NCBI GenBank assembly: GCA_900696645.1
Contig: CAADGV010000043.1
Span: forward strand, 1 to 64,000
Reading direction: 5' to 3'
Source: an uncultured Chlorobiota bacterium
GTDB lineage: Bacteria; Bacteroidota; Ignavibacteria; UBA10030; UBA6906
DNA length: 64,000 bases
The notes under the pieces were generated by a model. It was given only the letters and a program-made list of their open reading frames with translations, did no database searches and was not told the origin of the DNA. Within the stretch, counting starts at the first letter, position 1, and each line of letters begins with the position of its first letter. This document shows, in pieces, positions 1-64,000 of the stretch. Made by a program: the position numbers and the translations under genes.

Positions 1-3000
1 CAGGCTGATACCGGTTGAACGCATGCGTCACGGGGCTGAACGGCGCCACCGTCGATGAACGCCAGCCGCTGTCGCCTGCTGCAATATACGTCGACCAACC
101 TGCCGGCGGGAAGACGCCGCTCTCGAAATCTTCAAACAACACAACGCCGGGAAGTGCCGGAGTATACTCGTCAGCACCGATGTCGGGTGTTGTGGCGTTT
201 CGCGTGTCGCCATCGATGTCAACCGTGATGGCTGCAATGGGCGTGCCCGCATTGCTCACAACACTCGGCTGTGACGGATCGATATGAAGATCCGATGCAG
301 CATTCACAAAGAACGGATCGCCATTGACGCTGTTAAGATCCTGGCCGGTAAAGGTTCTCCATCCCGTAAGGTCGGGAACATCCGTCGTACCCTGGCGGGC
401 AAGAACACCGTTCGGCCCTGACACAAAATAGTCGTTATAGTCAATCGTACCAAATGTCGTTGCCGTACTCACGGCGTAGATTGCATACGCTTTGCTTGCT
501 CCTTCTCCCGTAAGTGAATTGGAGAAGATGTTGTTGCGCATATCAAGTCCGGTCGCCGTGGAAACGGTAACAATAAATGCCGAACTCAGGTTTGTCGTTC
601 CTGTACCAAAGAACGATCCTGTGAGACTGACACTGTTGTAGTATATCTTGTGGTTTGTTCCGCCTGCAATGCGGATACCGTACGGATTGCTCAGTGTACT
701 TGTTCCGCCTCCGTTGCTCCGCAGGTCGGAAATCATGTTGTTGGCAACCAGATTGTTTGTCGAGCCTGTGGCGGTGTTGAAATTAATACCGACAGCACCG
801 GCCGCTGTACCGGCAAACATTGAATGGAGTTTCCTGATTGTGTTGCCGGCAATCGTGGCATTACTCACGTTCACGTCAAGATGAATGCCGGTAACCGCCA
901 GGTTCGTTGACTGAATGATGTTGAAAATAGTGTTACCCGCAACCATCGCCGAGTCGGTATTGCCGATTTCAATGCCGCGATAGCTAACCTCGTATCCCGG
1001 AACATCGGAGCCGATGATGTTGTTGCGTACGATCAGACCCGTCTGAATGCCGGTTGTGGCGACACCGCGTGTATACACAGCGAAGCGCATGCGCTCGAAC
1101 GTGTTGTTCTCAACAACAAGATTGTTGTTGTGCGCACCGGTTCCGGTGCTGGTGATGGTTTGCCCGGCAGCGTACACACCCATAACATTAGTGGTATCGT
1201 TCCGTCCGGCCACAAGTTTGCTGTTCTTGATCGTGATATTCTCGGCGCCGGCATTCGTGCCGAGACTCGCCAACCAGATAATGCCCGAGTTTGTGGACTG
1301 CGAAATGTTTGCCAGCGTGAGATTCTTTGATGTCCCACCGGAATTCGAACCATCAATCATAATATTGTCGGCACCGTTGAACTTCATCAGGAAGCCTGCA
1401 ATATCACCCGACACCGTGGGCGATGCACCGGAAGCAGGCTTGATGGTCACGGTAAACGGACCGCCGGCCCCGTAGCGAACCGGATCCAGTTCAGCCGATG
1501 CAGGCTCGGTTGTTCCTTCATTAAGAATGGAAAGAGTAACATTGCCTGTAAGCACGGCACCATTGATGGCGTCAAATGCCGCCTTCAGACTGGAGTAGGT
1601 GCCTGTTGCTGTGCCAACTGTGTATGTGCCACCTGCAATAGTACCGAGCGCTCTGTAGCTGCTCGGATTTGTTGGTGGAATGGACGCTGCAGGCGGGTTG
1701 GTCGTGAAGCCTCCTGCACCGACAGACGGGAATACACCCACGTTGTTCAGGCTATCCTGCGCAGCGATGTAGTAATACACCGTATCGCCGCTAACTGTAC
1801 CGGCACCGAATGAGAAAGTGAAGTCGTTACCACTCACATACGTACCTGTTGCGCCGGTGTACGTTCCGCCGCTGTTGATCTTCCAGTACAATACGGGCCG
1901 ACCGATTCCGGTTGTAGGTACGCCCGAAAGATCGGAAATGGCCGCCGTAAGTACCTGAACCGTCCCGGCAGAAACATCACCCACCGGAGTGTAGATGATC
2001 GAGGGAGGAGTCAAGTCTGCACCAATTCCCGCAAACTCATCTGCGCCAATGTCGGGTGAAGTTGCGTTGCGCAGATTGCCGTCAAAGTCCTGCGTTATCG
2101 CGATTGGAGCAGTAACGGGTGTTCCGCCGCTTTCCAACTGTGTCGGCACTGCAGGATTGATATGGAGGTTATACGGCGTTGTGGCCGCATTGATGAACGG
2201 CGGGTTTTCGCCAATAGAATTGGCATCGCGAGGAGCAACACGTGCCTTGAACGCCGCAAGTGTGGAGTCGGCATTCGTTACGCCTGCCAATGTTCCTTCT
2301 CCATAGAAGTACCGGCGTTCGCCTGCCGCTGTATTCACATAGAAGTCGTTATTATTCGATTCAGCCGCGTAGCTCGTCAACGTTGCGCTGGACCTTCGGT
2401 ACGCAACCGTTCCGCCGCCGGTCGGGCCGGGCGTGGAGAGATTCACGACCACGTTGTTCCGCAAATCCGATATCGGGCCGGTATTCATGAAAATACCCGA
2501 CGTTCCGAAATTTGTTGCCGATGTACTTGCAGCATTCAGGAATATAGTATTGTAGAAGAGACCAATGTAGCTTGTGGTCGTCGTAGCCGTGACGTTGATA
2601 CCCGCGACAGCATTGTTCGCAATCGAGTTCTCCGCACGGATATCGGAAATATAGTTGTTGTAGATAAATGTACTGTCGGATGTGCCGAGCCGCGTAATAC
2701 CAAATGCGCTCGCTGTTGTGGTCGTGCCGGTGGTAGCAATATTCCGGATAGTGTTATTGAAAATCCGGTATGCAATGCCGGTCTGCACATTGATGCCGGT
2801 TGCAGTTCCCGACGCTCCACCCGTGACCAGCGAGTCAATCAGGTTTCCGCTGATTTCCGTATTCTGTGCAGTCGTTACCGACGAGAGGTTTATACCATAG
2901 AGAGAGCCGGAGTTCGAGGCGATGTTTCTGATAATATTGTTCCGGATTCGCAAGTTAACGGGGTTGCTGATTTGGTAGATTCCATACACTGCCCCCGTAC

Positions 3001-5155
3001 CCGGCGATGAGCTGTTCCCCATGTTGTTATTTTCAATATGAAGGTTCAGGGGATAGTTGGAAGTTGTATAGATGAAGTAAATCGTTCCGGTCGTTGTACC
3101 CGTCCGGTTGACACTCAGCGTGTTGTTTGTCACGCTTTGAGTGTTGGTCGTGCCGGTCGTTGCGCCTGTTTGCAGGCTGATACAAGCAACCTGTGACGTT
3201 GTTCCCTCGTTGGTCAACGAGATGTTATTACCGTCAATTGTCACGTCGGTATTGATGCCTGCACCGAAGAATACGCCATAGACTGTTCCAGTGCCTCCGG
3301 AACCGCCCGTAATGGTATTATTCTTGACGGAAACAGAATCCTGATAAATGCCATACACGGCATAGGCAATAGAGGTGCCGCCTGCAAAGTCACTGATTGT
3401 GTTGCCGTTAGATGGCGCACCGACTTCATTTCCATTGTCAAAGAACTCGTAGGGTGCCGTGGTGTGAGCAAATCCGCGCAACAGAACAGCGCCATAGGCA
3501 TTTGAAAACGTATTGCCGTAAATCTTGACGTTCTCACTGCGTCCGCCTGTGGAGGTCACCGTTGCGTTAGTCGTTCCCGAGATATTGGTAACACCAATAC
3601 CGAACGAATAGATGGCTGCTTTGTTCAGCGTAATTGTGCAGTTCTTGATTGTTATGTTCTTGCAGGCATCGTCGCCTGAGAATTTCTTCAAGTAGTAGCC
3701 ATATTCCATCATTCCGACGCCGGTAAATGTCGGGTCAGTCTGCAAGTCAATTCCGTCGAACGTGATGTAGTCGCCGCCGTTAATAATGACGATACCGTCG
3801 CCGTGATTGCCAACCGTTGTTGACGACGCGACTGTTCCGGGGTTTAGCGGAACGATCTTGGGATTTGCCCCGACCCCGCTCTTCTGGAAGACGATCTGAT
3901 CGGCCGAAGTGCCGCTTGCTGTGATTTCCGGCGGGTTCTCGGTAAATGTCTGTCCCGCACTGACGTTAAATATAATGCCTCCTACCGGAACTGGACCCGC
4001 ATTGAGGGCAGTAATGGCATCTGTGAATGAGTTGTAGTTATCGCCGCCTGTCGGGATCGTGTTATTGATGGTCTTCACCACTGCGCTCGATCCCGCAACG
4101 GGTGCAAAGGCGATTCCGCGAAACGCCGTACTTGCGGCCGCTGTTGCAAGCGTCGTCGCGGTGCTCGCCGCTCCCGTGTCAATTACCTGAATCAACACGC
4201 TGGTGGTTGTGTTTGCATAGATTACAGGATTCGCTCCGCTCCAGTCCACTATCAGGCCGCGTACGGAGGTTGTTGTTGTTCCGTTATTCAAAAGGATGTA
4301 GGCCAGGCTCCACGTTCCGGCACTGAGCGTCCATTTCTGGATGCCGCCGCCGTTTGCTACTGTCCCGTCATCCGCCATGTACAGTGTGTTGCCATCAGGG
4401 CTGATGGCAAAGCCGTAGTTGCTGTGCGTGCCGGTTGTCGGCAAACCGGGCAGCAGGGTCACGATTTGGCCATCGGTTGTCGGCAGGCCCGTTCCAACCG
4501 TATTCACACCCAGATTTGCGCCCGTTGCGCTTGAGGTATACAACTGGCCGTTAAAGACATTCACCCACCGCATGTTGGTTGTGGTGGTATGAAGGCCTGT
4601 CGTTGTGGTCGAGCCGAGGGTCGTGTAGCGGGTACCCGCCGAGGCACCCTGGCCCGAACCGCCGTTGCCGGTTACCCAGATATTCGTGCCGTCCGTTGAA
4701 ACTGCGCCGCGAATATTACTTCCGTTGAACGCATCCGTCAATCGGGTTGTTGCGTTGATGACTTCCATCGCATCCACTCGTGCAACAACTCGGTTCAGCG
4801 TGTCGGCATAGGCGGTTGTCACGCCCGCTGTTCCAGCATCCCTGTCATAGCCTGTAAAAAACAGGTATTGCCCGTTCGTGGATCGGGTCATCCCTCCTTC
4901 ACTGGTCGCCGAGCCTGAAAGAGTCACTCTACCCGGTCCAGTTGACGGAATAGTAACAGTTTGTACGAGTGTACCCGTTGTTGTGTACTCGTCCAGAAAA
5001 GCGGCGGTGGCGTTACTGCTCAACGCCCCCGAGCCGTCGCCGACTCTGAGTATGACGATATTCCCGTTCGTGAACTGCCCCCACCCTGTTGTCACAGGCG
5101 CAAGCAACACAAGAACGAGGACTGAAAAAATGAACAATGCGTGAGCTTTCTTCAT
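1..5155 (-). CDS. Giant secreted surface protein, partial (C-terminus beyond left edge): signal peptide, propeller-like N-terminal region, right-handed beta-helix-type repeats, start of a cleaved-adhesin/choice-of-anchor-J-like domain
   Basis: Manual minus-strand translation is open from ATG at 5155 (MKKAHALFIFSVLVLVLLAPVTTGWGQFTNG...) to position 1 (...GVVLFEDFESGVFPPAGWSTYIAAGDSGWRSS...THAFNRYQP). Many N-x-I/F-x-x-I/N-N-N-x-I beta-helix-like repeats; DIGADE[F/Y] motif twice. Absent from the ORF track, presumably because it has no stop in the window. Confidence 0.88.
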   Translation of the reverse strand, partial: MKKAHALFIFSVLVLVLLAPVTTGWGQFTNGNIVILRVGDGSGALSSNATAAFLDEYTTTGTLVQTVTIPSTGPGRVTLSGSATSEGGMTRSTNGQYLFFTGYDRDAGTAGVTTAYADTLNRVVARVDAMEVINATTRLTDAFNGSNIRGAVSTDGTNIWVTGNGGSGQGASAGTRYTTLGSTTTTGLHTTTTNMRWVNVFNGQLYTSSATGANLGVNTVGTGLPTTDGQIVTLLPGLPTTGTHSNYGFAISPDGNTLYMADDGTVANGGGIQKWTLSAGTWSLAYILLNNGTTTTSVRGLIVDWSGANPVIYANTTTSVLIQVIDTGAASTATTLATAAASTAFRGIAFAPVAGSSAVVKTINNTIPTGGDNYNSFTDAITALNAGPVPVGGIIFNVSAGQTFTENPPEITASGTSADQIVFQKSGVGANPKIVPLNPGTVASSTTVGNHGDGIVIINGGDYITFDGIDLQTDPTFTGVGMMEYGYYLKKFSGDDACKNITIKNCTITLNKAAIYSFGIGVTNISGTTNATVTSTGGRSENVKIYGNTFSNAYGAVLLRGFAHTTAPYEFFDNGNEVGAPSNGNTISDFAGGTSIAYAVYGIYQDSVSVKNNTITGGSGGTGTVYGVFFGAGINTDVTIDGNNISLTNEGTTSQVACISLQTGATTGTTNTQSVTNNTLSVNRTGTTTGTIYFIYTTSNYPLNLHIENNNMGNSSSPGTGAVYGIYQISNPVNLRIRNNIIRNIASNSGSLYGINLSSVTTAQNTEISGNLIDSLVTGGASGTATGINVQTGIAYRIFNNTIRNIATTGTTTTASAFGITRLGTSDSTFIYNNYISDIRAENSIANNAVAGINVTATTTTSYIGLFYNTIFLNAASTSATNFGTSGIFMNTGPISDLRNNVVVNLSTPGPTGGGTVAYRRSSATLTSYAAESNNNDFYVNTAAGERRYFYGEGTLAGVTNADSTLAAFKARVAPRDANSIGENPPFINAATTPYNLHINPAVPTQLESGGTPVTAPIAITQDFDGNLRNATSPDIGADEFAGIGADLTPPSIIYTPVGDVSAGTVQVLTAAISDLSGVPTTGIGRPVLYWKINSGGTYTGATGTYVSGNDFTFSFGAGTVSGDTVYYYIAAQDSLNNVGVFPSVGAGGFTTNPPAASIPPTNPSSYRALGTIAGGTYTVGTATGTYSSLKAAFDAINGAVLTGNVTLSILNEGTTEPASAELDPVRYGAGGPFTVTIKPASGASPTVSGDIAGFLMKFNGADNIMIDGSNSGGTSKNLTLANISQSTNSGIIWLASLGTNAGAENITIKNSKLVAGRNDTTNVMGVYAAGQTITSTGTGAHNNNLVVENNTFERMRFAVYTRGVATTGIQTGLIVRNNIIGSDVPGYEVSYRGIEIGNTDSAMVAGNTIFNIIQSTNLAVTGIHLDVNVSNATIAGNTIRKLHSMFAGTAAGAVGINFNTATGSTNNLVANNMISDLRSNGGGTSTLSNPYGIRIAGGTNHKIYYNSVSLTGSFFGTGTTNLSSAFIVTVSTATGLDMRNNIFSNSLTGEGASKAYAIYAVSTATTFGTIDYNDYFVSGPNGVLARQGTTDVPDLTGWRTFTGQDLNSVNGDPFFVNAASDLHIDPSQPSVVSNAGTPIAAITVDIDGDTRNATTPDIGADEYTPALPGVVLFEDFESGVFPPAGWSTYIAAGDSGWRSSTVAPFSPVTHAFNRYQP

Positions 5156-5510
5156 GATTCCTCCATGAATATGCTGAGATGAATGTAAGTGTTGATGTGA
5201 GATATGTGAGTGTGCCCCGGATTGTGACCGGGCACGCAAGCGTGCAGACAAGAAGGTTATAGTATCTTTCACAACTCCTCTGTATGAAGTGTGGAACAAC
5301 AACCCGACTTGATTGTAATTGAGAGGAATGAACCCCCTAAACCAATACAACGTGAAGTATATTTGCCCTTCCCTGCATTGCCTTGCGTCGTTCCCGAAAT
5401 AACAGGTTGAGGTTAGAGTAAGAGTTTTGATGCGATCCGGGAGTCTGACTGCGTGATATTAACTTAGCAATGCATAGCGAGAGATGCAAGAAAAATCTCC
5501 CCGAAATACA

Positions 5511-5536
5511 AAGAGGCTTGATTGCTCAAGCCTCTT
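5511..5536 (-). terminator. Rho-independent terminator downstream of the 5595-7346 gene
   Basis: Inverted repeat aagaggcttg-attgct-caagcctctt; on the minus strand followed by TTTGTATTTC. Confidence 0.65.
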
Positions 5537-5594
5537 TACAGTTACCGCACACAGTACGGACAGTTACATAGATGTGTGGCGTTGATGTCCCAAC

Positions 5595-7346
5595 TTATTT
5601 CATCAATACCATCTTCTTTGACTCCTGATACGAGCCTGCTGACATTTTATACACATACACTCCGCTCGGAAGTTTTGCTCCGTCAAATGTTACTTGATAC
5701 GAACCGCGCGAAAGGTTCTCGTTCAGTAACGTCGCCACTTCCTGACCGAGCAGATTGTACACTTTGATGCTGACAAGTCCCGCCTGCGCAACCGTGTAAT
5801 CGATCTTGGTTGATGGATTGAAAGGATTCGGGTAGTTCTGGTTCAACTTGAACGAGTTGGCAACCGTGCCCCCCTCACCCACGCTCACCGGAGGTATCGG
5901 AAGCCGGTAGAACACTTGTCGTGTTCGTGAAGGACGGGCTCCTAAGTCTGGCGTGGCAATCACATACGAACCCGGCTCGGGATCCTCCTGCCATGTCAGG
6001 TTAACAAACCCGGCGGGGTTCCAACGCGACACGCTGGGGAACCGTTCGTCGAGATTCGGCGTGTTAGTAAGATTCACCGGAGCGCTCCACGTCACCCCGT
6101 TATTCTCCGAACGTGAATAGAAGAGATCACCGTAGTTCAGCCCGTTCGAAGCGGTGTCGTTCGTCATCGCCTGATACACAATCACGAGTGTATTGCCTGA
6201 TTTGGCAATCACCGGCCAACCGATGTTCAGGTGATTCGATTGTCCAGTCATTGGAGGTACTTTCACGTTCGGCGTATTCGTCGTATTGCCAACGACAACA
6301 TATCCTGTTGCCTGGCTCCAAAAGAGAATTTGTCCCTGATTGTTTCTTGGCGAAGTCAGGTTCTGTTCACCGAGAGCCATGAGCGGCGTGTTGCCATCCC
6401 AAAGAAAATCAGACCCAACCCAAAGGCGAAACGTATCTGTTGCTGTTTCTCTGCCGGGAGGCGAAATGGGATATATTTGCTGGGCATTTACACTCCAAGA
6501 TTCACCGTTGTTTGTCGAAACATGCCACCAAGCGCCCGCAGTAGTTGCACCGTTCAATAGCGTACCGACACGGCCGTTGTCATTCGCATACGTGGGGTTA
6601 CGCCCTCCCTGCCGATTGGTATCGGGAAACTGTTCCCAGTTAGACCATGAGGCGAAATCTGTTGTTCGCGTGCGAAGGAAGAAATACGGGATTGCCCCCG
6701 TGTTGAGAGAAGCAGTCATGACAACTGAACCATCCGATGGACCGGCGACGTTCGGCCAGATTGGCTGCAACGTCCCGGAAAGAGCTACAGTTGGCGGCGC
6801 ATTCAACTCACTGAACGCTCCGGCACCTTCGGGTGAATCAATGAAGGTAGTTGACTGTGTGCCCGAGATGGTACTGTGATTTGCAATTGCAGGCAATCCT
6901 GCGTTCGGGCCCTTCAACAACGTCAGGGTAGGAAAGCCGGACAGCCGTGATGGAACGCGGAGATTGTTGAAGTTATTCCAGGTTGTGCCGTTATCCGTGC
7001 TGAACGCGTAACCTGTCCGGCGGCTGGTGGCAAACGCCGCGGAATCTTCGGACAACATGTAGATGGCGTGGATATTACCGTTTGCCGGATTGACCTGGAT
7101 ATGTTGAACGGCTCCTCCGTTCGATTGGTAATCGTAGTACCCGCTAAGCGTTGTGTACGTTCCGACCACGGGGCGCGAAAACGGACTGATATTATCGGGC
7201 GTGATGGTTGTTGCATCGACCCGATCAAAAAGCTGCTCCGTTTCAACATGCGCGTTCTGCAACGGATTGCTTTTGCCGCCGGAGCCTGCAAAAGCGAACG
7301 TAACGACCAGGCACATCAGGCAAACAAGCAGTAGCCATCGTGTCAT
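5595..7346 (-). CDS. Secreted Asp-box (BNR-like) protein with T9SS type A sorting domain, paralog 1
   Basis: Signal peptide; Asp-boxes STDNGTTW, STNNGESW, SENNGVTW; C-terminus NYPNPFNPSTKIDYTV...GVYVYKMSAGSYQESKKMVLMK; GGAGG upstream of ATG. Confidence 0.9.
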   Translation of the reverse strand: MTRWLLLVCLMCLVVTFAFAGSGGKSNPLQNAHVETEQLFDRVDATTITPDNISPFSRPVVGTYTTLSGYYDYQSNGGAVQHIQVNPANGNIHAIYMLSEDSAAFATSRRTGYAFSTDNGTTWNNFNNLRVPSRLSGFPTLTLLKGPNAGLPAIANHSTISGTQSTTFIDSPEGAGAFSELNAPPTVALSGTLQPIWPNVAGPSDGSVVMTASLNTGAIPYFFLRTRTTDFASWSNWEQFPDTNRQGGRNPTYANDNGRVGTLLNGATTAGAWWHVSTNNGESWSVNAQQIYPISPPGRETATDTFRLWVGSDFLWDGNTPLMALGEQNLTSPRNNQGQILFWSQATGYVVVGNTTNTPNVKVPPMTGQSNHLNIGWPVIAKSGNTLVIVYQAMTNDTASNGLNYGDLFYSRSENNGVTWSAPVNLTNTPNLDERFPSVSRWNPAGFVNLTWQEDPEPGSYVIATPDLGARPSRTRQVFYRLPIPPVSVGEGGTVANSFKLNQNYPNPFNPSTKIDYTVAQAGLVSIKVYNLLGQEVATLLNENLSRGSYQVTFDGAKLPSGVYVYKMSAGSYQESKKMVLMK

Positions 7347-7504
7347 GGTTGACCTCCTTACTTTAGTGGATGAATGGGATTGAGAATCAGGATTGACCGA
7401 TAAAATGAACGTATTGGGCAGAATAAAAGCAAGAGAATCACTGGATTTTCGGTGTGTGATATGGCATTATGAATAGAACGCGGATGAGGCGATTGGAACT
7501 GTTA

Positions 7505-7562
7505 TTGATCCTGATTCACACATCAGTGCAGATCCGTATCATCAGTGTCATCTGTGTTCCAT
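7505..7562. repeat. Short degenerate intergenic repeat tract
   Basis: ctgattcacacatcagtgcagatccgtatcatcagtgtcatctgtgttccatt: imperfect ~11-12 bp units of the form (c)atc(a/t)gtgt. Confidence 0.35.
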
Positions 7563-7568
7563 TCTCAT

Positions 7569-7601
7569 AAAAAAAGGCGCAAGAGCTTCCGCCCTTGCGC
7601 C
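7569..7601 (-). terminator. Rho-independent terminator downstream of the 7627-9393 gene
   Basis: ggcgcaag...cttgcgcc stem (7576-7601), followed on the minus strand by a T7 run. Confidence 0.8.
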
Positions 7602-7626
7602 AATAGCGAAACGTGTACGTCGATCC

Positions 7627-9393
7627 TTATTTCATCAATACCATCTTTTTCGACTGTTGATACGCTCCGGCTGTCATTTTGTAGATGTAGACACCGCTCG
7701 ATAAGCGGGAGCCGTCGAACGTTGCCTGGTACGTTCCGGGAGAGACGTTCTGATTCACAACCGTTGCAACCTCCTGTCCGAGCATATTGTACACCTTGAT
7801 GCTCACCGGACCCGATTGTCCGACGGTATAATCGATATTCGTAGTCGGGTTGAAGGGATTAGGATAATTCTGGCTGAGCTTGAACGAATTCGCCAATCCT
7901 GCACCCCCCTCATCAACCGATGTTGTGAACTGAATCGGGTTTACGCGCAGAAACATCTGGTACGTCCGGATCGTGTCCGGCGCAGGAGGCTGTCCGCTGC
8001 CCGGAAATGCGTACAAACCACTTCCGCCTGTTTTTTGCGACCAGACCATATTGAACTCACCCGGTGCATTCCATTTCGAAACGCTCGGATACTTCTCGTC
8101 GGTTGTCGGGGTATTGGTGATGCGTTGCGGAGCGCCCCAAGAGGCACCGCCGTTTGATGACGCAACATACCACAAATCGCCGTAGTGCCAGCCATGACGA
8201 TCCGTGTCGGGTTGGAATGCCTGGTACGCGACTACGATAGTATTTCCCGAAAGCCCGATCGAGGGCCAACCATGGGAATCACGGTGGAACCTTTGGTTCA
8301 AGGGATCGACCGTGTATTTTGTCGAATCGAACGGCACCGCCACAACGAAGCCCGTTGCCTGACTCCAGAAAATAATATCCGCATCGCCCACAAATCCTTG
8401 ATCAACCTTGAACTCGCTGAAGATCATGAGCGGATTCTCGCCATCATAAACAAAATCGGCATGAACATACGAGAAGAATGTATCTGCCCCGACAATTCGC
8501 TGACTGAGAACATTGGTTGGGGCACTCCACGTTACGCCGTTGTTCGTTGATTCTCTCCATCGATTCCCCAGAACTGCTGTGCCGTTCGAGGTATTCCATA
8601 AAATGCCGACCTTTCCGGTATTGTTCGCGTGAACCGGGTACCGTCCGCCGCTCTGAACCTCGCCGGGGAACGTCGTCCAAGTCGGATCCCAGGTCGTAAA
8701 ATCATTCTGCATTCGGTTGTGATGGCCTACTCCTGTTGTCAGGTTCTGGTCATTCTGCGAAGCGGCGACGATCATGGAACCGTCACTCGCGCTACCGACA
8801 AACGGCCAGATTGGCTCAAGTGCCTGTCCGAGTATGGGTGGTGAATTCAATTCGCTGAAGGCTCCCGCGCCTTCCGGCGAGTCGACGAAGAGCTTGGCAA
8901 TAGTCGGCGTTCCGTCCGGATGGCTTGCGATTACGGGCAGACCGGCATTTGCGCCCTTCAGCAAGTCGATTGTCGGAAATCCCGATCGCGACAGCGGCAC
9001 CGTAATGTTGTTGAAGTTGTTCCAAGAGACGCCGCCGTTGGAGCTGAACGCATAGCCAACGCGTCTGCTTGCATTCAGGCCTGCCGTGGAATCCGTGGCA
9101 AGCATGTAGACGACGTGAATGTTTCCGTTGGCAGGATTGACCCGAATGTGCTGCACCGCTCCGCCGTTGGATTGGTAATCATAAAAACCCGTCAGGGTTG
9201 TGAATGTCCCGACAGTTGGCGTCAGTCTCGACCAATCCGGCTCCGGAGCGCGGTTGATCGGAACATTCATATCAACAGGCTGGCGTTCATTCGGGATTGC
9301 TTCGGGAACCGGCCGTTTTCTTTCACCGCCTGCGAATGCAAGCGAAACCGTCAATACACTGAGCAGACTCAGCGATAAGAACTTTCTCATCAT
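7627..9393 (-). CDS. Secreted Asp-box protein with T9SS type A sorting domain, paralog 2
   Basis: Start chosen at MMRKFLSLSLLSVL (CGGAGGT just upstream) rather than the track start 9432. Asp-boxes SSNGGVSW, STNNGVTW, SSNGGASW; C-terminal NYPNPFNPTTNIDYTV...YKMTAGAYQQSKKMVLMK. Confidence 0.9.
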   Translation of the reverse strand: MMRKFLSLSLLSVLTVSLAFAGGERKRPVPEAIPNERQPVDMNVPINRAPEPDWSRLTPTVGTFTTLTGFYDYQSNGGAVQHIRVNPANGNIHVVYMLATDSTAGLNASRRVGYAFSSNGGVSWNNFNNITVPLSRSGFPTIDLLKGANAGLPVIASHPDGTPTIAKLFVDSPEGAGAFSELNSPPILGQALEPIWPFVGSASDGSMIVAASQNDQNLTTGVGHHNRMQNDFTTWDPTWTTFPGEVQSGGRYPVHANNTGKVGILWNTSNGTAVLGNRWRESTNNGVTWSAPTNVLSQRIVGADTFFSYVHADFVYDGENPLMIFSEFKVDQGFVGDADIIFWSQATGFVVAVPFDSTKYTVDPLNQRFHRDSHGWPSIGLSGNTIVVAYQAFQPDTDRHGWHYGDLWYVASSNGGASWGAPQRITNTPTTDEKYPSVSKWNAPGEFNMVWSQKTGGSGLYAFPGSGQPPAPDTIRTYQMFLRVNPIQFTTSVDEGGAGLANSFKLSQNYPNPFNPTTNIDYTVGQSGPVSIKVYNMLGQEVATVVNQNVSPGTYQATFDGSRLSSGVYIYKMTAGAYQQSKKMVLMK

Positions 9394-9478
9394 TGCATAC
9401 CTCCGACTTTGGTTAAAATATGGTTGACTCATTTGAAATCAAGCAAATAGTCCAGCTAAATACAAGAGCGGACCTGAC

Positions 9479-9513
9479 AAAAAAAAAAAACGTAGCGACC
9501 CGGGGCCGCTACG
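9479..9513 (-). terminator. Rho-independent terminator downstream of the 9568-11298 gene
   Basis: cgtagcg-acccggggc-cgctacg stem followed on the minus strand by a ~12-T run. Confidence 0.85.
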
Positions 9514-9567
9514 CGATAGGTGAAAACGACAACGCTTCTGAAACTGAATGATAAAGGACAGCCGTTC

Positions 9568-11298
9568 TTACTTCATCAATACCATCTTCTTCGACTCTTG
9601 ATACGAACCAGCCTGCATCTTGTAGATATACACGCCGCTCGGCAGATTGGCCCCGTCAAAAGTCGCCTGATACGATCCGGCAGCGAGATTCTCATTCAGA
9701 ACCGTTGCGACTTCCTGGCCCAGCATGTTGTACACCTTGATGCTCACCGGACCGGCTTGCCCGACCGTGTAATCGATCTTCGTTGCGGGATTGAACGGAT
9801 TCGGGTAGTTCTGGCTCAACTTGAATGAGTTGACGGTTTCCGAACCCCCTACGCTCGTCGTCCCGAATACAATCGGATTGATTCGCATGAACACTTGTGA
9901 GGAACGTACAGTGTCTGCCGCGCCGGGAAACGCATACAAGCCGCTTTTGCTCTTCTGTCCCCACACGATATTGAACTCACCCGGCGCGTTCCATTTCGAA
10001 ACGCTGGGATAACGTTCATCAACGTTCGGTGTGTTGGTAATACGTTGCGGCTCACCCCACGTGTTGCCGCCGTTGGACGAAGCTACATACCACAAGTCAC
10101 TATAGTGATACCCTCTGCTGTCGGTATCCGGCTGGAAGGCCTGATACGCTACAACAATGGTGCTGCCCGACAAACCGATAGAGGGCCAGCCAAGGCTGAG
10201 GCCGTGGAAGCGCTGGTTAACAGGATCGAACGTGTATTTCGTCGGATCATGCAGTGCGGCAATCTTGAACCCTGTAGCCTGACTCCAGAATGAAATATTA
10301 TCATCTTCCCGGCCCACATTCAAGATGTATTCAGAAAACACCATCAGCGGGTTGTTTCCATCATAGACGAAATCACTATGGACGTATGAGTTGAACGTAT
10401 CTGCTCCCGCAAAACGCTGGCCATACATATTGGTTGGCGTGCTCCATGTTTCCCCGTTGTTTGTGGACTCCATCCACCAGTTGCCGAGCGCCGCAGTACC
10501 ATTCGATGTATTTGCAAGAACACCAACACGCCCCGTACCATTAGCTTGCGTAGAGTATCGACCTCCACTCTGCGTTGGCCCGATGATTTGCGTCATCGGT
10601 GACCAGGCGGCAAAATCTGCGGTGCGGGTCCAGTGAACCGTTGCGGCAGTACTTCGGGAAGCGGACATGACAACAGAACCGTCTGCAGGTCCGGCAACAT
10701 ACGGCCAAATGGGCTCATCACTTCCCAGCAATGTCGGGGAGTTGATTTCTGAAAACGCCCCGGCTCCTTCCGGGGAGTCGATAAACACTGTCGAAGCAAT
10801 GTCGGGCCCGATCACACTGTGATTGGCAATCGCCGGAAGACCTGCATTGGGTCCCCTCAGCAAGTCGATTGTAGGAAAGCCCGAACGTCGCGAAGGAATG
10901 CGGGCGTTGTTGAAATTATTCCAATTAGCGCCACCGTTGCTGCTGAACGCGTACGACGTGCGGCGTCCGGTGTTGAGCCCGCTCGCAGTCGAGTCTTCCG
11001 ACATCATGTACGTCACATGAATGTTGCCGTTCGCGGGATTCACGCGAATGTGTTGTATAGCGCCGCCGTTTGACTGGTAATCGTAGAACCCGGTCAACGT
11101 GGTAAACGTGCCGACGGTTGTCGTCAATTCTGACCAATCAACCTCTTGCGCACGGACAGTCGTGTTTTCAAAACTCGCCGTGCGGTCTTCCTTCAGCGGC
11201 TCCTGGAACGACATCTTTCCCTTCTTCGAGTCGCCTGCGTATGCCAGTGACGCGAGAAGGCCAACTACTGCAACAAGAAAGAGTAGTTGTTTCTTCAT
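9568..11298 (-). CDS. Secreted Asp-box protein with T9SS type A sorting domain, paralog 3
   Basis: MKKQLLFLVAVVGLLASLAYAG signal; Asp-boxes SSNGGANW, STNNGETW, SSNGGNTW; C-terminal NYPNPFNPATKIDYTV...YKMQAGSYQESKKMVLMK. Confidence 0.9.
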   Translation of the reverse strand: MKKQLLFLVAVVGLLASLAYAGDSKKGKMSFQEPLKEDRTASFENTTVRAQEVDWSELTTTVGTFTTLTGFYDYQSNGGAIQHIRVNPANGNIHVTYMMSEDSTASGLNTGRRTSYAFSSNGGANWNNFNNARIPSRRSGFPTIDLLRGPNAGLPAIANHSVIGPDIASTVFIDSPEGAGAFSEINSPTLLGSDEPIWPYVAGPADGSVVMSASRSTAATVHWTRTADFAAWSPMTQIIGPTQSGGRYSTQANGTGRVGVLANTSNGTAALGNWWMESTNNGETWSTPTNMYGQRFAGADTFNSYVHSDFVYDGNNPLMVFSEYILNVGREDDNISFWSQATGFKIAALHDPTKYTFDPVNQRFHGLSLGWPSIGLSGSTIVVAYQAFQPDTDSRGYHYSDLWYVASSNGGNTWGEPQRITNTPNVDERYPSVSKWNAPGEFNIVWGQKSKSGLYAFPGAADTVRSSQVFMRINPIVFGTTSVGGSETVNSFKLSQNYPNPFNPATKIDYTVGQAGPVSIKVYNMLGQEVATVLNENLAAGSYQATFDGANLPSGVYIYKMQAGSYQESKKMVLMK

Positions 11299-11426
11299 AC
11301 GTGTACCTCTATGATAAATGGTGAATGATTAGTGAAAGTGGACTTGCTGAGGATCGGGTGTTGATAAAGAAATGGATTGAAACGCTCAAAATCAAGCATC
11401 TTTCAATGATTTCTGAAAACAAAAAT

Positions 11427-11452
11427 GCGTGGCGGGGTATTTCCCGCCACGC
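11427..11452 (-). terminator. Rho-independent terminator downstream of the 11471-13204 gene
   Basis: gcgtggcggg-gtattt-cccgccacgc perfect 10-bp stem; minus strand continues ATTTTTG. Confidence 0.8.
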
Positions 11453-11470
11453 TCCGGAACACCTCTCGGG

Positions 11471-13204
11471 CTACCTGACCAGCATCATCTTCTTGGTTTC
11501 TGTAAACCGGCCTGCCTGCAGCTTGTAGTAATACACGCCGCTTGCAAGGTTATTGGCCGAGAAATCGGCCTCGTACGTTCCCGCAGTCCTGAATTCGTTG
11601 ACCAATGTGACCACTTCCTGGCCAAGCGTGTTGTACACTTTCAACGACACTTCTGAGCCGACAGGCAACGTGTATGCTATTTTGGTTGAAGGATTGAACG
11701 GATTGGGGAAATTCTGCCCAAGCCGGAACGCATTTGGCAAACCAGCTTCCTCGGGCGCGCTTGTCAGCGTCAGGCGCAGATATACCTGTCGTGCCCGGGC
11801 AGCTAAGTTGTTATCCGGGTTCGCAACGGAGAATGTACCCGGCTGCGGGTCTTCCTGCCACGTAATATTCACTATTCCGGCCGGATTCCATTTCGAGATG
11901 CTCGGATAGCGTTCGTCAAGGTTCGGTGTGTTGGTGAGATTCACAGGCGGAGCCCATGTAACACCGTTATTGTTCGATACAGAATAGAAAATATCGCCGT
12001 AATTAAATCCCGCAGCGGATGTATCCGTCGTAAATCCCATCCACACAACAACAATAGCCGAACCCGACAGGCCGATCGCCGGATATCCCATCGCAAAGTG
12101 ATTGGTCTGAGCTCTGTTCAGTTCCGCCGTTACACCCGGTGTTGAGGCACGATTTGCGACCTTTACAAAATCGGTTGCCTGGCTCCAAAAGGTAATTTGC
12201 TCGTTGAATGTCGTTTCATTCGCTCCGACGTTGAGCTCGTTCAGCACAACATAGGCATTGTTGCCCGAGTACACAGCATCGCAGCCGGTCCACGACTGGA
12301 ATGTATCAACACCGGCAATGCGAGTCGGCGGATGCAAGACCGTCTGGGTTGCGGGCCATGTTTCGCCGCTGTTCGTCGATTCCAGCCAATCAACTCCAAG
12401 ATTTACCTTGTTCATCAAATAGCCAACCCGGCCTGTGGAACTTGAGGCCACGGAGTAAAAACCGCCATTATCTCCACCACCGGGAAATTCAGTATAGGGA
12501 ACCCAAGTGGAGAAATCTGTAGTTCGTGTATAGTGTGCAGTCGTTGCAACCACGGATCGGGAGGAGAGCATATTCACAGAGCCGTCGGCTCCGGCGGCAA
12601 TATACGGCCAAATCGGTTCGTCGCCGCCGCCGAGCGGTGGAGGCGTGTTGAGTTCAGAAAACGCGCCTGCTCCTTCCGGAGAGTCGATGTACACAACAGA
12701 TGTAAGATCCGCTCCGACGACATTGTGATTTGCGATTCCGGGAAGACCGGCGTTAGGACCTTGAAGAAGATCGAGCGTCGGGAAACCGGAACGACGAGAC
12801 GGAACGGTAAGATTGCTGAAGTTATTCCACGACACGCCGTTGTTCGTGCTGAAGGCATACGATGTACGGCGGCCAGTATTGAAATTGATGGAATCGTCGG
12901 CAGTCATCATGATCACATGAATGTTACCGTTTGCCGGATTCACCCTGATGTGTTGGGCTGCCCCGCCGTTGCACTGATAGTCGTAGAATCCGCCAAGCCC
13001 GGTGTACACCCCGACAGTAGCCTGCGGGCTTGTACGGGTGTCGCGAACAACAACCACGGGCGGATTGACATCCGCCGGCATGTCAACAACGTTGGCGGGA
13101 AGAGCCGGCACGCCTGCCTGTTTTTTGCTGCCGGCTGTCGCCTCTTCAGGTGCAAAGGCGGCAACAATGCCGAGTACAACGAGAGATGTAATGGTTTTCT
13201 TCAT
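11471..13204 (-). CDS. Secreted Asp-box protein with T9SS type A sorting domain, paralog 4
   Basis: Start moved to MKKTITSLVVLGIVAAFA (AAGGAGAG upstream). Asp-boxes STNNGVSW, STNSGETW, SNNNGVTW; C-terminal NFPNPFNPSTKIAYTLP...YYKLQAGRFTETKKMMLVR. Confidence 0.9.
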   Translation of the reverse strand: MKKTITSLVVLGIVAAFAPEEATAGSKKQAGVPALPANVVDMPADVNPPVVVVRDTRTSPQATVGVYTGLGGFYDYQCNGGAAQHIRVNPANGNIHVIMMTADDSINFNTGRRTSYAFSTNNGVSWNNFSNLTVPSRRSGFPTLDLLQGPNAGLPGIANHNVVGADLTSVVYIDSPEGAGAFSELNTPPPLGGGDEPIWPYIAAGADGSVNMLSSRSVVATTAHYTRTTDFSTWVPYTEFPGGGDNGGFYSVASSSTGRVGYLMNKVNLGVDWLESTNSGETWPATQTVLHPPTRIAGVDTFQSWTGCDAVYSGNNAYVVLNELNVGANETTFNEQITFWSQATDFVKVANRASTPGVTAELNRAQTNHFAMGYPAIGLSGSAIVVVWMGFTTDTSAAGFNYGDIFYSVSNNNGVTWAPPVNLTNTPNLDERYPSISKWNPAGIVNITWQEDPQPGTFSVANPDNNLAARARQVYLRLTLTSAPEEAGLPNAFRLGQNFPNPFNPSTKIAYTLPVGSEVSLKVYNTLGQEVVTLVNEFRTAGTYEADFSANNLASGVYYYKLQAGRFTETKKMMLVR

Positions 13205-13306
13205 GTTGCTCTCCTTGGTGATGTAATTGATAAAGAAGGACCGGTGACCAATACCGTGACCCGTAAACGAAGATGTAGTCATGGGAATTCCCCCCCTGTC
13301 TCTCCC

Positions 13307-15046
13307 CTACTTCACGACTGCCATCTTCTTTGTGGCCTTGAATTGACCGGCTTCCAACGTATAGTAATACACGCCGCTTGAAAGCCTATCTGCCACAAAA
13401 TCCACCTCATAGCTTCCGGCTGTTTTGTAGCCATTGACCAACGTTGCCACTTTCTGGCCCAACGTATTGTAGACGTTCAGGGATACGTCCGAAGCCGCAG
13501 GCAGACTGTACACAATTCTGGTTGACGGATTGAACGGGTTGGGATAGTTCTGCTCAAGCCGATACGCGGTCGGGGCAAATTCCCCGGATCCGGCACTGCT
13601 TCCCGTAAGCGCTGTCTTGATGAATACCTGCCGCGTCATCCGCACAGTTGCTCCCGGATCGCCGATAATGTTTCCGCCGGCTTCCGGATCCTCCTGCCAG
13701 ACAATGTTCGCAAAACCGGGCTCGTTCCACGAAGAAACCGACGCAAACCGGTCATCAAGGCCGGGGGAATTCGAAAGGTTGCGTGGCGTTGACCAGCTTA
13801 CACCACCATTCGTTGAGTAGACCATCCAAATATCATTGTTATTGTAGCCATTTGCCGCTGTATCGTTCTTCATCATGGCTTGGTAGGCAATAACAATTGC
13901 GTTTCCCGACATCCCAATAGAAGGCATATCCACTGTGATCGTATTCAATGTTGCGCGATTCTCATTCGGGCTGACATTCGGCATGTCAACTTTCGAGGCT
14001 GCAACTACGAAACCGGTAGCCTGACTCCAGAAAGTAATCTGCGCGCTGTCAGTCGGAGCATTCAGTCCAATATTCGCCTCTGCGAAAGCAACAAGCACAT
14101 TGTTGCCATTGTACACAAGGTCCGACCCGAGAACATAGGTAAACGTATCAGGACCGGCGATTCTGGTTGTTCCGACAATCTGTGTTCCCTGTGCGGGCCA
14201 CGTCACACCGTTGTCCGTGGATTCGAGGTAATAGATGCCATTATCACCGGCAAACGATGTATTGAGCAGAATGGCGACTCGCCCGTTTCCGTTTGCTTTC
14301 GTAGGAAGTCCGGCACTCGCTGCGGGCAGAGGATTGCCCCACGGCGACCAGGTTGTGAAATCCGATGTCATTGTATGGTGCCCGGTATTTGCGGTGCTGC
14401 GTGATGCGCTCATGACAATTGAACTGTTGGCCGTTCCGGCAACCATCGGCCAGATGGGCTCATCGCCGCCCCCGATAATCGGCGGAAGGCTCAACTCCGC
14501 AAATGCCCCCGAGCCGGGAGGTGCATCGACAAAGACGACCGAGGTGAGGTCAGTACCTGCAACATTGTGATTCGCGATAATCACGCCTTCTACCGTACCT
14601 TGAAGCATATCCAACGACGGATAACCCGAACGCCGGCCCGGTACAACGAGATTGTTGAACGTATCCCACGTTTGACCGCCCGTGCTGCTGTACGCGTAAT
14701 TTGTTCTTCTCGTCGATCCGGTCGGATCGGCTGAGTCGGATGCTGTCATGAAAATGACATGGATCTTGTTGCCGGTTGCATCCGATTTGTCAAGGCGGAT
14801 ATACTGGCATGCTCCCGCATTGACTTGATAATCAAAATAGCCCTGCAACCCGGTGTAGGTTCCAGCCAACGATCTCGTCAGGGGTGAGAATGGAGGAGGA
14901 GTGTAGCGTACATCCATGTCAACTTCAACCCGCTCGTTGGGAAGGGCTTTTGCAAGATGCTTCTGACTATTCCCTGCATATCCGATACTCATCGAAAAAA
15001 TAACCAGAACACACAACGTATAATACAATGGAAGCCGTGAATTCAT
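13307..15046 (-). CDS. Secreted Asp-box protein with T9SS type A sorting domain, paralog 5
   Basis: Signal peptide; Asp-boxes SSTGGQTW, STDNGVTW, STNGGVSW; C-terminal NYPNPFNPSTRIVYSLP...YYTLEAGQFKATKKMAVVK. Confidence 0.9.
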   Translation of the reverse strand: MNSRLPLYYTLCVLVIFSMSIGYAGNSQKHLAKALPNERVEVDMDVRYTPPPFSPLTRSLAGTYTGLQGYFDYQVNAGACQYIRLDKSDATGNKIHVIFMTASDSADPTGSTRRTNYAYSSTGGQTWDTFNNLVVPGRRSGYPSLDMLQGTVEGVIIANHNVAGTDLTSVVFVDAPPGSGAFAELSLPPIIGGGDEPIWPMVAGTANSSIVMSASRSTANTGHHTMTSDFTTWSPWGNPLPAASAGLPTKANGNGRVAILLNTSFAGDNGIYYLESTDNGVTWPAQGTQIVGTTRIAGPDTFTYVLGSDLVYNGNNVLVAFAEANIGLNAPTDSAQITFWSQATGFVVAASKVDMPNVSPNENRATLNTITVDMPSIGMSGNAIVIAYQAMMKNDTAANGYNNNDIWMVYSTNGGVSWSTPRNLSNSPGLDDRFASVSSWNEPGFANIVWQEDPEAGGNIIGDPGATVRMTRQVFIKTALTGSSAGSGEFAPTAYRLEQNYPNPFNPSTRIVYSLPAASDVSLNVYNTLGQKVATLVNGYKTAGSYEVDFVADRLSSGVYYYTLEAGQFKATKKMAVVK

Positions 15047-15276
15047 CGGTAGCGCTCCTTATAATATGATAAGAAAAGACAAGTGATTGTGACTTCCCGG
15101 AATCTCAGATTAAGATAGAGCCTCCTCAAACTAAGACCGAGGGAAGGATACTGTAACAAACCGGGCATTCCGGAAAAGTAAAAAAGGAACCACACGTCGG
15201 CCATCAGAGCCAACGAAGTGACCAGAACATCTCCAACCCCTCATGCCGGGTAGATGACCAAACCTCCCTAACAATG

Positions 15277-16383
15277 CTAAAATCCCAACCCTACAGTGAA
15301 CACGTGATTGTTCTCCAAGAACTTGACAGAACGAAATGCGTAGTCGAACGACACATTGAGCGAACCGACCGGATATCGAAGACCTGCACCCGCGGAGAAC
15401 CCGAAAATATGGGCACTCCGGTCCACGGCATCGTTTGATGGTATTGCCGCACTTTTTGTAATGTCCGAGAATGTATAACCGCCACGCAGGAAGAACGTGT
15501 TTGCATAATTGTATTCAAGGCCTGCCTTGTATTCGTCAGCGGAGAAATTGTTGTTCTGGAAGACGCCGCTGACCGTAATCATATTCTCTTCTGCCAATAC
15601 ATAATTGTACGCGAGGCCGATTTCAATTGTTGAAGGAAGATCAAATGATTCCGCATCGACTTTGTAGAACGAACCCGAGGCATTGCTGACGATCCCCTCG
15701 CGAATCAACCCGTCGCCATCAAACGACATGCGCGGGCCAAGATTTTTCACGGCAACCCCGACACTCAAGCCCGTCACGTTGGCGAGTCCGCTGTACTGCA
15801 CGCCGCCGGAAAATGCAACGCCGGTCGCAGACACGAGCCCGAATCGTTCGCTGATGAGTGTCGCCGACGCGCCGATCGAAATCCTGTCCGTCAACATGCG
15901 TGAGTAGGTCAAGCCGATATTCAGCAACGTCGGATTGATCATCTGCCCTGTTCCGTCGGGCTGATCCTCCGTCGTAACGGCAATCTCGCCTATGCCCACC
16001 GACTTGATGCTCAGTCCGAGACTTCCGAAGTCGCCAAATCGCGTACTGATTGCAACGTACTGAATGCCGATATCAGCGATGTAATTCATGTGAGAGAACA
16101 CGGCATTAGTTGCAAACTCGGCGCGGGCAAGGCCGGCGGGATTCCAGTACATTGCGTCGAGTCCCGTTGAAGTCGCAATCGAGGAACCTGCCATGGCAAT
16201 ATCGCGGGCGCCGACGGGAATCAGCAGTTCGGCTGCGGCGCTGTTGCCGACGCGGTTTTCGCCGCCTGCGAACGAAACCACTGACAGCACAAAATGCATC
16301 GCAACAAACAAGAAGGGGTTTATCAGCCATGTAGATTTTGAGAAGTCAGTATTCACATCTTTCACTATCAAGCGCGTTAACAA
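15277..16383 (-). CDS. PorV/PorQ-family outer membrane protein
   Basis: SAAAELLIPVGARDIAMAGSSIATSTGLDAMYWNPAGLA motif, beta-rich sequence, C-terminal VFTVGLGF. Exact start uncertain. Confidence 0.8.
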   Translation of the reverse strand: MLTRLIVKDVNTDFSKSTWLINPFLFVAMHFVLSVVSFAGGENRVGNSAAAELLIPVGARDIAMAGSSIATSTGLDAMYWNPAGLARAEFATNAVFSHMNYIADIGIQYVAISTRFGDFGSLGLSIKSVGIGEIAVTTEDQPDGTGQMINPTLLNIGLTYSRMLTDRISIGASATLISERFGLVSATGVAFSGGVQYSGLANVTGLSVGVAVKNLGPRMSFDGDGLIREGIVSNASGSFYKVDAESFDLPSTIEIGLAYNYVLAEENMITVSGVFQNNNFSADEYKAGLEYNYANTFFLRGGYTFSDITKSAAIPSNDAVDRSAHIFGFSAGAGLRYPVGSLNVSFDYAFRSVKFLENNHVFTVGLGF

Positions 16384-16439
16384 ACAAACTGTAATAATGT
16401 ATCCACCTACCTGTACTTTGTCAAGTCACAAGGCATTCG

Positions 16440-17054
16440 TTAGTCGTTCCACGATCGGCCAGGGGAGGCAGGCCGGCACCGGACGAATTCCCTGACGAGC
16501 CTGAATTCTGTTTGGCTTCCTTGCGCGACTGCCGTTCGCGTGCGGCTATAGATCAACGCGGTTCCTTCGAAGGAGAGTCGAATCGGCTCAGCAGATATGA
16601 ACTGTCCCGGGCACTCCGGATCAGGGAAAAACGACATCATCGAGAATAGTCTCCTCCCGTCATCCGCAACCATATCCCACGTAAAACCGAACCTGATGGA
16701 GTCACCGGGATCAAGGTGCAGAACGCCGGTTCCCGCATTGTAGTTTCGCGCATAGATGAGATGCGAAGCCGTAAGTTGCACGGTTTTCTTGAACGAGACA
16801 TCCTTTGCCCATGTAATCACAAGTTGTCCGCTCAGTAGTGCCGTTCCGTCGAATGTCTCATCGTACGTATTCACAATCGTCATGTACGCCTTAACTGCAT
16901 TCTCCTGCAAACTTATTGCGTAGAGGCCGTATGCATACGCGTCAAACACCTCAACCGGATCGTTGTACGCCGGCAGTGGTTCTTTGCACGATAAGTCCGT
17001 AATCGCTCCGACGAACAAACACACGACCAGTAGTCCGGACTTCATAGCTCTCAT
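16440..17054 (-). CDS. Putative lipoprotein of unknown family (paralog of the adjacent upstream gene)
   Basis: Lipobox-like ...ITDLSC-KEPLPAYNDPVEVFDAY; extensive similarity to 17073-17663. Confidence 0.7.
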   Translation of the reverse strand: MRAMKSGLLVVCLFVGAITDLSCKEPLPAYNDPVEVFDAYAYGLYAISLQENAVKAYMTIVNTYDETFDGTALLSGQLVITWAKDVSFKKTVQLTASHLIYARNYNAGTGVLHLDPGDSIRFGFTWDMVADDGRRLFSMMSFFPDPECPGQFISAEPIRLSFEGTALIYSRTRTAVAQGSQTEFRLVREFVRCRPASPGRSWND

Positions 17055-17072
17055 TCTCTTACATACAGGCGT

Positions 17073-17663
17073 TTAGCAATCACGCGGCGGCACATATCTG
17101 CGGTGGAGGATGAATTCCAACCGGATTTGCGGCGCCACAACAATCTCGGTTCTGTCATACATCCGCACGTTCGATTCGATTGTAAGACGAACCGGTTGTG
17201 TCGAGATCAGATCCGGCGGACACTCAGGATTCGGGTAGAACGTCACGAGATCGGTGTTGAACAACGATCGACCGTCATCGGCAATCATGTTCCACGAAAA
17301 GCCAAACCGGACGGAGTCTCCCGGATCCATACGCAGATTTCCCGATGCAGGATCGTATCCCCGCGCCTCAATAATTGTTGACGGGCCAAGCTGTACGGTT
17401 TTGCGAAATGTACGATCACGCTCAAAGATAATTGTCAACGTACCGTTTAGAACAGCCCGGGCATCGAACGTCTCATCATAAGCATTGAACACCGTGAAAT
17501 ATGCCTTCACGGCATTTTCCGCCGTCGAAAGGGCATACGTTCCCGACTGATAGGCATCGAATACATCCCGCGGATCCTGGTAACCGGGAAGCGGCTCCTT
17601 GCAGGAGAGATTCGATACCATGGCTGCCGCAACAACAATGGCAAGTAGTTTTGCTTTCTTCAT
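17073..17663 (-). CDS. Putative lipoprotein of unknown family (paralog of the adjacent downstream gene)
   Basis: Start moved to MKKAKLLAIVVAAAMVSNLSC (lipobox); the track start 17795 would overlap the TonB receptor gene by over 100 bp. KEPLPGYQDPRDVFDAY shared with neighbour. Confidence 0.75.
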   Translation of the reverse strand: MKKAKLLAIVVAAAMVSNLSCKEPLPGYQDPRDVFDAYQSGTYALSTAENAVKAYFTVFNAYDETFDARAVLNGTLTIIFERDRTFRKTVQLGPSTIIEARGYDPASGNLRMDPGDSVRFGFSWNMIADDGRSLFNTDLVTFYPNPECPPDLISTQPVRLTIESNVRMYDRTEIVVAPQIRLEFILHRRYVPPRDC

Positions 17664-17679
17664 AACGATCATCTCACGA

Positions 17680-20247
17680 TTAGAACTCAAGCCGTGCGCC
17701 AACGCGAATGCGGCGCGGGTCGTAGTACGCGCCCGGATCGCCCAACTCTCCGCCAACACGTCCGTTGGAATCAAACCAACGTATGTTTTTCGCATTCAGC
17801 ACGTTGCGGGCATCGGCATACAACGTTAGATGGTAGAAATTGGGTTCGCAACCGAGCGCAAACTCCCTTCTCACTTTCAAATTGACAAACAGAACATCTT
17901 CCATCCGCGCATTGTTGGGGAGAAATGCCTTGGTGGAATCGAGCGGCGTATATCCGTCCCTCGTCGGGTAGAATGTGTACGGCCTCGGCGAATTGTAGAG
18001 AACGACGATATTCATCTGCATTCCCCAAAACAGACTGAAGTCAGCATCAGCTTTAATCGTATGACGTTGATCCCAGCTCAACGGATAGGGCCGCGCGACA
18101 AGCGGAAAACCCCATTGTGCAAGATTGATCGACTGATTGACATTATCACTCACCCCCTCCGTCACCATATAGGAGTACGAAATGGTGCCCGAGAATTTCT
18201 CCCCCCGTTCCTGGCTGATAACGAATTCCAATCCGTTCACCGTTGCCTGAGCATTGTTGACGTACGACGCAAATCCATAGTCACCCGCAGACTTGCTGTC
18301 GAACGGAATCAGCGTCTTCGAATCAATCTGGTTGGAGATCGATTTCCGGAAATACGTTGCTGATGCTACCACCGTGGGACTGATGCCGTGCTTGAATCCG
18401 GCCTCCCATGCAATCGTTCGCTCGGGTTCAAGGTCGGGATTCCCCGTCAGCACGCCGCGGGTTCCCGAACGGATCTGGGAGGGATTGATTCCGGAGTAGA
18501 GGTAGTCGAACAACGGATATTGGAAATACTGCCCGAAGTTTACATAGAAGAATGATGACGGGCCGACGGGAGCCGCAAAGGCTACACGCGGACTGAATTG
18601 ATGCTTGAATTTCACATTCGTTGTGCCGACAACGCGCTGTTCGTATTCATCCTGCCTGACCGGAATAAACTCGACGATTGGACGGGCAGCTCTTGTATCC
18701 AGAAAATCCCATCGAACACCAAAACTGAAACTCGAACCATCCCTCACAAACTCAATTTTGTCCTGAACATACACGCTGCCTGAACGGGGAGAGTAATTGT
18801 AAGAATTGCTGTAGTTCAAGAGTTCGGCGTTCTCAAGGGGTTTGCCGAAGTAGGTCAGTTGCGGCTCGAACTTCACAAGATCGGAAAGGATATTGTACTG
18901 GTGCAACTCAACGCCCGCTTTGACAATGTGCGACCTATCGATTTGTGCCGTGACATCAGCCTTCAACGTATATATCGTCTGCCGCGTATCTGCCCACCAA
19001 TGGCGCTTTCCGCCAACAATGTATCGCAGAAAGAAATCATATTCGTACGGCCGGAGATTCTGATCTGCGCCGATACGTTCTCCTATTTCCGAACGCTGAA
19101 AATATCGACTGACGCTGGCGGTATAGAACACGTTATCGGAAAGCGTATGAGAAAGCGTCAGGGCGAGGCGGTACGAATTGCGGTTCCGTGCAGGCAATCC
19201 CGGAAGATTGAACCGCCAACTGAACTCGTAGTCGCGCCAGTCGCGAAGCGAGTAAATGCCCTGAAGGGCAAGCCGCACCGACGGACTGATGATAGACTCC
19301 AGCTTGCTGAACCCGTTGAGTTCACTGATAACGCCGTCAACCCGAAACCGGTCGAAATCCCGCCACCATCGAGTGTCGCTCTTCGTGTACGTGTTCGCGG
19401 TGAAGTAATACAGCTTGGCAGGCACAATCGGACCGCCCGCTGTTATTTCCATTTCGGTCAGCCTATCCTGCTGTTCATTCACTCGTGTCGGGAGCAATCC
19501 GTCACTTTCAACCCGCCCGCCAATCTCGTGTTTGTCGGCACCGGTTTTTGTCACAACGTTGACAATACCCGACATGGCATTGCCGTACTGCGCTTCAAAT
19601 CCGCCGGTGTGAATTGTCATTCCGGTGATGGAACTTTTTGGTAGACCCGTTCCCAACCCTCCGCCAACAACATCCTGAACGGGAAGCCCATCAACAAGAT
19701 ACACAACCTCGTTGGTCTTGCCGCCTCGAACGTTTCCTTCGATTGTTGTTCCCGGCTGAAGGCCCAGCACTTCCTGGAATGCAACGACCGGCAGTTTATC
19801 GAGTTTCACTTCCCCGATGGAGAATGCAGTCGAAGGTTGGTCTTTTTGGATCAGCGGGCGTTCGGCGCGAACTTCCACCGCGTCCAATTCCACTGCCGAA
19901 GGATCCAATTGCATATCAATACGCGTTCGCAAGTCGGGCAGGATGGTGACGTTCTGCAGAATTACGGTGCGGTACCCGACGGAACTGAACTTCACGCTGT
20001 ACGTTCCTGCCCGGATATTGGCAATCACAAAGATGCCGTCTACATCGGCGGCGGCGCCGAGTTGAGTTCCCATCACGGTGACGTTTGCACCGATGATGTA
20101 TTGACCGGTGGCTTTGTCCGTCACGCGTCCTTCAAGCAATCCCGTTGTTCCCGCAAACAGGGAACTGCAGAACATCATGGTCAGCAGTACCCTGCCTGCG
20201 AGAACGGCAATTCCGTTTCGTTTTCGACTTATATCAGTATCGTTCAT
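17680..20247 (-). CDS. TonB-dependent receptor with N-terminal carboxypeptidase-regulatory-like domain
   Basis: LEGRVTDKATGQYIIGANVTVMGTQLGAAADVDGIFVIANI...; plug VYLVDGLPVQD...; C-terminal YYDPRRIRVGARLEF. Confidence 0.9.
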   Translation of the reverse strand: MNDTDISRKRNGIAVLAGRVLLTMMFCSSLFAGTTGLLEGRVTDKATGQYIIGANVTVMGTQLGAAADVDGIFVIANIRAGTYSVKFSSVGYRTVILQNVTILPDLRTRIDMQLDPSAVELDAVEVRAERPLIQKDQPSTAFSIGEVKLDKLPVVAFQEVLGLQPGTTIEGNVRGGKTNEVVYLVDGLPVQDVVGGGLGTGLPKSSITGMTIHTGGFEAQYGNAMSGIVNVVTKTGADKHEIGGRVESDGLLPTRVNEQQDRLTEMEITAGGPIVPAKLYYFTANTYTKSDTRWWRDFDRFRVDGVISELNGFSKLESIISPSVRLALQGIYSLRDWRDYEFSWRFNLPGLPARNRNSYRLALTLSHTLSDNVFYTASVSRYFQRSEIGERIGADQNLRPYEYDFFLRYIVGGKRHWWADTRQTIYTLKADVTAQIDRSHIVKAGVELHQYNILSDLVKFEPQLTYFGKPLENAELLNYSNSYNYSPRSGSVYVQDKIEFVRDGSSFSFGVRWDFLDTRAARPIVEFIPVRQDEYEQRVVGTTNVKFKHQFSPRVAFAAPVGPSSFFYVNFGQYFQYPLFDYLYSGINPSQIRSGTRGVLTGNPDLEPERTIAWEAGFKHGISPTVVASATYFRKSISNQIDSKTLIPFDSKSAGDYGFASYVNNAQATVNGLEFVISQERGEKFSGTISYSYMVTEGVSDNVNQSINLAQWGFPLVARPYPLSWDQRHTIKADADFSLFWGMQMNIVVLYNSPRPYTFYPTRDGYTPLDSTKAFLPNNARMEDVLFVNLKVRREFALGCEPNFYHLTLYADARNVLNAKNIRWFDSNGRVGGELGDPGAYYDPRRIRVGARLEF

Positions 20248-20300
20248 AATGCTTCTGTCTGTGAGCAGTTCAACTCCGCCCGCGGGCGGTTCCTGTCAAA

Positions 20301-22595
20301 TCAACGCACAGAGATGATGTTTGCAAGCAAACGAAGGCTTCCGGCATGAACATTCATCCACTGCGGCTGCAACGCAAGGTCAACATACGTTACCCTGCCC
20401 TTGCCGACACTGCGGGAAACCACGAGCGGCTCGTCCGATCCTGCACTTCTGACCGGGATTTCATAATCACCACCCAAAGAAAGAGTGTTGTACGCCTTGC
20501 GGAAAACCCACTCGTCAAAATCACTCGCGGCAATAGCGTTCGGCTTTGTGAGCATGGGATGCGTGGTGTCAAATGCAATCGGGCTCGTTTCGTCGAATCG
20601 GTGCGAGGGTTGCGCGCGAATGCCCTTCAATAACGGTATCGATGAGACATCAGCGCTTTCTTGGGCAAGCACAACCAGATGCCCGCCGCGTTCTACAAAT
20701 CTTTCTACAATTCTCGTCGATTGCTTCAAGCGGGGATGCAGAGCAAAGGAACGTCTGTCGAGAATGAGAACATCTGTTCCCTCCAATGTCCTTGCCGACA
20801 AATCATCAGGACGGAGCTTTCGGGCCCGTAGCCCGATGCGTCGCAGCGCATCCAATGTTGCGCTGTTTTCAACCCCGCCGATCACGGCAACCGACCGTAA
20901 GGTGTCGGCAAGAACGGAAAATATCCGGGCCACAAACATTCCCTGCGGCATTTCATCGATCAGGATACTGGAGATATGATCTCCCTCGGGCACAGGGGAA
21001 TGGAGTTTCAACCTCAATGTATCCACTTGCGTGGCACCTTTATGACTCAACCTGAACGGCCGGCCCGGGGCAAACATCACCGAATCGCGAATGTGAATCG
21101 TGTCGCGCACACCGTCCCGACTGTGATTCATCAGCCGGACTGCCACCATTTCATCATCCATTGCCCGAACAACCGGCGTCAGCACTTCAAACGACAATTT
21201 CGGGGAGAAAGAAAAATACATGCTGCCGCGATAGATGAAGCTTCTCAACCTGTCCGGAGCAGTATGAATAATGAAGAAGTATGTCGGCTTTCGGATTGTC
21301 TGATGAAAATTCCCGAACTCTGTGCGGGGATAGTCATACACTAATGTGGAGGGTGTCAGCAAGCGATACTTCTCGCCGGGTTCCAGAAGTACTCTGCGTC
21401 TCACGTCCTCGTTCAAAATCCATCCTGCATCAACCGCAGGAATGAACAACTCAGTCGTTCCCCCGTCGCTTACCCCTTGAACCTTCGAAATATCCAAAAA
21501 GGTAACTTGCGCATTCGTGAGAATCGAATCACTGACCGCAAAGACAACCTTTACTCCAAGCAGAACATTTCTCAGTCCTTCAAGAGTTGCTTTCCACTTC
21601 AACAACGTCCTTCGTTCGGTTGCGCTGAATTGATGGATACGCGTGATCTTCAAGTCAACTGAATCCAGAAGCGAAACCACGTAACGAAGATTCCTGTCGG
21701 TATTCCGGTTCTTGGAGGACAAAACACTCCTTGACAGCTTGTGAAGCTCTGTATCCAGAACTCGCAAACGATCTGAAATACCGGGCAATCCTGTATCGAG
21801 TGCGACGCCCACAAACGTTGAAGGATGGAGTATGCGATATACCGGAACATCAGTTCTCCATGCAGCCCGTTGTACCGCCAACGACTTGTACGTTGCTGCC
21901 GCCGCCCCCGCAATCGTCCGGTAGGTCACCTTCAATTCTTGATGCGTTTCATCTATAGGAAGAGAAAAGCCTTTGTCAAGCGGAGATTCGAGAGCCACAC
22001 GGTCGACGTTCCAGGTTCCATGCTTCGACACTTGACGCACTGCCTCGAGTACATCATGCACAACTATTTCTGTTCGAAGTGGGGAGCCGGAAAAACCAAA
22101 GTCGGGCGAAATGAGAATAAGGTCGGGCTTGAACTCCCCGATGATTTGGCGCAATCGCATCTGGAGAGAATCGGCATGCCAGAGGTTTCGTACTGCTGCC
22201 GAATCGGAAGCGGATGCCATATCAGGCAGATTCATGAACCGCGCTTCGCCATCGAGCATTGCCAGCGCAATGGCTGCCTCTTCACGTCTGACCGCCGCAA
22301 GCATCGCCGGATACTCAGACTGTATGTCGCTTTCTCCCGACTCTCCATTAGTGATGTAGGCCGTCAGGATTTTTGCGCCTTTGGCCAATCTGAAATAAGC
22401 CAGCGCAGAGAGATCCTCATATCCCGGCTGCATTGCGATGCACAAAACATTGACATCGCCGGACAAATCACGCGTTAGTTGGTAAAGCGCTGTGTCGCCA
22501 ACTGCCGGGAAAACTCTTGACTCTGGTTCTGCTTGAATTCCGGCTGCGAAGCCGAGAACAAGAACGACAAGGAAAAACAAACGACAACCAATCAC
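20301..22595 (-). CDS. PIG-L (LmbE-like) deacetylase-family protein with altered active-site motif; C-terminal GATase1-like region
   Basis: NVLCIAMQPGYEDLSALAYFRLAKGAKILTAYITNGESGESD...RREEAAIALAML matches PIG-L layout; GTG start. Confidence 0.65.
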   Translation of the reverse strand: MIGCRLFFLVVLVLGFAAGIQAEPESRVFPAVGDTALYQLTRDLSGDVNVLCIAMQPGYEDLSALAYFRLAKGAKILTAYITNGESGESDIQSEYPAMLAAVRREEAAIALAMLDGEARFMNLPDMASASDSAAVRNLWHADSLQMRLRQIIGEFKPDLILISPDFGFSGSPLRTEIVVHDVLEAVRQVSKHGTWNVDRVALESPLDKGFSLPIDETHQELKVTYRTIAGAAAATYKSLAVQRAAWRTDVPVYRILHPSTFVGVALDTGLPGISDRLRVLDTELHKLSRSVLSSKNRNTDRNLRYVVSLLDSVDLKITRIHQFSATERRTLLKWKATLEGLRNVLLGVKVVFAVSDSILTNAQVTFLDISKVQGVSDGGTTELFIPAVDAGWILNEDVRRRVLLEPGEKYRLLTPSTLVYDYPRTEFGNFHQTIRKPTYFFIIHTAPDRLRSFIYRGSMYFSFSPKLSFEVLTPVVRAMDDEMVAVRLMNHSRDGVRDTIHIRDSVMFAPGRPFRLSHKGATQVDTLRLKLHSPVPEGDHISSILIDEMPQGMFVARIFSVLADTLRSVAVIGGVENSATLDALRRIGLRARKLRPDDLSARTLEGTDVLILDRRSFALHPRLKQSTRIVERFVERGGHLVVLAQESADVSSIPLLKGIRAQPSHRFDETSPIAFDTTHPMLTKPNAIAASDFDEWVFRKAYNTLSLGGDYEIPVRSAGSDEPLVVSRSVGKGRVTYVDLALQPQWMNVHAGSLRLLANIISVR

Positions 22596-22628
22596 AATAC
22601 ACTCATGGTTTTGTGGACGGAAACAAAA

Positions 22629-22658
22629 AAGACTGCCCCGGCACTCCGGGGCAGTCTT
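22629..22658 (-). terminator. Strong intrinsic terminator downstream of PorV-like gene 22696-23742
   Basis: aagactgccccgg-cact-ccggggcagtctt 13-bp stem; minus strand continues TTTTGTTT. Confidence 0.88.
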
Positions 22659-22695
22659 CGAACTAAGACGTAGTACGCCTCGTCCTGACTGTGAA

Positions 22696-23742
22696 CTAGA
22701 ATCCTACCTTCAACGAGAACACATTGTTATTGTTGAAGAGATCGACCTGTCGAAATGCATAGTCGAATGTCAGTTCGAGGTCGGTGGTCACGTAGGTGAT
22801 ACCGACACCGGCGGTGATACCGAAGATGCGGTCTTCCTTCTCGACTTTGGGGAGGAGGTTGCCGCCGACACGGCCTGCAAGTTTGACCTGGTCAGTTCCG
22901 TAGAGAAGCTCTCCACCGAAGCGCCATTCGTCAACGTACAGGTTGTTGTTGGTGAACGAACCGCTGCCCACATAGCTGAACTCGTCGCTGAAGTTTCCGG
23001 TATAGGCCAGACCAAACTCCACAAGCGAAGGCAGGTCAAAGCTTGCTGCTTCCGATTTGTAGGGTTGTTCCGGTCGACTTCCATCGCTGGAAACGGCTGC
23101 ACGGTAGAGACCGGAACCATCGAACTTCATTCCGGGCCCGATGTTCTTTACCGCGACGCCAAGGTGTAGTCCCTTCACGTTAACGAGTCCGCTGTACTGC
23201 ACACCGAAATCGAATGCAACACCGGAGGCAGACACACGGTCAATCTGTTCGGTAATCAGTTTGGTGGTGATACCGACAGAGATCGCATCTGTCAACGGGC
23301 GCGCGTAGGTAACCCCTACGGTGACGTACGTTGGCGAGAAATTTCTCCCTGAACGGTTTTCAGGATCGTCGTTCGTTGTCAACGGAATATCCCCGAAGCT
23401 CAACGACTTGATGGACAAGCCGAGAATCCCGAAATCACCGAATGAAGCACCGATGGCGCCGTAGCTCACGCTAATGTCAGCGATATACGACATTGACGAG
23501 AACATACCTTCGGCCGAGTTCTTAAGTAATCCCAACCCTGCAGGGTTGAAATGAATTGCCTCGACACCTGTTGCATTTGCCAACGATGCACTTCCCATCG
23601 CAAGATACCGGGCGCCGACGGGGATTAACAACTCGGGGGCCGCCGATGTACCGGTTCTCTTGTTCTGCGCGTCCGCAGTACCGACCACGCCCGCGAACAG
23701 CACGCCGAACACGAGGGCGCTGATCAACATCTTCTTTGTCAT
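22696..23742 (-). CDS. PorV/PorQ-family outer membrane protein
   Basis: Start at MTKKMLISALVFGVLFAGVVGTADA with AAAGGAGAA upstream; GTSAAPELLIPVGARYLAMGSASLANATGVEAIHFNPAGLG; C-terminal VFSLKVGF. Confidence 0.87.
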   Translation of the reverse strand: MTKKMLISALVFGVLFAGVVGTADAQNKRTGTSAAPELLIPVGARYLAMGSASLANATGVEAIHFNPAGLGLLKNSAEGMFSSMSYIADISVSYGAIGASFGDFGILGLSIKSLSFGDIPLTTNDDPENRSGRNFSPTYVTVGVTYARPLTDAISVGITTKLITEQIDRVSASGVAFDFGVQYSGLVNVKGLHLGVAVKNIGPGMKFDGSGLYRAAVSSDGSRPEQPYKSEAASFDLPSLVEFGLAYTGNFSDEFSYVGSGSFTNNNLYVDEWRFGGELLYGTDQVKLAGRVGGNLLPKVEKEDRIFGITAGVGITYVTTDLELTFDYAFRQVDLFNNNNVFSLKVGF

Positions 23743-23767
23743 GGTCGTTTCTCCTTTGTTCTTATTG

Positions 23768-26700
23768 TTAGAATACATCGAGCACCTCCTGTTCCTGAAT
23801 GACCGCAATCTTCAGAACCTTCGAGGTTCCGAGGTCAGGAAGTTCCACGTACGCAATGTACATCCCGCTTGCAACCGGGAAATTGTCCTGGTTATTCAAA
23901 TCCCATCTCATGAATTGCGAGTTATCATTCTTCTCCAATGTCCGAACCACTTGCCCTGCCAGGTTGAATATGCGAATTGTTGCTCTGGCAGGCAAGAAGT
24001 TGAACGTCACAAATCGAACTAAACGACTCGTCTCAGCCGGATTGAACGCGTAGTACGGATTTGGAAAGACACCAATTTTCGCGGCATCCTGCTTCGCAAG
24101 AGCCATGTCACCAATCGTGGGAGCCGATGTCTTGAATTGATAGCTATCTGTACCCGCGACAATCGGGTTTGCAAACCGTACCTGATACACGTCGCCGTTC
24201 TTCCACCTGGAAGCTCCTGTCTGTGTAAAGAACAGCAACCAACCGATTTTCGGATCGTTCGGGAAGAATCTCGTGTTCTCGGCAGTCGCCGGATCGTACG
24301 GTGTATAGATGACAACAATATAATCACGGCCTGTCATACGGTAGCGAGGCTCTTGACCAGGCACATTAGGATTGCCAACGTCGTTTCCGTATGGAGAGGC
24401 AGCGTCAGCGTTACGGTTAATCACCGCATAGTTGAGTTGCCGGTTGTTTTCGATATCCCATAACTCGAATGGAGACCGCATTTGGACGTTCAAATGGCTC
24501 GTTGCAGTAACAGTTGATACGCCAAAAGATGCGCGCGCCCACTGCGTCGTCCACTGTCCGCCCGTTGTTATCGGAGCGTCATTGTTTGAAGTCCCGGTTG
24601 CATCGTTGCCGGTGAACCGAAACTCGAGGTCAGCCTGCAAATCCGTCAACGCAGGATCGGGCGGAACCGTTGGGCCAGGTGCCATGGAAGCCTTGTAAAG
24701 CCCCGTAGCCCCGCCGAAGAGCGTGTAGTCACCCCACAGATTCAATAATCCGCCTGTGGCCGGCACAGTTTGCCTGTGCGACAGGATTGTGGTTGGTGGG
24801 TCGTATGTAAGAGCCGACATACTCAACTGCACGCCGTCAAAGATGGCGTAATCATTATCACCTGAAGTGTTTCTCTGCTTTGCCATCACTGTTGATCCCT
24901 TGTTGACGGTCCAGGAGTGGACAGGTAAACCTGCTACCGTGTCAACGACCCAATTCACATCGTAGGTCGCAGTCTGGAGACGTGATGGATCAATCACTTT
25001 TGCCACAGCAGTGGCATCACCCGAGCCGCCAGTCTTTCTTACGGTTATCGTATCGCCGAATCCGGAAGTAATTCGTGTTCCCGGTCTCGCGCTTTGCGGG
25101 CGCACAGTAAGCACCTGAACATCAGACTCAAGTGCAGCGGGCAGATAATTTGGCACATTTGCAACACTGTATGAAGTAACTGCCAAATAATATTCCTGGC
25201 CGTTGTTCAGCTTGTCAATGTCACGAATGTAGTCCCGATTGAAGTTGAAATATCTCACGACACCAGAGTTGCTGCCAAATTGAACAGGCAACTGGAGGAT
25301 TTGCCCAGAGGATGGATCGAACTGCTCATCAAGCACAACATCAGGATCCGTCGCAAGGTCGTAAGTTGCAACGCGGACGCCTTCACTCAACCGTGCACTC
25401 CGGCTTGGCAACTGGTAAATATTGTATCCTTCGAATTTATATTCGCCGGGTTGGTTGATCGTTGTTTCTGTTTGAGCCACTCGTGCAAGATTTGATCCCC
25501 ACTCCAGAATCACCTGACCATCGAGTTCAGAAACCTGGACAGCGGGAGCAACAGGCGGCTTCGGAACCTGGAACAACGCATCAAATGTGTTCTGAACGAA
25601 CCGGTCGTTGAACTTCATAACCGAGACGCTCGAGAGACGGCCCGAACCCAAACCCGCAACAGTACCAATCACAACTTCCTGCGTGTCACCGGGAGCAAGC
25701 CTGAACGGACCGCTGTTAAGTGCAATGCGGCGGTCGCCGGGACCGAACGAATAGTCAGTACCCAATCCATCGATGAATCCTTGTCTCTTCACCGGATCTC
25801 CATTCAGCGGGAAAAAGGAAAGAGGCTCGCCCGGTGGATGTGGATAGTAAATATCCGGGCCCGTCGAGGCATTGGGAACAAATCCGCGCAACATCTTCCA
25901 CCATCTGAGGCCGCCCTCGCGCGTAAATGGAGGGTCGGAAATGCCGCTTCCGGCCGAGAAGTACACGAAGGAAGTCATCGGAAGATTTTCGTAGCCGTCG
26001 CGGTATTGGAAGTTAAATACCGCCCGTGCGCCGGGTGCCGTCGATGCAACAATGGGACCGGCGAGGAAGTCGTATCCGGAGGATGGAGGCGGAAGATTGA
26101 ACTTTTTGAACTCGAGGTCGACAGCGTTGCCGTTATAAACGTATGCAAGACTTGCTGCGGAATCAACGCCGACAAGGTCATCACCAGCCGAACCAAGATC
26201 GGGGTCTGACCATTGCGAGACATACATGCTGTCAATATAGAATGAACCTCTGGCCCCGCCTCCGATATCGACACCGCCCTTGTTAATAATGCGGTACCGC
26301 TTGAAGTAGAGGTTGCCCATTGCATCTGTCCGCTTATAGCCGAACAATGTCATCTGGATTTCCAAGCCCAAAGGTTCCGAGCCGTAGAGGCCCAATGCAA
26401 CATTCCGGTTCAGGTCGTTGAACACAGTCCAAACAACCTGATCGGCCGGTGAACTCGGGTCGGACCCGGCAACACCGGGCTCGTCGTGGTTACCCGAAAT
26501 CAATTCTTCAGGTGTAAGTCCGGAAGGCGGCGGTTGATAGCCTGGCGTCCCATTTCTTTCGATGTAGGGGGCACCGTATGCCACCGGCCATTCATTCCAA
26601 TCTGTTTCATACTGCTGCAGAATTGCCGCTTTGTCTGCCGAACTGACATCGCCGATCAACTTTTCGAACGATTCAGCAGCATCGCGCGTCAATTCGGTTT

Positions 26701-27178
26701 CGCTCATTTGCTTGAAGTCGCGACGAATTCTGAAAATACGCACATCGGCGTCGGCAGGATTGGAGGGTACCGCAGTGGCGCCCGTTCCAATAATGCGACC
26801 TGCCTGAGTACCGACATTGTATGTGGCACCTCCCACACGAATAACCTGCGTCGGAGCCTCATTCTGAAAGTTGGGATCAAGATACGCCTTACCGCCGTAC
26901 ATGAAACCATCCTGATAAATCACCCACTTTGTGCCACGCGGATAGTACATACCATCATCGCCTGTAGGCGAGTGATTCGACTGACCATCACGACGCGCCC
27001 ATGTCCAGAGATTGTTGATATTCAAAATCTGGTATGTTGGCGTTCCGAGTGTTCGGTTAAGCGATGGCGTCCGGGTACGGTTGGCCTTATCCGGGCCCTC
27101 GGCTGCAAGTGCCGACCATACGATCAGACTCGCAATGCCGACCGTTCCGACAATAGTCTTGAACGTTCTTCGCATCAT
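23768..27178 (-). CDS. Large secreted protein with T9SS-like C-terminal sorting domain, of unknown function
   Basis: Start at MMRRTFKTIVGTVGIASLIVWSALA; C-terminus GVFPNPYYAFNP...RIFNLAGQVVRTLEKND...NFPVASGMYIAYVELPDLG...KIAVIQE. Confidence 0.82.
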   Translation of the reverse strand: MMRRTFKTIVGTVGIASLIVWSALAAEGPDKANRTRTPSLNRTLGTPTYQILNINNLWTWARRDGQSNHSPTGDDGMYYPRGTKWVIYQDGFMYGGKAYLDPNFQNEAPTQVIRVGGATYNVGTQAGRIIGTGATAVPSNPADADVRIFRIRRDFKQMSETELTRDAAESFEKLIGDVSSADKAAILQQYETDWNEWPVAYGAPYIERNGTPGYQPPPSGLTPEELISGNHDEPGVAGSDPSSPADQVVWTVFNDLNRNVALGLYGSEPLGLEIQMTLFGYKRTDAMGNLYFKRYRIINKGGVDIGGGARGSFYIDSMYVSQWSDPDLGSAGDDLVGVDSAASLAYVYNGNAVDLEFKKFNLPPPSSGYDFLAGPIVASTAPGARAVFNFQYRDGYENLPMTSFVYFSAGSGISDPPFTREGGLRWWKMLRGFVPNASTGPDIYYPHPPGEPLSFFPLNGDPVKRQGFIDGLGTDYSFGPGDRRIALNSGPFRLAPGDTQEVVIGTVAGLGSGRLSSVSVMKFNDRFVQNTFDALFQVPKPPVAPAVQVSELDGQVILEWGSNLARVAQTETTINQPGEYKFEGYNIYQLPSRSARLSEGVRVATYDLATDPDVVLDEQFDPSSGQILQLPVQFGSNSGVVRYFNFNRDYIRDIDKLNNGQEYYLAVTSYSVANVPNYLPAALESDVQVLTVRPQSARPGTRITSGFGDTITVRKTGGSGDATAVAKVIDPSRLQTATYDVNWVVDTVAGLPVHSWTVNKGSTVMAKQRNTSGDNDYAIFDGVQLSMSALTYDPPTTILSHRQTVPATGGLLNLWGDYTLFGGATGLYKASMAPGPTVPPDPALTDLQADLEFRFTGNDATGTSNNDAPITTGGQWTTQWARASFGVSTVTATSHLNVQMRSPFELWDIENNRQLNYAVINRNADAASPYGNDVGNPNVPGQEPRYRMTGRDYIVVIYTPYDPATAENTRFFPNDPKIGWLLFFTQTGASRWKNGDVYQVRFANPIVAGTDSYQFKTSAPTIGDMALAKQDAAKIGVFPNPYYAFNPAETSRLVRFVTFNFLPARATIRIFNLAGQVVRTLEKNDNSQFMRWDLNNQDNFPVASGMYIAYVELPDLGTSKVLKIAVIQEQEVLDVF

Positions 27179-27225
27179 ATTGGGAACTCCTAGAATTAGT
27201 TGATTAAGTTTGAACATACTTTTCA

Positions 27226-27252
27226 GGAGCAACTCCGAAGCGGAGTTGCTCC
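27226..27252 (-). promoter_or_regulatory. Intercistronic hairpin between TonB receptor and the 1.1-kaa surface protein
   Basis: ggagcaactccg-aag-cggagttgctcc perfect 12-bp stem, no T-run after it. Confidence 0.6.
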
Positions 27253-27263
27253 CGGGTTGCACA

Positions 27264-30200
27264 TTAGAATTCGAGTCTCGCACCAACGCGAATCTGGCGC
27301 GGAGCACCGTACACGTCGTTGCCGGTCGCCGTTGTATATGCCCAACGGTTATCAAGATTTATCGCCTTGTAGAACTCGGCATACAGCGGAACTGACTGTG
27401 CCTTGCTCGCGCCGGCAGGATTATTCAGCCAGCCGTCATCTTCGGGCGTCCCCGTCGTTGTAAACACGTTGATCACCTGTTTTGTATCAAGCAAGTTCAG
27501 GATGTTGACGTAGATATCGAGATCGACACCACCAAGCGGAATCAGCTTGTTGATGGAAAGGTCGATATTGAACACCCAAGGTGTCTTGGACGCATTTACG
27601 GGCTCCGTCGGATAGCTGAAACGGGGATCCGTGTATGTAATTGTTCCGACATTCCACGGGTTGAATTGACCTTCGAAAGCCGCCTTTACCTTCGTGTAGT
27701 TGTGGCCGCTGTTGAAGGTGAGTAATGCGTTGATTCCGAGGCCGGAAAGAACCGGCCCGCCATCATCTTTTTCAAAACGATAGTCGAGAAGAACCGAGCC
27801 GCGATGTGTCTGATTATGCTCCAGGGCATTGATAAAGTTCGACGGGCGTCCGATATTTTGTTCTACCGAACCCCAGCCGGAACGCGGATTCGAGGCAGTT
27901 CCCTGTGCATCGGAGAGCGTGTAATTCACGCGTGCTGAGAACCGGTTCGTGCGCCGTAGATCCATGGTCAATTCAAAGCCCTTCACTGTACCGAAGTCTT
28001 CATTCAGATAGGCATAGAATACCCGATTTCCGGCAGCATTCAAGAATGGCCGGACGCCGATCTGATCCTTCAGATCTTTGTGGAAACCTGTCAGTGTAAG
28101 CGCGACATTCTCGGAGATCGCCTGCCGGAAACCAATTTCATACTGCGTTGTCCGCTCAGGCCGCACCAGCAAACCAACCGGCGTAAGGTAGGCGTTACCG
28201 CGCGTAACCTCGCTCACCGTTCGGCTCAACGTGGTGTTACCCACATACAACTGGTTCAACGATGGCATTTGCGCATACAGACCATACATGGCGTAGAACA
28301 CGGTGTTTGCAGTAACGGGGAATGAGAAACTGAGACGCGGCAGTACGTACGACACTGCCTCCTGCTCAACCAGTTTATCCTCCCTAATGACGTCGAAGGT
28401 TTGGTTGAACAAGCTGTCATACGGAGCCAACGGATCGGCAAACGTCTTGTTCTTCGAGTTGAAATGCTCGAAACGAAGGCCGAAGTTCAGCACGAGGTCC
28501 TGGAACTCCCATTTGTTCTGAATGTACCCGGACGCAAAAATCGGTTTTCGTGGCGCATCGACACCGTCACCGGTCACTTTATTGCCGTCCACATCGTAGC
28601 CATAGTGGTTAATTGTGCCACGTTGTGAGAGCTCTATCCGACGCTGGGCTTCGCCACCTGGAAACGTTGCAGGAGTCTTTCCATCTTCACCGTTCAAAAA
28701 AATCATGGCTGCCTGGATATTACCGATAGAGTAGCTTCGAGTTGTCCATGCATCAAACCGCCCGCCTGCCTTCAATTCCCAATTCTTGTCTATTTGGGCG
28801 GTAACATCGGCGGTTGCGCCTATGGCAGACTGCTCGTTTTGACTGAAGGTGTTGTTGGGAGCATTTTCATGCGTGAAGTTGAACGCATCAATAACGCTAT
28901 AGGGTAACGGACCGCGGTAGTAGCGCCGGAACCCGGTGTATCCCTTGGCTTCATTCGCAACGCTATCTGTGTACATCTTCCAATCCGTCCCGAAGTCAGG
29001 ATCTTCACGGCTGAATGACCGCTTCTGATACGAGACAGAGACTTCGTAGAAGATGTTCGAGCCGAGCACGTGGCTGGCGCGTAAACTCCCGAAACCGGAA
29101 TTTGCGCGATCAATGCGTTTGCGTTTCTGAGCGAAATAATCCTGCAAATAGTTCGGCCATCCGCCTGCACCGTCTGAAATCACCGCTCCGCCAATGTTGC
29201 CGCCGCGTGCACCGCCTGCGGCACCGCCATCGATGGGCAGTTTATCCATTTGATAACTTCCGGTCAGACGAAGCTTGACCGGAGAGACATCAAATAATAG
29301 GGTTCCCTGGAAGGAGTTGCTTTCAGCCCAGTTATTGGGGATGTAGTTTTCCGCCACGGAAACTGGTCCGGGAAGTGAACGACCCGGGGATGCATCAAGA
29401 CCATCCGTTGTCAGGCCATCGAACGTGAATGGCGTAACATATCTGATCTGCCGATTGCGCAAATAGTTATGCTGACCTGCCACAAAGAACCGGAGTTCGG
29501 GTACAATGGAGCCACCAAAGGTACCGACGATGTTTCGGAATCCAAAGGCCGACGTGCCGAGGAATCGCTTGCCCGGCTTTGCAAAATCGTCCGTTTGGTA
29601 ATCAAGGCTGGCTTTGAATTCCGTTCCACCGGTACGCACAGACGTCCGCACGATACCCGAGTTGGATCCGCCGAATTCAGCTGTATACCCGCCGGCCTGA
29701 AGCTGGAATTCTTCTATCGCTTCTTGAATAACGCCAACGGTTGAGTTGTTGAAAACGGGGTTCGTCGTTGCTGCGCCATCAATATAGTATGCAACCTCAC
29801 CCTGACGGCCGCCGCGAACATACAATTGTCCGTTCTGTTGGACGACACCGGCTTGCAATGCAATAATGTTCTGGACACCGCGAATCGGCAAGTTCTGGAT
29901 ATCTTCTTGTGTTGCCAGACGTACGGTGTTTGTGGTATTTCGCTGCACCAACGGTCTCTCTGCAACAATGTCAACGCCCTGCAACTGCACGGCAGAACTT
30001 GAGATGCGCAAATCTTGTGTCGTCGTCAGGTTTGCGCTGACGCGCACATTCGACACTGAGAGAGGGGCATAACCGACTAGCGACACTCTCAGCGTATACA
30101 CCCCGGGCTGAACACCAAGAATGATGTATTCGCCATTGATGTCGGTCGCAGCACCGAGCGTTTGTCCCTCTATCGTGACGTTTGCACCGATGAGGGGCTC

Positions 30201-30308
30201 TCCAGACTCTCTGTCCTTTACCGTACCACGTATTTTTCCGTCCTGTGCATAAAGCGCGAGGGGAAGAAACGCGACTGTAAAGAGAGCCAATACGAGCTTA
30301 CGAAGCAT
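27264..30308 (-). CDS. TonB-dependent receptor with N-terminal carboxypeptidase-regulatory-like domain
   Basis: GKIRGTVKDRESGEPLIGANVTIEGQTLGAATDINGEYIILGVQPG; RGGRQGEVAYYIDGAATTNP plug; C-terminal IRVGARLEF; AGGAGG upstream of ATG. Confidence 0.92.
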   Translation of the reverse strand: MLRKLVLALFTVAFLPLALYAQDGKIRGTVKDRESGEPLIGANVTIEGQTLGAATDINGEYIILGVQPGVYTLRVSLVGYAPLSVSNVRVSANLTTTQDLRISSSAVQLQGVDIVAERPLVQRNTTNTVRLATQEDIQNLPIRGVQNIIALQAGVVQQNGQLYVRGGRQGEVAYYIDGAATTNPVFNNSTVGVIQEAIEEFQLQAGGYTAEFGGSNSGIVRTSVRTGGTEFKASLDYQTDDFAKPGKRFLGTSAFGFRNIVGTFGGSIVPELRFFVAGQHNYLRNRQIRYVTPFTFDGLTTDGLDASPGRSLPGPVSVAENYIPNNWAESNSFQGTLLFDVSPVKLRLTGSYQMDKLPIDGGAAGGARGGNIGGAVISDGAGGWPNYLQDYFAQKRKRIDRANSGFGSLRASHVLGSNIFYEVSVSYQKRSFSREDPDFGTDWKMYTDSVANEAKGYTGFRRYYRGPLPYSVIDAFNFTHENAPNNTFSQNEQSAIGATADVTAQIDKNWELKAGGRFDAWTTRSYSIGNIQAAMIFLNGEDGKTPATFPGGEAQRRIELSQRGTINHYGYDVDGNKVTGDGVDAPRKPIFASGYIQNKWEFQDLVLNFGLRFEHFNSKNKTFADPLAPYDSLFNQTFDVIREDKLVEQEAVSYVLPRLSFSFPVTANTVFYAMYGLYAQMPSLNQLYVGNTTLSRTVSEVTRGNAYLTPVGLLVRPERTTQYEIGFRQAISENVALTLTGFHKDLKDQIGVRPFLNAAGNRVFYAYLNEDFGTVKGFELTMDLRRTNRFSARVNYTLSDAQGTASNPRSGWGSVEQNIGRPSNFINALEHNQTHRGSVLLDYRFEKDDGGPVLSGLGINALLTFNSGHNYTKVKAAFEGQFNPWNVGTITYTDPRFSYPTEPVNASKTPWVFNIDLSINKLIPLGGVDLDIYVNILNLLDTKQVINVFTTTGTPEDDGWLNNPAGASKAQSVPLYAEFYKAINLDNRWAYTTATGNDVYGAPRQIRVGARLEF

Positions 30309-30767
30309 GTTTGACCTCCTGTTTATTGTGGAGTGGTTGTGTTGTTGTGTGTGTGAAGTGTTTCACCTTTTTTCTGACCTGTTTACTAAAAAGGTGTGCA
30401 GGTTGTCCTGCGTGAAACTCTCGCATGCAATTACTCCGTGCGATGAGTGGATGAAGTCTTTTTGTTTTTGTGACCAGACCAAACGCACAGGAAAATGTGC
30501 GCTTACTACCGAAGGATGCCCTTGCTGCAAGCAAGGGGTCTACAAAAATAACCCGAACTTATGCCGACCTCCGCCGATGGTGAGCATCAAACCACGACAC
30601 TTCAGATGTTTGCTAACCGGCAACTGCTGACGGCGTCATGGAGAACATTTTTGAGAGCAGAGATCGTTGGGCAAGATTAATTGGAAAGCAGTATCAAAAT
30701 CAATCGATAATTCACCTCCTTGTTTAAGTGTGACGGGAATCGAGTATTGTGCGAGAGAACATGGCTC

Positions 30768-30796
30768 AATATAAACACCGAGACAGTCTTTGTCAA
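30768..30796 (-). promoter_or_regulatory. Near-consensus sigma70-type promoter
   Basis: Minus strand TTGACA (30796-30791), 17-bp spacer, TATATT (30773-30768). Confidence 0.7.
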
Positions 30797-30898
30797 GTCT
30801 TTCAACAAAAAGTACAGGACCTGCGCGAATTTTCCCCAATTCGCCTACATCTACAGCCCAACAACCTGCATACTATTTAATTTATCTACAAATCGGCT

Positions 30899-32488
30899 TT
30901 AGTCGAGTCTCACAACCCTGACATTTTCTATTCCCTCCTCATTCAGAAGCGTGGCAAGAGCCGGCTCAGGAATGTCGCTGTCAATGTTCATGACTGTCAG
31001 CGCTCGTTCACCCATTGCCGTTCTGCCTAACGACACTCCCGCAATGTTCACTTTGTGAGCAGCCAGAATTGTACCGACACGCGCGAGCATGCCAGGTCGG
31101 TCCATATTATTGTAAACGAGGAGATGACCTCCCGGATTCAACTCAAATCGGAAACCATCTATTCTCACAAGACGAAGGGAATTCGAGTTGTAGACAGTTC
31201 CCGCAACCTCTCTTTCACCACCCTCTATCTGCACCTGAATGCGAAGGAGATTTGCAAAACCATCTGACGGCCCTTCCCGAAGTTCGTTCACTGTCAACCC
31301 CATTTCAGCAGCGTGCAACGGTGCATTCACAAAATTAACAGGCTCAGGAAGCACATGCGAGAGAATTCCCTTCAGTACTCCGGCCTTCATCAGTTCCATC
31401 GATGAAGACACCAGAACGCCTGAAGCGCCAACTGTCACACCCTTGAGCTTTCCGCCGGCAAGTTGTGCTGCAAGGCTTCCCAGCTTTTCGGCGAGCGTTG
31501 CATACGGCTTGAGTTCTTCATTCATGGTAAGTTGAAGAGCGGCCCCGTTGACGAGTCCGATGTAACCCCTTCCTTTCAACGCGTCGGCAATTTGATGGGC
31601 GATCTGTACCGCTACTTTTTCTTGCGCCTCCTCGGTTGATGCACCAAGGTGAGGCGTTGCGACAACCCGCGGGTGAGTTAACAAGGCTCCGCTTTTTTCG
31701 GGATTGGGCGGTTCCTCTTCAAACACATCGAGAGCCGCCCCGCCTACGTATCCCGATTGGAGAGCGCGAAGCAGTGCAGCCTCATCAACAATACCGCCGC
31801 GGGCACAGTTGATAATCCGGACACCGCGCTTGCACTTGGCGAACGTTGTATCGTTCAACAGGGCCTTGGTTTCCTTCGAGAGCGGCGTATGCACTGTGAT
31901 GAAATCCGATCGCCGGAATAGTTCGTCGAGATTTACCAATTCGATGTTCAGTTTCATAGCGACGTCATTCGCCAGCACCGGGTCGTAGCCGATGATGTTC
32001 ATCCCGAAAGCCTTGCAGCGAATGGCAACTTCACGGCCGATCTTCCCAAGGCCTACAACGCCGAGTGTTTTCTCAAATACTTCGACACCCGTGAAACTCT
32101 TGCGTTCCCACTTTCCCTGCATCAAACTGCGATTCGATTGGGGAATGTTTCGTGCAAGTGAGAGCAGCATCGACACGGTATGTTCAGCGGCGGAAATCGT
32201 GTTCCCGCCCGGTGTGTTCATCACCAGGATGCCTTTGCGTGTAGCCGCAGGTACGTCGATGTTGTCGACACCTGTTCCCGCCCTGCCGATGATTTTCATC
32301 TGTGAAGCATGATTGATGACCTCCGCTGTGACCTTTGTTGCGCTGCGCACAACAAGTCCATCGTATGCACCGATTGTCTTCTTCAATTCATCCGCGGAAA
32401 TACCCGGCGTGTTATCGACCTCAAAGCCTTCCCCTGTCAAAATATCAATGCAGCTTTGCTCAAGTTGATCGCTTACAAGTATCTTCAT
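30899..32488 (-). CDS. serA: D-3-phosphoglycerate dehydrogenase
   Basis: MKILVSDQLEQSCIDIL..., VVGLGKIGREVA, NCARGGIVDEAALL, C-terminal ACT-like domain. Confidence 0.95.
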   Translation of the reverse strand: MKILVSDQLEQSCIDILTGEGFEVDNTPGISADELKKTIGAYDGLVVRSATKVTAEVINHASQMKIIGRAGTGVDNIDVPAATRKGILVMNTPGGNTISAAEHTVSMLLSLARNIPQSNRSLMQGKWERKSFTGVEVFEKTLGVVGLGKIGREVAIRCKAFGMNIIGYDPVLANDVAMKLNIELVNLDELFRRSDFITVHTPLSKETKALLNDTTFAKCKRGVRIINCARGGIVDEAALLRALQSGYVGGAALDVFEEEPPNPEKSGALLTHPRVVATPHLGASTEEAQEKVAVQIAHQIADALKGRGYIGLVNGAALQLTMNEELKPYATLAEKLGSLAAQLAGGKLKGVTVGASGVLVSSSMELMKAGVLKGILSHVLPEPVNFVNAPLHAAEMGLTVNELREGPSDGFANLLRIQVQIEGGEREVAGTVYNSNSLRLVRIDGFRFELNPGGHLLVYNNMDRPGMLARVGTILAAHKVNIAGVSLGRTAMGERALTVMNIDSDIPEPALATLLNEEGIENVRVVRLD

Positions 32489-32531
32489 ATGGATTTTCTT
32501 CACTCCCCTAATTCATTGAATGGCTAAATGA

Positions 32532-33671
32532 CTATTTAGTTGACAAGAACGATTGTTGCGTTGCCGCGAGTCCCGCCCCCAACGAGAACTTGTATCCTAC
32601 TGCTGCAAGAGTCTGTTCCAACGCCCCCATGAATGCAATCATATCCAACTCGTCGTAATACCCGAGATGAGAAACGCGGAAAATCTTGTCCTTATAGTCG
32701 TCCTGTCCGCCGGCAATGGTGATCCCCTTCTCGCCCTTCAATACTTTGTTGAATGCTTTCCATACAACCCCCTCGGGGACCCATACAGGGGTGACTGCAT
32801 ACGAAGGCGAATCAGAAAAAAGTTTGAGGCCCAGCCCGACAATTCCTGCACGCAGCGCGGTCGCAAGCCGTTCGTGCCGCTTCCACACATTCTCAATTCC
32901 TTCAGCGCGAATCATTTCGAGCGCAGCATCAACGCCGATGATAAGCGAGACGGCGGGCGTGAAAGGCGTGTCGTTATCGGCAAACGATTTTACGGCTTTG
33001 CGTAAATCGAAATAGAACTTCGGCATCTTCGACGATTCCATCGTGGCAATTGCCCGTTGACTCAGTGCAACAAACGCAAGTCCGGGTGGAATCATCAGTC
33101 CCTTCTGCGATCCCGTCACGCACACATCAATCCCCCACTCATCAAAGCGGAGTTCATGCGCCCCAACCGCAGTAATCCCGTCGACGCAAACGAGGGCCCG
33201 GGAATTTTCCCGGATCAATTTCGCCATCGCTTTCACATCCGTTGCCGTTCCCGTCGATGTCTCGCTGTGAACAAGGTAAACTGCCTTTGCATCGGGATGC
33301 GCTTTGAGTGCCGAAAGAATTTGTTCGGCCGAGGGCGCTTTGCCCCATTCGGTTTTTATCTCGACGGCATTCATACCGAATGCTTTCGGCATCTTCACCC
33401 ATCGCTCGCCGAATTTCCCGCCGTTCACTGAAATAACGGTGTCACCCGGCGAAAAGAGACTGACGAATGTCGATTCAACTCCTCCCGTCCCCGAACAGGT
33501 CAGTGTAAGAACCGGTTGCTCCGTCTGAAAGAGATATTTGAGATTCTTGTTGACCCGCGTGAGGATTTCGTTGAACTCGGGGTTGCGGTGGTGGATTATC
33601 GGCTCCGCCATTTTGAGCATGACTGTTTCGGGAATCGGCGTTGGGCCTGGCGTGAAGAGTCGTTTCTTCAT
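32532..33671 (-). CDS. Class V aminotransferase (serine-pyruvate/alanine-glyoxylate aminotransferase family)
   Basis: FTPGPTPIPETVM, HSETSTGT, VDGITAVGAHELRFDEWGIDVCVTGSQKGLMIPPGL (PLP lysine). Confidence 0.92.
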   Translation of the reverse strand: MKKRLFTPGPTPIPETVMLKMAEPIIHHRNPEFNEILTRVNKNLKYLFQTEQPVLTLTCSGTGGVESTFVSLFSPGDTVISVNGGKFGERWVKMPKAFGMNAVEIKTEWGKAPSAEQILSALKAHPDAKAVYLVHSETSTGTATDVKAMAKLIRENSRALVCVDGITAVGAHELRFDEWGIDVCVTGSQKGLMIPPGLAFVALSQRAIATMESSKMPKFYFDLRKAVKSFADNDTPFTPAVSLIIGVDAALEMIRAEGIENVWKRHERLATALRAGIVGLGLKLFSDSPSYAVTPVWVPEGVVWKAFNKVLKGEKGITIAGGQDDYKDKIFRVSHLGYYDELDMIAFMGALEQTLAAVGYKFSLGAGLAATQQSFLSTK

Positions 33672-33763
33672 GGAACAGTTCTCCTGTATGTGGGTGGGTG
33701 GTCGTCCTTGTCAGTGGGAATGAATCTACAAAAAACCGGGCTGAGAATCCCGTCGAAGGCAGG

Positions 33764-34360
33764 TTAGTCGGCAGCAGTGATGTGGCGGGCAATCATCCCG
33801 AAAAGCTCCGGCTTCCCTTCCCCTGTAATAGAAGAGAACGGAATAACATCTCTGCAGAATGAGAATCTCGCGTATGCCGCTTTTGCATTTTTCACATACA
33901 TCGGCATCTTGCTGCGGGGAAGTTTGTCGGACTTCGTCATGACAACGACGAAGGGGATTTCGTAGTATTCAAGCCATCCCACCATCATCAAATCCAGTTC
34001 CGTCGGTTCGTGGCGCGAATCGATTAACTGAACAACAAGGGAAAGGTTCTCGCGTCCCTTGAGATATTGTTCGATGAGCTTGCCCCAACTCGACCGGATT
34101 TGTTCCGGCACTTTTGCATACCCGTAGCCGGGCAGGTCAACAAAATAGAACATCTTGTTGACGAGATAGTAGTTGAGCTCGCGTGTTTTCCCGGGATCGG
34201 AACTTGAGCGCGCAAGAGCCTTGCGATTGAGGAGCTTATTGATGAGGGAGGATTTGCCGACATTCGAACGGCCAAGGAAGGCGACTTCCTTGTAGGGTTC
34301 CTTGGGCAGTTGCCGGATATTGGCAACACCGGTTGTAAATTCTGCTGATGTTATCTTCAT
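33764..34360 (-). CDS. engB: Ribosome biogenesis GTP-binding protein EngB/YsxC
   Basis: GRSNVGKSSLINKLL, DPGKTRELNYYLVN, DLPGYGYAK, TKSDK. Confidence 0.93.
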   Translation of the reverse strand: MKITSAEFTTGVANIRQLPKEPYKEVAFLGRSNVGKSSLINKLLNRKALARSSSDPGKTRELNYYLVNKMFYFVDLPGYGYAKVPEQIRSSWGKLIEQYLKGRENLSLVVQLIDSRHEPTELDLMMVGWLEYYEIPFVVVMTKSDKLPRSKMPMYVKNAKAAYARFSFCRDVIPFSSITGEGKPELFGMIARHITAAD

Positions 34361-34379
34361 GAAACGATAGGGAAACGCA

Positions 34380-34404
34380 GAGAGTCCCGATGGGCGGGAC
34401 TCTC
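34380..34404. terminator. Terminator-like inverted repeat between rplQ and engB
   Basis: gagagtcccg-atggg-cgggactctc perfect 10-bp stem; T-tract clearer on the plus side (attttt), weak on minus. Confidence 0.5.
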
Positions 34405-34424
34405 ATTTTTCGGTTTCAAAATAG

Positions 34425-34946
34425 TCAAGACCCTGCGCCGGCTTCAGCCTTTTTCTCTTCGGAGTCCTTCTTTTCCTTCGCGCCCTCCGATTTGGCTTTC
34501 TTCGTCTTCTGCGGCTTGGCTTCTTTTTTTGTTTCCAGCTTTCCGGAAATTTCCTGTCCTGTGTTGAAATCCACCAACTCGATTACGGCCATCTCGGCGG
34601 CGTCGCCTTTGCGCTGCCCGAGCCGCACAATCCGCGTATATCCTCCCGGACGCGCCGCAACCTTCTCCGCAATCGTTGTAAACAATTCCTTGATTACGGA
34701 TCGATCTTTGATAAGCCGGCCAACTTCGCGGCGGGCATGAACTCCGACCGCCGGAGCATCCTGTTTTGAGGCCGCATTCTTCGCCCGCGTGATCAACTTC
34801 TCGACAACCATACGGGTCTCCTTTGCCTTTGCCACGGTGGTCGTGATCCGTTTGTGGCGCAGAAGCGAAGTCGAGAGAGATGCCAGCGTAGCACGGCGGT
34901 GACTGGCTGTGCGTTTGAGTTTACGTCCTGATTTGCGATGTCGCAT
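34425..34946 (-). CDS. rplQ: 50S ribosomal protein L17 with Lys/Glu/Ala-rich C-terminal extension
   Basis: [43 protein letters not shown]. Confidence 0.95.
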
Positions 34947-34986
34947 AATAGCTATCCAAAGAAAATTCTACTCGTGAAACAGCGAC

Positions 34987-35979
34987 TTAGTTTGTTTGAA
35001 TGTCGCCGATGTATTTCGTCACATCCATTCCGAACTTCAACTGCTCGCGCTCGATGATTTCGGAGAGTTCCGCAAGCGACTTTCGCCCGAAGTTGCGGAA
35101 CTTCAACAGCTCTGCTTCATCACGGCGAACGAGGTCGGCAATGGTTTTGATGTTCGCTGCCCGCAGGCAGTTGTGTGATCGAACGGAAAGTTCCAGCTCG
35201 TCCACAGGCGTGAGCAACACTTTGCGCACGCGGGAAAACTCCGCATCCATCTCGCTCTCCACCTTTTCCGCTTCCTGCTCTGTATCAAAATTGATAAAGA
35301 GTTGAATATGGTCGCGCAGAATCTTTCCCGAGTATGCCATTGCATCTTCGGGGGTGATCGAGCCATCCGTCTCTACTTCAAGAATCAGCTTTTCATAATC
35401 TGTCTGTTGACCCACACGGGTCGGCTCGACGAGATACCGGACGTTCCTGATCGGGGAGAAAATGGAATCAATAGGAATAACACCAACCGCCTGGTCTGCG
35501 GATTTGTTCTCTTCGGCGACAACAAATCCGATTCCCCGCCCGATGCGAATATCAAGCTCGAAGCTGGCGTCCGCATTCAGAGTTGCAATATGGAGATCGG
35601 GATTCAACACTTCGATATCCCCCGACACATCCTGAATATCCCGTGCTGTAAACTCGCGGGGACCCTTCAATGGAACGATAACCCGGTTGCTTTTCCTGTT
35701 GACAAGTTTCAGACGAACTTGCTTGAGATTCAGAATCATATCCGGCAGGTCTTCGACAACTCCGGGAATGGTCGAGAACTCGTGCTGCACTCCGTCAACG
35801 TGGATGGATGTGATGGCATATCCGGGCAAAGATGAAAGGAGGATACGGCGCATCGAATTGCCGATGGTGGTACCGAATCCCTTCTCAAGTGGCTGTACAA
35901 TAAACCGTCCGAAGGTGCCGGTGCGGCTCGATTCCTCGAGCTGTATGCGCTCCGGCATTTGGATTGTTCCTGCTGTCAT
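34987..35979 (-). CDS. rpoA: RNA polymerase subunit alpha
   Basis: FGRFIVQPLEKGFGTTIGNSMRRILLSSLPG; alpha-CTD LRAANIKTIADLVRRDEAELLKFRNFGRKSLAEL. Confidence 0.98.
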   Translation of the reverse strand: MTAGTIQMPERIQLEESSRTGTFGRFIVQPLEKGFGTTIGNSMRRILLSSLPGYAITSIHVDGVQHEFSTIPGVVEDLPDMILNLKQVRLKLVNRKSNRVIVPLKGPREFTARDIQDVSGDIEVLNPDLHIATLNADASFELDIRIGRGIGFVVAEENKSADQAVGVIPIDSIFSPIRNVRYLVEPTRVGQQTDYEKLILEVETDGSITPEDAMAYSGKILRDHIQLFINFDTEQEAEKVESEMDAEFSRVRKVLLTPVDELELSVRSHNCLRAANIKTIADLVRRDEAELLKFRNFGRKSLAELSEIIEREQLKFGMDVTKYIGDIQTN

Positions 35980-36001
35980 TGGCTACACACCTTGTTTGTG
36001 A

Positions 36002-36631
36002 TTACTTCGAATACAACTCAACGATCAACTGCTCGTCGGCATTCAGCGGAATATCCGCCCGCTCCGGGATGTTGAGAAATGTACCGGTCATAGTTGCTTT
36101 GTCAAGACTCAGCCACGGAAGCATGGCTGTGTCCTTCATTCTTTTCATCGATGCATGAAACACATCGAGCTTTCTGCTTTTTTCCCGCACCGAAATTGTG
36201 TCGCCCGACCTGAGCAAGTACGAGGGGATATCGACGGGCTTGTTGTTCACGAGAATGTGGCCGTGCGTAATCAACTGCCGGGCAGTTTTCCGCGACGGCG
36301 CCAGTCCGAGGCGGTACAGCGTATTGTCGAGACGGCGTTCAAGCATCTTTACCAACGTCTCCCCTGTTCGCCCGGTTTGCTTCAGCGCTTGCGAAAAGTA
36401 GTTGCGGAACTGGGTTTCCTGCAAACCGTACATGCGGCGAACCTTCTGCTTCTCGCGCAATTGCGTTCCGTACTCCGAAACCTTTGCACGCCGCGACTGC
36501 CCGTGCTGACCCGGCGCATAGTTCCGCCGCTCAACCGGACATTTCTCGGTGAAGCATTTTGTTCCTTTAAGGAACAACTTCTGTTTTTCTCGTCTGCAGA
36601 GCCTGCAGTTTGAATCGATGTATCTTGCCAT
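36002..36631 (-). CDS. rpsD: 30S ribosomal protein S4
   Basis: Start at MARYIDSNCRLCRREKQKLFLKGTKCFTEKC (track extends to 36703). Confidence 0.97.
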   Translation of the reverse strand: MARYIDSNCRLCRREKQKLFLKGTKCFTEKCPVERRNYAPGQHGQSRRAKVSEYGTQLREKQKVRRMYGLQETQFRNYFSQALKQTGRTGETLVKMLERRLDNTLYRLGLAPSRKTARQLITHGHILVNNKPVDIPSYLLRSGDTISVREKSRKLDVFHASMKRMKDTAMLPWLSLDKATMTGTFLNIPERADIPLNADEQLIVELYSK

Positions 36632-36672
36632 GAATCCTTCCTTTAATGATACCCCGTTGAGGGGGTTTGCAC

Positions 36673-37071
36673 TTACACTCTGCGTCGTTTCGGCGGCCGG
36701 CACCCGTTGTGCGGAATCGGCGTGATGTCGCGGATGGCGGAGATCTCGAGTCCTGCAACTTGCAGGGCACGAATTGCCGCTTCACGGCCGGAACCGGGGC
36801 CCTTCACAAACACCTCAACCTTTCGGAGTCCAAGCGAAAATGCGGTCTTCGCTGCGGCCTCTGCCGAGACTTGAGCCGCAAACGGCGTGTTCTTCCGTGA
36901 GCCCTTGAAGCCGTTCTTGCCCGCCGACGACCAGCTAATGGTGTTGCCGTAGATATCGGTAATCGTCACGATCACATTGTTGAATGTGGCCTTTACGAAT
37001 ACTTTGCCACTGATATCAACCGATATTTTTTTCTTCTTTTTTACTACGTCGCTTGAAGTGGTTTTTGCCAC
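36673..37071 (-). CDS. rpsK: 30S ribosomal protein S11 (GTG start)
   Basis: [30 protein letters not shown]...[13 protein letters not shown]. Confidence 0.97.
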
Positions 37072-37137
37072 GTCGTACTCCTTGTTCGTTTAGAATTCTT
37101 CCCGGCGCTCCGGCCTTTCACTGATGCACTGAACAGC

Positions 37138-37521
37138 TTACGTCTTCGCTGCCGCCTTCTTCTTGCCGGCAACAGTTTTGCGTTTGCCCTTGCGTGTACG
37201 CGAGTTGGTGCGCGTACGCTGACCTCGAACAGGCAGGCCCTTGCGGTGACGCAACCCGCGGTAGCAGCCGATATCCATCAGCCGTTTGATGTTGGATTGG
37301 ACTTCGCCGCGCAACGCGCCTTCCACTTTGTAGTCTGCGGTGATGACACCGCGGATCTTGGCAACCTCATCGTCGCTCAGGTCGGCAACTTTCTTGTCAA
37401 AGCTGATGCCGGCCTTGGTGAGAATTTCCGCCGCGGTTGCGCTTCCGACACCGTAAATGTACTGAAGGCCGATAATCGAACGCTTCTTTTTTGGTAAATC
37501 GACGCCAGCTATACGAGCCAA
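37138..37521 (-). CDS. rpsM: 30S ribosomal protein S13 (TTG start)
   Basis: [26 protein letters not shown]...[25 protein letters not shown]. Confidence 0.97.
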
Positions 37522-37549
37522 CTGACTCCTCCTTCAATTAGAAAACGAA

Positions 37550-37663
37550 TTAACCCTGACGCTGCTTGTGTTTCGGGTTCTTGCAAATCACGCGCACAAC
37601 ACCGTTGCGACGGATGATCTTGCAGTTGATGCAAATTTTCTTGACTGATGATCGTACTTTCAT
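37550..37663 (-). CDS. rpmJ: 50S ribosomal protein L36 (below the size cutoff of the ORF track)
   Basis: Manual translation [37 protein letters not shown]. Confidence 0.96.
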
Positions 37664-37717
37664 GCCTTACTTCTCCTTGTGTGCCGTCGCCGCTTCTCCA
37701 GCGACGGGCCGATACCG

Positions 37718-37936
37718 TCATTTGTATCTGTACGTGATTCTTCCTTTGGTGAGATCATACGGCGACAACTCGACGGTCACCTTGTCGCCGACAAGAATCT
37801 TGATGAAATTCATGCGCATCTTTCCGGAAATGTGGGCTAAAACTTCGTGCCCGTTCTCCAGACTGACTTTGAACATTGCATTCGGCAATGTATCCGTGAT
37901 AACACCGTCAACTTTAATGGGACCTTGTTTTGCCAT
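37718..37936 (-). CDS. infA: Translation initiation factor IF-1
   Basis: [45 protein letters not shown]. Confidence 0.97.
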
Positions 37937-37954
37937 ACTTCAGAAGTTCCGGAC

Positions 37955-38719
37955 TTAGCGTGTCAGAATTTCAGCTTCTCCTTTTCGTACAACAACTGTG
38001 TGCTCAAAATGCGCCGATGGCTTCCTGTCGACCGTTCTCACCGTCCAACCATCGGGATCGTGCTCTACTTTGTAGGTTCCGGCGTTCACCATCGGCTCGA
38101 TAGCAAGCACCATCCCCTCCTTCAACTTCACGCCTGTTCCGGGGTCGCCGTAGTTGGGAATCGCCGGCTCTTCATGCAAGCTCTTCCCTACGCCGTGTCC
38201 CACAAGGTCTCTTACAACCGAATACCCGTTTGCTTCTACATACTTCTGGACAGCAAACGATACATCATGAATGTGATTCCCTGCAACCGCTTTCTCAATT
38301 CCCTTGTAGAGGGATTCCTCCGTCACCCGCATCAGCCGCTGCTTTTCCGCCGAAATCCGACCGACAGCAAATGTTCGAGCGCTGTCACCGTAGTAGCCGT
38401 TCTTTCGAACACCGACGTCAATCGATACTATCTGCCCCTCTTCCAACTTTCTGCCGTTCGGAATCCCGTGAACCACCTCTTCATCTATTGAGATACAGAG
38501 GCTTGACGGAAACAAGTTCTTCTTGTCGCTGCCGTACCCCTTGAACGCCGGTGTACCGCCTCTTGACCTGATGAACCGTTCAGCAATCTCATCGAGTTCT
38601 TTCGCATCGACTCCGGGCTTGATCCTTGTTCCTACTAATGCAAGAACCTCCGCCACAATCTGACTACTCTCCCGAATCAACTCGATCTCGCGCGGCGACT
38701 TTATCGGAACTTTACCCAT
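37955..38719 (-). CDS. map: Methionine aminopeptidase type I
   Basis: SIDVGVRKNGYYGDSART, GHGVGKSLHEEP, MVLAIEPMVNAG. Confidence 0.96.
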   Translation of the reverse strand: MGKVPIKSPREIELIRESSQIVAEVLALVGTRIKPGVDAKELDEIAERFIRSRGGTPAFKGYGSDKKNLFPSSLCISIDEEVVHGIPNGRKLEEGQIVSIDVGVRKNGYYGDSARTFAVGRISAEKQRLMRVTEESLYKGIEKAVAGNHIHDVSFAVQKYVEANGYSVVRDLVGHGVGKSLHEEPAIPNYGDPGTGVKLKEGMVLAIEPMVNAGTYKVEHDPDGWTVRTVDRKPSAHFEHTVVVRKGEAEILTR

Positions 38720-38735
38720 AATGCTCTGCGCCCGG

Positions 38736-40061
38736 TTACCTCATCCGCCCTTTCAGCTTACCGGACTTCATAAACCCATCGTAATGTCGCATCAGGAGAT
38801 GCGACTCAAGTTGCTGTAACGTATCGAGCGCAACTCCCACCATAATCAACAAGCTGGTGCCTCCAAAGAATTGCGCAAAACTCGGTGTCACATTGAAACG
38901 CGACACAAATGCCGGGAGGATCGCCACGATCGCAAGAAAGACAGAGCCCGGCAGTGTAATTTTTGTCAGAATGTTGTCGATATAGTCTGATGTGTGTTTG
39001 CCGGGACGAATGCCCGGGATAAACCCGCCTTGCTTCTGCATGTTCTCCGCCACGTCTTTCGGATTAAAAGCGATCGCCGTGTAGAAATAGGTGAAGAAGA
39101 TAATCATCAATGCGTACACAACGGAATACGTGACCGAGGTATATTGGAAGTAACTCGCCGCTTCCTGCATCCATTCACTCGTCGGGAAGAACGTCACCGC
39201 CGTCTGCGGAATGAACATAATCGACTGGGCAAAGATAATCGGCATAACGCCCGCCGTGTTAACGCGCATCGGGATGTATTGCGTAACACCGCCATAGACT
39301 TTCCGACCGACAACACGCTTCGCGTACTGAACCGGAATTCTCCGCGTTCCCTGTGTTACGAGCACGACGCCCGCAACAACCGCAACCATGAAGGCAACCA
39401 GAACGGTTCCGATGATGATATTCTGGCTGACCACAAACTGATCGATGATCGAGTGCGGGAAACGGGCAATAATACCGATAAAGATGATCAGCGAAATACC
39501 GTTACCGATGCCTCGCTCGGTTATCTGTTCACCCAGCCACATCATGAAAATCGTCCCCGCCGTCAGGAAGATAACCGTCGAAAGAGTGAACGCTACTCCC
39601 TGCACAGCCTCCGGCACAATCGGAATACCGGCAACATTCAGATTCAGCAATCGAACGCTGACACCCCACGCCTGAAGCGATGCAACAAGCACGGTTCCAT
39701 AACGGGTCAACTGTGTCAGTTTGCGTCGTCCTTCCTCTCCTTCCTTCGAGAGTTTCTGGAAGTAGGGAACAACGGCGCCGAGCAACTGCAAGATAATAGA
39801 CGCGCTGATGTAGGGCATGATGCCCAATGCGAATACCGCCGCGTTCTGGAACGCGCCGCCCACAAACAAATCGTACAGCCCGAACAGCGTATTCTGTTCC
39901 TGATTCTTCACCGCCTGTGCGAGCAGAATCGCATCCACGCCCGGCAATGTTACGTGCGCCCCGATCCGAACCACAACGAGAATCAACGCCGTGAAAAGGA
40001 GTCGCGTGCGAAGTTCCTGAATCTTGAAAACGTTACGAAAACTGTCGACTAAGTTAACCAT
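38736..40061 (-). CDS. secY: Protein translocase subunit SecY
   Basis: SecY-family transmembrane sequence in canonical position; overlaps rplO stop by one base. Confidence 0.97.
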   Translation of the reverse strand: MVNLVDSFRNVFKIQELRTRLLFTALILVVVRIGAHVTLPGVDAILLAQAVKNQEQNTLFGLYDLFVGGAFQNAAVFALGIMPYISASIILQLLGAVVPYFQKLSKEGEEGRRKLTQLTRYGTVLVASLQAWGVSVRLLNLNVAGIPIVPEAVQGVAFTLSTVIFLTAGTIFMMWLGEQITERGIGNGISLIIFIGIIARFPHSIIDQFVVSQNIIIGTVLVAFMVAVVAGVVLVTQGTRRIPVQYAKRVVGRKVYGGVTQYIPMRVNTAGVMPIIFAQSIMFIPQTAVTFFPTSEWMQEAASYFQYTSVTYSVVYALMIIFFTYFYTAIAFNPKDVAENMQKQGGFIPGIRPGKHTSDYIDNILTKITLPGSVFLAIVAILPAFVSRFNVTPSFAQFFGGTSLLIMVGVALDTLQQLESHLLMRHYDGFMKSGKLKGRMR

Positions 40062-40543
40062 TATTCTTTCGGAGTTGAGCTGATTGTTTGCGCTTTGCCG
40101 CCTGCCTTTTCGATCTTCTCCTGGGCGGATTTGCTGAATGCATGCGCGGTAACGTCGAGCTTCGCATTCAGATCGCCATTACCAAGTACTTTCACCGGGG
40201 CGGACGATTTCTTGACGACACCAAGCTTGGAAAGAACCTGCGGCGTAATAACCCCCGACTGCAACTTCCCGTCTTGGGAGAGCTTTCCAAGCGTCTCGAC
40301 ATTGACTATCTGATATTCGACTCTGAACGGGCTGGTGAAACCCCGTTTGGGAACGCGCCGGACCAGCGGCATCTGGCCGCCTTCGAATCCGGCAACGAAA
40401 CGTGTTCCTGAACGGGAACCTGCGCCCTTGTGTCCGCGGGTAGAAGTCCCGCCATGACCTGAGCCCTGCCCTCTTCCGATACGCTTGCGCCGTTTGCGCG
40501 ACCCGGCTGCGGGTTTGAGATTGCTGAGAATATCCTTTGCCAT
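40061..40543 (-). CDS. rplO: 50S ribosomal protein L15
   Basis: LSNLKPAAGSRKRRKRIGRGQGSGHGGTSTRGHKGAGSRSG. Confidence 0.97.
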   Translation of the reverse strand: MAKDILSNLKPAAGSRKRRKRIGRGQGSGHGGTSTRGHKGAGSRSGTRFVAGFEGGQMPLVRRVPKRGFTSPFRVEYQIVNVETLGKLSQDGKLQSGVITPQVLSKLGVVKKSSAPVKVLGNGDLNAKLDVTAHAFSKSAQEKIEKAGGKAQTISSTPKE

Positions 40544-40576
40544 TTCTATCCTTATCTTGCTTGAGCGAAAACGGCG

Positions 40577-40762
40577 TCAGTTGATTTCTTCGACCGTCAC
40601 CAGATGGACAACCTTGCGAATCATGCCGCGAATTTGCGGTGAATCGTTTTTCTCGACAGAGTAACCCGGCCGTCCGAGGCCAAGCGCCTTGATCGTGCGC
40701 TTCTGCGGCTCAATCTGGTCGATGATGCTTCGCTTCTGTGTGATTTTCAGTTTCTTTGCCAT
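40577..40762 (-). CDS. rpmD: 50S ribosomal protein L30
   Basis: KITQKRSIIDQIEPQKRTIKALGLGRPGYSVEKNDSPQIRGMIRKVVHLV. Confidence 0.95.
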   Translation of the reverse strand: MAKKLKITQKRSIIDQIEPQKRTIKALGLGRPGYSVEKNDSPQIRGMIRKVVHLVTVEEIN

Positions 40763-40773
40763 TGCCTTCTACC

Positions 40774-41301
40774 TTATTGTGCAGACTGTGCAGTCGCTTG
40801 GTTGCCGAACAACTCCGGCAATGTAACACCGCGTCGTGATGCCACCGATTTCGCATCGGAAAGACTCTGCAACGCCGCCATTGTTGCCTTCACCACATTG
40901 TGCGGATTGGAGGAACCCATCGACTTCGTCAGAACATCTCTCACACCGGCAGATTCAAGAACAGCGCGAACGCCTCCACCTGCAATTAAGCCGGTACCTG
41001 GCGACGCGGGCTTCAACATCACACGTCCCGCACCGTACTTCCCGATTACTTCGTGAGGGATTGTTCCCTTGACGATGTGAACGAAGACGACATTCTTCTT
41101 CGCATCATCCACGCCTTTGGCTATTGCATCAGCTACTTCGTTTGCCTTACCGAGGCCGATGCCGACATGTCCCTTGCCGTCGCCGACTGCGACGATGGCG
41201 TTGAAGCTGAACCGGCGTCCGCCCTTCACAACCTTTGCAACACGGTTGATGTGGACGAGCCTGTCCTTCAGCTCCATATCACTTGCTTTAATTCGTGCCA
41301 A
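40774..41301 (-). CDS. rpsE: 30S ribosomal protein S5 (TTG start)
   Basis: [46 protein letters not shown]. Confidence 0.96.
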
Positions 41302-41350
41302 CGTTTTTCCTTCGTTAATGACCTTGTGAAAAACTTCCTGTGCTTCACTG

Positions 41351-41421
41351 CTCTCGGGCGTGGATTCGAACCACGATTAACGGCTCCAAAGGCCGCTGTC
41401 CTGCCATTGGACGACCCGAGA
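41351..41421 (-). tRNA. tRNA-Gln (anticodon TTG), CCA not encoded
   Basis: TCTCGGG-TC-GTCC-AATGGCA-GGAC-A-GCGGC-CTTTGGA-GCCGT-TAAT-CGTGG-TTCGAAT-CCACG-CCCGAGA-G; all four stems pair. Confidence 0.93.
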
Positions 41422-41433
41422 ATTTTTTCCGGT

Positions 41434-41457
41434 CGGGCGGGAGACAGCCTGCGCCCG
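41434..41457 (-). other. Hairpin between rplR stop and tRNA-Gln 5' end
   Basis: cgggcg ... cgcccg 6-bp GC stem with 12-nt loop. Confidence 0.4.
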
Positions 41458-41463
41458 GGCGAA

Positions 41464-41832
41464 TCAGAACTTCAGTCCGCCTTCCCGTGCGCCATCGGCC
41501 ATTGCTTTCACGACGCCGTGGTACAGGTACCCGTTCCGGTCGAACACCACTTCTTTGATATTTGCCGAGACGGCCTTTTTCGCAACCAGTTCGCCAACCT
41601 TCTTGCTGATGTTCATCTGGCCTTTGATGCCGTTGAAATCGCCCTTCAGGTCTTTCGAGATATCGGAAACCGACACCAGCGTTCTGCTTGTCGTGTCGTC
41701 GATGATCTGTGCATAGACATGTTTCGCGCTTCGAAAGATAGTCAGCCGCGGACGCTCGGGCGTTCCGGTGACACGCTTCCTGATATGCACTTTAATACGG
41801 CTGCGATTTTCTGATTTACGTTTCGTAATCAT
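41464..41832 (-). CDS. rplR: 50S ribosomal protein L18
   Basis: RIKVHIRKRVTGTPERPRLTIFRSAKHVYAQIIDD. Confidence 0.96.
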   Translation of the reverse strand: MITKRKSENRSRIKVHIRKRVTGTPERPRLTIFRSAKHVYAQIIDDTTSRTLVSVSDISKDLKGDFNGIKGQMNISKKVGELVAKKAVSANIKEVVFDRNGYLYHGVVKAMADGAREGGLKF

Positions 41833-41853
41833 GTTCTATCCTTAAAAACTCGG

Positions 41854-42405
41854 TTACTTGCCTGCGCCCGCCGCAGCAGCCTTCCCTGCCTTGCGACGAA
41901 TGTGTTCGCCCTCGTACTTCACTCCCTTGCCTTTATACGGCTCGGGCGGACGGAACGAGCGGATTTTCGCGGCGACTTGTCCCACCAACTGCTTGTCGAT
42001 ACCGGAAACCACGATACTCGTGGGGGTGGGCGTTTCAATTTTGATCGCTTCCGGAGGCCCGAACAGAATCGGGTGAGAGTAGCCGAGCGCGAGCTGGACC
42101 TTCTTCCCCTTCATTTCGGCCTTGTACCCGACACCGACCAGTTCGAGTTTCCGCGAGTAGCCTTCGGTAACGCCGGTGATCATATTCTGCATCAACGCAC
42201 GCCACAAACCGTGCAGCGAGCGGATTTCTTTTGCGTCCGATGATCGCGTTATGAACACCTGATTGTCCTTGATTTCAAACCCGATGTCTTCATGCACCTG
42301 TGCAGAAAGTTCCCCCTTCGGCCCTTTCACGGACACCTGCTGAGCCGTCCGCTGCACCTTGACGCCGTTTGAAATGTTGATTGGTTTTTTGCCAACTCGT
42401 GACAC
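41854..42405 (-). CDS. rplF: 50S ribosomal protein L6 (GTG start)
   Basis: MSRVGKKPINISNGVKVQ...PEPYKGKGVKYEGEHIRRKAGKA. Confidence 0.96.
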   Translation of the reverse strand: MSRVGKKPINISNGVKVQRTAQQVSVKGPKGELSAQVHEDIGFEIKDNQVFITRSSDAKEIRSLHGLWRALMQNMITGVTEGYSRKLELVGVGYKAEMKGKKVQLALGYSHPILFGPPEAIKIETPTPTSIVVSGIDKQLVGQVAAKIRSFRPPEPYKGKGVKYEGEHIRRKAGKAAAAGAGK

Positions 42406-42429
42406 GTTTCTTTCTCCTTACGTCAATAA

Positions 42430-42825
42430 TTACCAGATCTCACAGAGTACTTCGCCGCCGATTTTCGCGGCACGGGCCTGGCGATCCGTCATTAATCCTC
42501 GGGACGTTGACAACACTGCAATGCCCAGACCTCCCAACACTCTCGGAATGCTTTCCGCGTCCGAGTATTTGCGGAGCCCCGGAGAACTGATGCGCTTCAA
42601 CCCGCCGATGACCGGCTTCCCGTCGTTGTATTTCAACTGAATACGCAGGGTTCCTTGCGGGCCCGTTTTCACCTCCGTGAAGCCCGAGATCATATTTTGT
42701 GCGAGCAAAACCTTCGTCAACTCTCGCTTTAGGTTGGAGGCGGGAATATCGACACGTTTGTGCTTTGCCTGAAGGGCATTACGCAATCGTGTGAGATAAT
42801 CAGCTACCGGGTCTGTCATTGTCAT
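42430..42825 (-). CDS. rpsH: 30S ribosomal protein S8
   Basis: DPVADYLTRLRNALQAKHKRVDIPAS...GIAVLSTSRGLMTDRQARAAKIGGEVLCEIW. Confidence 0.96.
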   Translation of the reverse strand: MTMTDPVADYLTRLRNALQAKHKRVDIPASNLKRELTKVLLAQNMISGFTEVKTGPQGTLRIQLKYNDGKPVIGGLKRISSPGLRKYSDAESIPRVLGGLGIAVLSTSRGLMTDRQARAAKIGGEVLCEIW

Positions 42826-42878
42826 GTGTACAACTCCTGCTTCAATGTCTTGTGTTCTGAACGTAACGGCTCATCAAT

Positions 42879-43148
42879 CTACCAACTCGATTTCACGACG
42901 CCGGGAATCTTTCCATCAAGTGCCATGTCACGGAATGCAATACGTGACAGGCCGAATTTTCTGAGAAATCCGCGGGGTCTACCCGACATGGAGCACCGGT
43001 TGTGGAGACGCGTCGGTGCGCTGTTGCGTGGCAACTTCTGCAGCCCCGCAAAGTCTCCCTTCTCCTTCAGTTCCCGCCTGATGGCTGCGTACTTCGCAAC
43101 CATTTTCTGTCGTTTCAGTTCTCGTGCTTTTGCGCTTAGTTTTGCCAT
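42879..43148 (-). CDS. rpsN: 30S ribosomal protein S14 (long form)
   Basis: [51 protein letters not shown]. Confidence 0.96.
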
Positions 43149-43164
43149 GCCGGCAATTCTCCTG

Positions 43165-43857
43165 TTAGGATTTTTGAGTTTCCAGAACTTCCTGCCGCTT
43201 TACAAACGGGAAGCCCAATGACTTCAACAACTCGTATGCTTCCTGATCCGTCTTTGCTGTCGTAACGAACGTGATATCCATGCCGAAGATCTTCGAGATC
43301 TTGTCAACATCGATTTCGGGAAATACGATATGTTCTTTCAAACCAAGTGTGTAGTTACCGCGGCCGTCGAACGACTTGTCGTTCAGCCCGCGGAAGTCAC
43401 GCATTCGTGGAACAACAACCGCAACGAAGCGGTCAAAGAATTCCCACATGCGTGCCCGTCGGAGTGTCACTCTGCACCCGATTGGCATGCCTTCACGCAA
43501 CTTGAAATTCGAGATGGCTTTTTTCGCCTTCGTAATCACGACTTTCTGCCCGACAATCGATTCGAGATCACGCGCCGCAGAGTCAACCAACTTCGCATCC
43601 TGTGTTGCCTGCCCGACACCGATGTTCACCGAAATTTTCTCAAGCCGGGGAACCTGCATCACGCTTTTGTACTTGAAACGCTTCATCAATGCCGGAACAA
43701 CATCGGCGCAGTATGTTGTCAGCAAACGCGGAGTAACGCGTTCTTCCTTACCTGATGAGCGCGGCGCCTTGTCCGGAGCTTGCGCTGCAGCGGCGCCTTT
43801 CTCTTTCTTTTTCTCGGGTTTTGGAGCCCCGCCTTTTTTCGATTTCTCTTCAGCCAT
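43165..43857 (-). CDS. rplE: 50S ribosomal protein L5 with ~45-aa N-terminal extension
   Basis: Core [21 protein letters not shown]...; N-terminal [39 protein letters not shown]. Confidence 0.95.
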
Positions 43858-43919
43858 GGAACTGTGCTTTCATGATTATGGTGTGTCTGGTCTTTGTCAG
43901 ACAGTTGGTTCGATGTTCA

Positions 43920-44240
43920 CTAAAACGTTTCGCCGGTTGCCTTGGAAACGCGAAGGCGCGTTTTTTTGCCTGTCGTAGCGTCTTTGATCAACTTAGTGCC
44001 AACGCGTGTCGGCTCGCCGGTTTTCGGCTCGATCAGCATCACATTGGAAACGTTGATACTTGCCTCTTTCTGGACGATGCCGCCCTGCGGATTTTTCTGG
44101 CTCGGACGCGAGTGCCGCTTCATGATGTTGACGCCTTCAATAATCACGCGGTTCCTGTCCGGAAATACTTTCAGCACTTTTCCGGTTTTGCCTTTGGCGT
44201 TGCCGGAGATGACGATCACGTTATCGTTCTTGCGAATCAT
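43920..44240 (-). CDS. rplX: 50S ribosomal protein L24
   Basis: [53 protein letters not shown]. Confidence 0.96.
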
Positions 44241-44253
44241 TATTCTTCCTCAA

Positions 44254-44622
44254 TTACAAAACTTCGGGTGCGAGGGAAACAATCTTCATGTACTGCTTCT
44301 CGCGCAGTTCACGTGCCACGGGACCGAAGATACGGCTTCCCCGCGGCTCGCCTGCATCGTTTATCAACACCGCGGCATTCTCATCAAAGCGGATGAACGA
44401 GCCGTCCTTCCGTCGTGTTTCTTTCCGGGTTCTCACAATTACCGCTTTGGCAACTTCGCCCTTCTTTACTGTTGCGCCGGGGATGGCTGATTTCACGGCA
44501 ACAATCACCACATCGCCAAGTCCTGCATACCGGCGGTCGTGGCCGCCGAGCACGCGAATGCATCGCGCTCTTTTCGCACCGGAATTGTCGGCTACGACGA
44601 GATTGGTTTCTTCTTGTATCAT
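44254..44622 (-). CDS. rplN: 50S ribosomal protein L14
   Basis: [37 protein letters not shown]. Confidence 0.97.
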
Positions 44623-44646
44623 GACACTTTCTCCGTGGACAGCTGG

Positions 44647-44919
44647 TTACTTGGCTTTTTCGATAATTTCAACGAGGCGCCACCGCTTCTGCTTGCTGAG
44701 CGGACGGGTTTCCATAATTTTCACTGTGTCGCCAATCCCCGCTTCTCTCTTTTCGTCGTGTGCCATCAGCTTCGTTGTCAGTTTGAAGTACTTCTTATAG
44801 ATCGGGTGCGGCATCTTGCGCTCGATCGATACCGTAATACTCTTGTCCATTTTATTGCTGACTACTTTGCCGACACGCGTCTTGCGATGGGTGGTGCGTC
44901 GTTGTGTTGTCTCACTCAT
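44647..44919 (-). CDS. rpsQ: 30S ribosomal protein S17
   Basis: [43 protein letters not shown]. Confidence 0.96.
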
Positions 44920-45131
44920 GACTTCTTTGTCTCAGGTTGTTGTGCTTTCAACTTCTGGTTCAGAACTGTTTGAAGGCGGGCGATATCGCGCCGGACAGTT
45001 CTCACTTTTATCGGGCTCTCGAGCTGGCTTGTTGCCAGTTGGAACCGGAGGTTCGAGAGGTTTTCTTCCTCTTCCTGCAATCTCTTCTTCAGTTCTTCAA
45101 CCGGGAGATCCTTGATTTCGAGTGCTTTCAT
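44916..45131 (-). CDS. rpmC: 50S ribosomal protein L29
   Basis: [63 protein letters not shown] overlap with rpsQ. Confidence 0.94.
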
Positions 45132-45149
45132 TTCTTCTATATCCCTGTA

Positions 45150-45581
45150 TTAAGCCGCTGAACTCGTCCCGTAGTCGGGGCGGACACTGATTTTGGTTTT
45201 GATGGGCAACTTGTGCGATGCCAGGGTGAGTGCTTCAACAGCGACGGCTTTTGAGGTCCCACCGACCTCGAACATGATCCGTCCCGGCTTGACAACCGCC
45301 ACCCAGTATTCCGGCGCGCCCTTTCCGGAACCCATGCGGGTTTCCGCCGGCTTCTTTGTCACGGGTTTGTCGGGAAAAATGCGAATCCAGACTTTTCCTT
45401 CGCGCTTCATCATACGCGTAAGCGCGACACGTGCCGCTTCAATTTGGCGCTGGGTAATCCAACCCGGCTCGAGGGCCTTCAATCCAAAATCACCAAAATC
45501 GACATTCGAGCCGCGGGTGGATTTCCCGCGCATCCGTCCGCGCTGCTGTTTTCTGAATTTCACTCTCTTGGGCATCAACAT
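45150..45581 (-). CDS. rplP: 50S ribosomal protein L16
   Basis: [56 protein letters not shown]. Confidence 0.97.
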
Positions 45582-45593
45582 AACATCTGCTCC

Positions 45594-46259
45594 TTACTGA
45601 CTTTTACGGGCGAGTGATTGCTGGGAGTCGCCTTTACCGATCACTTCGCCTTTGCAAATCCACACTTTTACACCGATGGCACCGTACACCGTTCGTGCGG
45701 TTGCCGTTGCGTAATCGATGTCGGCGCGCAATGTATGCAACGGAATGCGGCCTTCTTTGTACTGCTCGCGCCGGGCCATTTCTGCTCCGCCCAACCGACC
45801 CGACGTCATCACACGCACACCCTCGGCACCCATTCTCATCGCTGCCGTGATGCCGTTCTTCATTGCACGACGGAATGCGATACGGCCTTCAAGTTGCTGC
45901 GCGATATTCTCCGCGACGAGATATGCATCGAGCTCGGGACGTTTGATTTCGTTGATGAGGATTTTGACTTCCTTGCTTGTAATCTTCTTCAATTCCTCTT
46001 CAAGTTGGGAGATTTCCTTTCCGCTCCGCCCGATTACAATACCGGGACGTGATGTATTGATGGTGATGACAGCCCGCTTGGGAGTACGTTCGATCAGAAT
46101 TTTTGAGATGCCCGCTTTCTTGAGACGGTTCCGAACGTAGTTGCGAATCGTTGCATCCTCCTGGATTTTTCCGGAGAACGACTTGTCATCGTACCAGTTG
46201 GAATCCCACGAGCGGATGATTCCCAATCTCAAACCAATCGGATTAACTTTCTGTCCCAA
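45594..46259 (-). CDS. rpsC: 30S ribosomal protein S3 (TTG start)
   Basis: [25 protein letters not shown]..., [19 protein letters not shown]. Confidence 0.97.
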
Positions 46260-46277
46260 TGTTCCTCCTTAGCGGGA

Positions 46278-46790
46278 TTACTCTGTGTCTTTTTCTTTCG
46301 AAGACGCTTTCTTTGTGCGGGTCTTCGGTTTTTCGGCTGCCGGTTCCGCTTTCTTAGTTTTCTTCGGCTTTGCTTCAGCCGCAGCCGGTTCAGGTGTTGC
46401 CGTCTTTGCTTTCGTTGCCTTCGACTTCGCAGCAGGTTTGGCAACATGTTTTTCGCCCTGCACCACAATCGTCACATGATTCGAGCGCTTGCGAATCCGG
46501 TAAGCGCGGCCCATCGGCGCCGGACTGATGCGCTTCATCGTCATCCCGCCATCAACGAACGCCTCCTTCACCATCATGTCGGAAGTTTCGAGCCGTCCGC
46601 CTTCATCTTTGTTCTGCAGATTCGAGACAGCGGAACGAAGCACCTTCTCGGCCGTTCGTGCCGCATGCTTCGGTGAAAAGTGAAGAATGTGTAATGCCTG
46701 GTCGACAGACTTTCCGCGAATCAAATCAATCACCAGCCGCATCTTGCGCGGCGATGTCCCGACATATCTGTTGATTGCTCGTGCTTCCAT
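46278..46790 (-). CDS. rplV: 50S ribosomal protein L22 with ~60-aa Ala/Lys/Pro-rich C-terminal extension
   Basis: [29 protein letters not shown]...[16 protein letters not shown] then [30 protein letters not shown].... Confidence 0.95.
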
Positions 46791-46828
46791 GTGTTGAAAT
46801 TTCCTGAGAATGCTTTATCGTTTATCTG

Positions 46829-47116
46829 TCAACCGGCTTTCGACGACTCTTCCTTCTTCACGCCGGGATGAACCCTGAACACACGTGTCGGCGCGAACTC
46901 ACCAAGCTTGTGCCCGACCATTCCCTCATGCACGTACACAGGGATGAATTTGTTCCCGTTATGAACGGCAAACGTGTGGCCGACAAATTCCGGCGTAATA
47001 GTGGATGCACGCGACCAGGTTTTGACAACTTTCTTCTGGTTGGATTTGTTCAGTGCCGTGACTTTCTCCTGCAGCTTGACGCTGACAAACGGGCCTTTTT
47101 TGAGCGAACGACTCAT
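46829..47116 (-). CDS. rpsS: 30S ribosomal protein S19
   Basis: [19 protein letters not shown]...[30 protein letters not shown]. Confidence 0.97.
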
Positions 47117-47139
47117 GCTCTGCTTTTCCTAAGTTAGAA

Positions 47140-47967
47140 TTACTTTCTGCGCTTGACGATATACTTGCTTGTCGGATTCTTTCTCCAACGCGTTTTCTTT
47201 CCTTTTGTATGCCAGCCCCACGGCGACACCGGATGCGGATTGCCTTGCGGCGACTTTCCTTCACCGCCGCCGTGCGGGTGATCGACAGGGTTCTGGACAA
47301 CTCCGCGTGATTGCGGGCGAATACCCAGCCATCGTGAACGTCCCGCTTTGCCGAGGCTGAGGTTCTCGTGCTCGGGATTGCTTACCATTCCGATTGTTGC
47401 CATGCACTCGGCATGAACATTCCGAACTTCGCCGGAAGGGAGACGCAACTGGGCAAACTTTCCTTCCTTGGCCATCAACTGTACAGAGGCTCCGGCGCTG
47501 CGCGCAAGTTGTGCACCCTTTCCGGGTCGCAACTCAATGTTGTGCACGAACGTACCGGGCGGAATGTTTGCAAGCGGCATGGCATTGCCGTTCTTGATTT
47601 CCGCATCGGCGCCGGAACGTAACACTTCACCGACCTTCACGCCGTCAGCAGCAATAATATAGCGTTTCTCGCCATCGGCGTACTGGAGCAATGCGATGCG
47701 CGATGTACGGTTCGGATCGTATTCAATGGCCACAACTTTGGCATCCATTCCGAGCTTGTTCCGCTTGAAATCGATGATGCGGTACATTTGTTTGTGCCCG
47801 CCGCCGCGGTGACGGGAGGTAATGCGCCCCGTATTGTTGCGTCCTCCGGATTTGCGCAAAGGCTCAAGCAGTCGCTTCTCGGGCCGTGACTTCGTGATCG
47901 TGGCAAAATCGGACACCGACATCCATCGGGTTCCTGCCGTCATTGGTTTGAGTTTACGAATTGCCAT
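47140..47967 (-). CDS. rplB: 50S ribosomal protein L2
   Basis: [27 protein letters not shown]...[33 protein letters not shown]. Confidence 0.98.
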
Positions 47968-47997
47968 AGTTCAACTTTCGGATGTTACAGCGTTCTC

Positions 47998-48288
47998 TTA
48001 CACGTTCTGGAAGAATTCAATCTTGTCGCCTTCCTTGAGCCGCACATATGCTTTCTTCCAGCTCGATGTACGGCCTGCGAAACGACCACGGCGCGTCATC
48101 TGCGATTTTGCTTTCCCTTTATGCGTGGCTGTGCGTACGCCCAGAACGGTGACGTTGAATTTCTTCTCAACCGCCTTCTGAATCGAAATTTTGTTTGCGT
48201 CCTTTTCCACTTCGAACGCGTAGACGCCTTTGTCCTGCATTTCAGTCAGTTTTTCCGTAACAATGGGGCGCTTCAGAATCCCTACCAT
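47998..48288 (-). CDS. rplW: 50S ribosomal protein L23
   Basis: MVGILKRPIVTEKLTEMQDKGVYAFEVEKDANKISIQKAVEKKFNV. Confidence 0.95.
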   Translation of the reverse strand: MVGILKRPIVTEKLTEMQDKGVYAFEVEKDANKISIQKAVEKKFNVTVLGVRTATHKGKAKSQMTRRGRFAGRTSSWKKAYVRLKEGDKIEFFQNV

Positions 48289-48299
48289 AACGTTCTCTC

Positions 48300-48929
48300 T
48301 TATTGCTTGAATGTGTTATGAAGAACTTCAACGGCGCTCTTCTGGAACAAGATCACCTGGTTGTTCACCAGATCATAGGTCGACGCCTTGTCTGCACGAA
48401 GCACCTGCACGCGCGGAATGTTTCGTCCCGATTTGTAGACGTTCACGTCACCGGTTGCCGTCAGCACCAGAGTCTTGCTTGAATCCAACTGCAACGCCTT
48501 CAGCACAGCAGTCATCTCCTTGGTCTTCGGACTGTCGAACGAAAAATCCTCGACAACTTTGATCTGGCCTTCTTTTGCTTTCGCGGAGAGTGCCGACTTG
48601 CGCGCCAACTTTTTCATTTGTGCCGGCAGTTCGCTCGAATAATCACGCGGCTTCGGTCCGAAAATCGATCCACCACCTGTCATAACGGGAGATCGTGATG
48701 TTCCCTGGCGGGCATTGCCGGTACCTTTTTGCTTGAACGGTTTCTTGCCGCCTCCGCGAACCTCCGCACGTGTCTTCACTTTGTGTGTACCCTGACGCTG
48801 ATTGTCGAGATACGAACGCACAGCCATGTAGATTGCATGCTGGCTCGGTTCGATACCGAAGACATCGGGCGAGAGCTTCACCGTCTCGCCGCTCTTCGAT
48901 CCGTCTTTTTTATAGACTTCCAATTCCAT
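48300..48929 (-). CDS. rplD: 50S ribosomal protein L4
   Basis: Start trimmed to MELEVYKKDG; GGGKKPFKQKGTGNARQGTSRSPVMTGGGSIFGPKPRDY. Confidence 0.95.
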   Translation of the reverse strand: MELEVYKKDGSKSGETVKLSPDVFGIEPSQHAIYMAVRSYLDNQRQGTHKVKTRAEVRGGGKKPFKQKGTGNARQGTSRSPVMTGGGSIFGPKPRDYSSELPAQMKKLARKSALSAKAKEGQIKVVEDFSFDSPKTKEMTAVLKALQLDSSKTLVLTATGDVNVYKSGRNIPRVQVLRADKASTYDLVNNQVILFQKSAVEVLHNTFKQ

Positions 48930-48945
48930 CTCAATACTCGTACGA

Positions 48946-49578
48946 TTAGTGTGCAACAACCTTGTGAATCTCAACATACCCGTTAATTGCGCCGGGTACC
49001 GATCCCTTGACCAGCAGGAGGTTCGAATCAGGAATAACGCCGACAACTTTAAGATTGCGAACTGTTACCTGCTCACCACCCATACGTCCCGCCATACGCA
49101 AGCCTTTGAAAACACGAGAGGGATAGGATGACGATCCGATGGATCCGGGCGCCCGCTCGCGATCGCTTTGACCATGCGTGCGAAAACCGCCGCCGAAATG
49201 ATGACGCTTCACGACACCCTGGAAACCCCGACCCTTCGACGTTCCGATGATCGAGACTGTGTCGCCTTTTGTGAAGACGGCCTCGACCTTGATTTCCTGT
49301 CCGGGCTGAACCTCGGAAACGCCGTTACCGCGAAACTCGCGCACGATGCGCAACGGTTTTGTGTTCGCTTTCGCAAAATGGCCGTTCATCGGCTTGTTGG
49401 CAAGACGTTCGGCTTTCTGATCGAAGCCCAACTGCACCGCTTCATATCCATCACGCTCTTTGGTTTTGACCTGCGTGACAAAGCACGGCCCGGCCTCGAT
49501 AACGGTACAGGGAATCACCTGGCCTGCATCATCGAAGATACTGGTCATCCCGATTTTTTTTCCTAATAGTCCTGTCAT
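48946..49578 (-). CDS. rplC: 50S ribosomal protein L3
   Basis: Start trimmed to [34 protein letters not shown]. Confidence 0.96.
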
Positions 49579-49691
49579 GATAGCATCCAAATAAAGATAC
49601 ACCTCTCTTGTCGGTTGCGCAGCGGCACAAACGTCCACTCTCCCGCAAGAACCCTTACGAGATTACACTCGCACCAAATTGTCAAAAAGAG

Positions 49692-50000
49692 TTACACTTT
49701 GATCTCGACGTCGACACCCGCGGGTAAATCAAGCTTCATCAAGGAGTCGACTGTCTTGTTGGTCGAGTTGAGTATGTCAATGAGACGTTTGTGAGCACGC
49801 GTCTCAAATTGCTCTCTCGACTTCTTGTCAACGTGAGGAGATCGAAGCACAGTATACACCGTACGCTTCGTGGGTAACGGTATCGGGCCTGAAACCACAG
49901 CGCCTGTTGACCTTACAGTCTTGATGATCTTCTCCGCAGACTTGTCGATCAGGTTGTGGTCGAACGACTTAAGCTTTATGCGAATCTTTTGCCCGGCCAA
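49692..50000 (-). CDS. rpsJ: 30S ribosomal protein S10 (TTG start)
   Basis: [66 protein letters not shown]. Confidence 0.97.
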
Positions 50001-50026
50001 TGGTACACTCCGTTTCTCTAAACAAG

Positions 50027-50057
50027 AGCGGTGAGACCGGGACCCGGCCTCACCGCT
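50027..50057 (-). terminator. Very strong hairpin/possible terminator between tuf and rpsJ
   Basis: Minus strand AGCGGTGAGGCCGGGTCCCGGTCTCACCGCT: continuous ~14-15 bp near-perfect stem, then CTTGTTTAG. Confidence 0.6.
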
Positions 50058-50063
50058 GTGATT

Positions 50064-51275
<1,212 letters not shown>

Positions 51276-51321
51276 TTGTGTTCTCCTCTTGACTAGATAA
51301 GGGGTATTGTTAGTCTCTTAG

Positions 51322-53421
51322 TTATGCAGGAACCGTTTCCTTGCCTTTGATCTTTTCGATGATCTGCTCCGACACACTCTTCGGAGTCTCATCATAGTGT
51401 GAGATTTCCATCGAGTAGATCGCACGACCTTGCGTCATCGAACGCAGCGTGGTCGAGTAGCCGAACATTTCCGACAGCGGAACCATTGCGCGAATCACTT
51501 GCGCATCCTTCCGCGGCGTCATCCCCTCAATCTTGCCACGGCGTGAATTCAAATCTCCCATCACATCACCCATATACTCTTCGGGCGTCACGACTTCCAC
51601 AGCCATGACCGGCTCCAGAATAACAGGATTCGCCTTTCGGGCTCCTTCTTTGAAACCCATCGAAGCGGCAATCTTGAACGCCATTTCCGAAGAGTCCACG
51701 TCGTGATACGAGCCATCGTACAACTTCACTTTCACATCCTCAACCGGATACCCTGCAAGCACCCCATTCTTCATCGCCTCAATGATGCCCTGCTCCACCG
51801 GCCTGATGTACTCCTTCGGAACAACGCCACCCACAATGGCATTTGTAAATTCGAACCCTTTACCCTTTTCGTTCGGTTCGATTTCAAGCCACACGTGACC
51901 GAACTGACCGCGACCGCCGGATTGGCGGACGAATTTCCCTTCCGCTTGCACCTTCTTCCGGATGGTTTCTTTGTAGGCAACCTGCGGCTTGCCGATGTTC
52001 GCCTCGACGCGAAACTCGCGCTTCATACGGTCGACAATAATCTCAAGATGCAACTCGCCCATTCCGCTGATAATCGTCTGGCCCGTTTCTTCATTGGTAG
52101 ATACGCGGAATGTCGGATCTTCCTCCGACAACTTCGAAAGAGCCTCGCCCATTTTTTCCTGGTCAGCTTTCGTCTTCGGTTCAATCGCGACGTGGATCAC
52201 CGGTTCGGGGAACGTCATCTTCTCCAGAACGATCGGATCATTCTCGTCGCACAACGTGTCGCCCGTTTTTGTGAACTTCAAACCAACGGCAGCACAGATA
52301 TCGCCTGCGTATGCGATATCCACATCTTCACGCGTATTTGCGTGCATACGAAGGATGCGGCTGATGCGTTCCTTCTTCTCGGAGATCGGATTATACACGT
52401 ACGATCCCGCCTTCAACGTCCCAGAATACACACGGAAATAGGTGAGTTTTCCGACGAACGGATCCGTCATAATCTTGAACGCCAAGGCACTGAATTTTTC
52501 GCTGTCGCTGACTTTCCGTGAAATATGGTCGTTCATATTTACGTGGTGCCCTTCAACCTTTCCTTCATTCAGGTCAAGAGGTGAAGGAAGATAGTTGATG
52601 ACAGAATCGAGAAGCGATTGAACGCCTTTGTTCTTGAACGACGATCCGCAGAGCACCGGAATGATACTGACTTTCAACGCCGCACGACGAAGCACTGCCA
52701 TAACTTCCTTCGGAGTGATCTCCTTCCCTTCGAGATAATTCTCCAGTAACGTATCATCCTCGTCCGACACAGCCTCGAGCATCTTCGTTCTCCACTCGGC
52801 AGCTTTCGCCTTCATGTCGTGAGGAATATCCATATCCTCCCAGTTCTGCCCGGTGGTATCCTTGTACATTCGCGCTTTCATCGTAACGAGATCGATGATC
52901 CCGGTAAACAAGTCGCCTTCACCAACGGGAAGTTGGATCGGAACTGCGTTTGCTCCGAGCCGTTCTTTCATCATGTCGATGCAGCCAAGAAAATCGGCGC
53001 CAACTCTGTCCATCTTGTTAACGAACGCAATGCGCGGAACGCCATACTTATCCATTTGACGCCACACAGTTTCCGACTGAGGTTCAACGCCTCCGACAGA
53101 ACAGAACAAGGCAATAGCGCCATCAAGCACACGCAGTGATCGCTCGACCTCAGCTGTAAAATCGACGTGACCGGGCGTATCAATAATATTGATCCGATGG
53201 TTGTTCCAGAAACACGTTGTTGCAGCCGATGTAATGGTAATACCGCGTTCCTTCTCCTGTTCCATCCAATCCATCGTCGCTGCGCCGTCATGAACTTCAC
53301 CGATGCGATGCAGAACACCTGTATAGAACAGAATGCGTTCCGTCGTGGTGGTCTTGCCGGCATCAATGTGGGCACTGATTCCGATGTTGCGTGTACGATC
53401 TAATGGATACTGTCTTGGCAT
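51322..53421 (-). CDS. fusA: Elongation factor G
   Basis: [48 protein letters not shown]. Confidence 0.98.
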
Positions 53422-53445
53422 AAACTGTTACTATCTACACTTTCC

Positions 53446-53913
53446 TTACCACTTGAAATGAGCAAACGCTTTGTTTGCTTCAGCCATCTTGTGGACGTCT
53501 TCCTTCTTTTTGATCGCGCTTCCTTCGCCGTTTGAGGCCGCTATGAATTCTGCTGCAAGCTTCTGCGCCATTGACTTATCTTTTCTGTCGCTCGCATAGT
53601 TGATGAGCCACCGAATAGCGAGAGCCACACTCCTGTCCGAACGGACTTCTGTAGGAACTTGATAGGTCGCACCGCCGACCCGTCTCGCCCGTACTTCCAA
53701 TACCGGACGGACATTGCTCATGGCCTTTCGAAAAACATCAAGTCCCGGACTTTTTGTCCTCTCTTCAACCAACGCAAGGGCATCATACATGATGCGTCGG
53801 GCAGTGTGTTTCTTTCCCTGCTTCATCACCGAATTGATGAACTGGGAAACAAATACATCATTGTATCGGGGGTCCGGCATCGTCGGACGTTTTTCTGCTC
53901 TCTTTTTTCTCAC
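53446..53913 (-). CDS. rpsG: 30S ribosomal protein S7 (GTG start)
   Basis: MRKKRAEKRPTMPDPRYNDVFVSQFINSVMKQGKKHTA. Confidence 0.97.
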   Translation of the reverse strand: MRKKRAEKRPTMPDPRYNDVFVSQFINSVMKQGKKHTARRIMYDALALVEERTKSPGLDVFRKAMSNVRPVLEVRARRVGGATYQVPTEVRSDRSVALAIRWLINYASDRKDKSMAQKLAAEFIAASNGEGSAIKKKEDVHKMAEANKAFAHFKW

Positions 53914-53931
53914 AGCGACTTCTGGTTTAGG

Positions 53932-54306
53932 TTATGATTTTGCTCTTTTTGCACCGTACTTTGAACGGGCCTGTTTTCGGTCCGCAACGCCTGCTGTATC
54001 AAGTGTTCCGCGAATGATATGGTACCGGACTCCGGGCAAATCCTTGACACGTCCGCCTCGGATCATCACAATAGAGTGTTCCTGCAGGTTGTGTCCTTCA
54101 CCCGGTATATATGCCGTTACTTCTATTCCGTTTGTCAAGCGTACACGGGCGACCTTCCGGAGAGCAGAATTCGGCTTTTTGGGCGTGGTCGTATAGACGC
54201 GGGTGCATACCCCTCTTTTTTGGGGGCTCTTATCCATTGCAGGAGCCTTGGATTTGTATGTTACCTTCTTCCGGCTCTTGCGAACTAACTGGTTGATAGT
54301 TGGCAA
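53932..54306 (-). CDS. rpsL: 30S ribosomal protein S12 (TTG start)
   Basis: [14 protein letters not shown]...[66 protein letters not shown]. Confidence 0.97.
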
Positions 54307-54357
54307 AAAGTACTCCGTTGAACTAACTCGTGCGGGACTGTAAATTTCAAGCTTCTA

Positions 54358-54386
54358 AAGATAGCAATTGCGTGTCATATAGTCAA
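54358..54386 (-). promoter_or_regulatory. Sigma70-type promoter for the str (rpsL) operon
   Basis: Minus strand TTGACT (54386-54381), 17-bp spacer, TATCTT (54363-54358), within the rpoC-rpsL gap. Confidence 0.6.
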
Positions 54387-54444
54387 CAACAGGCTAACTT
54401 CACATCACATTAGAAATTATTAACTCAGTAAGTCATGGTGGCGG

Positions 54445-58719
<4,275 letters not shown>

Positions 58720-58750
58720 TGTATATCCTCCAAACAAATTCGTGTGAGTC

Positions 58751-58775
58751 CCCTCCCGCCACCAAAGCGGGAGGG
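58751..58775 (-). other. Intercistronic hairpin rpoB-rpoC
   Basis: ccctcccgc-caccaaa-gcgggaggg perfect 9-bp stem, no T-run. Confidence 0.6.
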
Positions 58776-58795
58776 TATTTCTTATCTCACAAAGT

Positions 58796-61700
58796 CTAAT
58801 CCAACTTCACGTCAAGGCCGAGACCCATAAGCTCCCGGACCAGAACGTTAAACGATTCCGGAATATTTGCTTCCGGCAGATTTTCGCCTTTGACGATTGC
58901 CTCGTACACCTTTGCGCGGCCTGAAACGTCGTCGCTTTTTACTGTCAGCATTTCCTGCAGCACGTGTGAAGCGCCGTAGCCTTCAAGCGCCCATACTTCC
59001 ATTTCACCGAAACGTTGGCCGCCGAATTGCGCCTTGCCGCCGAGCGGCTGTTGCGTAATGAGAGAGTACGGCCCGATGGACCGTGCGTGAATCTTGTCAT
59101 CAACAAGATGCGAGAGTTTCAGCATGTAAATGTACCCGACTGTTACTTCCTGATCGAACTTCTCGCCGGATCGACCGTCATACAGAACGGACTTCGAACC
59201 CTTGTTCAGGTTGGCTTTCTCCAATTCTTTCTGCACATCTTCCCATGTTGCCCCGTCAAAAATAGGAGTTGCGTACTTGAGGTCAAGAACCTTCGCCGCC
59301 CAACCGAGCGCCGTTTCGTACAACTGCCCGAGGTTCATGCGAGAAGGTACTCCGAGCGGATTCAACACAATGTCAACGGGCGTTCCGTCGGGAAGGAAGG
59401 GCATATCGGCAATGGGCACGATGCGCGACACGACACCTTTGTTTCCGTGGCGCCCTGCCATCTTATCGCCAACCGAGAGCTTTCGCTTCTTCGCTACGTA
59501 CACCTTTGCGAGCTGTACGACGCCGGGAGGCAACTCGTCGCCGAGTTGAATCTTGTTCTTCTCGTGACGGAATTCTTCTTCAATGCTGTTGAGACGATCA
59601 AAGTAGTTTGTGAAGATTTTGCTGATGGTTGTGTTCTTCTTCTTGTCATCAACCCAATCGGCATTGTAATCCAGCTTTTCGATATCATCATACGATTGGA
59701 AGGTATCCGTCTTGAATTGCGTTGATGCTCGAAATACGACGTTTCCATCGGTGTCACGAACACCAATTGATTTTTCGCCGTCCAACAGAATACCGAGCTT
59801 TGTTGCAAGGCGCTCTTTGAGGTCGGTCAGCAACTTGCGCCGCTGACGGTCGAGCGCATCACTCTTGCGTTTGTCTTCCTTCTTCGACTCGGCGTCCTTC
59901 TTCTTGCGGGAGAAGAGTTTTGTCGCAATCACAATACCCTTCATGCCGGGAGGAGCTTTCAGTGATGCATCTTTCACATCACCGGCTTTCTCGCCGAAGA
60001 TTGCCTTGAGTAGTTTCTCCTCGGGCGTCGGATCCGATTCGCCTTTCGGCGTAATCTTTCCGATAAGAATATCGCCTTCAACAACTTCGGCACCGACACG
60101 GACAATGCCGTTCTCGTCAAGATCCTTTGTGGCATCCTCGCTGACGTTCGGTATCTCTCTCGTCAGTTCTTCCTCGCCGCGTTTCGTATCACGAACCTGA
60201 AGTTCAAACTCCTCAATATGAATTGACGTGAAAATGTCCTGCGTGACGATTCGCTCGCTCAGAATAATAGCATCCTCAAAGTTGTACCCGTGCCACGGCA
60301 TGAACGCCACCAGCACATTGCGACCAAGTGCAAGTTCGCCCCCTTCGGTCGCAGGGCCGTCCACCAGAACATCGCCCTTCCTGACTTTGTCTCCCGGCTT
60401 CACCACCACACGCTGGTTGATGCATGTGTCCTGATTTGTGCGGAAGAATTTCGTCAGCTTGTACTCGACACGGCGCTTATCGTCGAACGAGACGAGGGCT
60501 TCTGTGCTTGTCTCATCAATATCATAAAGAACGACAATGCGGCTCGCGTCAACGTAATCCACCACGCCACTGCGCTCGGCAACAATGAGCGAGCGGGAAT
60601 CACGCGCGATCTTCTCTTCAAGCCCTGTTCCTACCATCGGTGATTCGGGCCGCAACAGCGGCACGGATTGACGCTGCATGTTCGATCCCATGAGGGCGCG
60701 GTTCGCATCATCGTGCTCGAGGAAGGGGATCAGCCCTGCTGCCGCGCTCACAATTTGATTCGGCGCAACGTCCATGTACTGCACTTCCTCGGGTTTCACC
60801 ACAGGGAAGTCGCCCTGATATCGTGCCTTCACACGATCGTCCTGGAATCGCCCGTGGCCGTCGAGCGGCGCGTTGGCTTGTGCGATCGTGAAATTATCCT
60901 CCTGCTCGGCATTCAGAAATTCAATCTCATCAAGCACACGGCCGTTCTTCACCTTGCGATACGGAGTTTCGAGGAACCCGAACTCGTTGACGCGTGCATG
61001 AATACACAGCGAAGAAATGAGGCCGATGTTCGGGCCTTCCGGCGTCTCAATCGGGCACAAGCGTCCGTAGTGAGTATAGTGAACGTCACGGACTTCGAAG
61101 CCTGCTCGCTCACGCGTCAAACCGCCCGGACCAAGTGCCGACATGCGGCGCTTGTTCGTCAATTCCGCGAGCGGATTCGTCTGATCCATGAATTGTGAGA
61201 GCGGGTTTGTGCCGAAGAACGCATTGATGACGCTGGTGATTGTTCTCGCGTTCACCAGATCCTGCGGTGTCAGGTTCTCACTATCGCGGACGTTGAGGCG
61301 TTCACGGATTGTTCGCGCCATTCTTGCAAGTCCGATATTGAACTGCTGGGCTATCTGCTCCCCAACTGTCCTCACGCGGCGGTTGCCAAGATGATCGATA
61401 TCATCGACGGTTCGTTTGCCTTGTTGCAACTCGATCAAGTAGTTGATGATTGCGATAATATCCTGTTTGGTCAGCGTCGTTGTCGATGTCGGGATATCAA
61501 GATTCAGTTTCTGGTTGATACGATAGCGGCCGACATCACCGAGATCGTACCGCTTTTCGTTGAAGAAGAGACGCTCGATCAACCCTTTGGCTGTTTCCAA
61601 ATCGGGGGCGTCGCCGGAACGCAACTGTTTGTAGATGGCGCCGAGGGCGTCCTCTTCGGAGCGGACGCTGTCTTTCATAATCGTCTTCGCAATCACGGAG

Positions 61701-62566
61701 ACTTCGTTCCCCTGCTGTTGCAGGAAGCGGATTTTCTTGACGTTCGACTTCTTGATAGATTTGATGTGATCCTCGGTGAGAACCGCATCTTTATTGATAA
61801 AGATTTCCCCCGTCTTCTTGTCGATAACATCGCCGCAGATAACGCGACCGACATATTCTTTCAAATCCACCTTCGCAATATCGATCTCTTCCACGAGACC
61901 GAAGAGTTCGAGAATTTCATCGTCGGAGGAATATCCGAGGGCCCGGAGCAGCGTGGTGACCGGAAACTTCTTCTTCCTGTCGATGTACGCGTACATCACA
62001 TTGTTGATGTCGGTTGTGAATTCCACCCACGAGCCGCGGAACGGAATAATGCGGGCCGAGAAGATCGGCGTGCCGTTCGGATGGATGGATTCGCTGAAGA
62101 ACACACCTGGTGAACGATGCAACTGACTTACCACAACGCGCTCGGCGCCGTTGATAATGAACGTGCCGCGATGCGTCATCGTCGGCAGGTTGCCGAGATA
62201 CACATCCTGTTCAATTGTGTTGATGAAGCTGTTCCCGTCTTCCGACTTTTGCGAGAGACGAAGCTTCGCTTTCAAAGGAACGGCGTACGTCAAACCCCGC
62301 TCTTCGCATTCGGCAACGGAGTACTTTTCCTTCTCGACGTAGTATTCCACAAACTCGAGGAGGAAATTCTCGCGGGCATCCGTAACGGGAAAATTCATCT
62401 TGAAAACGGCTTGCAGCCCCTTGTTCTTGCGCCGAGCGGGGGACGCATCTCTTTGTAAAAAGCCCTCCCACGATTCGAGCTGGATATTCAGCAGATCGGG
62501 GGAGTCGATAACATCGGGAATTTTTCCGAACGAAATTCTTTTGGATTGGTTCTTCAAGAGTACCAC
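58796..62566 (-). CDS. rpoB: RNA polymerase subunit beta
   Basis: [65 protein letters not shown]. Confidence 0.98.
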
Positions 62567-62792
62567 TCCTTCTATGTGATTGTACTGTTCAACCCTTGCA
62601 TCCGGACGTCAGAATTGACATCCGTGATGTTGCGATTCCGACGCGGTTAGAGAAACAGCAAGCCGATAAGAGAAGTTCTCGATCACTTCCCATTATCGGC
62701 TGCAATTTCCATTCATCCTGTTGTTCACGCCGAAACCAAAAAAATGCTTGAATAAGGTCCTGCAAGTTCCGTCTTGCAGCGTTGAGAAAACC

Positions 62793-62820
62793 CGTCCCGC
62801 CACCACAGGGAGGCGGGACG
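62793..62820 (-). terminator. Attenuator/terminator-like hairpin between rplL and rpoB
   Basis: cgtcccgcc-...-ggcgggacg 9-bp stem; minus strand continues GGTTTTCTC. Confidence 0.6.
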
Positions 62821-62837
62821 TTGAACCATCGGGAGAG

Positions 62838-63224
62838 TTATGCCAACTCTACTTTTGCTCCTGCTTCCTCGAGTTCCTTCTTCAGTTTTTCCGCGTCGGC
62901 TTTCGGCAAGCCTTCTTTCACGGTTTTCGGTGCGCCGTCGACAAGGTCTTTTGCTTCCTTCAAGCCGAGACCTGTTGCTGCACGAACGACTTTGATAACA
63001 TTGATTTTCTGCGCGCCTGCTTCCTTGAGTACGCCGTTGAATTCCGTCTTCTCTTCGGCTGCCGGCGCTGCTGCACCCGCCGCCGCACCCGGCATCATTC
63101 CACCCATCATCATGGGTGCCGCCGCCGTGACGCCAAACTTCTCTTCGAGCGCCTTTTTGAGTTCGACTGCTTCAAGAAGGGTAAGCTTCTCGATTTGTTC
63201 TACAATTTCTGCAATTGCTGCCAT
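62838..63224 (-). CDS. rplL: 50S ribosomal protein L7/L12
   Basis: [71 protein letters not shown]. Confidence 0.97.
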
Positions 63225-63274
63225 GGATCTTTTCTCCTATTAGTAATAACGATTTCCTGTTCCTGAAAAACGGC

Positions 63275-63796
63275 TTATGCAGCCTTCTTTTTTTCGATTT
63301 CACCGATAACGCTGACAAGCTCGCTCAATACCGCATTGATCACCGTCGGAACTCCTGCAATGGGCGCCTGGATGGTGCCCACAACACTTGCCATGAGTTC
63401 CTTCTTCGACGGAAGCTTTGCGATGTCTTTCAGCTTGGAGCCGTCGTACACCTGCTTCTCAAGCACAGCGACCTTCAAGGAAAGCTTCTTGTGCTTGTCT
63501 GCAAACTTGTCGATCACCTTCGCAGGGGCAATTGCATCATCAAATGCGAATGCCACACCGGTCGGCCCGACAAGACTGTCGTATACTTTATCGTAACCTG
63601 AAACCTGCTCCAGCGCTTTCTTGATGAGGGTATTCTTCACGACTCTGTACTCAACGCCGGACTTGCGTAACTCGCGACGCAATTCCGTCGCTTGTTCCAC
63701 AGTCAGGCCCGAGAAGTCAGTGAAGTACATCCCCGTCGAGCGAGAAACCGTCTCGGCTACTTCGGCGATAATTTGTTCTTTTTCTGACCGTTTCAT
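63275..63796 (-). CDS. rplJ: 50S ribosomal protein L10
   Basis: MKRSEKEQIIAEVAETVSRSTGMYFTDFSGLTVEQATELRRELRKSGVEYRVVKNTLIKKAL. Confidence 0.96.
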   Translation of the reverse strand: MKRSEKEQIIAEVAETVSRSTGMYFTDFSGLTVEQATELRRELRKSGVEYRVVKNTLIKKALEQVSGYDKVYDSLVGPTGVAFAFDDAIAPAKVIDKFADKHKKLSLKVAVLEKQVYDGSKLKDIAKLPSKKELMASVVGTIQAPIAGVPTVINAVLSELVSVIGEIEKKKAA

Positions 63797-63800
63797 TCTT

Positions 63801-63839
63801 CCTCCTCTACGAGGTCGTAGACCCTACTTGCGTAGGTCT
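63801..63839 (-). promoter_or_regulatory. Structured leader immediately upstream of rplJ (candidate L10-type autoregulatory element)
   Basis: Two adjoining hairpins, agacc.tac-gcaa-gta.ggtct (63819-63839) and ctacg-aggt-cgtag (63807-63820), next to AGGAGG (63801-63806). Confidence 0.4.
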
Positions 63840-63959
63840 GTATGATGTTTGTTCAGAGAGAAGCCCATGTCAGATACACGTGCATGGCAATGAACAGAAC
63901 TGTTCCCCTCGGCGATTCACTGCTTCGGGGTGTTTGGTGTTGAGTGCGTAAATTCTTTG

Positions 63960-64000
63960 TTAATGCCCGACAATCTGATTCCGATCAATTTTGACGCCCG
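63960..64000 (-). CDS. rplA: 50S ribosomal protein L1, C-terminal 13 residues only (partial)
   Basis: Minus-strand frame (P)GVKIDRNQIVGH* resembles the L1 C-terminal GPGVKID motif and sits in the expected rplA-rplJ position. Confidence 0.6.
   Translation of the reverse strand, partial: GVKIDRNQIVGH

Follow-up and report, generated by a model that had tools for sequence, protein, structure and literature searches.

The stretch of DNA analysed here, hereafter the window, comprises 64,000 nucleotides from an uncultured Chlorobiota bacterium. Between positions 5595 and 15046 it carries five complete, intact open reading frames on the minus strand (F1 to F5, Table 1), which occupy exactly the span that a preliminary description of this DNA had assigned to five adjacent paralogous genes. 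In a full-length alignment, the other four copies were 68, 55, 50 and 45% identical to the 576-aa copy, P0003. The encoded proteins share a layout in which a signal peptide-like start ending in A-G is followed by a short low-confidence stretch, a core of about 420 aa that holds three Asp-boxes and, last, a T9SS type A sorting domain. The motifs quoted in the preliminary description (DYQxNGG, FxDSPEGxGxFSE, EPIWP and ITFWSQATGF) are present in the array proteins, although some copies carry variant forms. Its three Asp-boxes per protein at equivalent places were also recovered, with three pattern matches in each protein (four in one) against a mean of 0.046 per protein in shuffled proteins; box 2 of F2 and box 1 of F1 are slightly degenerate.

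Table 1. Features of the propeller array and its neighbourhood, with coordinates counted from the first nucleotide of the window.
Feature	Coordinates	Strand	Details
Possible terminator after F5	5510..5537	-	12-bp perfect hairpin
Propeller gene F5 (P0005, 583 aa)	5595..7346	-	Evidence: ORF, sorting domain, alignment
Sorting domain of F5 (residues 505-580)	5607..5834	-	PF18962 E 1.8e-10
Terminator-like hairpin, F4-F5 gap	7576..7601	-	11-bp stem, T7 tail
Propeller gene F4 (P0004, 601 aa)	7627..9432	-	Evidence: ORF, sorting domain, alignment
Sorting domain of F4 (residues 523-598)	7639..7866	-	PF18962 E 4.3e-12
Terminator-like hairpin, F3-F4 gap	9490..9514	-	11-bp stem, long T tail
Propeller gene F3 (P0003, 576 aa)	9568..11298	-	AF2 mean pLDDT 80.8, pTM 0.75
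Sorting domain of F3 (residues 498-573)	9580..9807	-	PF18962 E 5.5e-12
Terminator-like hairpin, F2-F3 gap	11427..11452	-	10-bp stem, T tail
Propeller gene F2 (P0002)	11471..13282	-	603 aa as opened; likelier start at 13204 (residue 27), giving 577 aa
Sorting domain of F2 (residues 525-600)	11483..11710	-	PF18962 E 6e-9
Propeller gene F1 (P0001, 579 aa)	13307..15046	-	Signal peptide, predicted seven-bladed propeller and T9SS CTD; AF2 mean pLDDT 80.7, pTM 0.75
Sorting domain of F1 (residues 501-577)	13316..13546	-	PF18962 E 2.3e-8; TIGR04183
PorVa, PorV/PorQ-family outer-membrane barrel	15277..16383	-	NF033709 183 bits (cut-off 90), PF19572; true-PorV and PorQ models score it under their cut-offs; adjoins the array on its upstream side
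Small secreted protein, 204 aa	16440..17054
Small secreted protein, 240 aa	17073..17795
TB2, TonB-type receptor with CarboxypepD_reg	17680..20247	-	PF00593 3.2e-27, PF13715
PIG-L-type protein, 764 aa	20301..22595		N-terminal PIG-L (de-N-acetylase) domain; C-terminal part weakly like DUF4350/DUF7408; kept in the sister species
PorVb, second PorV/PorQ-family protein	22696..23808	-	NF033709 144 bits
T9_1195, 1195-aa secreted protein with T9SS CTD	23768..27355	-	TIGR04183 26 bits (cut-off 23); homologues adjoin propellers in many genomes
TB1, TonB-type receptor with CarboxypepD_reg	27264..30308	-	PF00593 6.7e-24, PF13715 7.5e-19, PF07715; homologues adjoin propellers
Large protein after the array	2..5350		Runs off the window; the sister species has a homologue in the equivalent position behind its array

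A Pfam/NCBIfam scan of the five proteins gave no family over cut-off besides the T9SS sorting domain; BNR_2 (Pfam) came near, at 9.5e-7, under its cut-off. A PDB sequence search with one array member gave no match, and within the source genome (4.2 Mb, 46 contigs) the propeller core matches these five proteins only. No tandem DNA repeats were found in the array as a cause of copy-number change.

The T9SS type A sorting domain claimed earlier for all five proteins was recognized by both PF18962 and TIGR04183 over curated cut-offs. Further, the source genome encodes the T9SS core, with SprA at C6:84351 and a full PorU sortase (919 bits) adjoining PorV on contig C6, and about 145 other places in the genome match one full array protein, essentially through the sorting domain alone. 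This suggests that the export route of the array is the ordinary one for this genome, by which the five proteins are predicted to be T9SS-exported.

AlphaFold2 was run on P0003 and P0001 with 24-25 sequences as input. Both models are all-beta with identical strand order, and their strand pattern and fold matches are of propeller type, in keeping with the fold proposed earlier. The six blades then expected do not agree with the models, in which the strand order gives seven four-stranded sheets, the N-terminal strand (model residues 45-51) closing the ring and a beta-sandwich CTD following. From this secondary-structure strand order and the company of fold matches, the array propellers are predicted to count to seven blades; the closest folds by TM-score are likewise seven-bladed. 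The best TM-scores by target were those of the PLL/PHL lectins (PLL2/PLL3/PHL, mostly 0.58-0.66, best for P0001), alongside GH145 proteins (0.58-0.64), BACOVA_03493 (0.59-0.61) and the PL24/PL25 range (0.42-0.54, PL25 itself at 0.53-0.54). By query length, with the CTD counted, the scores were only 0.4-0.48, and identity to the best TM-score matches was 10-13%. PLL lectins are seven-bladed propellers. The GH145, PL24 and PL25 propellers are also seven-bladed (PMC8377490).

The lowest Foldseek E-values belonged to sialidases (P. aeruginosa pseudaminidase and Micromonospora sialidase), yet with high rmsd and TM-scores of 0.31-0.46. GH33 sialidases have an arginine triad. In 102 relatives of the array proteins only one Arg (R112, P0003 numbering) is nearly invariant, which indicates that the triad is missing from the array family. 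A GH33 sialidase reading was rejected on this ground, together with the seven blades by strand count and the lack of any Pfam/NCBIfam sialidase model over cut-off, and the earlier remark that no catalytic sialidase signature could be recognized is borne out. An 'RIP' in P0003 was similarly rejected as a sialidase RIP motif, as it sits after the first Asp-box and is missing from the other window copies.

What is conserved besides the Asp-boxes in the 102 relatives is a small set of residues in the first inter-blade loop and near strand ends, namely D73 (98%), N77 (92%), R112 (91%), D427 (87%), W198 (82%) and H160 (77%). By strand order, this set would sit at the place of a propeller's central pocket, consistent with a binding or catalytic site. 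If catalytic, the proteins would be polymer-cutting lyases or hydrolases on a seven-bladed fold, with D73, N77, R112, H160 and W198 as the active site, which cut a polymer imported by the TonB receptor described below. Such an enzyme is favoured by the near invariance of charged and polar residues, of which R and H persist in the most distant relatives too, and also by the fold matches to GH145 and PL24/PL25 enzymes and a weak profile match to PL25 (E 5e-4). However, PL24, PL25 and the fungal lyase FoRham1 have a base-acid His with a neighbouring His about 20 residues away (PMC8377490), and this pair was sought in the array family and is absent. Only H160 is well conserved, at a level that is low for a catalytic residue. 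An enzymatic role is possible, if rather unlikely.

Loop faces were assigned from the strand order of the models. Among 18 array members, mean pairwise identity was 0.41 in the assumed ligand-face loops, 0.67 in the opposite-face loops and 0.55 in the strands. Across the 102 relatives, the ligand-face loops as a group were no more conserved than the other face (permutation p = 0.97), the central set alone being conserved. This fits variable specificity across the wider family while falling short of proof.

The genes upstream of the array run in the order TB1, T9_1195, PorVb, PIG-L-type protein, TB2, two small proteins and PorVa, followed by the five propellers. The PIG-L-type protein lies in the middle of this outer-membrane set. 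The two small proteins look related to each other ('LSCKEPLP' near the start) and are possible lipoproteins; neither gave a convincing family match. For comparison with other genomes, 63 loci were picked by propeller match and not by their neighbours, 58 of them with enough sequence to inform. In 27 of the 58, the next gene downstream of the propeller or propellers, read in the same direction and at most 1 kb away (mostly 20-340 bp), encodes a TonB-type receptor (CarboxypepD_reg-type homology). Behind that receptor, where sequence allows, there is usually a homologue of T9_1195 of about 1100-1190 aa and then a PorV-family protein. The other 31 informative loci have no receptor directly downstream; they include the window, where all the parts are there in another order with extra genes between. 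A same-genus genome shows the contiguous order of receptor, ~1060-aa protein, PorV and four propellers. Judged by gene order, the array belongs to a recurring TonB receptor/secreted protein/PorV gene set, which the preliminary description had overlooked. No paper on point concerning the propeller family or this set in Ignavibacteria was found in the library searched.

The source genome has nine PorV-family genes, one of which is the canonical porV beside porU. Of the eight non-canonical genes, seven are no more than about 5 kb away from a TonB-type receptor with CarboxypepD_reg, and the two are often separated by a gene for a large secreted protein of unrecognized family (L121-L125 and window 15277-30308). 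At other sites of this genome where PorV-family genes lie near TonB-type receptors, the cargo is different and includes putative peptidases and a CBM20-CTD protein. Type B cargo/PorP-like pairs (SprF/SprB) show FadL-type barrels to be capable of retaining a T9SS cargo at the cell surface (PMC9143113), and by analogy the PorV-family paralogues here could be surface anchors for T9SS cargo. The propellers might themselves be accessory parts of T9SS cargo attachment that work with the local PorV-family protein in the manner of PorZ, which consists of propellers and a CTD. PorZ (5m11) is among the fold matches, and PorV-family genes adjoin the array and related loci. This explanation is nevertheless quite improbable: none of the five proteins matches the NCBIfam PorZ model, TM-scores to PorZ are 0.11-0.27, and the copy number and loop variation are ill-suited to a housekeeping part.

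T9_1195 and its sister-species orthologue (L041:7198-10767) are 82-98% identical to residue ~720, followed by about 20% identity over ~300 residues (about 750-1080) before the CTD. Its neighbours, the receptor and PorVb, share 97-99% identity with their counterparts in the sister species. Residues about 750-1080 are, on this alignment, a swapped or very fast-changing putative surface domain. Profile searches found no convincing structural homologue of T9_1195.

Each of the five propellers has a one-to-one orthologue in the sister species, where the gene order is unchanged and a sixth copy closes the array. Since this sixth copy groups with a copy from a third species of the genus, the ancestor probably had it and the source genome lost it. 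Orthologue dN/dS values against the sister species were 0.035-0.093, which suggests that every array copy has been kept under constraint; with whole-gene values below 0.1, no recent positive selection was seen between the two. On sequence comparison, the array paralogues are older than the compared species and all of them are constrained.

Among the terminator-like hairpins of the region, the three strongest follow F2, F3 and F4, each in the intergenic gap, the total hairpin count being at chance level. With these and the possible terminator after F5, most copies probably have their own transcripts. A promoter scan of the array region gave no more matches than in shuffles. A hairpin of its own for most copies, T9SS surface display and several diversified copies with variable loops would also suit proteins for adhesion to cells or surfaces, or for a cohesion layer, with no link to uptake. 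Such a role is unlikely, given the recurring TonB-receptor linkage and a single propeller per protein without repeats or stalk domains.

A profile of the five cores matched 141 of 391 class genomes at E 1e-3, many of the weakest matches probably being to the Asp-box only; at E 1e-20, in a sample of 396 genomes taken across the phylum, it matched 13. The family is found across the source's class (Ignavibacteria-type genomes) and in Chloroherpetonaceae, with named relatives in Ignavibacteriae MAGs from groundwater, Ignavibacteria MAG SZUA-525, and Chloroherpetonaceae and Thermochlorobacteriaceae MAGs. Tandem copies occur in 22 of the 63 loci, and in most genomes that have the family a locus holds 1-3 copies. 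Most genomes of the source's own taxonomic family (f1) are without it. In family f2 of the same order (L051, L056, L064), ORFs of ~1310-1330 aa join the propeller to a long C-terminal extension of unrecognized kind.

Several similar surface proteins in a row could also form an S-layer-like structural coat. The high expression expected of a coat was not seen in codon adaptation, a weak test, by which the array genes score 0.68-0.71, like their neighbours and under the 0.73-0.79 of ribosomal and elongation-factor genes. The usual 1-3 copies per locus, the absence from most of family f1 and the separate terminator-like hairpins also argue against a coat, which is highly improbable. Among the three options offered in the preliminary description (adhesin, glycan binding or S-layer-like coat), glycan binding fits best and the coat is disfavoured.

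Linkage to a TonB receptor suggests substrate capture by the propellers, and the company of fold matches points to sugars as the ligand. Taken with the precedent for barrel anchors, these lines of evidence place polymer binding for uptake first, an enzyme second and an adhesin third. The five genes are tentatively read as encoding T9SS-exported surface propellers of seven blades that would serve a TonB-receptor/PorV-family module by binding polymers outside the cell, most probably glycans, a reading that may almost as well be right as wrong. The genes, their sorting domains, the T9SS core of the genome, the predicted fold, the loop pattern and the recurring neighbourhood are direct results of the analysis; we infer the surface location, the binding, a glycan as ligand and the cooperation with the receptor. 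Each array protein would be made with a signal peptide, cross the outer membrane via the T9SS through its CTD and be held at the surface. There a site common to all copies would be built from D73, N77, R112, H160, W198 and D427 at the propeller centre, and the ligand of the individual copy would depend on the variable loops of the same face. Captured material would be taken up by the neighbouring TonB-type receptor, with the ~1100-aa T9SS protein as its surface partner and the PorV-family barrel as anchor.

Among known propellers, the PLL/PHL lectins of Photorhabdus resemble the array proteins as sugar-binding propellers of similar size, with TM-scores by target up to 0.66. Identity is 9-12%, however, and sugar binding is a feature of the lectins but a prediction for the array proteins; to our knowledge, PLL/PHL lectins are without a T9SS CTD. 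GH33 sialidases likewise have Asp-boxes (BNR repeats), but six blades against the seven counted here, in addition to the arginine triad. The GH145/PL24/PL25/PL42 enzymes share the seven-bladed fold and a single propeller domain, and some members have a BNR-type motif (PMC8377490). They differ in the catalytic His pair, at about 10% identity and TM-scores by query below 0.5. In GH145 the catalytic His is on the posterior face (His48 of BT3686).

As regards gene sets, SprF/SprB and the PorP-like anchors are similar in pairing T9SS cargo with its own FadL-type barrel. In contrast, the array proteins have type A CTDs and PorV/PorQ-family barrels, and are paired with them by gene neighbourhood only. 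A wider proposal, doubtful at present, is an uptake system without SusD. In it the propellers would capture the ligand, and a TonB receptor would cooperate with T9SS-exported proteins that a dedicated barrel of the PorV family keeps in place. Such a system would be the counterpart in Ignavibacteria-type bacteria of the SusCD of Bacteroidia, and tandem copies would widen its polymer range. A study of paddy-soil MAGs reported susCD to be scarce in gene clusters of Ignavibacteriales and found none in those of Ca. Kapabacteria (PMC10576277). Should the set be an uptake machine, polymer feeding in SusCD-poor lineages would be accounted for and the PorV paralogues would gain a role; one such set recurs alongside these propellers throughout a class of bacteria that are for the most part uncultured. 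SusC/SusD and polysaccharide utilization loci likewise combine a TonB-type receptor with CarboxypepD_reg and surface proteins. Here, however, none of the window proteins scanned matched SusD, and the partners of the receptor are T9SS-exported proteins and a PorV-family barrel.

Follow-up and report, generated by a model that had tools for sequence, protein, structure and literature searches.

A tRNA-Gln(UUG) gene carried as an inherited part of the spc ribosomal-protein operon in Ignavibacteria-like bacteria

The tRNA gene at the rplR-rpsE junction

The window, that is, the whole 64,000-nucleotide stretch analysed, contains an S10-spc-alpha ribosomal-protein cluster in which a tRNA gene lies between rplR and rpsE (Table 1). 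ARAGORN called a tRNA-Gln with anticodon TTG at 41350-41421 of the minus strand, the sole tRNA called in the window. Rfam family RF00005 matched at 41351-41421 with 61.8 bits (gathering threshold 29, E-value 5.7e-11). All 21 of the 21 stem pairs are formed. Glutamine identity follows from a weak 1-72 pair and G73; read from the sequence, the window tRNA has both of these elements as well as the TTG anticodon. The gap that holds the gene measures exactly 162 bp, with both neighbours on the tRNA strand, and no other true intergenic gap separating adjacent genes of the S10-spc-alpha cluster is as large, most of them measuring 11-66 bp. The sequence-only reading had described a complete same-strand tRNA with paired stems in a 162-bp rplR-rpsE gap, and ARAGORN, RF00005 and the stem pairs agree with this description.

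Table 1. Features at the tRNA-Gln locus (window coordinates)
Feature	Position	Strand	Remarks
tRNA-Gln(UUG) gene	41351..41421	-	U1-A72, G73, no encoded CCA
Leader, 42 nt, rplR stop to tRNA 5′ end	41422..41463	-	predicted pairing with both tRNA acceptor strands
Trailer, 49 nt, tRNA 3′ end to rpsE start	41302..41350	-	AAGGA SD-like stretch at ~41308-41312
rplR (ribosomal protein L18), upstream neighbour	41464..41832	-	
rpsE (ribosomal protein S5), TTG start, downstream neighbour	40774..41301	-	
S10-spc-alpha ribosomal protein cluster enclosing the tRNA	34425..50000	-	every gene on minus strand

In an alignment of about 31-32 distinct orthologues, 99.8% of the stem cells were paired. Both-sided changes were observed in 9 of the 21 stem pairs, a value equalled in none of 500 shuffles. 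Judged from these sequences, the window tRNA-Gln is a functional gene under selection for structure. A pseudogene, a degenerate tRNA or a chance fold is rejected by the Rfam score and the compensatory pairs and, the gene being also the sole TTG glutamine gene found, is hardly conceivable.

The source genome (4.2 Mb in 46 contigs, rated 100% complete) contains 44 tRNA genes. Typing of all 44 showed that the spc copy is the only tRNA-Gln(TTG); the sole other Gln gene, of type CTG, adjoins tRNA-Glu(CTC) on a different contig. A search of the genome with a tRNA-Gln model returned the same two genes and no further match. The number of tRNA-Gln genes, which had been proposed as a point to check, is thus two, TTG in the spc operon and CTG elsewhere. 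Standard decoding rules do not let a CUG tRNA read CAA. Since no other tRNA-Gln(TTG) was found, the spc tRNA-Gln(UUG) should therefore be essential for reading CAA, a presumption subject to the possible incompleteness of the genomes. Codon bias was rejected as an explanation: the CAA fraction is 0.28 in ribosomal-protein genes versus 0.36 in the other window genes, with no enrichment. In one relative, G013, the spc tRNA (L103 1380-1451; G013:C46:24847-24917) carries a GTG (His) anticodon in place of TTG. The rest of the tRNA matches that of the sister L099, which bears TTG, and a tRNA-Gln(TTG) was not found elsewhere in G013. A sequencing error is the likeliest origin; if real, such an anticodon change would look lethal.

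Few bacterial gene strings are as conserved as the spc operon. Among the 40 closest relatives, nearly every genome having both genes places the tRNA ~40-80 nt ahead of rpsE, family f6 being the exception. For a survey of the class, the positions of tRNA-Gln (model R1) and of RpsE were compared in 149 genomes, with coordinates for both in 147. The tRNA was found at the junction in 72 of these 147 genomes, on the same strand and 31-291 nt upstream of RpsE. It is present in all sampled genomes of ten families (f1, which is the window's own family, f2, f3, f5, f7, f14, f16, f18, f55 and f56) and in zero sampled genomes of 14 families (f6, f8-f13, f15, f19, f20, f53, f54, f57 and f58). Melioribacter and Ignavibacterium MAGs (L043, L053) are among the carriers. 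Gap lengths fall into two groups, mostly 15-57 nt where the tRNA is missing and 110-243 nt where it is present. As the sequence-only reading had supposed, the junction is normally tight, since nearly all tRNA-less relatives fall in the shorter range. The junctions of relatives show that the insertion is not peculiar to this genome but has been inherited in ten families or more.

Several junctions depart from these patterns. Long gaps lacking the tRNA were observed in L077, L079 and L052 (110-122 nt) and in L078 (76 nt), which belong to Kapaibacterium-like relatives and one KSB1-like relative. The gap of G397 (L147 275-515) holds two tandem tRNA-Gln genes, TTG then CTG. In the MAG G019 (= G407), the rpsE/tRNA locus occurs twice, on contigs C18 and C438, probably reflecting a mixture of two strains. 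RpsE matches G008:C108:23778-24288 as two overlapping pieces in different frames, which suggests a frameshift or an assembly error.

Transcription and probable excision of the tRNA

We give a probability of about 0.8 to the following reading. The spc operon carries the only tRNA-Gln(UUG) gene as a fixed, inherited part; the tRNA would be obtained by read-through and excision, with splitting of the message and an output tied to growth. Anatomy, uniqueness, conservation and structure come from the sequence; co-transcription, cutting and growth-coupled supply are what we infer.

The spacing at the junction bears on the origin of the transcript. In many relatives and families, the rplR stop codon and the tRNA 5′ end are separated by just 4-9 nt (6 nt in G218, for example), which leaves no room for an independent promoter within the gap there. 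A scan of 40700-42450 detected no terminator-like site and only one promoter-like match on the operon strand, located upstream in rplF. Promoters of the Bacteroidota type (TTTG, about 19 nt, TAnnTTTG) were searched for by comparison with shuffles, such scans recognising only common motifs. None above shuffles was found in f1 (the window), f2, f3, f5, f7, f14, f18 or f56. In f16, a TTTA-N19-TATATTTG-like element was observed just upstream of the tRNA in 14 of the 15 members (leaders L198-L211). This element starts in the rplR stop region, with a fixed 19-nt spacing and a constant position with respect to the stop. From its sequence, the f16 tRNA probably also has a promoter of its own that would supplement read-through, so that read-through is not the only route everywhere.

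A tRNA that forms an independent transcription unit within the gap, driven by a promoter of its own in rplR or in the leader, would account for the f16 element and its constant spacing. This reading is quite improbable, given that no such element rises above shuffles in the other families scanned, that many relatives have 4-9 nt spacers and that the window lacks a terminator after the tRNA. Indeed, as no terminator follows the window tRNA, even a promoter-borne transcript would run into rpsE; neither the promoter nor the terminator of an independent tRNA unit was found in the window. The short spacers in relatives, together with the lack of a promoter or a terminator in the window gap, make excision from the ribosomal-protein transcript by far the likeliest route, and read-through of this transcript is likely to be the tRNA source in most families. 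The sequence-only reading had stated that the tRNA must be excised from the ribosomal-protein mRNA. Excision is upheld by the missing terminator, the missing f1 promoter and the 4-9 nt spacers; family f16, with its probable additional promoter, calls for a qualification.

In the read-through reading, the tRNA would fold within the ribosomal-protein message. RNase P would cut at the tRNA 5′ end, directly after the rplR stop codon, and a 3′ endonuclease or exonucleases, together with the CCA-adding enzyme, would complete the tRNA. A bacterial RNase P RNA was found in the genome (288 bits), and the genome's match to the RNase Z family model scored below the cut-off. Each excision would leave two half-messages, a proximal one with rplR and a distal one with rpsE. 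The distal half would have a new 5′ monophosphate end and would be translated from its own ribosome-binding site; an SD-like motif precedes rpsE in 50 of 59 tRNA-bearing loci. Hairpins in the leader and in the trailer were no more stable than expected (mean z -0.23 and +0.32).

The output of tRNA-Gln(UUG) would in this way be bound to the transcription of ribosomal-protein genes, itself increasing with growth rate. A link between Gln-tRNA supply and ribosome synthesis had been proposed from the sequence. The tie is supported because the sole tRNA-Gln(TTG) found lies in the spc operon; regulatory coupling of tRNA-Gln supply to the operon is a further step that we infer. A tRNA fixed in the spc operon over ten families would hard-wire tRNA supply to ribosomal-protein transcription and, as the sole tRNA-Gln(UUG) found in this genome, should force cutting of the message for the reading of CAA. 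Cultured M. roseus would offer a natural and testable case in which tRNA excision is balanced against intact ribosomal-protein mRNA.

Predicted leader pairing and history of the insertion

Folding predicted a lower acceptor-stem probability with native flanks than with shuffled flanks. For 32 non-redundant loci with a leader of at least 13 nt, the value was 0.30 with the native leader as compared to 0.64 with shuffled leaders (p = 1e-4) and 0.59 with GC-matched swapped leaders (p = 5e-4). Dinucleotide-shuffled leaders gave a Fisher p of about 1e-7 over 34 loci (f1, f2, f3, f5, f18, f55/56) and a p of 1.8e-5 over the 13 loci of the window's family, in statistics where families were grouped after seeing the data, relatives are not independent and the energy models misfold many tRNAs. 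No pairing effect was detected with f16 leaders (p = 0.46), nor any leader effect in a control with the 43 other tRNAs of this genome (p = 0.42). A second locus set taken alone did not reach significance (p = 0.15).

The hot spots of leader pairing are tRNA positions 1-12 and 63-69, corresponding to both acceptor strands. Reverse-complement similarity between leader and tRNA is enriched (p = 0.007-0.01), unlike direct repeat similarity, a pattern that argues against a decayed tandem copy. A relic of tandem duplication was on this ground rejected as the source of the pairing, though G397 shows a real tandem duplication. A simple anti-acceptor duplex, evaluated by its energy to the tRNA 5′ end, was likewise set aside, with non-significant p values of 0.08 against shuffles and 0.32 against swaps. 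The f18 leaders (L212-L219) contain between rplR and the tRNA a conserved TTAGCGGCCCTAACT motif that is predicted to be able to pair with GGGUCG-U-CUAA of its tRNA. The L088 leader (G015) shows two strong GC-rich hairpins, GGTGGCGCGGGACGCGCCACC and TGGCGCGGGACGCGCCA, forming a direct repeat.

Predicted leader pairing above chance in most promoter-less families may be taken as a statistical hint, not a proof, of a processing switch. Excision could be regulated if, in these families, an anti-tRNA segment of the leader paired with the acceptor strands. A sequestered form, unprocessed and expressing rpsE, would then alternate with a released-tRNA form, perhaps under the control of ribosomes at the rplR stop. 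The shuffle tests and the GC-matched swaps, the lack of effect in the control tRNAs and in f16, the position of the hot spots, the enrichment of reverse complements over direct repeats and the f18 motif all point in this direction. Against it, the pairing is a thermodynamic prediction drawn from families grouped post hoc and from loci related by kinship, the second locus set and the plain duplex energy are not significant, and families with 4-9 nt spacers cannot hold such a leader. Overall, we consider regulated excision rather unlikely. A shade less likely still is the more specific proposal of an anti-tRNA leader acting as a nascent-mRNA switch, possibly via rplR translation, that would set tRNA folding, RNase P excision and the fate of the downstream message. 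If true, the tRNA would serve, within a ribosomal-protein operon, as a site of conditional cleavage.

A tree built with five spc proteins of 109 loci was used to follow the history of the insertion. Four changes in tRNA presence are required on it, versus ~37 with shuffled labels; the count alone cannot tell gain from loss, and the starred branches alone force only two changes. The best-fitting reading of these sequences is one ancient gain, close to the root of the Ignavibacteria-like group, followed by three losses. In this reading, the losses concern f6, the clade of L029-L037 and L022. Each loss lineage encodes another tRNA-Gln(TTG) elsewhere: the f6 gene is of a distinct sequence type (TGGGGTGTAGCCAAG...), and in the other loss lineages the tRNA-Gln(TTG) model scores are equally low (67-69 bits). 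Among class members, tRNA type corresponds one to one with location, as would be expected if the gene moved once and was then inherited vertically. In genomes beyond the class, the spc-type tRNA is found away from rpsE (for instance in G068, G122, G056, G111 and G221).

The same linkage fits a positional accident, in which the tRNA landed once in the operon and was kept as an essential, single-copy gene that is hard to move, its location having no regulatory meaning. This would also agree with losses occurring where another tRNA-Gln(TTG) exists and with the lack of leader conservation from one family to another. The persistence of the tRNA over ten families and the non-random leader pairing suggest, without proving, more than an accident, and we give the accident slightly less than an even chance. 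Such an accident would not conflict with excision from the operon transcript; it denies only a benefit of the location.

Comparison with known tRNA-bearing operons

The locus has the layout of a mixed tRNA-mRNA operon: the tRNA lies on the operon strand between protein genes, with no promoter or terminator of its own in the window and in most families, f16 having its promoter-like element. The gene partners are rplR and rpsE, not tufB nor rpmG/secE, and the locus is therefore not a member of the tufB or secE operons. In the tufB operon of enterobacteria (thrU-tyrU-glyT-thrT-tufB), tRNA genes likewise share an operon with a translation-factor gene, and some of these tRNAs are the only readers of a codon (PMC6134099). 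Those tRNAs are located upstream of a single protein gene, whereas the spc tRNA splits a long run of ribosomal-protein genes; both the tRNA and its position are different.

The available part of another study assigns rpmG and tRNA-Trp to an ancestral secE operon, and no mention of the spc tRNA-Gln was found in that part (PMC8046335). As described there, the rpmG-tRNA-Trp-secE-nusG arrangement resembles the present one by a tRNA beside a ribosomal-protein gene in the same conserved cluster (PMC8046335); it differs in operon, tRNA and position. This secE-type arrangement also exists in this genome, about 25 kb upstream of the spc tRNA. Just past the window (L116 1126-2158; G000:C43:66126-67158), genes for tRNA-Thr, Tyr, Gly and Thr are followed by rpmG, tRNA-Trp, secE and nusG. 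These genes form the classic secE/tufB-type end of the same cluster, with its tRNAs but lacking tuf. For Melioribacter roseus, the accessible part of the genome paper gives 45 tRNA genes, with no mention found there of a tRNA-Gln in the spc operon (PMC3534657). In the literature searched, rplR, rpsE and tRNA-Gln were not found named together.

The E. coli secG-leuU polycistronic transcript, studied by Mohanty and Kushner in 2008, is reportedly processed by RNase P and resembles the spc case in that a tRNA is cut from a protein-coding message. In secG-leuU, the tRNA stands at the end of a short transcript, whereas the spc tRNA is inside an essential ribosomal-protein operon. Overall, mixed tRNA-mRNA operons are already known and, by the literature searched, the interior of the spc operon is a new position among them for a single, fixed tRNA.
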